NCBI RefSeq assembly: GCF_026914265.1 | Contig: NC_069138.1 | Location: 34,588,598-34,652,597 of the forward strand | Reading direction: 5' to 3' | DNA from: Mya arenaria | Lineage: Eukaryota; Mollusca; Bivalvia; Myida; Myidae | Length of the DNA: 64,000 nucleotides | In this document: in pieces, positions 1 through 64,000 of the stretch | Position numbering within the stretch: the first letter of the stretch is position 1 | Layout: each line of letters starts with the position of its first letter | Notes under the pieces: model-generated | Databases searched by the model: none | What the model saw: only the letters and a program-made list of their open reading frames with translations | Told to the model about the DNA's origin: nothing | Made by a program: the position numbers and the translations under genes

Positions 1-109
1 ATGTTGCAAATCAAATATGAACGCATACCAAAATATCCTCGATTAATAGTATTGCATTTGCAGCTTCAACTATGTGCAATATCTTGCTTACGAGCGTGTC
101 CTGGCCAGC

Positions 110-3100
110 ATGTGCATTGTTCTGCCGATTTTTGTATTCGCAATGGTTGTTACCGAGTTTGGAAAAAATGCCTTCATCGAAAAAAGTAAGGTTTTGTTCG
201 CAGTACGAATACTTGCTTTTTGCTCCTTGTTTCTGGATTCACCATTGTGTACTTCATCCGATTCCATCTCATTGATATTCGAATAAATGCATTATGTAAA
301 TCCGACTATAATGCGGCGTACCGCATTTTCCATTGTAAAAGCATTACTTAACTGAGTTTCTCCACGATCTCTTGACTCAAGGCAGAGTAGTTGACCACGA
401 CTCTTCGCCAGTTTTTGGTCAAGACTTTCCATCCGGAGTTGGCCAAGACTATCCAGCAGATGTTAGCCAAGACATTCCGGCAGATGATGGCCAAGAAATT
501 CAGAAAGTATTTAGCCAATACCCAACAACAGTAAATGGTCATGACTTTACACCCGGAGATGGCCGAGACTTTCCGCCAGTTATTGGTCAAGACTTTTCAC
601 CAGGAGATGGCCGAGACTTTCCGCCGGTTGATGTCAAAGACTTTCCGTTAGTTATTGGTCAAGACATTAAAATGGAGGATGAAGAGGCGAATCTATCAAT
701 AATAAACATGGAGAAATCAGTAACAAAGGGTGAGTTGATGTTACATGTCGACGAATACAACGTTCACCATGATTTAAATATGAATGTTGATAGTATTGAC
801 AATAGTTTCAATAAAAACATTCGAAAGTGTGCAATAACATGCTATCTACTTAAAGAAAACAATATAATTGAGAAACAAGTCAATCAGGGTGAGCAAATGT
901 AACATGTATACAACAACCGCGTTCAAAAATACTTTAATACGGAAATATATAGTTTTTACTACTTCTTTTTAAAGTGACACTCTTATTCAAAATCAATACA
1001 TACACATGTGAAACAAACATCATTTTTGACCGATAAACCTTTAACTACTTACTAATTAATGCATTTATGGTAAATATTAATTACTGATAACAAGATTGTA
1101 ACCGTATATGTAATAGCAGAAAGCGCAAAAATATTAAATGATTGGTGAATGCTAAAAGTTTTACTGTGATCTACTATAGTCTCATATGGTAGAAATACCG
1201 TGTTTTATGCTGATTTCTTTCAAATTTATTTCGGTATCCTTCATAAGAACCACTTTTTTCGACATTTATTCATCCTTTTTTGAATATTAAAGCAAAATTA
1301 TTAATTGCGGTAAATCTTACTTGTGAGTAAGAGTGCATCTTTAATGAAGTGGGCTTTTTTGCAATTCCATGCAGTTTACTTAAAGAAAACAATAAATTAA
1401 AGAATATTTTCTTATAAAATCGATTTTGATAACTAAAATTAAAACTGTCTCGTCTCAATAATTATCGTAGTAGTGGAGTGGGGCAAAAAAGGCTGATCAT
1501 TCCAAAGGTATAACTAAAAGCTGACGGTGTAAATCATGCTAGAAATTCAATGTTAATGTTTAAATTGTGGTACGGTTTCATATAAAGAATGATAGTTTGA
1601 AAATATCGAAAAGCATTACAAGAATGCGTTTTGAAATATACAGTTGGCCAAGACCTTACGCCAGATGTTGGCAAAAACTTTACGTCAATTGCTGGACAGA
1701 AAAGGGGGGAGAAAGCTGGGGCTGAGGCTGATCCATCAATTAGAAATATTATAATAAAGAAAAAAAATGGAAAAGGTGAGCTAATGTTACATGTTTACAT
1801 AGGATGCGTTAAGGATGACATAAGTACAAATGTGTATATTTTTATTGATATATTTTGTACCCTGCAATAGCTTGTTCGTATTTAAAGCACATTCTCAGTT
1901 ATAAAGATATAATAAACGGCTAACGGTGTAGATACTTGTAGAAATGAACCGTTAATATTTTATTGTGACACGGTTTGAATAAAAGAAGGATGGTTATTAA
2001 AGATATCGAAAAGAGTATTCAAAGAATTCGATTTTAAAAATATACACAAACTAAGCATATATATTTTAAATACAAACTTAGCAAGGTTTTTCTTCATTCT
2101 AGGCACTCAAGGCAAAGAAACTGAAAAAGTATTTTCGTTAGAAGTCGGTACAGACTATCCGCCAGTTATTGTCAAGAAAAGGGAGGAGACAGTGGCTGAT
2201 CTATCAATACAAAAGATAAATAAAACAGTTCGAAAGGGTTAGTAAATGTCTCATCGTCATGTATACAAATGTTGCTTTCAAGATACTTTAAATACAAAGT
2301 TGGATATTTTCTCTCGCATCTTCCAATTATACATTTAGTTGACTGCAATTGTACGTTGCAATTTTAAGGAATTCAAAGTAATAAAGATATAACTAAAGGC
2401 TAGGTGTAAACAAATGTAGAAATGAACTGTTAATATTTCATTATGACACGGTTTGAATAAAAGAATGACGGTCATTGAAAATATCGAAAAAGATTAATAT
2501 TCGAAGAAATCGTTTTTAAAATATGCCCATATTAAACAAATATAATTTTATATAATATCTTAGTAAAGTTTTTCTCCGTTCTATGCACTCAAGGCAAAGA
2601 AATCAAAAAAGATTTTCCGTCAGTAGATGGTCAGGACTATTCGCCAATTGTTGACAAAGACATTACGCCAGTTCTTGGCAAGAAAATGGGGGAGAAAGAG
2701 GCTGAACCATCAATTCAAAATATAGATAAAAGAGTTCGAAAGGGTGAGTAAATGTAACATGGTCATGTATACAAAAGTTGCTTTCAAGATGCTTTAAATA
2801 CAAATGTCTTTAATATTCCTCTTGCATCTGTTATTAATATATTTTGTTCCATGCAACTGCATGCCACATATGTAAATAACAATATCAGTTACAAAGATAT
2901 AACTAAAGGCTAATGGTGTTAATGAGTGTAGAAATGAACAGTAATTTTTTAAAATTTTATTATGACACGGTTTGAAAAAAAGGAAGATGGTTATGGAAAA
3001 TATAGAAAAGATTATTCAAATAATTCATATTTAGAAATAGGCACACAATAAACAAATATATAATTTATATAATATCTTAGTTAAGTTTTTCTTCGTTCTA

Positions 3101-6100
3101 GGCACTCAAGGCAAAGAAATTGAAAACAAATTTCCGTCAGTAGTTGGTCAGGTCTATTCGCCAATTGTTGGCAAAGACATTACGCCAGTTGTTGGCAAGA
3201 AAATGGAGGAGAAAGAGGTTGATCTATCAATAATGAAGATAGATAAAGAAGTTCGAAAGGGTAAGGAAATTTTACATGTATACAAAGAAGGCGTTCAGTA
3301 TGATTAAATTACAAATGTTGATATATATTTTGAGTCTTTAATGGATACCTCTAGTTTTCTGTAACTGCGCATTGCATATTTAAAGAACATTGCAAACTAA
3401 AAAACATCATTTCCAAATAAAACAAGGTGTTTTAAAAGTAAACTGAAGACCGTCTCGTCCGAATTTTAATCGAATATCAATCCATCATATGCATCATGCA
3501 TCAAAGTATACCTTAGGTGTTTGGTAAAAAAAGTAAATACGCATGTATTGTTACGCATTTTAACAATGAATACCTGGCATGTGATGAAATAGTAAATACT
3601 TCTCAGGTCGCTCAAAATTGAGACGACACATTTTGAAAGGTGTGACTTACTTCAATGATATAATGAATAAAATACAAGTAATATAGCCATACAAACGTGT
3701 TTTCTAGACTTTACCGCGCGAGGCCTGAACAAGATTCGCGACTTGGGTCGGTACGATCTGCTGGATCAGCAGGGATGTAAGAAGCGACTCCCGGAAGCAT
3801 TAATCATTGGTAAGATACGAAACGTTGGGTGACCACATTGTGCACATAACATACATTTCTTAGGTATGGAAATGGTAATTATTCGGTCCATTTATTGCTG
3901 TTTTCCACACATTAGCATTAATTTCTTACACATGGGCCTCTACCAACGACTGTCAGGAATCATGATTTGTGAATCGTCTCGTGTTGAACGATAAATACTG
4001 ATCATAAACGACTCGTCTTGAACAAGATGGCAATGCTCCTCGAGATTTTCCCAAAACTACAACATTACTACATGTATATTGAAAACTTGTACCACGAATT
4101 TGAGGATGGGAGTGGCGTGGTACTCCCCTCGAGGTTGTATGTTCTAGCGCTACCATGGATACATTTTCTTGACCCCTCAAAAAAGGCATGAGTGCGGGTT
4201 TCTACCCAGGAAACGGTCTCGCGATTCATATCAGCTAAAGCTTCACCCAGTGTCGAGCTTAAAAAATAAGTATTAACTAAGTAATAGCTAGACATGAAGT
4301 TAAATATCAATGATAAAGAATGTGTGGAGAGAATGTAGCGAAAAGCCCTAATCATCTCAATCATTTGTACATTATTTAGTTCATCTTTCTGTATTAAATT
4401 ACAACCTCATCGGCAGATACATTGTCAACGCAAAATTAGACACAGGGAGTGTGTGATGCATTAGTAGCAGTAGTCGGACTTTTAAACCCTACGCGAAAGT
4501 TTAAATTCTTCATGATTCTGGTACTTAATGATTGTCTAGCTACAATTTCATTGGTTTAAAATGGAAGTTGTAGTAGTATATAAGCTAGTACCATGAATCA
4601 CCGTTTTTGAGAACATTAACTGAATATCATTAAAGGTTACAATAATCATAACAATGGCTCATTTGAGTGATCCACATTTTGAGTGAAGTTGCCATGGCCC
4701 TACAGGTTTATTATACAATGTATCTCAAGTTTTTGGTGTTTATTGTACATTCTGGTCTGAAACGTACAACTGAAGGGATCATTAAGGTTACAAAGTGGCG
4801 TAATACACCCTTTTCTGAGCCACATTCAACGAGAAAACGAGGATTTATTTTACCTACACATGGTGTTGTCGGGTTTTCATTGTATAATGTATTGTATAAA
4901 TACCTTTACTACTGCTTTAACCTTAAGAATTCGTGAAGGTGGCAAATTGTTGCTCAACACCCGAAATTAGACCATACTTATTATCGCAGTACATTTTAAA
5001 CGAGTTATCGATGTTTAACTGTATGCCAACAATCGCACATTGTTCCACTTTAGGAATCATGAAGGGTGGTACAGAGGCGTTCTCAACATTTCTCGCACTG
5101 AACACAAAGGTGGCCATGTCATTGAACACTGCAACTACGATGTTTTTCACATCAAACTATAATCGAGGCCCGTCATGGTACAGAGACCAGATGGTGTGCA
5201 GCACTGGAGATCAGGTTGGTCGTTTCGAATTTTAAAGTTTGTTACTATATCTATTAAGTTGTTGTTGTTCTTACTTTTTGATATAAATTTAAAATAAGAA
5301 AATAAGAGTGGTAATACTTGAACAAATTTTTTGATGCCGATAATGAAGTGTTATTATTTTAAAGAATATAATCGTAAAGAAAATGAAACTGTTTGTAGGT
5401 AAAGCGTAGGTTAAACTTGTTTCATGTGTCTTTGAGAAACTAACATGACCGATTGTATGTGATCTTATCTTAGATAACCATCGAGAAAGCTCCCCAGTAT
5501 ATGCCCGCACCTTCGGCTCCAATGCGCGTGTACAGGATGAACCCAGACATGAAACTGATTGTCCTGGTACGGGATCCTATTGCACGTGCAGTGTCACATT
5601 ATCTTCAGGTGTGTACATTATGTAATGTTTCTTATAATCCTGATACCTCGATCAAGCGTACATATGCATATAGAGCATCTAATTAGCACATTTTAATATG
5701 AACCTTTTTGGGATGCAGCCGTTCCCATCCTAATTGAATTATAAAAAGAAATTGGACAAAAAATGGCGGCCATGTTTGACGCCATCTTGAAAGGCCCCAT
5801 CATTTCTAATTGCAACATGTGTTTTTCTTAAGTTCAGCTAATTACGATATTATAGTTTGAGCATATATACCAACCGGTTTATGTCGGAAACAGGCCAAAA
5901 GCCCCCGTCCGTTTGGAGCATGATAAAAGTTCCACTATTTTCAGATACTATGTCATCACACTTTAATTCAAATTCCTCCACTTTATATCATGTATTTGAA
6001 TATCATGCAGATGCAGCACGCACATCCTGGCCTAATTGGAGGTAGATCATTCGAGCAGCACGTTTTTGATGCGAACGGCAACGTAAATGGTCAATCACCG

Positions 6101-6844
6101 TTTATAGAACTATCCAGGTTTGCGGATTTAAAATGTCTTTTCTTATTACAACGAAAACTATAAATACACATGGAAAACAAACAATTTCGTAAATTAACCG
6201 ATGTCATAATAGTGATAATGCAATACGCATATAAATACCGTTGCTGACTTGATAGCTATGTCATTCGAAAGCAAGAATAATCACAAACAACTATTTGAAG
6301 GTCATAGATTCCGTCAAATGAAAGCAAGTTGAAACTAAACGGCACTGGCATTTAACGGCAAGCAGTGACATTAAACGAATACATTAAGAATGGTCGAGGC
6401 CTGTTTTTAGTTGAGGCGGTTAAATATTTTATACGTAATGATTAGAACATATAGAAGAGGAAACAGAATTGATATTAGAATACAACTATAGATTTATATT
6501 AAAGGTACGCATCGCTGCTCCAAAACTGGCTTGAATACTTCCACAAGAAGCAAATCCATATCGTCGATGGAGACAGATTCAAAGATCACCAGGTTGAGGT
6601 GTTAGCGGAGACTGAAGACTTTCTAGGAATAGAACGCCAGATCACGGCAGATAGGTTTATATTTAACGAGGAGAAGGGGTTTTACTGTTTGAAATCCCTT
6701 CAGGGAGACGAGATATGCTTGGGGGACGGAAAAGGGAGGACCCACCCCCCTCTTAAAAGTTCAGACTATCATAAATTAAGGGAATATTTTAGACCATATA
6801 ATGAGAGATTCTTTCAGCAATTTGATAAACGGTATAATTGGTGA
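110..6844 (+). CDS. HS3ST-like membrane sulfotransferase, copy 1 (11 coding exons)
   Basis: The product resembles heparan-sulfate glucosamine 3-O-sulfotransferases, Golgi type II enzymes that use PAPS. Exons: 110-185, 382-729, 1644-1775, 2112-2237, 2594-2743, 3111-3260, 3708-3809, 5054-5214, 5474-5608, 6011-6117, 6505-6844. They sum to 1827 nt, 608 codons plus stop, with all phases matching. The start is the Met in ASMCIVLPIFVFAMVV, because the same frame has stops just upstream; a TTGCAG acceptor at 58-63 suggests an earlier 5' exon. Order: signal anchor (about residues 1-20), octapeptide stem (to about 327), then the sulfotransferase domain with KRLPEALIIGIMKGGT (5' PAPS loop), EKAPQY, LVRDPIARAVSHY (3' PAPS site) and the two-Cys loop GFYCL...CLGDGKGRTHP. 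The family's catalytic EVHFFD is replaced by TTMFFT. Family assignment is strong by motif memory; activity and substrate are unknown. Confidence 0.88.
382..3260 (+). repeat. Five tandem symmetric stem exons of HS3ST-like copy 1
   Basis: Exons at 382-729, 1644-1775, 2112-2237, 2594-2743 and 3111-3260 are 348, 132, 126, 150 and 150 nt. All are multiples of three and all start and end in phase 1. Four begin after the same ACTCAAG acceptor, and most end in a conserved ATCAAT...AAAG segment followed by a GTGAG-type donor. The introns between them also match: a block reading like TATGACACGGTTTGAATAAA then GGTCATTGAAAATATCG recurs after each exon. Exon plus intron was therefore duplicated, with spacing of about 470-520 bp. 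The third exon has a weaker GTTAGT donor. Because every exon is symmetric, any of them could be skipped without a frame change; alternative splicing is inference. Confidence 0.85.
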
Positions 6845-8180
6845 TTGAATGGATCCGTTTAGTGATAAAACGATTATCGAGTACAATCGATAAATCGTCG
6901 CTGACAATGTAATGTCGGCGAAAATCGATAGTGGTTGTCCAAAATCGATGTCGCTAATGTTACTTCCGGTATTTACGTATCTTTTTGTAATGCGGTAACG
7001 GCTTACATGTACTTGATGCGGTTTGCATCATTTTGAATCTGATAAATGTGTTTTGTTGTAATGTTCGTTCGTGAAGTTATTAAAGTCATTACAAGTCCAT
7101 GGACATTTATTAACTGCTTCGATAAGCAAGACTATAGTATCACACTTAAGGACTCCAGGTTAAACTATTTAAATGATCATGATGATACTATATATAAGAA
7201 TGTATTCCCAAATTATATTATGAACTTTCGATTATGGCCCGATAGTAAATCGAATTGCTTCGTCCGATTCGATTCGATTATCGATAGCAATTGGAGTCCG
7301 ATTTTCAAACACCATATCCGTTGTATTACGATGTATAAATGAGCTTTTCATTTCACATTTATGCGATACCGTTACACAGGTTACGGTTGATGTCTGGAAA
7401 CAAACCCATTTAAACCTCCGCATGTCCAGAGCTTTTCTTTGATACATCCTCGATTATTTCGGGAGGTTTTACGAGAAATACGCATAGATCCGAAGTCAAT
7501 AGGTTATTACATTAATTACAATAGGAATCCACGTATCAACAGTCGAGGCTCAGTGGTGGCTATGGGGGTGATTTGATGTTTGGCTTCTTTATGCACTGAC
7601 GTTTAAAGTTATGTTCATATTATTATCGCTCACTTACATATATTTCTTTGTCATTCTTTGTCATTCATGTAATATATAGATAGATAACAATTTCATTAAA
7701 CGACTTAAATGCAATTAAATATCATTCGTATCTCTAAACCTGCTATTTACCCTAAAAGAACTCGCATCTTTCAGAAGAGAATTTTGTATAAAGCCACCAG
7801 GTTATTTGGCTGTGAATAATGCTCAACACGTAAAAAATGTAAAACAAACGTGTGTAAAGGAATTATTGCTTGGTTGTTATCGAAAAGATTAAATAACTTG
7901 TCATATTTGAGATATGGACGCATTTTGAATGGATATTTTTGAACTTGAGACTCTTGTCTTCTTTGAGTATGTACAGTTCATAAATGTTAACATCATTTTT
8001 TACACTTATATGGTATTTCTTTCATATGCATTGTATTCAAGTTTTCGTTGTATCCTCCTTGATATGTGTTAAATGGAAGAAATGTTCACAGCGTAGTTCC
8101 AAAAGAGTATCGGATTATGTTAAGATATGTGACAAATAGTTCATGTGCTTTTTGTTAAACACTTGCATGAAAAAATACTC
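6845..8180. other. 3' flank of HS3ST-like copy 1, no gene seen
   Basis: AT-rich sequence after the stop codon. Short frames here have no recognisable domain, no family motif and no supporting splice pattern. It includes simple GATTCGATTCGATT runs near 7250-7280. I see no RNA gene. Confidence 0.6.
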
Positions 8181-8490
8181 ATGCAATTGCATCAGATTTA
8201 TAGCATATGTATGATAAAATAATCCGTAAAATTGCATCAGATTAATAGCATATGTATGATAAAATAATCCGTAAAATTGCATCAGATTTATAGCATATGT
8301 ATGATAAAATAATCCGTAAAATTGCATCAGATGTATAGCATATGAATGCTAAAATAGTCATTAAAATTGCATCAGATTTATAGCATATGAATGCTAAAAT
8401 AGTCATTAAAATTGCATCAGATTTATAGCATATGAATGCTAAAATAGTCATTAAAATTGCATCAGATTTATAGCATATGTATGAAAAAAT
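8181..8490. repeat. 45-bp minisatellite, about 6.5 copies
   Basis: The unit reads AAAATTGCATCAGATTTATA then GCATATGTATGATAAAATAATCCGT. Two subtypes occur: early units carry TATGATAAAATAATCCG, later units carry AATGCTAAAATAGTCATT. The subtypes are blocked rather than interspersed, which suggests stepwise amplification. As 45 is divisible by three the array stays open on the minus strand, but this is not coding. Confidence 0.95.
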
Positions 8491-8743
8491 TAAACTTAAC
8501 TTCTTATTAAATCAACATGTGTTTCGTCCCACGATTACATGATTGAATCGGGAAGGCATCATTGTACTAACAGAACAGATATAATTTGTACTTATTGCAA
8601 CATGAATGTCATTGAAAATGAATATCATTCCCTTCTAGTATGTTCCAAGTATAATAATTTAAGGGAAGAAAACTTTAAATCTTAGTTCTCCCATTGCTCT
8701 ACAAAAATCATTACTGACATGTCATCAGATTCTAGAATAATAA

Positions 8744-8889
8744 TATCTGTCATGTGTTCCCTTCCGGATAGAAAAATCCGACCCGAGGGCACCTGGGTTG
8801 CCAGGTAACGAGGCTTGTCGAGTTACCGGCTACGCAGCGTGCCCGAAGGTCGGATTTTTCTATCCGGAACGGGAACACATGATAGATAT
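8744..8889. mobile_element. Foldback MITE with about 48-bp arms
   Basis: The left arm ATCTGTCATGTGTTCCCTTC continues through CGGATAGAAAAATCCGACC to GAGGGCAC. The right arm is its near-perfect reverse complement. The centre (about 50 bp) contains GGTAAC and GTTACC, so a second, inner stem is possible. The whole unit could fold into one hairpin. It has no coding capacity and looks like a non-autonomous DNA transposon. The superfamily is not resolved because I cannot fix a clear target-site duplication. Confidence 0.8.
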
Positions 8890-9320
8890 ATTTTCTAGCA
8901 TACCTTAAATTCTATTTTTGGTGAAGAAAATGTATAATAAAACTCATTTTTGTTCATTCACCAATAAGCGCGTGCGATGATGTTTACTGACGTCATGACG
9001 CGCAGTAATTTGTATTCACTGCATACGTCAATAAGTTCCTTCGATATCAAGTCTTTTAAGGGTTATTTTGTTTTGTTATGAAGATACATTTTTGTAAAGT
9101 TAATGTTTATGGTACTCATCTATTGAAAACATTTTTGTAAAGTTAATGTTTATGGTACTCATTTATTGAAAACTCATAATTATGGTTACTTAAAATATAT
9201 AATAAAAGAAATAAAAAGTATTACGTCACAGCGCGTGACTCATCTGGCATGGGGGATGCCTGGATGGAATTTTCCAGCACGGCTGACGTCGCCTATCCGG
9301 TGTGCTAGAAAACCTTATCA
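8890..9320. repeat. Possible TIR element with internal 49-bp duplication
   Basis: TTTTCTAGCATACC near 8891 is matched in inverted orientation by GGTGTGCTAGAAAA near 9299-9313, suggesting a roughly 420-bp inverted-repeat element directly abutting the foldback MITE. Inside it, the segment CATTTTTGTAAAGTTAATGT and following bases to TATTGAAAAC occurs twice in tandem at about 9086-9173. The boundaries are tentative. Confidence 0.45.
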
Positions 9321-11200
9321 AAACAAAAGTATATTAATATACGCATTTATTTGAAGATAACGAACCATATAAGATGGTAATAACTGACATTTTACTCATA
9401 TGTTTGAAAATATGCAAAATGTCCCTATTGACCATGTTTCAGCTTTTTGCGACAATGTGATGTATACTCTATGTTTGGTATGAATGTTGTTAACATTTAA
9501 TGCTGATTTTTTATGTATGCTTGTATGTATGTATAAGTGTATATTCGTACAATACTGTTTTGGAAATAAATATAAATAATGCATTGGTTCTTTTTAATCC
9601 GTAAGCGGTGTTTTTCGATTTGGTAAATCTATAGCCATTTAATACAAGATGATATGGGCTGAAACAAACCTGTTCTCATTATTGGAAATAAGACAAAAGA
9701 CAATCTCATGAAAATGTAAAATCCCAAGTACATTGGTCGTATTGTTAATTTTGTTGATTGAATTGGATTGAAATTTGTATTTTTAAAGTGTGTTTGAGAA
9801 ACCTTTGAAAATTAGAATACTAAAATGTGTATTGAAGATACTTTGAGCTGGATTTTGACTCTAAATTATGCTATAAATAGAATCTCAAATCCGTGTTGAT
9901 TTAATTGACCGCGCTCATATGTTAAACATGGTTGATTTTGTATGGGTATCAGGATGTTTCGCACCCAATTATACTGTTAATATTCTTCTACTTCGTTCAT
10001 TCTTTTTCTAAATCTAAAAATAAACTCCATCTGTACAAATTGTATTGAAATGTATTTTGTTGCCTTTGGCACTATGTAAGATTAACTCATATAAAACTTT
10101 AGTCATTATAAAGTTATTTTAGGAGAATATATTTAGTTTGTTTCCTTACCTTAAGGACCCCATATTAAAAAGAAAGGTAGGTGAAGATTTCATCACTGAT
10201 GTTCGATCTTAGATACGATCTCAATTATTGTTTTGTAAGCATTGTCAACAGCTATGTATAATTTTCAATATTACATGCACACACCCTGCAGCTATTTTAT
10301 AGTTTATTAATAATTCATTTTAATTATTCTTAACATGGTTTGTACATGAATTTATATATTCATAACACAAATATGCCTTGTAGTGGACTATTTAGAACGT
10401 GGTAAGTATAATGTACTATCTGGCGGGGTTGTAGTCCCAAAAGAGTTGAATATAGGATATTTACCAGTACAGGGAGGTTTAAATATATGTTTAAAACTGT
10501 TTTATGTATATGTACACTTGTTTTGGATCTGTTTTGGATCCTTTAAATGTATTGTTTTAGTTTTTGCTGGGCGGACACGAAGGTATTGATTGAGTGTATC
10601 TGAACTGATTAAAATAGAAGTGTATGACCTCGAGCCTTAACATGAATGCAGAGGGCGACACAATCGCGAAACCTGTGTGTAAATATAATAATATGGTGTA
10701 ATATACTGCCAAAATCAGAGGGGAAATCAATTTTGTATCAAAGAAGGTCAAGCCAAAGAAAATTCTTTGGACCCCAAAATAGGTTAAATATTTTAGAGTG
10801 GCCATGTGCTTATGGTGCCTATTTATCGGGTCATCATGGAACTTATTTAAAATGATTGTCCTTATGAATCTTCATCAAGTTAAATATGAGTTACAAAATA
10901 GGTAATAATGTCACTCAAACAAATAACTTAAGATGATGATAACGCAGCAACACAATATCATAGCGTGTGTAGTGCCGAGCATACTACACATTGAACAGTA
11001 TATTCCTTTTATGATAATCTCTAAGTCTGGTGCTTCCTTATCGAACAATTCCTATGAAGTCAGTAGAGACAATCAATACTCCTGAAATTGACGGCAAAAT
11101 AATACCTAGATGTTTTCATGTCAATTTGAACATTGTCAGTTCATGTTTGGCCGCTCTGCAGTTCGTATAGACCGTGATGAAAATTTGTGCCAAGTTATTT
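9321..11200. other. Spacer between the two HS3ST-like genes
   Basis: About 1.9 kb of AT-rich DNA. No exon or RNA gene is recognised. A short segment near 10795-10830 (AGAGTGGCCATGTG, TTATGGTGCCTAT) recurs at about 13873-13900 inside an intron of copy 2, so it is an interspersed repeat fragment. The promoter and any 5' noncoding exon of copy 2 should lie in its distal part. Confidence 0.5.
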
Positions 11201-11360
11201 TAGTATGCAATGGTTTGAGGACACTCTGATAATATTGCAAATCAACACTTTATACTCGTATACAGGACGCATTCAAAGACCAAATGTTTTCGATAAATGG
11301 TATTGCCCTTGCAGCTTCAACGATGTGAAATGCCTTGCCTACAAACAGTTCCTGACTAGC

Positions 11361-14300
11361 ATGTGCATAGTTGTGGCAATTTTCGTGTTCGCCGTGACTG
11401 TTACAAATTTTGAAAAAAGTGGCATCTTTGAACAAAGTAAGATTTTGATTGTAGTAAGTATATTTTCTTTATTGTTGTAGGCACAGACACAAAATAATGT
11501 GCAAAAATGCGCCGGGAAAATAGTGCAAAAAAGGAGATCATCCCAAAGAAAAGAATAGATATGATTTGTGTCACATTCATTTGTAAATGGAAGTATTTTT
11601 TGCATTTTATTGTCTATTTAAATAATATCTGGAAAAACTCCACTGCCTTGTTAAATAGTAAATGTTTGTTTGATTCGATTAATTTATTTATAAAGAATAT
11701 ACTAAAAGATACATAGATTGGTTATATAATAACTTGTAATATAAAAACTATTTTCTCGTCGTTCTATTTGATCAAGGTGAAGTAGTTGGCCAAGACTCTC
11801 CTCCTGTAGTTAGTCATGACTTTCGACCAGATGTTGACCAAGATGTTTACTCAGTTCCTGGGCAAGAAATCCCGCCAGTTGTTGGTAAAGACTTTTCTAC
11901 AGTAGTTGGCTTTGACTTTACGCAAGACCAAGACGTTCAGCCAGTTTTTGTCCAAGATAATGGTGAACATGAACTGTTTATATTTTTTTATGACACGGCT
12001 TAAAGCTGCACTCTCACAGAATGAATGTTTTTTTGTTGTCTTGGAACGATCCAATTATGCGAAAATACATGGAAACCAGGATTATAAGACTGCTGAAGAA
12101 AAATCAGATCGCAGATTTTCATATTTAAGTTCAAAAATTGATCTTCATGCATTTTTCTTAAACCATTAGTAACGCTTTTATCCATATAACATTAATTTTT
12201 GAACGAAAATATAAAAATCTGCGATCTGATCTTTTGTCAGCAGTCTTTTATCACTGGTTTGCAGATATTTACGCAAAAAATGTTTCTTTACAAACAAAAC
12301 AAAAATAAAAAAAGTTTGTTAATGCAGTCAATTTGTGAGAGTGAAGCTTTAATAAAACAATTGATGGTCATTGAAAATATCGAAATGATTACCATTCAGA
12401 GAAGGCGTTTTTGTTTTTTTTAAATTTAAACAAATTAAACTTATAATTATTTTTTAATATCATAACAAACCAGTTCTTATATTTTCTCTTTCTTGTGGCT
12501 CAAAGTGTAGAAGATATTCATGACTTTCCGCCAGGCCAAAGCTTTTTGCAAGATGTTGGCCATGACTTTACGCAAGTTGTTGACCAAGACGTTCTGCCAG
12601 ATGTTGGCCAAGACTTTCCGTCAGCTGTTGTCCAAGACTTTCCGTCAGATGTTGGCCAAGACTTTCTGCCAGATGCTGTTCAAAACATTACGCCAGATGT
12701 TGGCCAAGACATTCCGTCAGATGTTGACCAAGACTTTCCGTCAGTTGTTGGCCAAGACTTTCCGTCAGATTTTGGCCAAGACTTTCCGTCAGAAGTTGTC
12801 CAAGACTTTCCGTCAGATGTTAGCCAAGACTTTCCGCAAGATGTTGACCAAAATTTTACGCAAGTTGTTGGTCAGAAAACAGAGAAGGAAGAGGCTGATA
12901 TATCAATAAAACAGATAAAGAAAAACGTTGGCCAAGCATTCCCGTCAGTTGTTGTTGAACGAAAACGGGAGAAGGACGAGACCGATCAGTCAATAGTAAA
13001 GATAGAGAAAAGGGTCAGAAAGGGTGAGCAAATGTTACATATGTACAAATACAGCGTTCATATTGATTTAGATACACATATGGATAGTTTTATCTCTGAT
13101 GAATACACGCGGCTGTATGCAATGTCATATTGTCAACATGTGTGCGGGAAACCCGATCAGTCAGTGAAACACATTGCTAGACCAATAATTCTCACATGAT
13201 TGTTAAATTAAGGTATGTCTTTTTAAATACTCTGAAACGCATGTATTGCTTCTGGGACGCTAAAATTGAGACGACCTTATCTTAAATATATCAGATTGGT
13301 ATATAGTTTCAAAACCAACAATTTGTATTCCATATTCACATGTTTTCCAGACTTTACCCAACGAGGCCTAGATAAGATACAAGACTTAGGTCGGTACGAT
13401 CTTCTGGAGAAGCGGGGATGTAAGAAGCGGCTCCCGCATGCATTAATCATTGGTAAGATATAAGGGGACGTGGTGACCACGTCGTGCACATATATTTATT
13501 CTCACAATTGTGGAAGTTTTGAATAACATTTCGATATATTGCTGTTCATCACTTATATTTGCATTTATTTCGAACCCAGAAGAGACTAAATTCTGCCTAT
13601 CAGGAATCAGGAATTGTGACAAAGATGCGTTATCTACGACATCTTCTTTAACATTAAGGTTTTGTTGTTTATTGTATTCCTAATTATCGCTGATAAATTA
13701 TACATTTCATGCTAAAAAGTCAACATCTACCATTTAGGTACAATAGATGTTGGCATAGATGCATTGTTCTAGTGTCCTTTCTTTAACAAGATGTCCACTC
13801 AGCTTTCGTAAAAAGTGAATTGTTACTACATGTACAATATATATGAACCACTAGTACCACAAATGCAAAGGTTAGAGTGGCCATGTGGTTATGGTGCCTA
13901 TCATGATAGTACATAGCACCACGAATCAGCGCTGTTGGACTATTAATACAATCAATAACATCTACTGCACATCATTAACAATTATCAATGTTTTATTGTA
14001 CATTGTAGACTTACATGTATCACTTCGAGGATCACGATGGTGACAAAGTGGCGTACTGCACCAGTCAATTGTACCCCCAGGGTCCTGGGGCACCCCCCCC
14101 CCATCCCCATCAGGTCCTGGGGTATACCGGGGGAGGCGGGGGAAATGATTGTGTATCTACCTTCCAGGTTGACCCGCAGTGCCGATCAGTGACTGCGGTG
14201 TTTTTGTTTCCGCGCATAAAATAGCGTGGAATGGGCATTACCTATAATGTCCCCGGGATTCGGGGGCATTTGGCGGGGATTTTACCAGCAGTTTGTCTTC

Positions 14301-17300
14301 GCAGGGCGGAGATTTTACCTGGGAATGGCTGGTCCGTAAGTCAAAGTCCCCGCTATTTCCTAGACCTGGGGGCCTTGGGTACAATTGACTGGTGCAAAAT
14401 ACACATAATCCTTCTTTAACGAGCCATATCACTCGAGAACCGTTGGGTTTATTGTACATGATACACCAATAACTGTATATAACTGTGTACTACTGTCGAA
14501 CTCTGTTGGCTCTAAATCGCATGGCTCGATTTCCTCGTTGGCTCGAACTGGATGTAAAGGACCGATTTCTACATACTGGAGACAAGCATTCCCGGTTGGC
14601 TCGAATCTTCCGAGGCTCGAGGTACCTATTTTCGCCTGTCCCTGTGAGTTCGAACCAACGAGGTTCGACTGAATTACCAGCTGCTTTTACCATTGTGGAA
14701 TCGTGAAGAGTAACAACTTGGCAATTAACACACAAAGTTAGCCATGTGACTCGAGTTATCGCAATACATGTTCCTCGAGGTATCCCTTCACAACTGTATA
14801 CAAGCAAATAGCTCTTGAATCATTTCAGGAATAATGAAGGGTGGCACAGAGGCGTTCTCAACATTTCTTGCACTGAATACTAAGGTGGCAATGTCCTTAA
14901 ACGCTAGAACCACATGGTATTTCACGTCAAACTATCATCGAGGCCCTGCATGGTACAGAGACCAGATGTTGTGTAGCACTGCAGATCAGGTGTGTACGTC
15001 CCCTTTGACTATAAAAGTTTGTACATTTAAAGATAGTTCTGATAAAACTAAATAAAATGCATGGTAGACGGCGGTCTTTGTTACCTTTCCCTATTCGTAT
15101 TGTTATTGTTTGAATGAGTATGACCGTAAGCGCAATTCAACTGGCTGTAGTTAATATGTACTTGTCTGAACTATATAATATGACTTTATTAGTCGGCGCA
15201 GAAGGACGCGGACTATATTTGATATTACTTTAGATATATTCCAACTAAGGGACTAGTTCATAAATTGCAGAACAATGCTTTCAATACTTTCCAGGTTGCA
15301 TGATAAAATATGAAGTTTAGTATGTTTTATAAAACTGCACACTTTAATTGATAATAAAACCATAAATTATAATGCCCTGCTTATCATTTTGAAAATTTTA
15401 TTTTAAAGGGGCTGTCTCAGGTATGATAAAATAGCGAGAGAAAAAGAAAATTGTCGAAAACTGACATAAACTTGGCATCGATGTGTGCAATGCATTGAAA
15501 CTTACAAACTGAAGTACCACATAGTTTACAATTTATTTAAGTTTAGCAGTTATTTCGTATTTTTCCATTAAAAAAGATTACTGGTTATGTCTACCAGGTA
15601 GAAACCATTTATTATGCGTGATTGGCTAGTCGCTGTTATCACGTGATATTACCGAGGTAGGCGTATAGCTTAATTATGTCCATCAATGAGATTAAGCCTT
15701 TGTAGCTCAATGAGAAAGACGCATGATTTCAATTTCGGCGACGCGGGTTCGAACCCGGTCTCCGACACAATTTTTTTTATTACATTCTGGTACTTTTTTT
15801 TACAATTATGATATCAAAGCGTAACACATTCTATTAGATAATTGTCCTGAGATTCGTTACAGAAAAAAACTTTTTTTTTTGGTGCCAATCTGTGACACTG
15901 TCTCTTTAAATATCAACTCAATCATAACAACTCGGCCAAATCCGAGATAGATACAGGCCGAGGTGTTCCGATTAATACCAACTTTCGCAAAAAAGATGAA
16001 GGTTACACGGTACTATTACAATATACTTTATGTTTGTAAACCTCCTACGCAGTTATCTCCCTTGGCGACAGCAAAAATGCCGAGTTTTGAAATATGAACT
16101 TTGAGCTGAATTGTTCGTTTTGAAAATGTCATTCTAAGGAATTAACACCAGATAATTCCCTCTTGGTGTATAGTATCACTCATATGAGTGAAATGTGTTA
16201 CAAAAAAACTTATACAATATATAAAGCAAGGAATTCACATAACATGCCGGTACAAATAAAAGGTGAATTTTATGCTATTAAAATATATGTATTAGACCAT
16301 TGACTCTATTTCTTCCGAAGAAACGTATGTGTATTTTTGGTATAATTTAGTTTTAACCAGAGGATTATCTTGAGGAAAAAAACAGACTATATATAATTCC
16401 GGGCTTAAACTATTGGATAGCAATTTTATTAACCATAATGTCCTTCGAGCATATGTACACCCAACATTGGTTATCTGCATGCACGTTTTTCTTCTAATTT
16501 CATTGCGCCGACTTGATGCTATTCATCAACTTTTTTCTTGTCTTTTCTTAGATAACTATCGAGAAAGCTCCCCAGTACATGCCCGCACCTTCGGCACCAT
16601 TGCGTGTGTACAGGATGAACCCAGACATGAAACTAATTGTCCTGGTACGGGATCCTATTGCACGTGCAGTGTCACATTATCTTCAGGTTAGTGGATTTAT
16701 TCTTATAACTCGATAAAGCAGCGTAAAACTTAATAAAAATACTGGTACGTATCAAATATCAGCACTTTGTTCCAATCTTTATTAAAATATTGAATGTAAT
16801 CGCAAACATGTACTTCTACATTGCAAATTGGTGGCCACGTTTGATTCCAAACAGACGTATACGTGTAAAATTAAATTAAAGAACCTTTTTAAAATATGGA
16901 AAATGAACTTTATAAATTGCCTGCTTATGTGGCACGAAATCTCGCGCAGTTGAAGGCGTCACATTAATCTCCCCACGAGTCATTTTCGCTGACGTCACGT
17001 ACGTCGTGTTATGTATATTTTCCAGATGCAACAGGCAAATCCTAATAAACTAAGAGGTCACACATTGGAGCAGCATCTGTTCCACCCAGACGGCAGCGTT
17101 AATAGCGAATCACCATTGATATCACGCTCCAGGTTTGCTTATAATATTTATAGATCAAGAATTTCACAACTTAATTTGCTAAACATTGTGTACGGTCAAA
17201 CAGAGCCTACCAAAGCACATTTTTCACAAAAATTGTCTTATATATTTGTCTGAAGCATTTCAAACATTTTGAAGTACTTGTGACTATTTACATAGTGTCG

Positions 17301-18132
17301 TTGCTCATTCGTCCGTATGTTCTTCTGTATTACAGTAACTGTATTATCTACTTGGCTAGGCGTTCGGTTGACTTTTACTCTCTTTCATATATTTCTTTAT
17401 ATATTATTGACAGTAGGACAGGTATAAAACACTAGAAGGGCAAGTTATATTCTAGAATGACATTTTTCGCAAGGTTCCCTTTAAGTCCGTTTCAAAATTC
17501 TTTGATAAAACAAAACAAAAAAATGTAATTGTGGTGAAAAATGTACTTCGGTTCGTGATAAGTCCTATTGAGCTCATTATTAACAAACGTTTGTGAATAG
17601 CTTGATAATATTTTATAGTTTTCGGTAAAATATTGAATATTGTCAGTGAAATAACAGCAGTGAATAACAGCAGTGAAAATATCACTGCAAACTATGAAGT
17701 GAACTTAACAACTTTTAAGCATCAATTGTAGTTACTTACCTTTGATAAAAACTGAAGGTAATTTAATTAAAAGATATAAATATATATTACAGGTATGCAT
17801 CGATGCTTCGCTATTGGCTTGAATACTTTGACAAAAAGCAAATCCTGATTGTCGATGGAGACAGGTTCAGGGACCACCAAGTCGATGTGTTAGCGGAGAC
17901 TGAAGACTTTCTAGGAATAGAACACCAGATCACAGCAGATAGGTTTATATTCAACAAGGAGAAGGGTTTTTACTGTTTGAAATCCCTTCAGGGGGAGGAG
18001 ATTTGCCTTGGGAGCGGGAAGGGCAGGACCCACCCCACTCTTAAAGATTCAGACTATCGTAAACTTAGGGAATATTTTAGACCACATAATGAGAAGTTCT
18101 TTCAGCAATTTAATAAACGGTATAATTGGTGA
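11361..18132 (+). CDS. HS3ST-like membrane sulfotransferase, copy 2 (8 coding exons)
   Basis: Tandem paralogue of the gene at 110-6844. Exons: 11361-11436, 11777-11962, 12511-13023, 13351-13452, 14829-14989, 16552-16686, 17026-17132, 17793-18132. They total 1620 nt, 539 codons plus stop, all in frame. The last five exons have exactly the same lengths as in copy 1 (102, 161, 135, 107, 340 nt). Order: signal anchor MCIVVAIFVFAVTVTNF, a stem of about 230 residues dominated by octapeptides, then a sulfotransferase domain with ALIIGIMKGGT, EKAPQY, LVRDPIARAVSHY and GFYCL...CLGSGKGRTHP. The EVHFFD motif of active HS3STs reads TTWYFT. The start was chosen by analogy with copy 1; the frame is open further upstream here, so a longer N-terminus or extra 5' exon is possible. 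It probably sits in the Golgi membrane; activity is unknown. Confidence 0.88.
12000..12352. mobile_element. TTAA-flanked MITE (family A), copy 1
   Basis: Begins TTAAAGCTGCACTCTCACAG and ends with the inverted match TGTGAGAGTGAAGCTTTAA. It is inserted in the intron between the two stem exons of HS3ST-like copy 2, splitting the intron block TATGACACGG / GGTCATTGAAAATATCG that is continuous in copy 1 introns. The interior carries paired segments such as ATCAGATCGCAGATTTTCAT and ATAAAAATCTGCGATCTGAT. TTAA on both sides fits a piggyBac-like target choice. Confidence 0.85.
12511..13023 (+). repeat. Octapeptide (24-bp) coding repeat in copy 2 stem exon
   Basis: Within this 513-nt symmetric exon, about 14-15 units of eight residues follow one another, typified by GQDFPSDV, VQDFPSDV, SQDFPQDV and DQNFTQVV. 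At DNA level the unit is 24 bp, GTTGGCCAAGACTTTCCGTC plus AGAT. Q and D at unit positions 2 and 3 and the hydrophobic at 4 are the most constant. After the array comes a charged tail with QSIVKIEKRVRKG, which matches the 3' ends of the copy 1 stem exons. A rigid or extended acidic stalk is an inference. Confidence 0.93.
14057..14396. mobile_element. MITE with 20-bp perfect terminal inverted repeats
   Basis: The left end TGCACCAGTCAATTGTACCC is matched exactly in inverse orientation by the right end GGGTACAATTGACTGGTGCA. The interior is GC-rich with paired CCCAGGTCCTGGGG / GGGGATTC blocks, unlike the surrounding AT-rich intron. No ORF of note. It lies in the intron before the first sulfotransferase-core exon of copy 2. 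A clear target duplication is not visible. Confidence 0.85.
14490..14720. repeat. Interspersed repeat with TTGGCTCGA motifs
   Basis: TTGGCTC, GGCTCGATTTCC and AACTGGATGT..AAGGACCGAT occur here. A diverged version lies at about 26175-26300 in a FATP intron (GCTTGGCTCGATTTCCGTAT, AACTGGATGTTAAGAACCGAT). This identifies a dispersed family but not its class; ends were not resolved. Confidence 0.55.
15403..15909. mobile_element. TTAA-flanked 507-bp element with tRNA-like core
   Basis: Left end TTAAAGGGGCTGTCTCAG; the right end reads, in inverse orientation, TTAAAGAGACAGTGTCACAG. TTAA is present on both sides. The termini are similar but imperfect. The interior holds the tRNA-like segment described separately and several T-runs. 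The arrangement (inverted termini outside, RNA polymerase III-like head inside) is unlike an ordinary SINE. It could be a DNA-transposon-derived element that captured a tRNA or SINE. It lies in the intron before the 16552 exon of HS3ST-like copy 2. Confidence 0.6.
15695..15768 (+). ncRNA. tRNA-like sequence (A and B boxes), probably tRNA-derived repeat
   Basis: TGTAGCTCAATGAG resembles an A box and CGGGTTCGAACCCG is a near-perfect B box / T-loop, about 45 bp apart, with a TTTTTTTT run just downstream. However the first seven bases do not pair with the last seven, and neither the D arm nor the anticodon arm forms convincingly. I therefore call it tRNA-derived rather than a working tRNA gene. 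No anticodon is assigned. Confidence 0.55.
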
Positions 18133-19590
18133 TTTAATGGACTGCATTTATACATATAGCTCTTCGCATTTTGATGAGTTTCATGACATGCGTTTCCTGT
18201 TCTAAGAAGTGTGTGGACCTTTATCCCCAACTAGGGTTCATAAACTTATAATTTCACCGAACTGGCCAGGAGTAGAAGCGATACCAGTTAAGGCCGCTTA
18301 TACTTCATACATATGTGTGTTGTTTCTAAGAGATGTATTTACGCTCTCTATCTGTACAATTATATATCCAACATGAATGACGCAACACCATTGGTCCAGA
18401 ACTGGTCACGGGCCCCATATGTTTCCATTTTGGGTCAGTAAATCATATCCTACCGAAATGGCGTCTATTTCCGATTCCGATGAATTCATGAAACATTTTC
18501 CGTAAGTTGATCAATTTAAACAAGTTGTCGACGTTACAAAACAAACATGTTATGGTTCGGGTGCACAGCAGAGCGGCTGTCATAACAAAATTGATCGGTT
18601 GACGTTGGATAAAAATGCAAATGAGGTACATTTATTATGACGTCATTTCTACGCACCAATTAAGCGTCAATCTTATGGCAAAGTGAATTTTTCTGAGGCA
18701 GATGTGTTATGTGATGGAAATAATCTGACATGAGGTGCCTTAGACTACAACATGTTATGCAACATTTTACGGAAAAAAACCCAAAGCGAGCTCTGACTTT
18801 CCAAAACTCGTTTCAAAATGTATTCAATAGACATTTCACTGATCATGAATGTAAGGTTATACATGATGTAATTTTTGAAATAGACACTATAGTTAAACTG
18901 TTTTCTCATATAATACGTAAATTGCGTGAAAATTCACTTTACAAAAATTACACTGCCATATTATCTTCAACTGAGTTCATTGAAATAAACATACTCGAAC
19001 GCTCAACCGGTAGTTTTACTACACCCAACGGTGGGTGCGTTTGTGTGTGGGTCCGGCAATGTTTACTTTTATCTTTTTGTCAAGTTTTCTCCTCAACTAC
19101 AACAGCTTTTGCCTTCAAACTCTGAAAACATCTTATTTTAGTTGATTGAATAACGCACGAATAACAAGATGGTAAAATTTCTATACCGGATTATGGACCT
19201 TTTAAGCCCCAAAAAATTGCTAAAACCATGCCATGTTTTATTTTTGTGCTCCATATTTTACTTTGTATAATATCATTTTATTCTAAATTACAGTATTATA
19301 CAAATACCTATCTGAGGCATTTGCCACTTCTCTGTGAAAGACTGTTTCATCTGAGAAAACAATGACTGTCGGTAATAACTAGAACTCCGCGAGTCGGATG
19401 TGTCGTCTGACGAATTATTTACTGTCGACATTATAGCTGTTAGATTGGCATTTTATTCATTTATAGACAATGATGTTGCCATTTAACTTCAAGTGGCATT
19501 TGAACCCTCAATCAGATATACCTACGGAATAAGTTTCAGGTTGAAACCTATAGTTTACGAGATATGCCACGGACAAAACCTAAGCAAGAA
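18133..19590. other. 3' flank of HS3ST-like copy 2, no supported gene
   Basis: About 1.4 kb. One open frame at 18730-19125 has no recognised domain, no splice partners and a poor compositional look, so I do not call it. The sequence then passes into the tandem repeat that starts near 19600. Confidence 0.55.
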
Positions 19591-19602
19591 AATTAACAAA
19601 CG

Positions 19603-20560
19603 GCAATAACTCTAAAAATATGGCAGCAAGAGTAACGGTTCTTGTGCACTGCACTTGCCCTCAATGAGATCTATTTAGCTATGAAGTTGATACCTCTTAT
19701 ATTCTTCAAGATATGCCCCGGACAAAACTTTAAGCATGAAAATTAACAAAGGGCAATAACTTTAAAACTAAGAAAGCAAGAGTTACTGTTATTGTGCACT
19801 ACACTTGCCCTCAATGAGATATATCTAGCTATGAAGTTTCAAGTTGATAACTCTTATATTCTACAAGATATGCCCCAGACAAAACTTTAAGCATGAAAAA
19901 TAACAAAGGGCAATAACTAAAAAAATATGGAAGCAAGAGTAACAGTTCTTGTGCACTGCACTTGCCCTCAATTAGATCTATGTACATATGAAGTTTCAAG
20001 TTGATACCACTAATAGTTTAGGAGATATACCCCGGACAAGCGAAAATGGGACGCGGCCGCCGCCGCCACTAAGAAAGCAAGAGTAACTGTTATTGTGCAC
20101 TGCACTTGCCCTCAATAAGATATATCTAGCTATGAAGTTTCAAGTTGATACCTCTTATATTCTTCAAGATATGCCCCGGACAAAACTTTAAGCATGAAAA
20201 TTAACAAAGGGCAATAACTTTAAACTAAGAAAGCAAGAGTTACTGTTATTGTGCACTGCACTTGCCCTCAATGAGATCTATCTAGCTATGAAGTTTCAAG
20301 TTGATACCTCTTATATTCTTCAAGATATGCCCCGGACAAAACTTTAAACATGAAAATTTACAAAGGGCAATAACTTTAAAACTAAGAAAGCAAGAGTTAC
20401 TGTTATTGTGCACTGCACTTGCCCTCAATTAGATCTATGTACATATGAAGTTTCAAGTTGATACCACTAATAGTTTAGGAGATATACCCCGGACAAGCGA
20501 AAATGGGACGCGGACGCCGCCGCCGCCACTGCCGACGCCACCGCCGCTGCCGCCACCGAC
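19603..20560. repeat. About 155-bp tandem repeat in two higher-order blocks
   Basis: Six units carry AGGGCAATAACTTTAAAACT, AGCAAGAGTTACTGTTATTG, GCACTGCACTTGCCCTCAAT and GATATGCCCCGGACAAAACT. Units 3 and 6 alone end in GACAAGCGAAAATGGGACGC followed by GCCGCC runs, so units 1-3 and 4-6 form a duplicated block of about 460 bp. After the second block comes a hairpin-capable TGTCGTCTTTTCAGGCGACA at about 20577-20596. A diverged single fragment (CAAGGGGCATAATTCAG) occurs near 39685, which indicates a dispersed element. Confidence 0.85.
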
Positions 20561-21013
20561 AAAAGTAACCCCTATATGTCGTCTTTTCAGGCGACACAAA
20601 AAAGAACACAGTTTTCCTTCATGTATCTATTTGTAGCCAATACATACAAAATAATGCTAAATAAGGAACTATAATGTAATAATTCACAGTACAAAAATAC
20701 TTAGAAAATAAACAAGTATCAAAAATCTAGACAATTGTCAAAATATATAGTCAGTTTGAAGACTGTATGCCAAATAATGTATTCTTGACAGCAAAACCAC
20801 TTTCCAAGATGTTGTAATATCAATTAAAAACTGATAAGATTTTTTCAAAATCTTTAGATGAAATAGTTCTGCGAAATAATTAGAAATTGAAAGGTGAAAA
20901 ATTACCCTGGTAATACTTTTCATCAATAAATATATTTAATACAAGATTATTGAAATTCATCATAATTATCATTACCTCAAGCGAATGCAAAATTTTATTT
21001 TTTTAACTTCATC

Positions 21014-21409
21014 TCAAAGCTGCACTCTCACAGATTGAACGTTTTGACAATATTTTTATTTTTTGTCTTGAAACCAGCCAAGTTTTGCGAAAATCCATGG
21101 CAATCAGGTATATAAGACTGCTGGCTTTGTACAATAAACTTTGAACTTGAACTTGCTGACAAAAAACAAGATCACAGATTTTAACAATTATGATGAAAAA
21201 TTGATGTTTTATGCATGTTTTTTAAACGTTAGTAACAGTTTAAGCTATAAAACATTATTTTTCAAAAGGAAATATGATAATCGGCAATCTGTTTTTTTGT
21301 CAGCAATCTTTTATCATTGGTTTGCAGATATCTACACAAAAATTTGCTCTTTCCAAGACAAAAAATAAAAAATTGTAGAAATAGTATATCTGTGAGAGTG
21401 CAGCTTTAA
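21014..21409. mobile_element. TTAA MITE (family A), copy 2
   Basis: Starts CAAAGCTGCACTCTCACAGA and ends TCTGTGAGAGTGCAGCTTTAA. The interior matches copy 1 (TGTCTTG, CCATGG, AAGACTGCTG, AGATCACAGATTTT). An extra short A/T-rich segment near 21125-21150 interrupts the left half. It lies downstream of the FATP stop codon, between genes. Confidence 0.82.
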
Positions 21410-22214
21410 AGTCAAATTCAGACAATTGTCTAATTGGTAATTATAGGCCATCAGGTAAAACAGAATATCATGGCAGTTGAGGTATGGCCGGCCGGGATGC
21501 TTCTAAAGTTATAAGGCACAAACAAAACAATCATTAATCAATTATGGCTGAAATAATACAGCAAGGATTAAGCTCTATCATGCTCATACAAAGAATTAAC
21601 TTAAATCTACAAAAAAAATCATCAGTTATTTCATGAATTAACTTTTAACCATGTGATAATTTATTATGGTTTTATGAAGACTAGAATTAACTCTAATATA
21701 TTTATAAAGAATCAGCTTATAAATCAACAATGTATCATGAATATATTCCAAGAATCAACTTAAATATATCAGTGTTACATTGTTAGACCAAGAAATAACT
21801 TAAACCCATCATGATTAAACAAAAAGTGAACTTACAATTATCAGTAAAGTTGATTGTATCTAGCATGAGTTTACATATAAAAAAATATATCAAGCACACA
21901 CTTGAAACTAACATTAGGAGTTCTATCAGCTGAGAATTGTCAATCCTGAAAATAGCCGGGCATCTGTTTGAGTATGAGGGATTAAAGTTCAAAGCAGGGC
22001 AAAGGAGCTTGCATGGACCCCTTTTGAAATAGTTTACAAAAATATGTTCAATTCAAGGTACATGTATGTACTTCCTACAGTTTTGATGCAAATGTCCCAG
22101 CAAATTAGTGCTTATGACTATGATATAGTCTAAAGTTAAATACCCTCATTCCTAATTTCAGGATTATTTCTGACCTCTAGAACCCCTGTATTATGCACTA
22201 AACTGCCCCAAATT
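21410..22214. other. 3' flank of FATP gene
   Basis: AT-rich, probably including the FATP 3' untranslated region (minus strand). Several near-repeats of AAGAATTAACTTAAAT / CCAAGAATCAACTTAAATAT at 21590-21800 look like a decayed short tandem array. I see no other gene. Confidence 0.5.
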
Positions 22215-25200
22215 TCACATCCGTATTTTCTGTTTACATATATCTTCATACACAGATTTCGTCAGAGATTCATACTGTGCTAGTTTTGTGTTCATGTAAA
22301 ACAACCTGTCTTTTACAACATTTGGATTGAAACCCTCTGCTTGTAATGTGGTCTTCTTTAATTTGTGAGTACCTGAAAATAAAACCCCCAAATTTTAACC
22401 ATTATGACACTTCAATAAAATCAGTAGTACTAATATACATATATTATTGAGAAATCATCATGAATACTCTATATCATATTTATATTGAAAAAGTTCATAC
22501 TCCCTTTAAAAATGGGATGTTTGACTTACGTATGACCACTAAGTTTGGGGTTCATAATGGCCCCCTACCAAACATACATTGCACACACCTAGGGTTTCAG
22601 CACCCTGACCCTGGTACAGGAAGTGTTTAAACAAAGGTTTTGACTATTGAGGCAGCCTGTGTTGTAGGACTTAACTGGGTCCACTAGGTCTAACCTGCCA
22701 TCAGGGTCAATATTGGCCCTTGACAACACATACATTACACAAACCTATGGTATCAGCAACCAGGTCCTGTAAGCTTATAAACATAGGACTGACTATGGAG
22801 GCAGCCTGTGATGTAATACTTGATTAATGTCATCTGTATTGAAATGTCCCTTTGGGTCAATATTGGCTTCCCTACAACACATACAGGGCGCGACACTAAT
22901 TTTTTATTAGGTGACCGGCAGGATCACCTCCTCCCAAAAATTGGTGACCCGTAAAAAAAAACAATTTTTTTTGCAAAATATCGCAAAAATGTGTGGCAGA
23001 ATGTGTATCTGAGTCATACTAAAATTCGACACACGGAACTGGTCTGTTATTTTGTTTCCTCTTTATTTAAAAAAATGTCATTATTAATCTATTATTCATA
23101 AAATTAAGGGCTGACAATTATCTTAAATATACCATAATGACATTGTTTTTAAAGGAGACTGGCTTCTCTGTATGTACTTTATTAACCAAACACTGCAGAT
23201 AACGCTGACCCGGAATACATCCAATGATGTCGCACCAGGCAGTGTGCATCTGCTATATATACATGAAGAGATAGATTATTTATCGATACAGCACAGTTAT
23301 GTATTTATATGATATTGCCACCATGGCAAAGTGTTTTTATCTGGTGACCAGGCAAATTGGCTGTGGTAATTCTGTCAGAAAATTGGGTGTCTCGGGTCAC
23401 CGGGTTACCATAAGTGTTGTGCCCTGACATACATTACACAAAAATGTTCTGTAGTGACAGCAGCCTGGTCAAGCCTATAAATAAAGGTCTGGAACATGGA
23501 GGCAGTTTGTGTTGTAAGACTTGATGTATGTCCTCTGTATTAAAATGTTCCTCGGGGTCTTACGTAGGTCCACTAGTTTGATTCTGCCCTTGGGATCCGT
23601 AATAGCCCCCTACAAAACATACATTACACATACCGGTGGTATCAGCAGCCTGGTCCAGTAATCGTATAAACAGGGGTCTGGAATATGGCGGAAGGCTGTG
23701 ATGGAGAGCCTTATGTAGGTCAGCTAGGTTGATTTTGCTCTCAGGATCCATTATGGCTGCCATGCCTGCACGACCTTCAGAGCCTGAGGAAAAACATAAC
23801 TATAAGTCTAAGCACAGAACAAGGATATTTTGCTTCAAACCTTAGATCAATGCAATCTGACATAATTATCATATTGTAAATGAGGAACAGTAATATTTAT
23901 ATTATCATATAGTGGTTGGACAATTAAATAAAAGAGATAACTTCAGGGCAAATTACATCTTAAATGAAGTGACTACTCAGTATAACATATGTTTCCTCAA
24001 ATTAGTAATACTACGATTTTCTTTTTTTCTTTATGTCAAATGCAAACTGTAGTATTCCATTTTAAGGCGATGGTTTATAATTATTGAAAATGACCTGAAA
24101 ATTCATGGAACTTTTTCAAATTAAATGGAATCATCAATTCTTTAATTTGGCCAAAATGTGGCAGCCTCCACCAGAGCTCTGCATAATGAACTCCAACACA
24201 AGTATTTTGGGGAGTTTTCAGTGGAACAAGGGAAATAACTCAAAAATGGTTTATGAAATAGTTATTGGCCTTGCTTTACATGTCTCTTGCATCATGTTTC
24301 CCAGTTTTCAATATCTTGAAGGCTTTTTTTATTTTTTGCCAAGGTTAAAGATTTTACACTACAACCATGCAGCTGCTGACGACAACAACAATAACAAGAC
24401 TATCACAGTACCGTGTCTTTTCTTCAAACAACAGAAGAGATAAAATTCACCTCCAAAGCATATAACAAAAGTTTACCTGGGACTTCAACACCATATACAA
24501 CAGCATCACTGAGACCAATTATCTTGCTGATGGTTGTCTCAACTTCGAATGTGGACACGTTTTCTCCCCTCCATCGGAACGTGTCGCCTGTACGATCCCG
24601 GAACTTCATATAACCACGCTCATCCATGACCAGCACATCACCTGAAATGAATGAATCCTTTTTTATCCATTTTTGAATGGACGAGTTGATGTATTCTTGA
24701 AGAAACAAGTTCAATCAGACTCTGTTATCTTTTCAGTCTATTTTTAACGCATTTTTGTTCATTTTTTGGCATAATTGGAATTCACAATTTATGTCAAAAT
24801 GACATACTTTCCCAATCATTCAGAACCTGGCACCCATTCCTGAAATAGTGGGATCAAAAAAAATAGTCAGAGTGCAAAAAGGCTACAAAAATAAAAAAAA
24901 TATTAACTTGCTTGACTTGTGCAAACAAGCCAACAACTTCACTCACTTCAGAGTGTGAAAAGGCAACAAAAATAAGAAAGAAACATTTATTTATTTGCTT
25001 GACTAGTGCAAACAAACCAACAACTAAACTCACTTCATTGCAGTGCAAAAAATAATATACTTGAAGTGTTTAAAAGAAAACTTAACAAGTACCCACCAGT
25101 AAGGAATGCCAAATCCCCTTTCTTGAACACATCTCGAGCCACCTTCTTGTCTGTGGCGTCCTTGCTCACATACCCATCAAACTGACGCAGCGGGTCGCCT

Positions 25201-28200
25201 GTAACAATCCTGCCCACCAATTCCCCTGGCTCACCTGGTTGGGGTATAACATTATTGAGTAAAAATGGACGGTTACAATATGATGAGTAGGGATTAAAAA
25301 GCTTTCTAAAACCATAATCAATCATCAGAAATATCAGTCAAGCCGATCCAATCAATTTTTTGGCTTAGCATTTAAGATCGAAACTTGATAAAAAACATTA
25401 ACTTTGTGGTATAACAGAAACACAAGCTGTATTTTTACATTTTGTTCTCAAGTGTGCTGGAAAAGTAAACAAGGATGTAAATTCCTTTGCTTGATTTGCT
25501 TTAAGCTGGATGCAAAATGAATTATAATTGTCTTCAATTTTTTACATTTTTTTTTAGAATACCAACACATAGCAAGAACCGATTTCGAGATTCTGCAATT
25601 GATTATCGGCAACCTTAGTCTTAAAAGATTGATTTTCGACAATACTTAATCATCATATTATTCCTGACTAGGATAATTTGTTAGATTATAATCACTCCTT
25701 CAATTACTACCACACTTAAATTTGCTTCTTGGCAGACTTGATATTATCATTTGTTTCCCCTGCCTTAAATCTGAGTCAGTTGGAACATGTACTGCACTCA
25801 CTCTCCCCTTCTTTATCAATTAGATTTTAGAAAATATGTTTTAACTATTACATAGTGCAAGCTGCGACTCAACCATGTATAGGTAACATAATACCTGTTT
25901 TACTAGTAAATTTAAATGTTGAATGACCATAAAAATAACCACTCTTATTTAAAAAAAATTAATTAAATAATAAATAATGTAAAAGATTTGCACAATTTGC
26001 ACATTCATCGACAGAAAGTGGTTCAAATATAACTGTTTCAATATACTCCAACAATTAAAACTCAAAAATACCTTGCTTACTTAGTAAGCCTATTTTTATG
26101 AGACTTAAACTATAAACAAAATTAATATGAAGTACAAGAAAATAAAGAAGATGTATGATACAGTCTAAACATGTTGGCTTGATATTGCTTGGCTCGATTT
26201 CCGTATTGGCTCAAACTGGATGTTAAGAACCGATCTTATTTTGGTCTTTGAAAGCATTCTTGCTTGACTCGATAATAGCTAGAATCCAATCATTTGGTCA
26301 GGTATATCGAGCAAACAGGTGTTGATTGTATGTAGATTGTACTTACCAGGCTTTGCTTTAACACACACCCCATTCCTATCACGAATGATCTTATTTTCAC
26401 TGTCGACCTTGATTAAGGTCACAGGGTACATGAATGGCGCTATCACTGATGTAAACCCACACGCTCCTATAGTGTTGTCAAAGTTAACTGCAATAAGAAG
26501 TGCATAAATTGTTAATATCAAAAACATTAAATGAAACCCAATGATGTGGGCATAGGTGTTTTATAACCTCATTCCATACCAAAAGTTAATATTTTTTATT
26601 CAATCACAGCAAAGAATGTTTTTTTTTTGTGATTATGTTTTTTTTTTGTGATTATTCTTTTTTTTGTGACATGCAGGTTTTTAAATGTATTCAAGATTTT
26701 TCCTAGATTTTCCTGGGCATTGTTTTTGCTGAGTCTAATGCACGCTCACAACCAAAAGACACATGAATACATTAAAAACTTAAAACAGTGTATTCAATTG
26801 GTGTCTTAATGATTGCCAAACAAAATCTGTTACATGGTTCACAAAACCTTAATTGGCACAAATATTCTTTCTGACATCTATGTGCCTAATACAGGGCATT
26901 ATTATGACACACAGGACAAATTTGTCTCTCCAAATATATATCTCCAAAAAATTCATATTCCCTGCCTTCATGCATCCAGTCTTCCTGACGTGGATAAACA
27001 TTCAGTGTATATTGAATGAAATATTAACGACTATAATATTTCTATCCACTGAGTTTGTTGTTCTGGTGATAAATAGTTTCAGGTGTTAAATACCAGTCAA
27101 AACTATCTCACAATTTTGCAGGAAATTCACCAGCAATGTCCTGTTGCCAGACAGGTTTCACTTACACTTCACTGACATTCATAAAGATACAAGTATTCTT
27201 TCCCTTTTTACCATAGAACATTCAAAGTATTTACATGTGGACACTGAGTTTCTACATGCATGTTATGATCAACTAGGATGAGGGATACAAAACATACAAA
27301 TAAAGCATAACTCACTAATATTACAGTTGCCCTCGGTAGCTCCGTAGAACTCTCCCATGATGTTGACGCCAAACCTTGCCTGGAAGTCCTCCCACAACCC
27401 TGGCTGAAGTCCGTTACCGAACATGACCCGTACCCGGTGCTGTTTATCTGCCAGCTTGACCGGCTGGGCGATAAGGTACCGGCATATTTCACCAATGTAC
27501 TGGGCAGCCTGAAAATGAAAATAAATGCTGATCAACAATTAACTTTAAACTACCATAAATGCCATTTTTATTGTTCTATACAGCATTGCGTTAACATGAT
27601 TTCAATTAACCATTAACATATTCAGTAGTCGAAATTAGCATAAGCCTTCACTAGTAAAATGCTTTTGGCTTGCTCAAAGTCTGTTATTTGTATTAGCAGG
27701 GAATCTGACCATTGTTTATGCCAAACATTAGTGTAAGAATTCGGATTTGTTCTTTCAAAAGTCTTATTTTAATGACTGAAATAGGTGAGAACTTTAATGC
27801 TTAACACCTTAAAGGATATAATATATTACAGAAATATGGGTAAATGAGTATTCAATCTCAACAGATTAAAAAGCAAATGGAAATGATATAGCTTTAAACT
27901 TTAAAGTCCATAAATCTACATATTTACAACAATCTAGATATTGCCCACATACTGTGCAATTATACTGGATGCAATCATCCCAGAACCTGCTGGCGGAGAA
28001 TTTTTTCTTGACAACGACGGTGGTTCCCCAGAGAAGAGCTTGGCCTGTACCGATAATCCCGCCTGCCGTGTGGTAGAGTGGGAGGGCGTTGTACAGCACG
28101 TCCTCTGGGGTGATGCGTAGAAACATGTTGATGGCGCTTGCCATGTAGTAATACCTTAGAAATAGGAAATCCAGCTTACATAACTGATTAAAGAGGACTT

Positions 28201-31200
28201 GCAAGGAACAATGACTTAACTTATCTTTTTGTGGAAGAAAAATGGTTGAACAAGGTGTTTATAGATTGTACAGTATGTCCAAAATTCTGAGATAGAATGG
28301 TAAATCTCTCCTACAAGATATGGTTTAAATGACCATTTCTTTTAAATTGATCACATGAAAAAGTACTAACAACTTTACACTGCAATTCATTTTAATTAAG
28401 ACCAATAATAATCGTATCAAAACAGTCTTATAACAGTGTGATACATCTAAATCTGTAAAAGAAGTTCGCTTCCCAAACTTTTGCCAACAGACCACGCACC
28501 TGACCAACCAACCAACCGTATGGTGACTCCAATATACCATGCATCAAAATTAGTTTGCGGGTTTTATTTACAGATATACTTTGCACACAATTACTTATAA
28601 CAGTATGAGGTTAACCGTTGATAACTTAATATGTTACAAGATCTTTTGCAACAGGAATCATATGCAGAACCCTCACCTTGAATGAGTAATGATAGCTGCC
28701 TTTGGGAGCCCGGTGGTCCCTGATGTGTACACATAGAACAGCCGATCTGAATACAAACAAGAGGAATTGTAGCAGGTTGATTACAAACAAGAGGAATTGT
28801 AGCAGGTTGATTACAAACAAGAGGAATTGTAGCATGTTGATTACAAACAAGAGGAATTGTAGCAGGTTGATTACAAACAAGAGGAATTGTAGCAGGTTGA
28901 TTACAAACAAGAGGAATTGTAGCAGGTTGATTACAAACAAGAGGAATTGTAGCATGTTGATTACAAACAAGAGGAATTGTAGCAGGTTGATTACAAACAA
29001 GAGAAATTGTAGCAGGTTGATTACAAACAATAGGAATTACTCATGAATTGTACCATGTTGTAGAGTGTTTTATTTGTTTTTGTCTACACATTAACTCCAA
29101 TATTGGAATGATAACAAGAAGGCGGATATAAACAGTGCAGTCTGTACACTGTGGATTTAAACAGAGCAATAAGTACATGGTGGATATAAACAGTGCAGTA
29201 TGTACACTGTGGATTTAAACAGTGCAATAAGTACATGGTGGATATAAACAGTGCAGTATGTACACTGTGGATTTAAACAGTGCAATAAGTACATGGCGGA
29301 TATAAACAGTGCAGTATGTACACTGTGGATTTAAACAGTGCAATAAGTACATGGCAGATATAAACAGTGCAGTATGTACACTGTGGATTTAAACAGTGCA
29401 ACATGTGCAGTGCGGATATAAACAGTGCAATACATACAGTGCCAATTTAAACATTGCAATATGTACAGAGCGGCTAAATTACAAACATATCCATGTTAAT
29501 CAGGCGGGCATAATTAAATGGTGAAAACAGATAGTGGTTGATTCCTGATAGGTGGAATTCTTACAGCACCGACATAGTCACCTGGATAACACATTAAAAG
29601 TTTTTATCCCAAAGTTGACCATTTGACAAGCCTTCCTGCTGCAGATTGCAATTCTGATTTTGAAAACAATACCGTATTTGAAGTTTAAAAGCCTCTCCCC
29701 TGGCAGTGCCGTGATAACCTAATATGAGCGTCTGAATTCAATGGCTTACAAAGTTTTCATAAGCAATTTAAAGATTGAGACAAACTTTTCCTGTACCTGT
29801 GAACTTTGTTAGGGGCTCAGGTGGTTTGTAAGTGGGGCTCTTCTCGAGGAGTGGATCCAGACTGATAACCCCGGGGATGGGACAGGCCACACTGCTCATG
29901 TAGTACATTAGACATGACTTGGGGATGTCCTGAGAAATCTCCGCTATTGCTGAAGAAAGAAAATATAAGTGGTGAGATTAAAATCAAATCAAATTTTGGC
30001 ATTCCAACCTCTGATCCGACCACTGGAAAAACATGTAATAGATACAGGGATTTAACATAGTCTTTCTTCTCACATGCTAAAATGTAATTAAGGTACATGC
30101 ATTATTTTCTTACTGTTCTATCCCTGTGATAAGATAAACTATAATACATGTTTGCTTATTAATTATTTTCTTTTAATATAGAGGATAATACCACAAATAG
30201 AATTCTCAAAAAAAAAAAATATTACTGTGTTTTTTTGTTTTTTTTTAAATTCACTTGTATAAATGAATTATGGTAAAAAATGCAAGTAGACTGAACTTAA
30301 TTGTAGCATGACATGAAATAATCAAATCTGACTTGAATTTAGCAGTGAATAGGCGTAAATATGATCACTTCTATAGATCAAGATGAAGTAAAATTTAATT
30401 GATTATGGAGGACTTGCTCTGCTGGTTTAACTTGGATTAATCATTATGATTTTATTTCTTACATGTATTTTCTAACATTTACATAAACAAGACATCCAGA
30501 AAAGCTATTAAACTTGAGAATTATATGAAACAATGAAATTAAAATATCAACTATCATTATTTAATAATCTATTTGGAAATCTTGAATGAAACGAATTCAT
30601 GAAATACCATAATTAAATTATAATAACATTTTAAACACATGTAGTAAGATTTACGCTATATATATGCAAATGGGATTAATATGTTTCAATGTTTGATTTT
30701 ACTCTTGATTCTTGAAAGGTTATATGAATGGCAAACCAGGTGTCATTTCCTCGGAGAAGACAATGCCTTGTGCTTGAGCTGCCTGTATACAATGGAGCAG
30801 GGATTTCTCTCTGAGGTTGAAGTTTATCAGAGCCCCGATGGCACCAATCTTTCCAAGCCCGAGCCAATAAAACACAAGTTCTGGTCGGTTCTCCATCACC
30901 AAGGCAACCACACTTCCCTTCCCCAGTCCAGCTTCATTGAAGAAGTTGCCAATGGCGTTTGTGATTAAATCCACCTCCTGTTGAAATTATAACAAAGTCA
31001 TTATATTCATTCTATATTTTTATATTATCTTACACTTAAAAAAGCCTGAATATGTGGAATTCTGATTTTGTGTACGCTCAACAAATATGGTGCTTATAGT
31101 GAAATTATCCAAACAGCTGGTATTATTGATATTAATAAATCTCTGGTGAAATTAACCCTTTGCATGCTGGGTAAATTGTCATCTGCTCAAAAATGTTGTC

Positions 31201-33072
31201 TGGTTTATTCTAAATTTCTTTCATTTTACTTAAAACTTTGGGGTTATATTGACTGAGTGGCAAACAGCTTGGAACCTGACCAGGCGCCGAGTTACTCGGT
31301 GTCTGGTCTGGTTCCAAGCTGTTTGCAAAGACTTTAAAATCGCCATCAGCAGCCTAAGGGTTAAAGTACATTTACATTTATGCTATTAGTCCAGAAATAG
31401 GAAACACATTATATCAATACCATATAAAAGTCAACAAAGTGATATAGATTAAGCTGAAGAGAGACAATTTTTATAATTTATGTAATGTTGATCATCCTTC
31501 TTTTAACAAATTGCGAAAAAAATAAATGAAATTATAACAAACCTGAAAGGTCCATGTCTTGTTTTCATAAATGAAGCAAGTCTTATTGGGATACTTCCTG
31601 ACTGTTTCTTGGAACAGTTTCGGGATGCTCATCCCTGACTGATTGTACTTTTTCACTGCCCATTTTAATGTCAGTAAGACTTTAAGAGCCCTGAAATATT
31701 AGCATAAATGGTATGTATTGCATTATAGCCTGGGAATTTCATAAACAGCTAAATCCATACATGGTTAATACATGTTTTTGTCTATGTCATACATTCATAA
31801 CATTGCACAGTGTTGGGAGGCCATTTTATATGTTGAAACACTTTAAAATAGGGTCCTGCTTAAGCTTATGAGCTACTAAAAACTACATTGAGATACTTAG
31901 AACTACTAAGAGCTACTAATAACATTTAAGAGTTCTTCAATAAGAAGTGTATCTAAGAACAACCTGACATGATAACCTGTCATCAAAAGATTCTCATGAA
32001 CATTTTTCTATTAATACACAAATACATTCAGATTTCTATCTAAATTCAAATTATTGTCATAATCATATTCTTCCTTACATTAATAACATTTCATTGTGTT
32101 TTTAAGAATCTCCTAATAGTTCTTGGTTAAGTAGCCCTTAAAGCTCTCACAGATAAACCATTTTTACAACTTTTTTATTTTTTGTCTTGGAAAGAACAAA
32201 TTTTTGCATTAATATCTGCAAACCAATGATATAAGTTTGCTGACAAATAATCAAATCATAGATTATCATATACAGTACAAACGGTTTAAGAAAAATGCCT
32301 AAAACATCATTTTTTAAAACTTAAATATAAAAATCTGCGATCTATTTTTTTTCAGCAGTCTTATATAACCGTTTCCATGGATTTTCACAAAAATTGGCTC
32401 GTTCCAAGACAAAAAAAATTAAAAAATGTCAAAACGTTCAATCTGTGAGAGTGCAGCTTTAATATCCCTTAGTAGTTCTAAGATCAAGGATTGAGAACAA
32501 GAATTCTTAAACTAAAATTCCTCTTAAATGCATAAAAGACAATATAAAAGCTGCTGTATATTGTAAACCCATTAACTTAAAAGTGCATACAGCCCAGACT
32601 TGGCATGAAAACATCTTATATCTTTACAATCAAATAACAGATTACTGCCCAACACTGTTGGCAACAGCTGTATTTATATCTTGTATACAGGTTGGAAAGC
32701 AGTATCCGGCGGGAAGCAGTATCTGGCCATTGTCACAAGATTTTCTAATAAACAATTGTCACCTTTGACCCCTAGTATGTGTTTCTACAAGTAATATTTC
32801 AGTCAATACTGCTCTCAAACCAGTAATACTTAAATTATAATTCACCTCCAGTCACGAGGAAGTGTCTGAACGACTGCTTTCACAAATATCCAGCCTCCAG
32901 TGGCAACATAAACAACAAACACTGCAAGAGTTGTCAATGTACATGACAAACCCAGGTAATAACTAAAGAAAACTCCAAGCAGGAAAAACGAAACCAGTTT
33001 CAACACAAGCATGTTGAAACATCCGTCTATGGTCGCCCGTATTGATCTAGCGACACTAAACACGTCTGACAT
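22215..33072 (-). CDS. SLC27A4-like: Fatty-acid transport protein / very-long-chain acyl-CoA synthetase (FATP1/4-like)
   Basis: Activates long and very-long-chain fatty acids to CoA esters with ATP, driving uptake at ER or plasma membrane. Twelve exons, minus strand: 33072-32846, 31690-31543, 30977-30737, 29949-29797, 28746-28677, 28154-27953, 27508-27316, 26487-26347, 25234-25097, 24641-24477, 23783-23634, 22372-22215. They sum to 1986 nt, giving 661 aa, close to the family's usual 620-650, and every junction keeps frame. Residues about 20-60 form one or two membrane segments. The AMP-binding signature [17 protein letters not shown] is at about 263-279, [11 protein letters not shown] near 400, and the FATP motif [20 protein letters not shown] near 521-540. 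The C-terminus has [14 protein letters not shown], typical of FATP1/4. Exon 3 uses a plain GTTTGC donor. Which vertebrate paralogue is closest is uncertain. Confidence 0.95.
22560..23620 (-). pseudogene. Decayed tandem copies of FATP exon 11
   Basis: In the intron after exon 11, several stretches match exon 11 and its flanking donor on the minus strand. Examples are [16 protein letters not shown] and [20 protein letters not shown] (about 23460-23615), [20 protein letters not shown] followed by a stop (about 22750-22870), and [14 protein letters not shown] (about 22590-22710). The live exon reads [20 protein letters not shown]. Each copy is followed by a TGTAATGTATG block like the one after the live exon. 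Stops and frame slips show they are not coding. Spacing is about 160-185 bp once the inserted element at 22884-23426 is removed. Confidence 0.85.
22884..23426. mobile_element. CAGGG...CCCTG TIR element inside the pseudoexon array
   Basis: Left end CAGGGCGCGACACTAATTTT, right end in inverse orientation CAGGGCACAACACTTATGG. ACATA flanks both sides; removing the element restores AACACATACATTACAC, the block seen in sister copies of the array, so the boundaries are well supported. No transposase reading frame seen. The termini are related to those of the element at 43047-44291. Confidence 0.85.
24868..25052. repeat. About 90-bp tandem duplication in a FATP intron
   Basis: AAAAATAA..AACTTGCTTGACTTGTGCAA, ACAAGCCAACAACTTCACTC and ACTTCAGAGTGTGAAAAGGC occur twice with small changes. 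The duplication sits between exons 9 and 10 and has no coding role. Confidence 0.7.
28748..29037. repeat. 30-bp minisatellite abutting the FATP exon 5 splice acceptor
   Basis: About 9.5 units of GATTACAAACAAGAGGAATT then GTAGCAGGTT on the plus strand. On the transcribed strand the unit contains TTCCTCTTGTTTGT, the same pyrimidine tract that directly precedes the TTCAG acceptor at 28747-28748. The array therefore looks like an amplification of the 3' splice-site region itself. Units are nearly identical (one or two variant bases each), which indicates recent expansion. Confidence 0.93.
29125..29470. repeat. 58-bp minisatellite in FATP intron 4
   Basis: About six units built from GTGGATTTAAACAGTGCAAT, AAGTACATGG and GGATATAAACAGTGCAGTAT. 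The core AAACAGTGCA is itself present twice per unit, so the array is a repeat of repeats. The last units are degenerate. Confidence 0.92.
31152..31364. mobile_element. piggyBac-type MITE with TTAACCCTT termini
   Basis: Starts TTAACCCTTTGCATGCTG and ends CAGCAGCCTAAGGGTTAA, an imperfect inverted repeat with TTAA at both edges. Inside, 31260-31326 forms a strong hairpin: GCAAACAGCTTGGAACC pairs with GGTTCCAAGCTGTTTGC, with ACCAGGCGCCGAGT / ACTCGGTGTCTGGT as an inner stem. CCCTT ends and a TTAA target are established piggyBac features. I recall similar hairpins being common in bivalve genomes. It lies in FATP intron 2. Confidence 0.85.
32138..32462. mobile_element. TTAA MITE (family A), copy 3
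   Basis: TTAAAGCTCTCACAGATAAA at the left and TCTGTGAGAGTGCAGCTTTAA at the right. The interior shares TTTGTCTTGG, TCTGCAAACCAATGATATAA, and AGCAGTCTTATATAACC with the other copies. It lies in FATP intron 1. Confidence 0.85.
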
Positions 33073-34142
33073 GTGTAGACGAATGTTATCTACAATAAGC
33101 AAAGTTCAAACAATGTAAAGTTCACATGTAAGTACGGTTCAAAGTACAAAAAAGGAAAGTTTACATATTACACACTCTGGATTAATATACAGATCCAGAC
33201 GCTTGAAATTTAATATTTTCTTCCTATACTTTCCAAAATCAAGCGTCTCGGTGATCAGCCTAGCAACATTGTTTGATTAGAGTACATTTCAAAGGGACTG
33301 AATTACTGTTTTCGACCTTTTGATGAGTAAAATTGAGGCATTATGCACGTACAGATAAAAGTGCAGTAAAACGGTAAATTTGCTATTGCACAAAGTTTCA
33401 TGAATGTAACATAGCGATAGCTTTTATACAAATTATTTATACAAATAAAATCTCGAATGATTGTGTCGACATCATCACGTTTTTTTTTCCATTTCCACGT
33501 GCTGTATTATATATACTTGTAAAATTGATTCATTTCTTTTTTGATGGAGGAAAAAATCGCGTTAAAAAACTATGAATTTGTGGGAAAGTGTTACCATGGC
33601 GAGCGAAGTGTTCTTTTACAATCTGGTATTGCTTTTACACGAAAATCTGCGGGTAACATTAAAAATTCGCTCAAAGAACCCGCATATAGTTCATTCAAGA
33701 GTGTTAATGTCTTTGTTTAATCTTGCGCCCTTAAAACATTCGTTTTCTCATATTGCATTCTGTGGTCATTTATTATATTGTCTCATTCTTCTCTGTAAAA
33801 CACTTTTCACGCTCTCTACATTAGCAGAGGATGCAGGTCCAGCCGTTCGCTTTTAATACACGCACGAGAAATTTGACAACTATTAGCCATCTGATTGGCT
33901 TTGCTCACGGCATTCTGGGTTTCATACGACATTTATTAGCCAATTTTATAATGAATTAAATCACTATATTTTAAACAATGTTAGTGCGCAGTTCAATAAA
34001 ATAGCCTCTCATATAATTTAAAATAATGATAAAAATTAAGTTATATTAAGATAAATTATTTGTTTAGTGTATTATTAACATTTATATTTTGTTGTTATAA
34101 GGAGATCATATTTAAGTCACTGGAAAATATTGCCTATTTAGC
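33073..34142. promoter_or_regulatory. Divergent FATP / PRDM12-like intergenic region
   Basis: About 1.07 kb separates the start codons of two genes transcribed away from each other. A CACGTG E-box is near 33496. A CTTATTGTAG acceptor directly above the FATP start shows that FATP has an untranslated 5' exon farther up, so the real promoters are closer together or overlap. The open frame at 33572-33856 has no family match and is not called. Confidence 0.45.
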
Positions 34143-37100
34143 ATGGTGCATGAAATAAAAGCGGAAGTACTGGATATGTTTCTCCACGGGAAAATTGAGA
34201 GGGAATTCGATTTTATGTACAACAAACAAAATAACACAGGTACTCTACTTTATATTTATGTTCTTGATATACCTTATATATTAATTATGACGCTAAAGAA
34301 CAGTTCACTGTATATGCATATGAATGTCGGTATCCAGAACAAACTTAAGTAATGATTATACCTACAGATTTGAAAACGCAATAAGTAATTTGATAATTTA
34401 TTCTGTTATAAAAAGGTACAACTTTAATTTTTAGCAAACTTATCATAATATATTATATGTTTTCATGTCATACACAAATTATGACTACAATTATCGAGCG
34501 CATTCGACTATTAAGTCCTATGGGGAGAAACCGGTACATTTCCACACGCGCTCCGAACACGTTTACAAGGCGGTCAGTTTAGGGCTATAACTTTTGTATC
34601 AATGCATGTGTACTTGGATTACAAATGAGAAAATCATTGAAAGTATTGAATAGTTTCAATCACGGTAGGCAAAACCAAGATTAAAAAATGAATATTGAAA
34701 CAGAATGTTGGGACTTCGCAAGATGGATTACCACAACCTGTTATTGCTAGACATTTTAACGTCAACCATTAGAATATATCTCGCCTTGTTCGACGAAACA
34801 ACGCTATCGGCTCAGTTTCTGACCGTCGACGTCCGTGTGCAATGCTTCCAGCGAAAACACGTCAATACATTATATCCGTCATACGGTATTTCAGCAATCT
34901 CTTACTTCTTAACTGCAACGTCGACGGCAAACTTAGTCGTCGGTACGAGTGGTCGACCAATTCATCGTACCACAGTGCGAAACGTTTGCAGGATCACGGG
35001 ATACATTGTCGCTGGGCGGTAAAATTACCTGTTTTAAACGCTCAGCACGTTATATAACGCACACCACCAGGATTTGAATTGTGTTTTGTTTTTGGATATA
35101 TCCTGATATAATTTGTTCAACGTCGGCGACAGGATAATAATATATCGTAGGCTTAACAAACGTTACGTCAACAACTGCGTGAAGGAAAACGGTAGTTACG
35201 GTGGTGTCGGCGTGGTGGTATGTGGTGTGTGCACATGTGTGTGTGGGGGAGGGGGGGGGGGGGTAATTGGCTATGACCTTAAGTCAGTGCTAGTAATTTG
35301 CGATTCAAATTTCACTGACGACAACCGGTATATCATTGGTTTGCAGATATTTACGCAAAAATGTGCTCTTTCCAAGACAAAAAATAATAAAGTAGCAAAA
35401 CAGGTTTATCTGTGAGAGTGCAGCTTTAAGGCGAACGTTGCTATTAAAGAGAAAACATTTGTTGAAACATCATCCACATTTTTACATACGATTGCTTGAT
35501 TCTATCGCAACTTTTATTCTTAACCTATTTTTCAGGCGAAGTTATTCCAACACCACCGGAGGTGGCAATCCTTCCTAGCACGGTTCCCGGCGCCGATGTA
35601 GGCGTCTACAGCACGGGGATCATCAAGAGGGGGACAGAGATGGGGCCGTTTCCGGGTGTCTACGTGTCTCCTTGGGGCGGGGGCGGACGGGAGACGTATA
35701 CGGAAGCATGGGAGGTAAGGCGAATCATGGCGGTTTTTAAATATAACATTGTTAAAGCGGATTTAGATGTTTAAGCGGATTTAGATAAGACGATTTGAGA
35801 TCAAACCTTTCACGACCACAGTCTTCTGATATTGTTAGTTTTTATTTCAAAAGAAGCAAACAATTCGCCTACTTCGTCTTGTCACCAAGATTAGAATTAT
35901 ACTAATTTACTAGTAGTTAAATCTGAGTTTTCAAACAACTTTCGCATCAACTACATCTTTATCACTGAATTTATATTTCGTTCTTACTACAGATATTAAA
36001 CAGTGACGGCAGCGTCCTGGCATACCTTACAGCAGTTGGTTGCCCTGCCAACTGGCTGACGCACATGCAGTGTGCACGTGGTGAGCACGAGCAGAACGTG
36101 GAGGCGGTACAGGTCGGCGTTAGCATCTTCTACCGGGCCACCAAGGTAAAGGACCTGTCATACATTACTTTTTTTGACTCACTGGGGCTAAACCAGAGCA
36201 CAAAGTTGGCGATTTTCGGGGGTTGGTACAAGCACGGCAGCGCAACGGTAAAAACGGCTACGCATCGCTAAGATCGGTTTTACATCGTCAGGACGTCGTC
36301 AGAACATCGGCGAAAAAATAACAACGACATGCGACGTTGTAGATTTCTGTCATTGCGCTGCCGGAGCGAGCAACGGGACTACAACGGCAGTACTTCGTTT
36401 ATGTTCGAAAACACCCATAATGGATCGGCGGCTCTCCGTTGATCTCAATGTAACGTACTGGTATAATTTTTGAACATGCTGAACATTTTCTGCCGACGCA
36501 CTAACTACCGCAGCTACGCGACCAATGTGTATAAACAGGGAAGAGAAGATCGGTATTGTTATGGCTCTATGAAAGACATCATTTGTGTTGGAGCACGGTT
36601 CAGTCTGTTATGTTGCTTTTAAGGTCGCTTTGCAACACTAGCTCTGTTTGGAGCTCTGAATTCATTGGAAAGCTAGCTCCTTTTGGAACACGCCGGGAAA
36701 CAATCCCCCGGGCCTGGCTCCGTTTTGTGAACTTGTTCTGTATAGAACGCTGTCTCGGGGTCTTCTCTATGCAGTCCACTGGTTAGAGGGGCAAGTCTCT
36801 TGTGTGTTAAATGAACACATTTTGAGCATTTACTGAGTTTGGGCATCATACTCGTTAGGATATTCAAACCTCGCGTAACATTGTGCCAACGAGAGTTATG
36901 TACTGAATTTCTTTTTTATGTTTTAATAACTTAATTCTCAATCGTTGTTAAATAAAAAAACTAAGATTAGTAAAATAACACAATTGTACTTATTTTTCAA
37001 CTTTTTTTCTGCAGGATATACCCCGAGGGAAAGAGCTGCTGGTTTGGTACGGACGGACGTACAAACTGTACATGGGACTTCCTGTCACACGGAATCCAGA

Positions 37101-38171
37101 CCAGATGGCGGCAGATGAACATCCGAGTCATCGAGACACTGTCCAACCAAGTGAGTTGTCATCAAAACGAAAATGCTCGGATCGCAAGTTGCCCGTTTAA
37201 AGGAGATCCCCCCATTACCGCGTTAGCTAAATGTACTTGTATTTAAACCAGTCTGAGTAAATATTATATTCTATAACTTACGTTGGAAATATAAATGCTT
37301 AGAAGCTAAATGAAAACTTGAAATTTCATGTTACATGTAGTTGGTTTGTATAATTTCACAACCTACTTGAGTTTTATTTTATTGCATCTCCATCTTTGTC
37401 TTGGTGCCGATATAAAAAAGCTTAAGGCTACGTAGCGGTTCAATGGCCTAATTTATGATCGGGATAATAGGGATATAAATGTCAGATATTCTTTAAACTA
37501 GGCATTTGATGTCAGTTTGTTGGTTTGCAAACCGTTAGACTCTGTATTTTTTCAATAAAATGTTTCCCGTTACAGCCACACAGGAAGTCAATCAAATACT
37601 CGACACAGACCGGAAGTCGTGCGCCAGGTGGCTCTGTGTCGTGTGCAAACGAGGCTTCAACTCCCGTAGCAATCTGCGCTCGCACATGCGCATTCACACG
37701 CACGAGCGGCCGTTCACGTGCAAGTACTGCGCGCGCAAGTTCAGTCAGTCTTCAACGCTCAGAAATCACATTAGACTACATACAGGTAAACTCAAAGAAA
37801 ACATTTAGATTTGTTATAAAATATACTTTAACTTACACATGCCTCAAAAAAGAAATAGGTACTCGTAAAAATGGTTGTATCTGACTAGGAATAATTAGAA
37901 TTAACAATTCTTCCATCTGACAAATTTCAAACACCACCAACCTTGCAATGTGAACTTTTCTTCTGACCACTACACGTAAGCATTGCTGGAAGCTACGTTA
38001 GTTTTACTAGTTTTACTACTTATCTGATATTAAATGAATTTTACAATTTCAGGTGAGAAGCCATACACGTGCGTCACGTGCCGAAGTTCATACTCCCAGC
38101 TGGCCGGTCTGCGCGCGCACCAGCGTAGCTCCGCCCACAGACCAGGGAAAAACAAACACATCGTCGTTTAA
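34143..38171 (+). CDS. PRDM12: PRDM12-like PR-domain zinc-finger regulator
   Basis: A nuclear transcriptional regulator; vertebrate PRDM12 directs sensory (nociceptor) and spinal neuron identity and acts with the methyltransferase G9a. Six exons: 34143-34239, 35536-35714, 35993-36145, 37015-37150, 37576-37785, 38053-38171. They total 894 nt, 297 aa, all in frame. N-terminal [10 protein letters not shown] corresponds to the conserved PRDM12 N-terminus. The PR/SET-like domain (about residues 35-165) has [34 protein letters not shown] and ELLVWYG. Three C2H2 fingers follow: C209/C212/H225/H229, C237/C240/H253/H257, C265/C268/H281/H287, with [28 protein letters not shown] and [11 protein letters not shown] nearly as in vertebrates. 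The protein ends ten residues after finger 3, so the long poly-Ala/Pro tail of vertebrate PRDM12 is absent. Confidence 0.95.
35322..35431. mobile_element. TTAA MITE (family A), right-end fragment
   Basis: ATCATTGGTTTGCAGATATT, TTTCCAAGACAAAAAATAA and TCTGTGAGAGTGCAGCTTTAA match the right half of the full copies. The left half is missing. It lies in PRDM12-like intron 1, just after a G-rich run at 35248-35262. Confidence 0.8.
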
Positions 38172-40285
38172 AGCATGATAATTTCCATCATAGTCGGTCT
38201 AGGTAAGATAGTCACTATGCGTACCCGCTCTGCCCGCAATTTCAAAGTGTTGGCATAACATTCATGTTCACAATGACAGCGTGCAGACGACAGGTTCCAC
38301 CCAAGTCGCCTCAAGGTCAAGGCCAACAAATCTGAGATGGAAATCTATATCTCAGCTTCAGAACTCAAAGTGCACGGTATATAAAGTGCTTATCATATCG
38401 ACACGTTGTTCCAGTGATATTTAAATGTCAATGCAATCCATTTCTGAAGGGCAATCCACTGAAGGCAGTTACTGGGTTAATTTTGTAAGCACCAGTGCTG
38501 CACAACTACCCTTTTTTTAAGAATTGACATTTTATAACAATATATGAGTGCACAATCCAATGTGATTACTCTGGACAATGATACGGTGTATTGTGGTGAA
38601 GTATGTTATCAATAAATATGATGATCAATAAATATGAACAAAATCCAATAAATAAAGCTTTTATTAACCTTTTGGCAGTCGACCATGTTACTCAGTGAGC
38701 ATTTTAACAATTGTATAATAAAGAAAGATGGATTTAAATTAACGAATACTTAGTACTGCATAGGAATTTTTAACAACAACAGCATCACAAGCACATGACA
38801 ACGCTCCAACGTTTTTCTGAGATGGTCACCCTCATTATTTAACAAATATTTTAGGCAGAGTTATGGGTCCTGCTCCACATGTAAATATCTAAAAAGAATC
38901 CAGTTGTGTTTAGAAAAACACCATCACCAGCGCCTAAGCCTACAGCTATAAGCCTATGACAATACTTTGACTTCTTCAAACGCAAACAGTCATTGAATGA
39001 GAGGCTGCTTTTTTACTTGCTGCAAAAAAACTTACAATTGTCAAAATAGCAAAAGAAAAAGAAACAATATTGCACAATAAATAAATAACACAACCAGAAC
39101 ATAAAAGTTAAATGTAAGAACATAACCAAGAAATATTTCATCTCACCTAGTTTTAACACTTAAGATATACCACCCACAATTAAAGTTGTTCTCTTACAGC
39201 TATATTAAACATAATGTTAAATGTTGATGCCTGATGACCGGCTGTAAAATACTGGTATCATTTCACAGGGTATTACTTGCTCATTACTAAGAAATAAAAT
39301 ACATTATGTTTTGTGGTTTAAATTTTTGCTCCTTTTTTCAACTGAAATTGAACGTGAAAAGACCTATTTATTAATTTTTCCAGGCCAAAAAACATTGTTC
39401 ATAATATTATCTTTGGTTCATTTTTTTCTTTTTCTACATGTCCGGTATGTAAGAAAGAACTTGAAATTATCCTGAAACAAATTGGGTCACCAGGCACCCT
39501 AAATTCACACAATTGTGTTTCAGGAACATTAAGAATACTTTCATCTACAGCCATGTTAAAATATCATTATGAAGACATACCAAAACATGATGATTTAATT
39601 GATCCTATATATCCCTCGATAAAACAACAAGAGCGCTTCAGAGAAAACGCCAAACCTTGTCTGTTTTTGTTTTTCAGTACAACAAGGGGCATAATTCAGA
39701 AATTAATTAAGCCAGAGTTATGCTTAACATGTCCCTATTGTTTCCGGCAACATATGAAACAAGTTTCATTTGAATATCTTGAATAGTTATTGAGTTATGG
39801 CGAAAAAAAAATGCACGACGACTTCCACACAAAGGCTTTGACAATAGTTGAACTATTACTGTTTTTTTATCTCAGACAACTTGAAAAAAAAATCTGTGCA
39901 TTTTATTAATGGTAATTATAACATACCAAGTAGCTTTGATACTGGAGTTTTATATACAAAATTGATGTGTAGAATAAAGAAGATTTAACACTGAAGACAT
40001 CAATGAAAAATAGTTCAGTATCATATGTTATACATGTAATTGGTTTGTCATCAATTACTGACACACCTCACTTCATGTAGTAACATGAATATAAAATAGA
40101 ATAAAATGTTTGGTAATGAAATTTCAGTCTTGGTACATATGTTGTTTAATTATATTATAATTTTGATAAGCAAAGTATAGCACACAACCATATCATTGGA
40201 TAATGAAATAAAAAGTAAATGGTAAAGACAATTCTAGAACCTAAATTGTAAATTACATGATATGCAAAATATGCCCGATACTAGC
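38172..40285. other. PRDM12-like 3' flank and intergenic DNA
   Basis: Several AATAAA-type signals occur at about 38610-38660 (AATAAATATGA, CCAATAAATAAAGC), suitable for 3' end formation of the PRDM12-like transcript. Further on, 39620-39800 contains a dispersed repeat (CAAGGGGCATAATTCAG, AGTTATGGCG). The open frame over it is repeat sequence, not a gene. I see no other coding signal. Confidence 0.5.
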
Positions 40286-40287
40286 AA

Positions 40288-40490
40288 ATATACCCAGAAA
40301 CAGAACGGATGATAGCATAAATACCCAGAAACAGAACACATATATATATCCCAGTATGATAGCAAAAATATCCAGAAACAGAACATATACATCCCAGGAT
40401 GATAGCACAAATACCCAGAAACAGAACACATACATCTCAGGATGATAGCATAATTATCCAGAAAAAGAACACATACATCCAGGTATGATA
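40288..40490. repeat. About 40-bp tandem repeat
   Basis: Roughly five units of ATGATAGCA..AATACCCAGAAACAGAAC followed by ACATACATCCCAG. Units vary in the middle, with an AT run in one of them. The open minus-strand frames over this array are a by-product. Confidence 0.88.
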
Positions 40491-41019
40491 GGCAGGAAGG
40501 CTGTGTAACACATAGGTGGCAGTACGTATCAGTCAGAGATGGTGAACGCATTTTTTGTGTCATATAAATATATAAAAGGGGACGCTGTCCAAGTCCATTT
40601 TCAACCATTGCATAAAACACCCTGACATGTTCATGGTATAAAAAAAATTAATGAGCACATTTTTTCATTACAGACTGGAACTGCCACCCATGGTGTAATA
40701 CATGGTATTTAAATAAAGCTGAAAATTGTCAATAAGGTCAATAAAAAGTAATATCCAATATTTACACACTCCACAGTGATAAAGCACCAACTTATCCTTC
40801 CCACAATTAAACTATGTATTGTAAAGCTTACAGTCCTTTAAAAATACAATTTTCTCTATACATTATAAAATTTAATGTTCCAATACTGAGAATGAACTGA
40901 TAACGTGTAGCAACTATATATATATATATATATATATTAATATACATACAAATGTTGCATTATACCCCAGATACATAATAAACCAGTATAATAGATCACC
41001 TTTAACAAAGTTTAATTAA

Positions 41020-41405
41020 ACTATGTTAAGTAACATTGAAACTAAACTATTTTAAGATTCAATGAAACTAAACTATGTTAAGAAACATTGAAACTAAACT
41101 ATTTTAAGATTCAATGAAACTAAACTATGTTAAGAAACATTAAAACTAAACTATGTTAAGTAACATTGAAACTAAACTATGTTAAGAAACATTGAAACTA
41201 AACTATGTTAAGTAACATTGAAACTAAACTATGTTAAGAAACATTGAAACTAAACTATGTTAAGTAACATTGAAACTAAACTATGTTAAGTAACATTGAA
41301 ACTAAACTATGTTAAGAAACATTGAAACTAAACTATGTTAAGTAACATTGAAACTAAACTATGTTAAGAAACATTGAAACTAAACTATGTTAAGAAACAA
41401 TAAAA
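41020..41405. repeat. 26-bp minisatellite, about 14 copies
   Basis: The unit is AACTAAACTATGTTAAGTAA with CATTGA, alternating with an AAGAAACATTGA variant. The two variants alternate fairly regularly in the middle of the array, so a 52-bp dimer was probably the amplifying unit. It is downstream of the VAMP4-like stop codon. Confidence 0.93.
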
Positions 41406-42309
41406 CTCATTGAAAATCATTACTCAGAAAATGTTAGCGAATGTTTCTAGTGAAAGACTTTCAACAAATAGTCATATACACATTAACACTCATATCTATG
41501 TGTTGATGGAATGTGGAATGCAATTTGTACCCTTTGAAGAATGGATCCATGCTTTCTAGGAAGGCAAGAACTAACAAATAAATACTAACAAAATAACACA
41601 CCCAGTATTTTAATAATGTTCTGGTTCCATGTTCACAAACGTCGTGTGTAAGAGTTTGAGACTTGGGCACAAAAAGTTGAAATCTTGTTATATATTATAA
41701 CTATAATATAACATTGTTTTTGTAAAAGATGTCTGTTTGATTATAGCACAGATTATTTGTAACAGATAAAACAAAAACTACCTTCTCATAGAATAGCATT
41801 TTTACAACTAAATAAAGACTTTGCTTTTCTGAGTCTGAACCTCACACTGAAGATGTTGGTGAACAGGGCCCAGCTCAAGGACAGACCATCAGTCTTTATG
41901 ACAACATTTTCTGGAATAAATTTAAAACATGTACATGGTTGAAGACTTCCTTTCCAGACTTACATGCTATAACAGCTAAGACATACTTGGCTATCAACGT
42001 ATAACTGGTTTTTGGTTGAAAACACCACATGCTGTCATTTGATATAATGCTGATCAACACTGATAAAAGTATTCAGAACGGTATAACCAATGGAGAGATT
42101 TACTACGGTAGTCACATGGTAATTTAACCCTACACAAACAAATCTACATGGACTTAGATTCATTATATTCTTTTGCTGGACATGTTGGTATTTATCGAGC
42201 ATGATTGAAATCTATTTTAGCCTCATATCAATTCACATGGTGGTACACTAGAGGTCTTGGACTGTACTGCTTGGTTCAACTCAACTTTGATTGATTAACG
42301 CTGCTGATT

Positions 42310-45300
42310 CTATGGGTTGCTGTTGTTCTTCTTGCTCTGAGAGATGATGATTGGAACTGAAACATGGAAACAAGAAACATGATCAAGATGACAAGTAAAA
42401 CAGGATAGTTAAAATGTAATTGATATGAAAAAATAGCATCTATAATTTACTGTCATAAAGGTCACCATGACCTTGACCTTTGACCCCTAATTGGGGTCAT
42501 CTACTAACCATGACCAAGGTGCATACCCCGTTACCATAGACTCTAGAATCTAGATCTTTAGTCAATTTATGATGAATTTCAACTACTACTTTAGTTAAGG
42601 GCTATTCCAGTTAAACATATGTCCCACCCCAGGACGGCAAAATAAAGAAATTCTGTAGGGGGGAGGGCTTTTTCTTAATTTGCTACTGTAGGGGGTGGTG
42701 ATAAGTCCAATTTCGCTTCTATAGGGGGGCGTCATTTTCTTTTTTGCTTCTGACCGTATCTGCTCATTTATATTCACTGCCCGATGGTGAAATACCGGTT
42801 TTTTTTATCCATATAACATATTTTACCGAACGTCGTGTACAGAATTGGTTTGGATACAAATTTTCGCGATATTACGAGTCGGTTCCGCGGTACCGGAAAT
42901 CAGAAGAAGTTGCGTCCCTTGACAACAAGATGGCGGAGGCGCCAGAATTTGTAAAGTCGTGGTCGAAGACCAACCTACAAAATTGGCTAGAAACCAATAG
43001 TTGCACCGCATGTGTGGATACGTTTCGTGGTAAGTATACCAAATTGCAGTGTTCGACACTAACGGGGTCCCGGGATCCCGAGGACACCAGTTTTTCAGGA
43101 GGGACACCTGAACTTCGAAGTCCGGTATTCCGTCGGGACACTTAAATTTCTGACTGATAAACGCTAAATATCAATAAATAAGTAGCATTTAATTAATTTA
43201 TTACCTAAATTCGGGCTCCCTAAATTTCTTGACAGCACATGTCAAAACAATATTATTAATTATCATTATCGGACTCATCAAAGCGAAAGTATAGCTGACT
43301 ATTTGACTATAGTTACGTCATGAATCTATAAATAAACAGGTCATTTCACAGGCGCATGCAGGTTAACGCTTCCGTTTTGTTGTTTACATTTTAAACAAGG
43401 TCAGAGCTGACAGAGATTTATTATCGGTAAAATACTTATGTGGAATTGTTTTGCTTATGTGTCAGAACCGCCCAAAAAGATGCCAACTCTGATGATACCT
43501 TTTATATAATATGATGCGACCTTTGAGTATTTACAGTAACATTTACGACACAAAAGAACTGCATCCTACATTCAGCATTCTTTGTTAATTGGCATTCAAC
43601 TTATCAATATTCTTTGTTAATTTTAAAGACATATATTTTATGCCTTGATAAAAAATAATAGAAATAAAATGTGCAGGGTTTTATTCATTAATTCAATAAA
43701 TTTATAAAATTTTATGACATTTTGGCGCGAAAATTAACATGTATACACAATTTTTGGTCGTCTGCTCTTCCAGTATGCACTACGACTGTTGGGCAGTCTG
43801 ATTGATTTATCAACAGCTCTACTAAATATTGATTGGAGTTTTCACAAGCCAGATGTAATATTCCTACAGTTTCTTAATGAAAAGCACCGACATTTGACAA
43901 GACCCTGAACCATGATCTAAAAATAGTAACAACATCAAGTTTTTGTTTACATTGTATCCATCTCTGTTTTTGACTGAAACAAAAAGGACTTAGACATTCT
44001 CCCGCTTTTGAACCCAATCTACCAACTTAGAGACCAAAATATACCTCACTGTCATTCAGTGCTACTAACCTGTCATTACATGCTGCTGAAAACATGTATA
44101 ATAATTATGGTGGTTTATACTTGCATTACAAATTGAAAAGTAAAAGGATGTTGAATTTAATATTAAAACAGGCTCAACAATGAAAAAATGTAAAAAGTGG
44201 AAGGGACTCCTAATTTCAGGAAGGGACACCTGATTTCAAATGTTGGTGTCCCTTCGGGATCCCTTGGAAAAATGGTTAGTGTCGACCCCTGAAATTGACA
44301 ACAGTTGTCTAGAATTTTATTAGAAATCATAATTTGTACGTATTGCGTAAATGTTATAAATCCGAATGTTTCGTCCCCTTAACATTTCGACCACAAGTTA
44401 TTTTTAGGTTGTATGTATAATTACATGGGTGAAAGTTTCAGCCTCATGTGGCTTAATATGCACTTATAGCAACATATGAAGAAACAAGAGAACCGTGGTG
44501 TGTAGGTTATAGTCCATATAATGGAAAATAACCAAATTTATTAATGGAAAATAACAAAATTTATTACAAGCAAAGCCCAGTAATAAGTTTTGTTATTTTC
44601 CATTACATGAGCTGTAACCGACTTATAGTTCACCCTAGTTTCTAAGCCAATCATCGGACAAGGCCGTATACAGCGTGCCCATTGGCTGCTCGAAGTTCAT
44701 TTGGCGCGCGCCATGTCTGTTGACCTAGTTATAATAATTAACTTATTGGGTGCAGATGTGATCTTATATGAAACCTATTCGAGCAAAGATTTGAAAATCT
44801 CTGGGTGATGATTGGCTTAGAAACTAGGGTGAGCTATAAGGTCCTATATAGCTCACCTGATCAAAGAGTTACAAAAGAGTAATTGCAAATAATCTTTGCA
44901 TATAGACGTATAAAAAAATAAACGAAATTGTGAGTTGGGCAGAAAATGCCAAAAAAACTATTAATTAAGTGTGGGCGTAAATCGATCTATAACGTGTTTG
45001 AAACTCATATCAGTAAATTATATCTCCTTGTTAATGCCACTTGTCACTTACTGATTATAACTGCCAATATGACCATGATGATCAAGCCCATGATCAGCCT
45101 CATCTGAAAAGAACATGGAAAATAATTGTAAAATAGCCATTAAAACATCTGTTACAGTAACAAGTAACAGTAACTATGATTTCATCTAAAACTCATAAAA
45201 ATGACAAAGGAAATATCAACCCTTTTCAACAGCTTTCTATTAATAAACTTGCATTTGAAACTCAAACCCCTTAAAGCTGCACTCTCACAAATTGATAATT

Positions 45301-48300
45301 TTGACAACTTTTTTTTACTTTTGGTCTTAAAATGAGCCTATTTTGCCTTAAAGTCTGAAAACCAGTGATACAAGACTGCTGACAAAAAATCAGATCACAG
45401 TTTTTATATTTATGTCTGAAGATTGATATTTATGGCTACAAGCGTTATTAACGCTTTAAGAAAAAATAGTTTTCCAGACAATTGAGATCTGTTCTGTTGT
45501 GAATCATCTTATATGACTGCATTGAGAGCATTGCTACCAAAATCAATTGATTGACAAAAACTAAAAATAAATCAAAACTGTCAATCTGTGAAGCAGCTTC
45601 AAATGTAATAGAATCAATTTTACTATAAAACAGAACATACATCATGTAGTGTAGTAAAATATGAATCAAGATGTTATGGCAATTAAATGACTGAACTTTT
45701 ACATGACCTCTCAAATTCATTTTTTTTATCCCTACCTGAGAATAACACTAGTTAAATCCAACAGACCCAGTCTTGTGTCTATTCATAAACCCATGGTTAC
45801 ACAGCTTAAAGCTAAAACTAAACCCTGTACCTTGCAGTTTTTCCACCACATAGTTTTATGCAAGGCTTTTGCTCTGCTTCGGAACATGTCAGAGTTACTG
45901 GCCAGATGGTCTGAAAAATGAAACAATCATTTAATGTAACCATATATATAAAATTATAGCAACAAAGCCAGACAAAAATTTAAAATATTACGAAAATCCT
46001 ACTGAACTTGTGCTGTCTGTTAAACCAAGCAGCTGGAAACAGATACTGCGAAAACATATTTGTCAGCTCAAAATTTCAGGTGTTTTATTTTTTAAAATGG
46101 ACAAGTTCATGGGCACCTAGAAATTGTGCATATTAAAAATATAACAAGAAAGTTTGGCCAGTCCTGAAACAAAATGTCTACATTCCCCACTGAACAGAGG
46201 CCGGCCATATGCAAACCTTCTGGAATATATATTTCGTCAGGATATCAAATTTGTGGTTTGCCTTTCCAAAGAAATCAGCGAAATTTACTGTTCCACAAAC
46301 TGAGTTCACAAAATAAGCTACCCTTTTTACATTTTCACAGACAATCATACTAAATGTAGGGTATGCTTCACTAGTAATGATGTTCTTTAAATCATTGACT
46401 CACTGGCTGCTTTTCTTCACCCTTTATAAAATCAGGTAGAGTTAGACTATTTCAAATCCAGCAGTGCGTTACATAGCTTACTAGTATATTGAAAATCTAT
46501 ATTACTACAACTGATATCACCTATCAGCCTCAAATAAGTATCATGCTTATTCATTAAAACTTGCAGCTTTACAACTGAACAGACAAGACGCCATAATAAT
46601 TTTCCTAGTTTGCTGAAAACATGTAATAACCCTAGTCAGTTGGAATATTTTATGTAAAACTTTAATGACTAAGAAGGGCTCACTTAGCTCGTTTAATATT
46701 TCTTAACTATTACTAAATATCCTAGAGATACCAGATCAGATATGTCTTGTACTATCCTCACCATAATGATTAACAACTACACATAATTAAACCATCTATG
46801 GCAACAGGGCTGAAAATGGCCTTACCGGATTTATCCTGCAGATCCTCCAGTCTTTCTCCCCGATCTATGACCTTGGTAACATTGTCCTTCATCACCCCGA
46901 CAACATCCTCCACCTGACCCTTCAATCTACAAAGTTCGAGGTAGTCATTGAATACAGTCATAATAAGTATTAGTGTTCCTAAAATTAGTCTTCTAAATCA
47001 TTAAGGTGGCAGTCCATTTCTGACTGACGTTGTTAAGAAGACCAAAATTGAGTTGTACATGAAATATTTACACCTCAAATTCCATTCCTTAAATGATCTG
47101 CCTTTCGGCAATTGCGTTAATCAATCGATGAACGCAACATCTTGATTCTTCAGATATGTTCGGATCGCAATTCATCGCATAACAATATACATGAAAACTA
47201 TTGATCTTGTTATTGGTTGTATTGTGTCAGAAGGTCCCGTAAAATATAAATCAACATTTTAGAAAGTGTTAATTTATTATATTTTAAATGTATTGTTGCC
47301 ATAAGTGTTTCAATTTTACGTTTAAAAGTGATTTCAAGTGGTTGATCTTTTCCCGCGTTATTGTGACGTCATTTGAAAAAAATGTTTCCGGTTACAGTCG
47401 GGTCGTTCTATTTACAGAATGGGAAAGACAGGATTATTAAAAGGTTTTCTTAATTGAGATGAAGTATTTTTTTAACAATTATTAAATAAAATAATAAACA
47501 AATGGTGTAAATATAAGTAATGAATTGCGAGGTTGATGTCATTATCGGAGATATGAACGCAATAAGGCTAGTCCAAGTATGTGTGGAGACCAGCCCAATT
47601 GTGTTCATATCCCACTAATGACATCAACCCTGCAATTCATTCCTTATATATCTCTATACAAGCCACTGCACATGTGCGAGCTTCTAAATAACACTGATAG
47701 TTGTTTTCTTCAAAGGCTTTTCATCATAATCAATGATTAAATGTGAACCTTGCTAAATAATGATCCAATGGGCAGGTACATGTGAGTAGATGCTTGTGAT
47801 TATAAGTAAATTAATTTCTGCTACAAAATGGAGAATGCTTTAGAGACAAATTAAAATTTTTTTACTTAGTGGCATTTCATTGAAACTGCATAATTTAATT
47901 TCTAAGTATGTGTTTGTACTTTTTCTCAATATTTTCTCTTACCTGCTTATTTTTGGATCAGCTAGTTTCTTAGTATTCACTCTTGGGCCACTGCAAAATA
48001 GATTAAAGTCCTTTATTGTTTTCATACTTAAAGGCTTTAAACAGGGTGCTGAACCCTGTCCTTTTTTGCTAGCACCCTTTTGCCGTCATGGAGACCAGGG
48101 GTCCAGGATTTGATGTAAGAAGGGGGGTACAAAGGGGCATAACCTTTTGACTTGCGCCCCTTCCTCAGAACTGAATTTATTTGGTTGATAGTGTTGGTAG
48201 GGGGTACTCCCCTAGAAAATTTCTAGTCCAAAATGGTCCATTTTGAACGTAATTTATTACTTTATTTCTCCTTTTTAGGAATATTGGATCTGCTAGTGAA

Positions 48301-51300
48301 GGAAAGCTTGTGCATCCTTCAGGCCATTATAGACTTAAGTCAAAATCTAAGACTTGAACATGAGTGTTAATACTAAGAAGTATTTACTATGTAATACTGT
48401 AGTAATAAAAGTCCCTAGGGTGTATCATATTGAAGATAAACTTTATATTTAGAGTATAATCACAATATATTTACATTTACAATCTTTTCGTGAATAAATT
48501 AGCATTTTGTTATCATACCATATGTATCAGCACACAAGCAAAGTCATTAACACTCTCATAACCATCATTGTTCATTGATAATAAAATCATTATCTATCAC
48601 TGGCTGTACTGTACATATTGTCGTGTTTTTTTATAAATAATATTACTATAACAGCAAAAACACTTAAATATCTTACTTGAGGAAGAAGTCATCTTCATCA
48701 GAATCTGCATCCAGCAGCGATTGCTGAAAGAAAATATTAGGAAATTAAAAACTTTTTTGTTTACCCATTTTGGTTAATTTTTTTTTAAGAAATTCATTGC
48801 TTTTTTTTTTTCATTCACAGAATTATTTTATTATTTGGGAAAATATAAAATTTGGGGGAAATGAACAGTTTTTCGCAAGGGGAAATATCCTTTAGAAGGC
48901 AGTAAATTGCACCAAAAAATCACTGATACCATACATTCCAAACACCTTAAAAAATTCAGCCATATGAATTATTTCCACTACCATAAATTCAGCTCTAGTA
49001 TATATTATTCAATGTCCCTAAATTCAGCCTAATTATACATTCAGACATGTGATATATTTAAAGCTCCATCACTAGAAGGTTGGAAAAACATCTAGAATGA
49101 TCTCATCCCTAGTACTGTCTCATAGTTCAATCTGGGGCATACCATCTGCCAATCTGGGCTGCATCAACTATCATTGGGGCCATATATATCAAACCCAGGA
49201 CATCTTGGTGAATGCACTATCATGTCATTTATTCCAAATAATTGTATGTAGACAGATTTTTTTCTTTACTTTTTTATATGACCAATCTAGAATCCTTCAT
49301 GTATAAATGGTTTTGTTGCCATTTTGAGCAATTCATAACACTTGTGATTCCTGGATAAGCATTATTATGTCTATAGAAAATCATAAAAACAAGCAAAAGT
49401 ACCATTATAAGTTATTTCATATTAGTTTTTGCACGAAAAGTCAATATCCAACAAAAGTTTATTTTATTCCTTAACTCTTATTTACAGGAAGGGCACCTGC
49501 AGTTCAAAAATGCAAGTGTTGTCAGTGTCATTTGAAACTTTGTTAAACTAAATTTGATCATGGTAAAGCATGTTTTAATGCATTTAATGCTTGTTTTGTG
49601 CAAAATACTTTTGCAGTTCCATTTTAAAAAAATGAACATTACCTTTTCAAACAACTAACACTTTTCTAAATACAATTAAATTTAATAAATTATATCCCCC
49701 CCCCTGTTTTTTGCCAACCCTGTTTAGACATTTAGGGTATAGAAAACATCAATTTTGGGAAGTCTATTTTAGACCATGATATGACATATTCATGTATGTA
49801 TGTATTTCTTTAGACCTTGGATAACCCATGAAAGTGAAAGCACTTATTTCCAATGGGGTCCTTTGTTTTTTGCTGAAGGGACAGCGCACTGAAAAGACAG
49901 TGGTGGGATACAAGGAAGTCTGAGTGATATATCCTAGCTCTTTTTGCCGCGCGTCAGGCAAGGGAGCTACTTGTTCCAACTTTTAACGTCTTTTGAAATG
50001 ATGTGGCCAGGGATCCAACCCACAACCTCCTGCTTAAACACTGTCTACATCTATATGTTACGTCATCTCAGTCACGCTTGACTTTTATGTGACGGGTGGT
50101 ATAGGGTCAAGAAAAAAGAATGAAATGATAGGAAAGATTAGAGTAAGCGGATAGATAAAAGAAGAAAAAGTCTAAAGTACTTATTGTCAGTTACGTTTTC
50201 ACCTCCTTAACCTAAGCCAATCCGGTTATGGTGGCCACTGCCGGCACAGCCTTAAGAATCCTCGAAAGCTACTTGTAACTGACCCCTAACCCTTAAGAGA
50301 AGACGGTGGACAGCCCCTGCTTGAAGGATACCAAGTCTGGGGCTTCAACAATGCTTGATGGTAGCTTGTTCCACTCTGTGATGGTCCGTGGAAAGAAGGA
50401 GAACTTGTAGTAAGAGGTAGAAGTTGATATCTGTGTAAAGTTCCTGTTGTTAGAGGTTCTTGTGGAGCGGTTGGAGGGAGTGAGGTAGGAATCAGCTTGT
50501 ATGTCGACCAGGTTGTTCACGATCTTATACATCATGGTCAGTTGTGCCTTGGTCCTACGCGATTCTAAGGTCTCCCATCCAAGATCTTCCAGCATGGATG
50601 TTACACTACTGGTGTTGTGATAGCGTTTTGTCACATACCTTGCAGCTCTTCTCTGAACCATTTCAAGCCTCCTAATGTGTGTTTTGGTGTAGGGGTTCCA
50701 GACTGTTGAGCAATACTCAAGTTGTGGGCGCACTAGAGCGTTGTAGGCGCGGGCTTTCGTTTCTTCACTTGAGATACGTAGATTGCGTCGAAGAAATCCC
50801 AAGGTTGAGTTGCCCTTCTTAGCGATCTTACTGATGTGAGTGTCCCAGGAGAGGTTGGTACAGATGTTCAAACCAAGGTATTTTGTACAGTCTTCTGTTT
50901 CTAATGTATGGCCCTTAAGTTTGTAATCGTGTACAGTTGGAGATCTCTTCCTGTGAACCCGCAAGATGCTGCACTTTTCCGGATGGAAGGACATCCCCCA
51001 CTTTTCTTCCCATTTAGCTAGGTTGTGTAGATCAGTTTGTAGTTGGTTGCAGTCTGATTGGTTGTCTATCTGTCTGTAAACCACACAGTCATCGGCGAAC
51101 AGTCTCGTGCTGGATGAAACCTGAAGTGGCAGATCGTTGATAAACGCTAGAAATAATATGGGCCCGAGTACGCTTCCCTGTGGGACTCCGCTGACTACGG
51201 GTGCTGGCTCGGACGTAGCGCCATCAACAATTACCCTCTGGGATCTGTTTGACAGAAACGATCTAATCCAAGGCAGAGTAGTTCCTCGAATACCGTAGTG

Positions 51301-54169
51301 GTCTAGTTTAGCCAAGAGTCGTCTGTGTGGCACCTTGTCGAACGCTTTGGAGAAGTCGAGTACGGCGAGGTCAAACTGTTTTCCTTTACTCATAGAAGAT
51401 ATGAGTTCATCAACCAGTGTTACAAGTTGGGTTTCACAGCTACGCTTACGTCTGAAGCCATGTTGGCTATCTGTGAGGATATCGTGACTGTCGAAGTGCT
51501 TCATAACGTTGCTTACAACTATGTGCTCAAGAAGTTTGCAGCATATGCAGGTTAGGGACACTGGTCTGTAATTACTGGCCTTAAAACGTTCACCTTTCTT
51601 GAAAATGGCAGAAACGTTGGCAGTTTTCCAGATGGATGGGACCTCCCCAGACTGTAGGCACTTATTGAAGATCGTGCTGAGGTATGGTGCACACTGGTCG
51701 GCTAATTCTTTAAGGATTCTGGATGGTATCATATCTGGACCTGTGGCCTTGTTGGGGTTAAGTTTCTTTAACAAAGCTAGTACTCCTTCTGGTGTTACTT
51801 CTATGTCATTCATGGATGGGTATGGATCTCCATCGGGTGTTGGTGTATTTGAGTTGTTTTCTTGGGTAAAGACAGACTGGTACTGTTGATTCAGAATGTT
51901 TGCTTTGTCTATCGGCTCATTGTGTAGTTTCCCTTTGTCCTTCAAGGGTGCAATGCCGCAGCTATCCTTACGAAGAGCTTTAATATAGGCCCAAAACTTT
52001 TTCTGTTTCTTGGGTGGTTGGTCTAGTTCGTCATCATCACCCTCTATTAGGTCTTCGACATGTTTCCAATAAGCTTGGCGTTCTAGTTTCTGCGTGGTGC
52101 TTCTAGCCTTTTCATATTTCCGGCGGTCTTCAGCCTTTCCACTTGCTTTTTGTTTTGAGTATAAACGTTTTAGTTTCCTATGTTTTGAGCGAATGTTCTT
52201 ATCTATCCATGGCTTCTTCAGTTTGTCACCTTTTATCACTTTAGATGGAATAAATTTTTCTATAAGTGATTTCAGAGTCATTTCAAAAGTAGTCCAGGTT
52301 TTATCAGCAGAATAGTCACTCGTCTCATTAATGAATTGATTATAGTTGGAATCCAAATGTTCTTTAATGCTGTTGTAGTCTGCATGTTTGTATAGGTGGA
52401 CTTTTCTAGGGCACTTCTTAGCTTTCATTGGTCTGAGGCTGGATTCAATGAAGACTGCTTCATGGTCACCAATACTGGGTAGGATCTCGCACTTGTTGAT
52501 AAGTGATTTGTTGTTGGTGAAGAACAAGTCAAGGATGTTGCTTGAATATGCAGTAATGCGGGTTGGAGAATCCACTACTTGCTCAAGATAGGCATCTTTG
52601 GTTATATCAATAAGCTGTTGACACTGTTTTGCATTAGAAGCATAAGCGGTGGGACATTCATGTTTCCAGTTAATATCAGCAAGGTTGAAATCGCCTCCTA
52701 GCCAAAGGTGGGCATTGCTAGGAATTCTACTAAGTGTGTTGGCTAGGCATTCTAAATACTCGGGGTCAGACGTTGAAGGTGGTTTGTAGAAAGCCCCTAT
52801 GTACAAGTGTTGCGATCCTATGACCTTCAGCCTACACCATACCATCTCGATATTGGATTCATCAGTGAGTTCCACGGGACTGTCACTTGTATACTTGTTT
52901 GATACTAGGATGAACACTCCGCCACCTTGTGAGCCGGTAGAGCGATCACGTCTATATGGAGTGAAGTTGGGTGGAAAGACTTCAGCCGAACAGATGCTTT
53001 CATCAAGCCATGACTCTGTGCCTATGATGATATCTGCCTGTGATGCTGTGATCATGTTCTTTAGTTGTCCAGTCTTCCCTGGGCTCTTAATAGACTGACA
53101 ATTCAATAACAAGATTCTCATAGGTAGGTCGTTACGCTGATCTGGTGCTTGGTAAGAAGTAGAGTTAACACGTTTATGAGGTGAAGATGTGGCGTTTGGG
53201 CAGGAAAAGCTTATCTCACTGTCAGTAGTTGTTACATTGGAAAGGTTCTCATAACTGTTGCTTGTATCAAATATTGTACTATCAAATATTCCTGTTGAAA
53301 AGTTTGGTATGCCACACTGAACACATTCCCAACTGTAGTTGGCTAAGGCGTTAAATACCTGGTCATTCATTCCCATACATGCCTGATGGTACCAGCAATC
53401 GCAAGTATCACAACAAATGCAGGGTGTTGTCCATTTGCAGGCCTTGCCGCACACAGCACACGGAAACTTGGGGGGTCTTGGTCCTGGATTAGGCTCAGGT
53501 GCATAGGACTCCGCAAGAAGTAGGGAGCAAAGGTACAGTAGAACCAGCTTGTTCCTACATACTGGGCCTTTGATGTTTCCCATGTAGAGCTTCATGCTAG
53601 TGATGAACTGGGTGGGGAGAGACGGCGGGCTGCTTCGAAGAAGAACAGGGGCATTATCCTTACAAAAATGGTGAGACTCTGGTAAAGATATCAATTTATA
53701 TACTAGCAAAGAAACTGCTATGAAACCAAAAACAATATTGTGTTTAAAAAGCATTTTTACTTACTTAAAAGTTGAAAAAAAAAGGGTTTCAGGATGTTTA
53801 CATTTCCATATTGCATCATGGGAAAAAGAAAAATGGCGGAAGTTTCCTGACCTACTTCCGGTTCACACAGAAAATCTAATAAATTTACCGAAAAAAGCTG
53901 AAATGTGATTTTGCATCTATCATACTCAAGAAAATAATGTAATAAATTATATGCACAAAAATTTAGTTCAAAATTGGTCCTGGATATTGAGAGAAAAAAT
54001 ATTTTCTTCAAGAGAAGAAGAGGAAGTGACCCTTCGCTACAACCGGAAATCGAAATCACCTGTGCCGCGGTATATACAAAGTATACAGAAAAAAAGGACG
54101 TACCCTTTCAACATCCCTGGCTCCATATCTGTCTGCACTGTCTGGCATGCGCGCAAATTTTGGAGGCAT
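42310..54169 (-). CDS. VAMP4: VAMP4-like R-SNARE
   Basis: A tail-anchored R-SNARE of the trans-Golgi/endosome fusion machinery. Seven exons on the minus strand: 54169-54104, 48723-48677, 47990-47943, 46926-46826, 45910-45831, 45103-45052, 42356-42310. They total 441 nt, 146 aa (human VAMP4 has 141), all in frame. It begins MPPKF like vertebrate VAMP4. QSLLDADSDEDDFFL is the di-leucine plus acidic-cluster sorting signal. The SNARE motif runs from LKGQVEDVVGVMKDNVTKVI, with the zero-layer Arg in VIDRGERLEDLQDKSD, to KALHKTMWWKNCK. The C-terminal anchor is MRLIMGLIIMVILAVIIIPI followed by a short lumenal tail. Intron 1 (5.4 kb) is enlarged by a LINE in the same orientation and a SINE-like repeat. 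The first exon was found by its conserved N-terminus and in-frame donor. Confidence 0.93.
42455..42545. repeat. TGACCTTGACCTTTGACC repeat
   Basis: Contains TGACCTTGACCTTTGACCCC followed by AATTGGGGTCA and TGACCAAGGTGCATACC. The half-sites TGACC(T/C) recur as direct and inverted copies. I recall this as a dispersed repeat in marine invertebrates. The half-sites match nuclear-receptor elements, but any regulatory role is speculative. Confidence 0.5.
42930..43029 (+). CDS. Possible first exon of an unidentified SAM-like gene, antisense in VAMP4 intron
   Basis: An ATG in good context (AACAAGATGGCGGAG) opens a 33-codon segment, MAEAPEFVKSWSKTNLQNWL and onward to DTFR, ending at a strong GTAAGT donor. 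The W..TNLQNWLE pattern resembles the start of a SAM domain. The exon leaves in phase 1. I could not find the following exons, and the sequence right after the donor is interrupted by a TIR element at 43047. It may be a real first exon, a decayed gene start, or a captured transposon fragment. Confidence 0.3.
43047..44291. mobile_element. 1.25-kb TIR element with AAATTG duplication
   Basis: Left end CAGTGTTCGACACTAACGGG, right end in inverse orientation CAGGGGTCGACACTAACCAT. AAATTG flanks both ends exactly. Just inside are related CGGGATCCCGAGGACACC and GGTGTCCCTTCGGGATCCC arms and repeated AGGGACACCTGA motifs. No transposase ORF survives. The termini share CGACACTAA with the element at 22884-23426. 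Confidence 0.85.
44542..44605. repeat. Hairpin-forming inverted repeat
   Basis: TAATGGAAAATAACAAAATT pairs with AGTTTTGTTATTTTCCATTA, with a short loop. A tandem partial copy (AATGGAAAATAACCAAATTT) precedes it. It is immediately outside the next inverted-repeat element. Confidence 0.75.
44632..44840. mobile_element. 209-bp MITE with 34-bp TIRs
   Basis: CTTATAGTTCACCCTAGTTT followed by CTAAGCCAATCATC is matched at the right end by GATGATTGGCTTAG then AAACTAGGGTGAGCTATAAG, with one mismatch. The interior contains GGCGCGCGCC. No ORF. It lies in the last VAMP4-like intron. Confidence 0.87.
45271..45603. mobile_element. TTAA MITE (family A), copy 4
   Basis: TTAAAGCTGCACTCTCACAA at the left; the right end AATCTGTGAAGCAGCTTCAAA is eroded. 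Interior shares TTTTGGTCTTAAAATGAGCC, ACTGCTGACAAAAAATCAGA. It lies in VAMP4-like intron 5, between the 45831 and 45103 exon ends. Confidence 0.8.
47513..47647. mobile_element. 135-bp foldback element
   Basis: ATAAGTAATGAATTGCGAGG then TTGATGTCATTATCGG and GATATGAACGCAATAAGGCT is followed by its inverse, AGCCCAATTGTGTTCATATC through to ATGACATCAACC and GCAATTCATTCCTTAT. The loop is about 25 bp. The whole unit is one large imperfect palindrome in VAMP4-like intron 3. Confidence 0.85.
49785..50092 (-). mobile_element. tRNA-derived SINE-like element next to the LINE 3' end
   Basis: Read on the minus strand: GTGACTGAGATGACG resembles an A box, and GGTTGTGGGTTGGATCCCTG a B box about 40 bp later. 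A unique body (GACGCGCGGCAAAAAGAGCT, AGGATATATCACTCAGAC) follows, with a short ATACATACATACATG repeat as the tail. This layout is that of a tRNA-headed SINE in the same orientation as the adjacent LINE. Exact ends and target duplication were not resolved. Confidence 0.55.
50293..53754 (-). mobile_element. CR1-like LINE with an uninterrupted 1153-aa ORF
   Basis: A single ORF encodes, in order: hydrophobic N-terminal stretches; APEPNPGP at residues 85-92, a 2A-like motif; a Cys/His-rich PHD-like finger at 99-147 (C99, C102, C112, C115, C118, C120, H123, C126, C144, C147); an AP-type endonuclease from about 213 (MRILLLNCQSIK, GTESWLDESI, LWLGGDFNL); and a reverse transcriptase from about 650 (NPNKATGPDMIPSRILK, NYRPVSLTCICCKLLEHI, GVPQGSVLGPILFLAFINDL, FADD at about 886-889). 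The domain order and finger point to the CR1/L2 group. The element continues past the stop to about 50095. It sits in VAMP4-like intron 1 in the same orientation as the gene. An intact ORF implies a young insertion; activity is not shown. Confidence 0.92.
53757..53900 (-). promoter_or_regulatory. Likely LINE 5' UTR with ETS- and YY1-like sites
   Basis: On the LINE sense strand, AACCGGAAGTAGG (about 53861-53873) and CTTCCGCCATTTTTC (about 53828-53842) lie 75-120 bp before the ORF. CCGGAAGT is an ETS core and GCCATTTT a YY1-type core. YY1 sites near the 5' end of human L1 are established; here the role is inferred from position only. These bases could instead belong to the VAMP4 intron. Confidence 0.35.
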
Positions 54170-55589
54170 TTTCACCAGTAGTGAGTACTGTAAGTTCGTG
54201 GTTTTTTGTTGTTATGATGACTGTCACACGTACAAAACAGATTTTTTTAATAGTCAAACCAACGGACCAAATTACGCAGTTACTATTGAACCATAAGTCA
54301 TTGTCATTTATTTCAAGTACACACAGGCAGATGAGAAGAACCTTTAAAGCAAAAATCCTTTTTAAAAAAGAAACCAGTGGCGAATATCTTAATAACAAAA
54401 ACCGACTGACTAAAATTGTTATTTTGTTTATTCCGGAAGTGACATTTCTACGTCATGTTTGATTGAATTGTTGGCAAATATAAATCGATTAAATCGGCTA
54501 AACACAACTATTTTTTAAATGAAACGCAACACTGAAACGCAGTGATGTCCCTTATCACAACGCTCTCACTCGGTCCCTAGGTGGCATCATCGCTTCGACA
54601 AATGAATCATTGAATCACCATTTAAAAAAGGATAATGATACTAAGTTGAACTTTTTTAAATTAAATTGCCCGTTTGTGCGTCATGGCTATATATATCAAT
54701 ACAATTTTAGAGATGATAATTAAGCCTGTTCCTTTTGTCACTTCTATATTGATCCAAGGTCACATGTTAGTGGTCTGTTGTTGAACAACACATAAACTTG
54801 CAAACATGCATGGTTAAAATGTTATATGATTTTTACAATAAGTATTGTGTTGTTTAAATTTGCACCAAATAAAAGCGAAATTGATCGCCATCAAGCACGT
54901 TGGAGGTTATTGCATATTCAGACAAAGCAACCAATTCACAGTATCATGACAAACACAATTTTCAGCAAATGTCATATTAGTAGTTCTCTTCACATTTCCC
55001 GCCTAAATCATGTAGATATGTCACTCAATGTGTGGTCTTTGATGCCTTTTGGAGTAAAACATGGAAACAACAGCACGAAACACGGCATGTACGGCATTTT
55101 CCATAACATTCATATAGACAATCATTCCTATTAAGTAAACTAAGTCTAAATGTATGTGTCTAAGACTGTTTCGATACTGTACGTTAAACGTTATGTCGTA
55201 CTAGAAAACATCCTTTGACAGCACGACATAATGATGGAGACACGGGTTCAATTTTTGACAATAATTTGGAACCGTCTGTATTCACCACTTGTTAGTTTCA
55301 TTAAAAACATAATATTATATAGAGTTTAATCCAAGATTTATATATAACAGCATTTATGTTTGTAACATGATTTTCGTATTTTTGTCATATTCATGGATGA
55401 AAACTCCGAGCATTTGCATGTTATTATAAACTTGAATATCAAGAAACACATATATCGTTAATACAATAATTGAATATAAAGAAGAACAATTTCAAACATA
55501 ACAAATAAAATGAACTTTATAAAAAAAAATCACACGCCATCTTTAACATTGTTCATTGCCGAAGCATGACATGCTCTACACATCGAAGG
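54170..55589. other. Spacer between VAMP4-like and Ly6-like genes
   Basis: The upstream side of VAMP4-like exon 1, about 1.4 kb. It should hold the VAMP4 promoter. I recognise no coding exon or RNA gene. Open frames of 70-160 codons here have no domain and share no conserved motif. Confidence 0.5.
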
Positions 55590-57143
55590 TCATATTCCGG
55601 TAAGCAAGATGGCTGACACTAACACCATTATCATCTGCGTGGTCAAAGTCATTGCCATGGCAACTGCTGAGTTACACAGATCATTGGCACAGTAACATTT
55701 GCCGTCATAGCAACCACCGTAGGTCGTGTTGTCAGTCTCACATCCCCGCACTGTAACTGCAACGTTAAATGAATAAAACTGAATTATGACGTTCCTTGTG
55801 TTATTTTTCATTTGGTTTTATAAGTAAAATTGTATTACGATATATTAAGCAACATTTAACTACAAGTATTGAATGTTGACACCACCTAACGCGACAATGT
55901 GATCAGGAGCATGCTCTGAGAAAAACAGGAACACCATGAGACGGAGAGAGAGACTACCAAAGAAACCCTGTCTTGATCTAGTCGGGCATCAAATATCGTG
56001 CCAGGTATATGCCCTACCGCTACTGGCGACATATGAAGACGGCGATAGTGTGACCTAGCTAGGAAATCTGTATTATATATTTTTTTCTTTCTGCCACTGG
56101 CTGCCGCACACATGCCAGCAGGCATACTTACCCCCTCCCAGTGTCTAGGAGAGAAACGAGTCATAATAAGGACGCGCTTACTTACCCCCATATACTGTCA
56201 CTTTGTAGCAGAGAATACACTCGCCCGCCATTGCGCTTCCGGGGACTGTCCACACGGACGGGATTCCACGGGGCCGAAAGTCTTCTCTGCAACCGTGATA
56301 TATCTCAGACGTGCATTCGTAACACATGATGGCGTGCGTCACACCTGGGTGATTAGAGGGCGCAGACTTAAGGTTATGAACGTATTCGTGGACCAATTAG
56401 AATCGAATATTTTTTTTCGAATATATTCGTCTACATAAGGCGTGCAGGTTTATAGAAATAATTGGCTGAACAAGTTTTAATGGTATGTATGTTCTTTTAA
56501 GTCAATATTATTGACGTAACTATGACGTTTTTTAAGATCCTGAGCATTCCTGAGCAAATGATCCACTATTGAAGTTTGTTTTAATGCTTGTCTGACGTCA
56601 TAGGTTCGAAAGCTGTTTGGGACACAGCAATTTAGATTTAACTTGAATATCATTGGTCCACAAATAGTTAGATCCACTAAACATCATATTACATGCTATT
56701 TTTAACGTTGTTCAGATTATAGATGGCCCGTTCGGTTTGCGCCATGACTTTGTTGTGTCAGCTATGTCGGAAAATAGCTCATTCAGCTTATGCTTCTTGT
56801 TATCTTTTAACCGACCCTTAAAGGAACTCGTTTATGTTTTTGGCACCAATTCTCTACCACCGACTATGCATCTGAAAACACTTTAATAGTAACTATTTTA
56901 CTCTTTGGTATCGGAATTGCAGAACAAATACACATCAAGTATAAACCAAATATGCTGGTTTTGGTGGGGAGAGAACCCACGAGGACACAGTCAAGCAACA
57001 ATTAAAAAAATGAAAACAAAACCACACGCCCACAAGGACTAATATACAAATACAACGACAATTTATTTGACTTTTATTGGCTTACCAGCACAGATGATAA
57101 TTAGTCCAGTTACACAAAGTTTTACATCCAGTATTGTCGTCAT
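55590..57143 (-). CDS. Small GPI-type Ly6/uPAR three-finger protein
   Basis: Probably a GPI-anchored cell-surface three-finger protein, of the kind that includes quiver/sleepless and boudin in insects. Three exons on the minus strand: 57143-57086, 56344-56186, 55756-55590, totalling 384 nt, 127 aa, in frame. Residues 1-20 form a signal peptide (MTTILDVKLCVTGLIIICAG). The mature part has ten cysteines: IMCYECTS, YHGC, GECILC, RGCETD, GGCYDGKCYC and the closing CANDLCN typical of the fold. A hydrophobic C-terminus (MIMVLVSAILLTGI) follows a small-residue stretch, as expected for a GPI signal. One N-glycosylation sequon (DNTT) is present. The ligand or partner is unknown; such proteins often modulate receptors or channels. 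Confidence 0.88.
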
Positions 57144-57723
57144 GCTGAGGACTTTTGTAAAATTATTATAGTTAATCCGTAATCAGTAGTTCATGCTATC
57201 ACTCTTATTATTATTGTGTTGTACATGTATATATCATGTGAACATGGACACGAATGGAGATTATTGGATGTTTTGTTTCACGGTAAGTACCAAAGGGTAT
57301 TATAATCGGCTTGTAGGGGCGAACTTGAACTTTGTCTAAATTAGTGCGTAGTGAAATTTCATTTTCGTTTTTTTTTACATTACCGGTCACTCGCTTGTAC
57401 ACCGTTAAAAATCAAGCACACTGCAAATAATGTATTTTTTGACTACAGGAAACACGTTTCTAAAACACGAGGCAGTTTTTCGAAGTTCAATATGATGAAA
57501 AGTACACAAACAACCGAAATTCCGCCCAAACATGCTACTAAATGTGTCGAGGTGTATAAGGCTGATGTTTACAGGAAAATACGACAACCTCGTTTATTTC
57601 CGTCATTTAATCAAAATGCATATAACATCACACGATTACCCTCCGTGATTATTCACGGTTTACATTGTCACTCGAAGGGATGAAACGAGTTAAACATCGA
57701 TATGTGAAGGACAATTGGCCGAT

Positions 57724-57817
<94 letters not shown>

Positions 57818-58749
57818 TGGAATGTTTAAATAAAAGTGCGCACTCAGGTACCTTGCCGGATTCAGTGTCCATGCACTTTCGTTTAGCGTACGTTCTGGGA
57901 GCAACTCCTTTTTACTGCCCCCAGTCTAGGGCCTTCCGCAGTGAGAGAAAGTCGTTGGAAGGACCAAAACATTAAAAAACATGTTTCGGTTCTTCACATC
58001 TTATACTTAAAAAAAGCATTTTTTTTTAAATTTAGTTTTGAAGTTAAATATTTAGCAAGGATAGTACATATATATATATATATGTCCGTTTGAACATGTG
58101 TAGGTGTATTTAGGAGTTGAGCAAAGTTTTAGAAAACTAAACAAAACATGTACGTTTAAAACAATTTCAATTTTGACCTTCCCCAACCACTTTTACACTG
58201 TGTAAGGCTCTTAAGGTTTTAGCTGTTGACGACACAACTAAGCTGTAAATTTGATACAGAAGTATTTATTCGTAGATAACAGTAAACATATACAACACAA
58301 ACGAGACAATGTCTGAAACAATAAAATGAACATGAACAATTGAATGGTTGTGCAATGCATCCGTATATGCAATACACCTTAACTAAATTAACGCATAATT
58401 AATTTGCGTATACATGTATGTGTTCATAGAATTAAATTAAACAGGAAAGAACGACATAATTATAAACACAAAACCAAGTGCATTTCATTGCAATCAATGC
58501 ATTTTACTTCCTTTGCGGTTGCCATTTTTTATTTTTGCTTTAGTTATTCGTCAGATATTCATAACAGGGATATTTATATGCCTTAGTGAGATGATTCAAA
58601 GGGAAGCAACCCACTAAAGGGACAGTATTCTATCTTCCGGTATATCTTATGTCCCTTAGCCTAGGACCGTTTCTTTTTCATCCGATGTATATCTTGCCTG
58701 TTGTACATTGCCATAAAACACAACAATGTCCCATCAACGTTTAACAAGT
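57144..58749. other. Spacer upstream of the Ly6-like gene
   Basis: Contains the (AT)n run and otherwise AT-rich DNA. The promoter of the Ly6-like gene and the 3' end of the NmrA-like gene fall here. The frame at 57351-57683 has no recognised domain. Confidence 0.5.
57727..57814. repeat. (AT)n microsatellite, 44 units
   Basis: An uninterrupted AT dinucleotide run of 88 bp. Both strands read as open IY repeats, which is why long frames cross it; it is not coding. A shorter (AT)n run is at about 58070-58082. Confidence 0.98.
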
Positions 58750-60829
58750 CTATAGTTTATTAAAGCAGTCCCCGAGGGTCCTAGCATTCCTGGCGACCCA
58801 CTCCCGGAAACTCTGAACGCCCGGATGGATGTCCTTGGTGTGCTGGAGCTGGTACCGTTGGTCCTTTCGCACGAAAAACTCGAACATGTTCCCGAAATCT
58901 ACCGACCACGGCTCGCCCCTCTTCTTGTAATCATGCACAGTTATCTGTTGGAAGAAACAGACTTGTTTGCAAGGTTTTAGATGACGACTGACAGCCTTCT
59001 TTACATTGATTTTAATCCTTATTACATATATCAAGGTCTTAGAGCAATACAATTGTAACGTCATCTTTTTTATATTTAGTTACGACCGTTTTGCTTTCAA
59101 TCCGCGATATATGTATACTTCTTCCGTTTGACATGAAGTTGATCTTGCTTTTTAAACCATACAGCTATTTGAACATTCGTTTATTTGAGTTTTATTATCT
59201 CACGTCTAACTAGCCCTCTATCGAGGTTAATGGCGCCAACGGAATGGTACTTGTTAAGTGCAGGGCATAGTGCGCTACACAGTATGGTTCTTAGCATAGT
59301 TCATGATAGTTGAACTATCAACTCATATAAGTTTTGATGGACGTCAAACACAGATGTTAAAGGAGTACATCGGGTTTTCCTGAAACTAACCTAATATGAC
59401 GTTTTTGTCACATAGACTGAGGGTGTTGACCAATGGGACGGACATGGGCTAATACAGTTTGTTAAATGATTATAAATATTTATGGCATTTTTTTTATAAA
59501 TACCAACCGGTTTATCTCTGAACGTTAGTGGAGCCAGCGCCCGTGAGAAGTCAGCGGCCAGTTCCTTGATGGTGATTTTCTCGCCACACAAACTGAGGGT
59601 CTTGTCGAGATAGGCTGAACGGTTAAGGAACACGGTCCGGGCCACCTCCCCGATGTCCTCCACGCTAACAAGGTCAAGGGGCATCTCCCCCATGGGGATC
59701 TCTGAAACATAGATGTAGATGATAAAGTTGGCTCTACCATTGGGACTTTGGGATTTATAAATGTTTTAAGCGACTTTATAAATAAGAAAGCGTTCTTACT
59801 CATCAAGGTTCAGAAACATGCATGCGACCCACTGGCACCGGAATTTCAAACTTATTTTTTTTTATAAAATCAATAAAATCTTATAATTCCAAACTAAAAA
59901 TTACAATGCCACAATTGTGAAAAAATATTTATTTTTGGCATTCTAATTTTTAGTTTAGAATTATAAGATTTTTTAATATATTTTTAAAACAATAATTTGA
60001 GTTCAAAAATCCGGTGCAAGTGATGCGACCATATTTAAATGTTTACAGTGGTGACTACTGTTAAAGGACTTTATTTGTAAGGTTATGTAGATATCATACC
60101 TTTGAAAAGCAAACAAAGATGTTAATGAAATAAGTTTGATCGGTTTTCAATGGGGCTACTGTATTGTACGCGTGTAGTTTAACGCCGAACATTTATACTG
60201 GTTTCAGTCAATGGCGAAACAAAACTTGCATAATATCTAGATAACATCTACCGAAATCATTATCCACGTATATATAGCCGTCTTTTTGCTTTCGAAAACT
60301 TACCAAAAACAAAGTTGTTTCTATCGACTCTCCGGGGTTTTAGGAAATCATAGAAATTTTCATAATAACACGGAACTAGAAAGCACGATAACGGAAGTCC
60401 CTTTGACCGGAAGTACTCTTCCACTTCCGCTTTTGCGACTAGATTGCGGACCTCAATCCCCTTCACTCTGGTGGTGTGTAACTGTGTGCTATAAATAACA
60501 TGTGGAATGTTCGCCAGTGCGCATGCGTCAGCTATATTTTTTCCTTGCTGTATCTCCTTTGCAATACAGTCTGGCTCATTATAGTCCGTGTACGTGACAA
60601 CAAAGCACCCGTCAGCGTCATTTAGCGCCATTTTAATACTGTTTACATCATCTAGGTTACACTGTATCACTGCCACACCGCAGTTCTTAAGATCGTCCAC
60701 TTTAACTTCTTGTTGGACATCCCTGGTTATCCCACGGACGACGAAGTTAGCAGGATCACGCGCCAGCGCGCGCGCAATGGCTCCGCCCTGGTGCCCTGTC
60801 GCACCGAACACAGTAATTGTCTTCGGCAT
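58750..60829 (-). CDS. NMRAL1: NmrA-like family redox sensor (NMRAL1/HSCARG-like)
   Basis: Atypical short-chain dehydrogenase that binds NADP(H) and is thought to report cell redox state; it is cytosolic and not known to be an active oxidoreductase. Three exons on the minus strand: 60829-60304, 59701-59508, 58944-58750. They total 915 nt, 304 aa (human protein 299), in frame. MPKTITVFGATGHQGGAIAR carries the Rossmann GxxGxxG. ITRDV follows the second strand (the NADP-selective Arg region), then NLDDVNSI, DADGCFVVT, IPHVIYSTQL and FLVPCYYENF, all family hallmarks. Exon 2 has DLVSVEDIGEVARTVFLN and exon 3 the C-terminal helices ending DCFNKL. The exon 2 donor (GTTGGT) is weaker than usual, but the join to ITVHDYKK keeps both frame and family alignment. 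Confidence 0.94.
59824..60031. mobile_element. About 208-bp foldback MITE in NMRAL1-like intron 1
   Basis: The outer arms GCGACCCACTGGCACCGGAA and (inverse) GTCGCATCACTTGCACCGGA frame the element. The inner part 59875-59974 is a longer hairpin, AAAATCTTATAATTCCAAAC pairing with TTTAGAATTATAAGATTTTT. The loop contains GGCATT / AATGCC. It is non-coding. Confidence 0.78.
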
Positions 60830-62850
60830 TTCTGCCCTGAAAGGATAAAATTTACGTCATTAAGCTATTGCATCCAGTAAGGAAATTTACAACCCAAAAT
60901 ACTGTAAAGCATGTTTCACGATAATTCTAATTGGTGTTTACGCCCATGATTTTGCCAATAGGATCGCCAGACGAGTTCAGATTAAATCGTTTAGAAAGCT
61001 TTGGACGAACACTGCTGCAAAAGTTCCTTTAAGGCATAAATTATTTTTATTTAGTGGGTTATTCAGCGTTCTGCACATGCCCGGTGGCTACTGGCTACCG
61101 GCTAGTCATGATAGAAAATTCGCGCAAAACACTTAGTATTTTTAACTTAAGCTATACCAACCATTTACAGCTATAGACCACACATAGTAATATCAGTTTA
61201 GTTTCAGTCATACCATTTATAGTCGTGATCTTAATTGCAGTGGAAGTCATGTAATTGACACCATTATTATTCAACAGTCTTCAACAATATGAATTCTGAT
61301 TAATGGCACTATGGCACACACGTTTAGATCATGAATAGCAAACTTAAAACGATATAACAATTTATTCTATGTCGAGTGCTTTATGGTGTTAAGTTATTAA
61401 CTGGAATATACATAAGAGCAAGTGTGGACAATTTTCATTTGCACTGTAATACATCAATGGATGAATTGGAGCAGTTTATATCTATTCGTTCTAGAACCAG
61501 AGGTGGGGATGGGGAAGTGGGGCTGATTGTAGATTGATCATGTTAATACGGTAAAGAATTATGGAAAATTACACTCGAATGCATCTTTTTAGACCCACAA
61601 GATGCCAAGATGTTCGTATGGGGGAAGCCCCAAACCTTGGCTCATATTTTATACGAACCACTCGGAGGGGGCACACGGCCAAAAGTGCGCCCCATCGTGC
61701 GTCCTTTCTAACGTCACATCATAGAACCGACCCTGATGATGATGCCATCAAACCGTATTAAGTTTTAACATTATGTAAATGAATGACATTCACACGTGCA
61801 CTCGTTAACTTACTTTGTTTCAATTTCAACCATTTGAAAATGCATCGCCGGCTCCATTTTTCAACATTCCAATATTCACGTTATTTCATAAATCGGTTGG
61901 ATAAATAATATTATTTTACTATTATATTTAAATATTTGGCAAATCTAAGCTAATACGCTTAATTCAGTGTTATTTTTCATTAGATACATAGTATGAATAA
62001 ATTTCCCAAACATTTTAGATCGTATACATTAAATCACTTCTATTCAAGTTTGTAAGCATTGTTATTCTATTTATCCAGTCTGCGGCCTTTTTATGTACGT
62101 TTGCAGACTATGTTAATATGTTTTGCAAACCTAACAAGTTCAGATGACCTTTGATAACCCGCCGACAACCGTATTTTGATAACGATTGATTTTAGGTCTG
62201 ACTTTGGATTGAATAACCACTTTAAAGCGCGTGACTTGCATTTGGCTTATTATCAAGCCTTTTTCTATACTCGAAATGATACGAAACATTTCTATCCAGA
62301 TTTTGTGTTACCCGTATTGGAGTTACATTTAATCATTTAGAAAGCCTCTCACGAAAACAACCGCCAAATTTCAATTTACATTAATTTTATTTAGTGTATT
62401 ATTAAGCTGGATGCTTAAAAGTCTTCATACATTAAATTATGACGTAAAATAACGCAATAGTAATATAGCTGAAGCAAAATACTCAGCAAATAAGATGTTT
62501 ATCTTATCCAATGTCACAATCGATAACCTCCTACACCTTTTGGTGTGACCATTAAAACTAATACATACCATAATTTGATTCATAGATAAAAACTAATCAA
62601 AAGAACTACATACCGTAAGTATTCCTTCCAAGGTTCTTTAAGAAGTATTAAATATCTTACATGCGATTTCTATAACAAGTAAATATCATACTAAATAAGC
62701 TAGCAACGCTGCAGTACGCATGCGCGCTCAATACTGTGAAAGAAGATTACAATATTAAATCATTTCAAATAAATATTGGGTAAACATATTGCTTAATGTC
62801 AAAGTATTGAAATTGGGTATTGGATATAGGAATCAACATCGATTAAATGT
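60830..62850. other. Upstream flank of the NMRAL1-like gene
   Basis: About 2 kb of AT-rich DNA containing the presumed NMRAL1 promoter. The open frame at 61561-61761 shows no domain or splice context. No RNA gene recognised. Confidence 0.5.
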
Positions 62851-62851
62851 A

Positions 62852-64000
62852 CGTGAAGTTAGCGGCCTAGCGGCCTAGCGGCCTAGCGGCGTGAAGTTAG
62901 CGGCCTAGCGGCCTAGCGGCCTAGCGGCGTGAAGTTAGCGGCCTGGCGGCCTAGCGGCCTAGCGGCGTGAAGTTGGCGGCCAAGCGGCCTAGCGGCCTGG
63001 CGGCCTAATTAGTTTTTCTATTTCCAAGCAATTGTTAATGCGTTTCTTTTAAAACAATGATAAATCAAGGTTTTTTATTCATATAGTTACATAGCGGCCT
63101 TAAATTGTTATATATTCAGAATATTTTTCTTTACCTTTTATTCTAAAACAATTTTAAAATAAATGTTTTATGCACAAATTATCACTCTGAAGCGTTTTTC
63201 AAACTTTTTTTCAAAAAAGTCGATCAAGCACTTCAGCGACCTAGCGGCATAGAAGCCTGAAATTAGCGGCCTAGCGGCCTAGCGGCCTAAATTGAATCCT
63301 ATTTCAATGCATGTATACATGCATTTATTCTAAAACAATAACATTTTAACTGTTTTTATGCTCAAATTAGCACATTGAAGCGATTATCAACAGTTTTTTT
63401 CCAAAAACGTCGATAAAGCAGTCAGCTATTTCAAAGCATGAAACATGCCTGATCTTCTTAATCAATGATATATTAACTGTTTATATGCACAAATTATCAC
63501 TCTGAAGCGTTTTTCAACTTTTTTTCAAAAAGTCGACCGAGCACTTCAGCGGCCTAGCGGCCTAGCGGCCTAGCGGCGTGAAGTTAGCGGCCTGGCGGCC
63601 TAGCGGCCTAGCGGCCTAAAATGGTATCCTATTTCAAAGCATGTTTACATGCATTTTCTTCTAAAACAATGACATATTAACTGTTTTTATGCACAAATTA
63701 ACACTTTGAAGCTATTAGCGATTATCAATATTTTTTTTTTTAAAAGCGTCGATAAAGCAGTCAGCTATTTCAAAGCATTAAACATGCCTGATCTTCTAAA
63801 ACAATGATATATTTACTGTTTTATGCACAAATTATCACTCTAAAGCGTTTTTTATTTTTTTTTCAAAAAAGTTGATCGAGCACTTCAGCGGCCTAGCGGC
63901 CTAGCGGCCTAGCGGCCTAGCGGCGTGAAGTTAGCGGCCTGGCGGCCTAGCGGCCTAGCGGCCTAAAATGGTATCCTATTTCAAAGCATGTATACATGCA
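62852..64000. repeat. AGCGGCCT octamer satellite with higher-order structure
   Basis: Clusters of AGCGGCCT repeats with a GCGTGAAGTT spacer lie at about 62852-63007, 63226-63293, 63541-63618 and 63886-63965. The AT-rich segments between them are also repeats of one another (TTCTAAAACAATGA, ACTGTTTTATGCACAAATTA, CACTCTGAAGCGTTTTTC, AAAGTCGATCGAGCACTTC). The higher-order unit is therefore about 315-340 bp: a GC-rich octamer block plus an AT-rich block. The array continues beyond the window. Confidence 0.95.

Follow-up and report, generated by a model that had tools for sequence, protein, structure and literature searches.

Three tandem genes of the clam Mya arenaria, homologous to the heparan sulfate 3-O-sulfotransferases (HS3STs), carry threonine in place of the catalytic glutamate and are under clear purifying selection. 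They are probably not standard 3-O-sulfotransferases. We tentatively propose that they encode pseudoenzymes, which would use a largely retained PAPS/PAP pocket to bind a ligand or partner instead of sulfating heparan sulfate. This reading is slightly favoured over its main rival, in which the enzyme stays active with its acid at another place and acts on a different acceptor. Two of the genes (copies 1 and 2) lie in the window, the stretch of 64,000 nucleotides analysed here (NC_069138.1, positions 34,588,598 to 34,652,597). The third, an addition to the original prediction, lies just upstream (locus L022, C17:34579146-34582249), and its frame is open over the domain.

Gene models

Copies 1 and 2 were rebuilt as clean spliced frames of 611 and 539 amino acids. 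Their coding DNA (1836 and 1620 nt, respectively) contains no internal stop, in agreement with the original prediction of frames intact over 1.6-1.8 kb. All 17 introns of the two models are GT-AG, but partly by construction, since exon edges were chosen at GT/AG using homology and the open frame; the constant intron phase and the open frames of both models are not by construction. The N-terminus of copy 1 is provisional, and additional stalk exons are possible. No tRNA genes were found within the window. The features are listed below in window coordinates.

Copy 1 exon 1, 110..185, + strand: provisional start Met and hydrophobic anchor or signal segment, from the splice model and blastn/tblastn homology to the copy 2 exon
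Copy 1 stalk, 391..3260, + strand: five phase 1-1 exons (391-729, 1644-1775, 2103-2237, 2594-2743, 3102-3260), from GT-AG and constant phase
Copy 1 exon 7, 3708..3809, + strand: sulfotransferase domain begins (KRLPEALIIG)
Copy 1 exon 8, 5054..5214, + strand: 5' PAPS loop KGGT, then Glu (5074-5076); TTMFFT (5134-5151) replaces E-x-H-F-F-D
Copy 1 exon 9, 5474..5608, + strand: EKAPQY lysine (Lys215 equivalent); RDP...SHYLQ (3' phosphate site, Gln255 equivalent)
Copy 1 exon 10, 6011..6117, + strand: fast-changing segment, 46% amino acid identity with copy 2
Copy 1 exon 11, 6505..6844, + strand: C-terminal part, two-Cys loop, KGRTHP (Lys368/Arg370 equivalents), stop codon
Copy 2 exon 1, 11361..11436, + strand: provisional start Met and hydrophobic segment, from the splice model
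Copy 2 stalk, 11777..13023, + strand: two exons (11777-11962, 12511-13023)
Copy 2 exon 4, 13351..13452, + strand: sulfotransferase domain begins
Copy 2 exon 5, 14829..14989, + strand: KGGT, then Glu (14849-14851); altered loop TTWYFT (14909-14926)
Copy 2 exon 6, 16552..16686, + strand: EKAPQY, RDP...SHYLQ; 95.6% nucleotide identity to copy 1
Copy 2 exon 7, 17026..17132, + strand: fast-changing segment
Copy 2 exon 8, 17793..18132, + strand: two-Cys loop, KGRTHP, stop codon

The copy 1 stalk carries partly acidic VGQDFP-type repeats, with 24-bp repeats at 395-665, and that of copy 2 an array of 24-bp units (8 aa, DVGQDFPS-like) at 12551-12871. These HS3ST-fold proteins combine an acidic stalk with a hydrophobic N-terminal segment and would probably face the secretory lumen.

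The gene models are predicted from genomic sequence, and an alignment or modelling error could in principle hide a true Glu loop exon located elsewhere or alternatively spliced. However, in each of the three copies the loop exon starts with KGGT and joins both neighbouring exons in phase. Moreover, among the matches listed within the cluster, a six-frame genome search with the N-terminal half returned known exons only. We consider such an error extremely improbable.

Family assignment

In phmmer searches, the domain matched HS3ST3A1 (E 2.7e-54, residues 18-281) and HS3ST1 (E 1.4e-53) over its whole length. Pfam PF00685 (Sulfotransfer_1) was matched at 71.8 and 74.4 bits, against a gathering cut-off of 22. 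The N-sulfotransferase domain of NDST1 also matched over most of the domain, but more weakly and with a far lower score (E 5e-27 to 6e-26). In the best tree, the cluster genes fell outside a 13-row group containing both human rows, but the AU test leaves their inclusion unrejected (p 0.41).

Using HS3ST3A1 numbering, the three copies share with HS3ST3A1 and HS3ST1 the KGGT loop with Lys162, as well as Lys215, Gln255, Lys368, Arg370 and both cysteines of the two-Cys loop. They differ from these enzymes at Glu184, His186, Asp189 and Arg166, all of which are replaced. GGT, RDP...SHY, the EK-P-Y lysine and the two-Cys loop are retained, as the earlier claim had it. The exon bearing Lys215, RDP and SHYLQ displays the highest amino acid identity overall among the copies (93-98%).

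Loss of the catalytic glutamate

The original prediction held that the Glu, His and Asp of the catalytic loop were replaced in both copies, and this proved correct. The loop reads TTMFFT in copy 1 and in the third copy and TTWYFT in copy 2, with no acidic residue. At the equivalents of Glu184, His186 and Asp189, the three genes have Thr, Met/Met/Trp and Thr, respectively. In HMMER pairwise alignments, the loop is shifted by two residues against two HS3ST1 chains relative to the HS3ST3A1 alignment, so that independence from the register matters here. In each copy, no Glu or Asp occurs from the Glu after GGT to the D of YRDQM; the loss of the glutamate is therefore independent of alignment register. 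The clam residue facing the catalytic Glu is Thr in the alignments to both HS3ST1 and HS3ST3A1.

A Glu is named as the base in HS3ST1 and the NST domain (PMC11625862), and human HS3ST1 E86A serves as a catalytically inactive form (PMC9789671). Ordinary 3-O-sulfation is thus unlikely for the clam proteins, and we infer that standard heparan sulfate 3-O-sulfation has been lost. Arg166, His186 and Asp189 are also listed as important for activity (PMC8341778), and their replacement is consistent with the proposed pseudoenzyme.

The HS3ST-like family in the same genome

A genome search gave at least 44 matches at at least 43 loci, two matches being pieces of L045; weak further matches (e.g. C2:34478259) are excluded from these counts. 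The residue table comprises 39 loci, namely 36 plus the three cluster genes. It retains L016 and L037, whose matches span two frames, and omits four loci as broken or incomplete: L045, which has the Glu motif, L043 and L044, with stops inside that stretch, and L038, which is unaligned there. One scan of viral contigs gave four pattern matches and no relative.

Position 184 is Glu in 34 of the 39 comparable loci, and its loss is thus unusual. Thr occurs in the three cluster genes only, and Gln in a near-identical pair (L008/L009 on C6). Conversely, His186 is absent from 26 of the 36 other loci and Asp189 from 23, of which 24 and 21, respectively, keep the Glu. Loss of His and Asp therefore carries little weight as evidence, since these residues are missing from most Glu-keeping paralogues too. 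Across the other 38 rows, 32 columns are at least 90% fixed; the cluster genes deviate at seven of these (175, 176, 184, 204, 220, 246 and 319), in line with a pseudoenzyme.

The L008/L009 pair resembles the cluster in lacking the Glu and in reading FFSSNY where the cluster has FFTSNY. It was nearest in the best tree, although support for this sister placement is weak (65/62) and a possible long-branch join was flagged for it. Unlike the cluster genes, the pair has Arg at its Lys215 position and Cys for the RDP Arg, and its domain lies in one open frame.

Loss of the basic cleft was set aside as a signature, because human HS3ST1 and HS3ST3A1 themselves differ at the residues concerned (173, 190, 259 and 260). 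His252 (of SHY) is no clear replacement base, because 3 of the 38 other rows share it.

Selection on the cluster genes

Over the domain, dN/dS among the three cluster genes was 0.17-0.24, with bootstrap 97.5% limits of at most 0.37; for the motif exon by itself it was 0.10-0.16. The comparison across the family covered 29 of the 39 rows, namely 26 single contiguous stretches and the three spliced cluster genes, without the C2 cluster, L016, L030 and L037. As a control, 19 Glu-keeping pairs of 70-91% identity gave 0.24-0.51, the cluster genes being 81-89% identical; some genes recur among the 19 pairs, whose values are therefore not independent. Below 65% identity, pairs gave 0.08-0.20, values as low as those of the cluster genes or lower, but at dS 1.5-3.9, near saturation, with one pair incomputable. 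Near-identical pairs (98-99%) ranged from 0.15 to 1.25 on very few changes, with 0.52 for the Glu-less L008/L009.

These values bear on whether the genes are decaying duplicates en route to pseudogenes. Broken copies do exist in the family (L043 and L044, with stops), and the copy 1 stalk exon 2594-2743 apparently lacks the AG acceptor of its sister exons, so that the next AG is needed. However, spliced frames are open in both window genes, the third copy is open over the domain, and dN/dS is far from the value near 1 that the original prediction had named as the mark of a pseudogene. Together with the retained PAPS-site residues, these observations show neither a broken frame nor neutral evolution. 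Therefore the cluster genes are not pseudogenes, and decay is very improbable. As for the earlier proposal of selection for a non-standard function, it stands as regards the Glu, which is gone under purifying selection, but the His and Asp losses are not specific to these genes.

A possible binding protein or rebuilt active site

With a homologous domain, a lost catalytic residue and retained selection, the cluster genes would qualify as pseudoenzymes. In sequence, the residues that hold PAPS and support transfer in HS3STs are kept, the one that deprotonates the sugar hydroxyl is lost, and charge is reversed at one substrate-binding residue (Arg166 to Glu). Such a protein might act by occupying substrate or by pairing with an active paralogue. 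Overexpressed inactive HS3ST1 forms cut tau uptake further, which the authors describe as a possible dominant-negative effect, e.g. through heparan sulfate sequestration (PMC9789671). Some features fit a pseudoenzyme less well: Lys162, Lys215, Gln255, Lys368 and Arg370 are kept in every copy, and amino acid identity is highest in the exon bearing Lys215, RDP and SHYLQ, although a pure binder would not need every transfer residue.

The orphan cytosolic sulfotransferase SULT4A1 is likewise strongly conserved and is described as having no known physiological enzyme activity (PMC11275347). It belongs to another family, keeps its active-site His and reportedly does not bind PAPS or PAP in vitro (PMC11275347), whereas the clam genes retain residues of the predicted PAPS site and lack the base.

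Right after GGT, each of the three copies has Glu at the Arg166 equivalent, a residue found there in no other of the 36 compared loci; this change was overlooked in the original prediction. In HS3ST3, the uronic acid next to the acceptor is gripped by Arg166 through a bidentate contact with its carboxylate, which may also contact Lys215 and Lys368 (PMC8341778). The clam Glu166 is thus probably in the pocket, and its presence counts against a pseudoenzyme. It could serve as base, or position a non-uronic, perhaps positively charged, acceptor in an active sulfotransferase; the retained site lysines and the strong constraint agree with this possibility. On the other hand, 13 of the 36 other loci carry a residue other than Arg at position 166, and 11 of these 13 have retained Glu184, indicating that the site tolerates many residues. 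We regard such an enzyme as possible, though doubtful. The earlier analysis had counted a Glu elsewhere in the active site as evidence against its claim; this is half borne out, by an acid that is present in all three copies but is only a putative base. It is rather unlikely that the cluster represents a bivalve lineage in which the catalytic acid moved from the conserved loop (184) to the end of the PAPS loop (166) and the uronic-acid contact was lost, the outcome being a sulfotransferase that acts on a new acceptor other than heparan.

Activity might also persist with no acid at 184 or 166, another residue, water or the substrate acting as base, or the acceptor being intrinsically nucleophilic; Thr184 would then only hydrogen-bond the acceptor. 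The kept PAPS and transfer residues would allow this. The identity of the base is disputed across the superfamily, which also weighs against a pseudoenzyme: the NDST1 domain has Glu641 in its ligand site, but its presumed base is His716, on another helix (PMC3733922). Against acid-free activity stand the Glu named as base for HS3ST1, the inactive Ala mutant and the presence of His252 in other rows, and we judge it improbable.

Significance

PAPS-binding motifs define the sulfotransferase families, whereas the place of the catalytic base has no part in the definition (PMC11625862); a match is thus easily taken for an active enzyme. In this genome, genes that a match would call HS3ST have lost the base, yet selection holds three tandem copies of them among at least 43 matched loci. 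The clam cluster provides a natural case for asking whether the fold of HS3STs can work as a binder of PAPS or glycans, or with a rebuilt active site.

Gene models and extent of the cluster

The window (C17:34588598-34652597) carries two plus-strand genes for HS3ST-like proteins. Exon borders of the spliced models were picked at GT/AG sites with the help of homology, so both models are predictions. A third tandem copy lies upstream of the window.

Members of the HS3ST-like cluster (window positions unless a contig is given)
110-6844, plus strand: copy 1, 11 exons, 611 amino acids (GT/AG and homology model)
11361-18132, plus strand: copy 2, 8 exons, 539 amino acids (GT/AG and homology model)
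C17:34579146-34582249, upstream of the window: third copy (L022), same five domain exons, open domain frame, TTMFFT, Glu166

All 17 introns of the two models are GT-AG and every stalk exon is phase 1-1. No internal stop was found in either model, in agreement with the intact frames noted originally. Both predicted proteins begin with a short hydrophobic segment, continue into a stalk of acidic repeats and end in a sulfotransferase domain encoded by five exons. The choice of start codon is provisional, as homology reaches 5' of the chosen Met, yet copy 1 shows stops in that stretch. VGQDFPSD-type stalks are encoded by 24-bp repeats (395-665 and 12551-12871); the stalk of the copy 1 model comprises five phase 1-1 exons, and that of copy 2 mostly one long exon.

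The last exon was searched against the whole genome (1.216 Gb assembly, 18 contigs). At least 44 matches were obtained, led by copy 1, the upstream third copy and copy 2. The HS3ST-like family is large, with at least 43 loci and groups on contigs C2, C7, C9 and C17; some copies are broken (L043, L044). No further domain match was present in the stretches of about 10 kb on either side of the cluster (L021 and L046), so the cluster appears to consist of three genes. When the genome was searched with the N-terminal half, 62 matches were listed; the cluster genes and a pair with Gln at the Glu position (L008/L009) were among the best of them, and the list held no additional strong member at a new place.

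Other features of the window
8167-8490: tandem array of 7.2 AT-rich units of 45 bp, 93% matches
about 8750-8885: palindrome-like arm pair around GGATAGAAAAATCCGACC, seen by eye; may be a small inverted-repeat transposon
about 15690-15770: stretch with GGGTTCGAACCCGGTCTCCGACAC that by eye resembles the start of a tRNA-derived SINE; ARAGORN called no tRNA gene in the window
27866-28258, minus strand: weak AMP-binding enzyme fragment, under the Pfam cut-off
37539-37808, plus strand: C2H2 zinc-finger exon (domain match)
50293-53760, minus strand: LINE-type open frame of 1155 amino acids, endonuclease and reverse transcriptase domains
60260-60856, minus strand: NmrA-like NAD(P)-binding exon (domain match)

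Active-site residues

The closest solved relatives of the cluster proteins are HS3ST3A1 and HS3ST1; residues are numbered as in HS3ST3A1 (PMC8341778). Five of nine active-site residues (Lys162, Lys215, Gln255, Lys368 and Arg370) are kept in all three genes. The remaining four differ: Glu stands in for Arg166, Thr for both Glu184 and Asp189, and Met (third copy and copy 1) or Trp (copy 2) for His186. The noted replacement of Glu, His and Asp in both copies (TTMFFT, TTWYFT) was confirmed. Since acidic residues are absent from the loop in all three copies, loss of the Glu does not depend on alignment register. The pairwise HMMER alignment to HS3ST1 places the loop two residues away from where the alignment to HS3ST3A1 does, and Thr faces Glu either way. 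According to PMC9789671, E86A and K119A of human HS3ST1 serve as catalytically inactive forms; by their 33-residue spacing, counted on the HS3ST1 sequence, these positions correspond to Glu184 and Lys215.

Rarity of the Glu loss

Sites were compared across 39 alignable loci out of at least 43 (36 outside the cluster and the three cluster genes). Position 184 is Glu in 34 of the 39, the exceptions being the cluster genes (Thr) and L008/L009 (Gln). Outside the cluster, only 10 of 36 loci have His at 186 and 13 of 36 have Asp at 189; loss of these residues is common and says little. Arg occupies position 166 in 23 of these 36 loci; the remaining 13 carry a different residue, in no case Glu. At 32 columns one residue is shared by at least 90% of 38 other rows (36 clam loci and 2 human sequences); the cluster genes match 25 of these columns and depart at 175, 176, 184, 204, 220, 246 and 319, a pattern that looks like a functional shift rather than a single chance event.

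L008 (C6:48690417) and L009 (C6:49337597) form a second Glu-less type. They are near-identical, with the domain in one open frame; in addition, Lys215 is replaced by Arg and the Arg of RDP by Cys. The pair may stem from a single recent duplication or from duplication in the assembly.

In a tree built without the motif columns and position 166, the three cluster genes group together (100/100), with a long branch leading to them. The Gln pair comes out as their sister, a placement weakly supported (65/62) and flagged by the program as a possible long-branch join; a single Glu loss followed by divergence is possible. The best tree places the cluster outside a 13-row group with human HS3ST1 and HS3ST3A1, and the AU test does not reject inclusion (p 0.41).

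Selection

Over 281 codons, NG86 dN/dS was 0.17 (third copy-copy 1), 0.19 (third copy-copy 2) and 0.24 (copy 1-copy 2); YN00 gave 0.25, 0.22 and 0.26. For the two window copies neither value is near 1, which would have pointed to simple pseudogenisation. Bootstrap 97.5% limits (261 codons) were 0.26, 0.31 and 0.37, and the motif exon by itself (53 codons) gave 0.10-0.16. Nineteen Glu-keeping paralogue pairs of 70-91% identity, which have genes in common and do not include the C2 cluster, gave 0.24-0.51. Pairs below 65% identity gave 0.08-0.20, but at dS of 1.5-3.9, near saturation. Compared with the 19 pairs, the Glu-less genes are constrained about as tightly as Glu-keeping paralogues, or more.

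The exon with EKAPQY and RDP...SHYLQ (5474-5608, 16552-16686) has a dS of 0.13-0.17 in all three pairs, versus 0.24-0.95 for other domain exons, and the similarity ends near the exon edges. Gene conversion and RNA-level constraint are candidate readings. Another domain exon (6011-6117, 17026-17132) evolves fast: copies 1 and 2 share 46% of its amino acids, against 79-98% for the four remaining domain exons.

Possible function

Altogether, the tandem HS3ST-like cluster is conserved and keeps its PAPS-site residues while the base is missing. From these residues we infer that the proteins would not perform standard heparan sulfate 3-O-sulfation. Because four of the nine active-site residues are gone, a binding pseudoenzyme is tentatively favoured, at a level just short of probable. 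The proteins could instead be active enzymes on a new acceptor, the acid having moved to position 166; this is a credible if rather doubtful possibility, to which the retained site lysines and the new Glu166, invariant in the three copies, lend weight. The evidence between the two is close. PMC3733922 states that in the related NDST1 domain the base is thought to be His rather than Glu, which counts against a simple reading.

Among matches listed in the open-access literature searched, no report of Glu-less HS3ST genes appeared. A listed Pinna genome paper (PMC13093298) mentions sulfotransferases, and a Mya paper describes upregulation of a carbohydrate sulfotransferase, CHSTF, in transmissible cancer (PMC11978232).

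As for the pseudoenzyme, inactive HS3ST1 forms cut tau uptake further, which according to the authors could be a dominant-negative effect, e.g. heparan sulfate sequestration (PMC9789671). By analogy, a catalytically dead protein of the HS3ST fold may still be functional.
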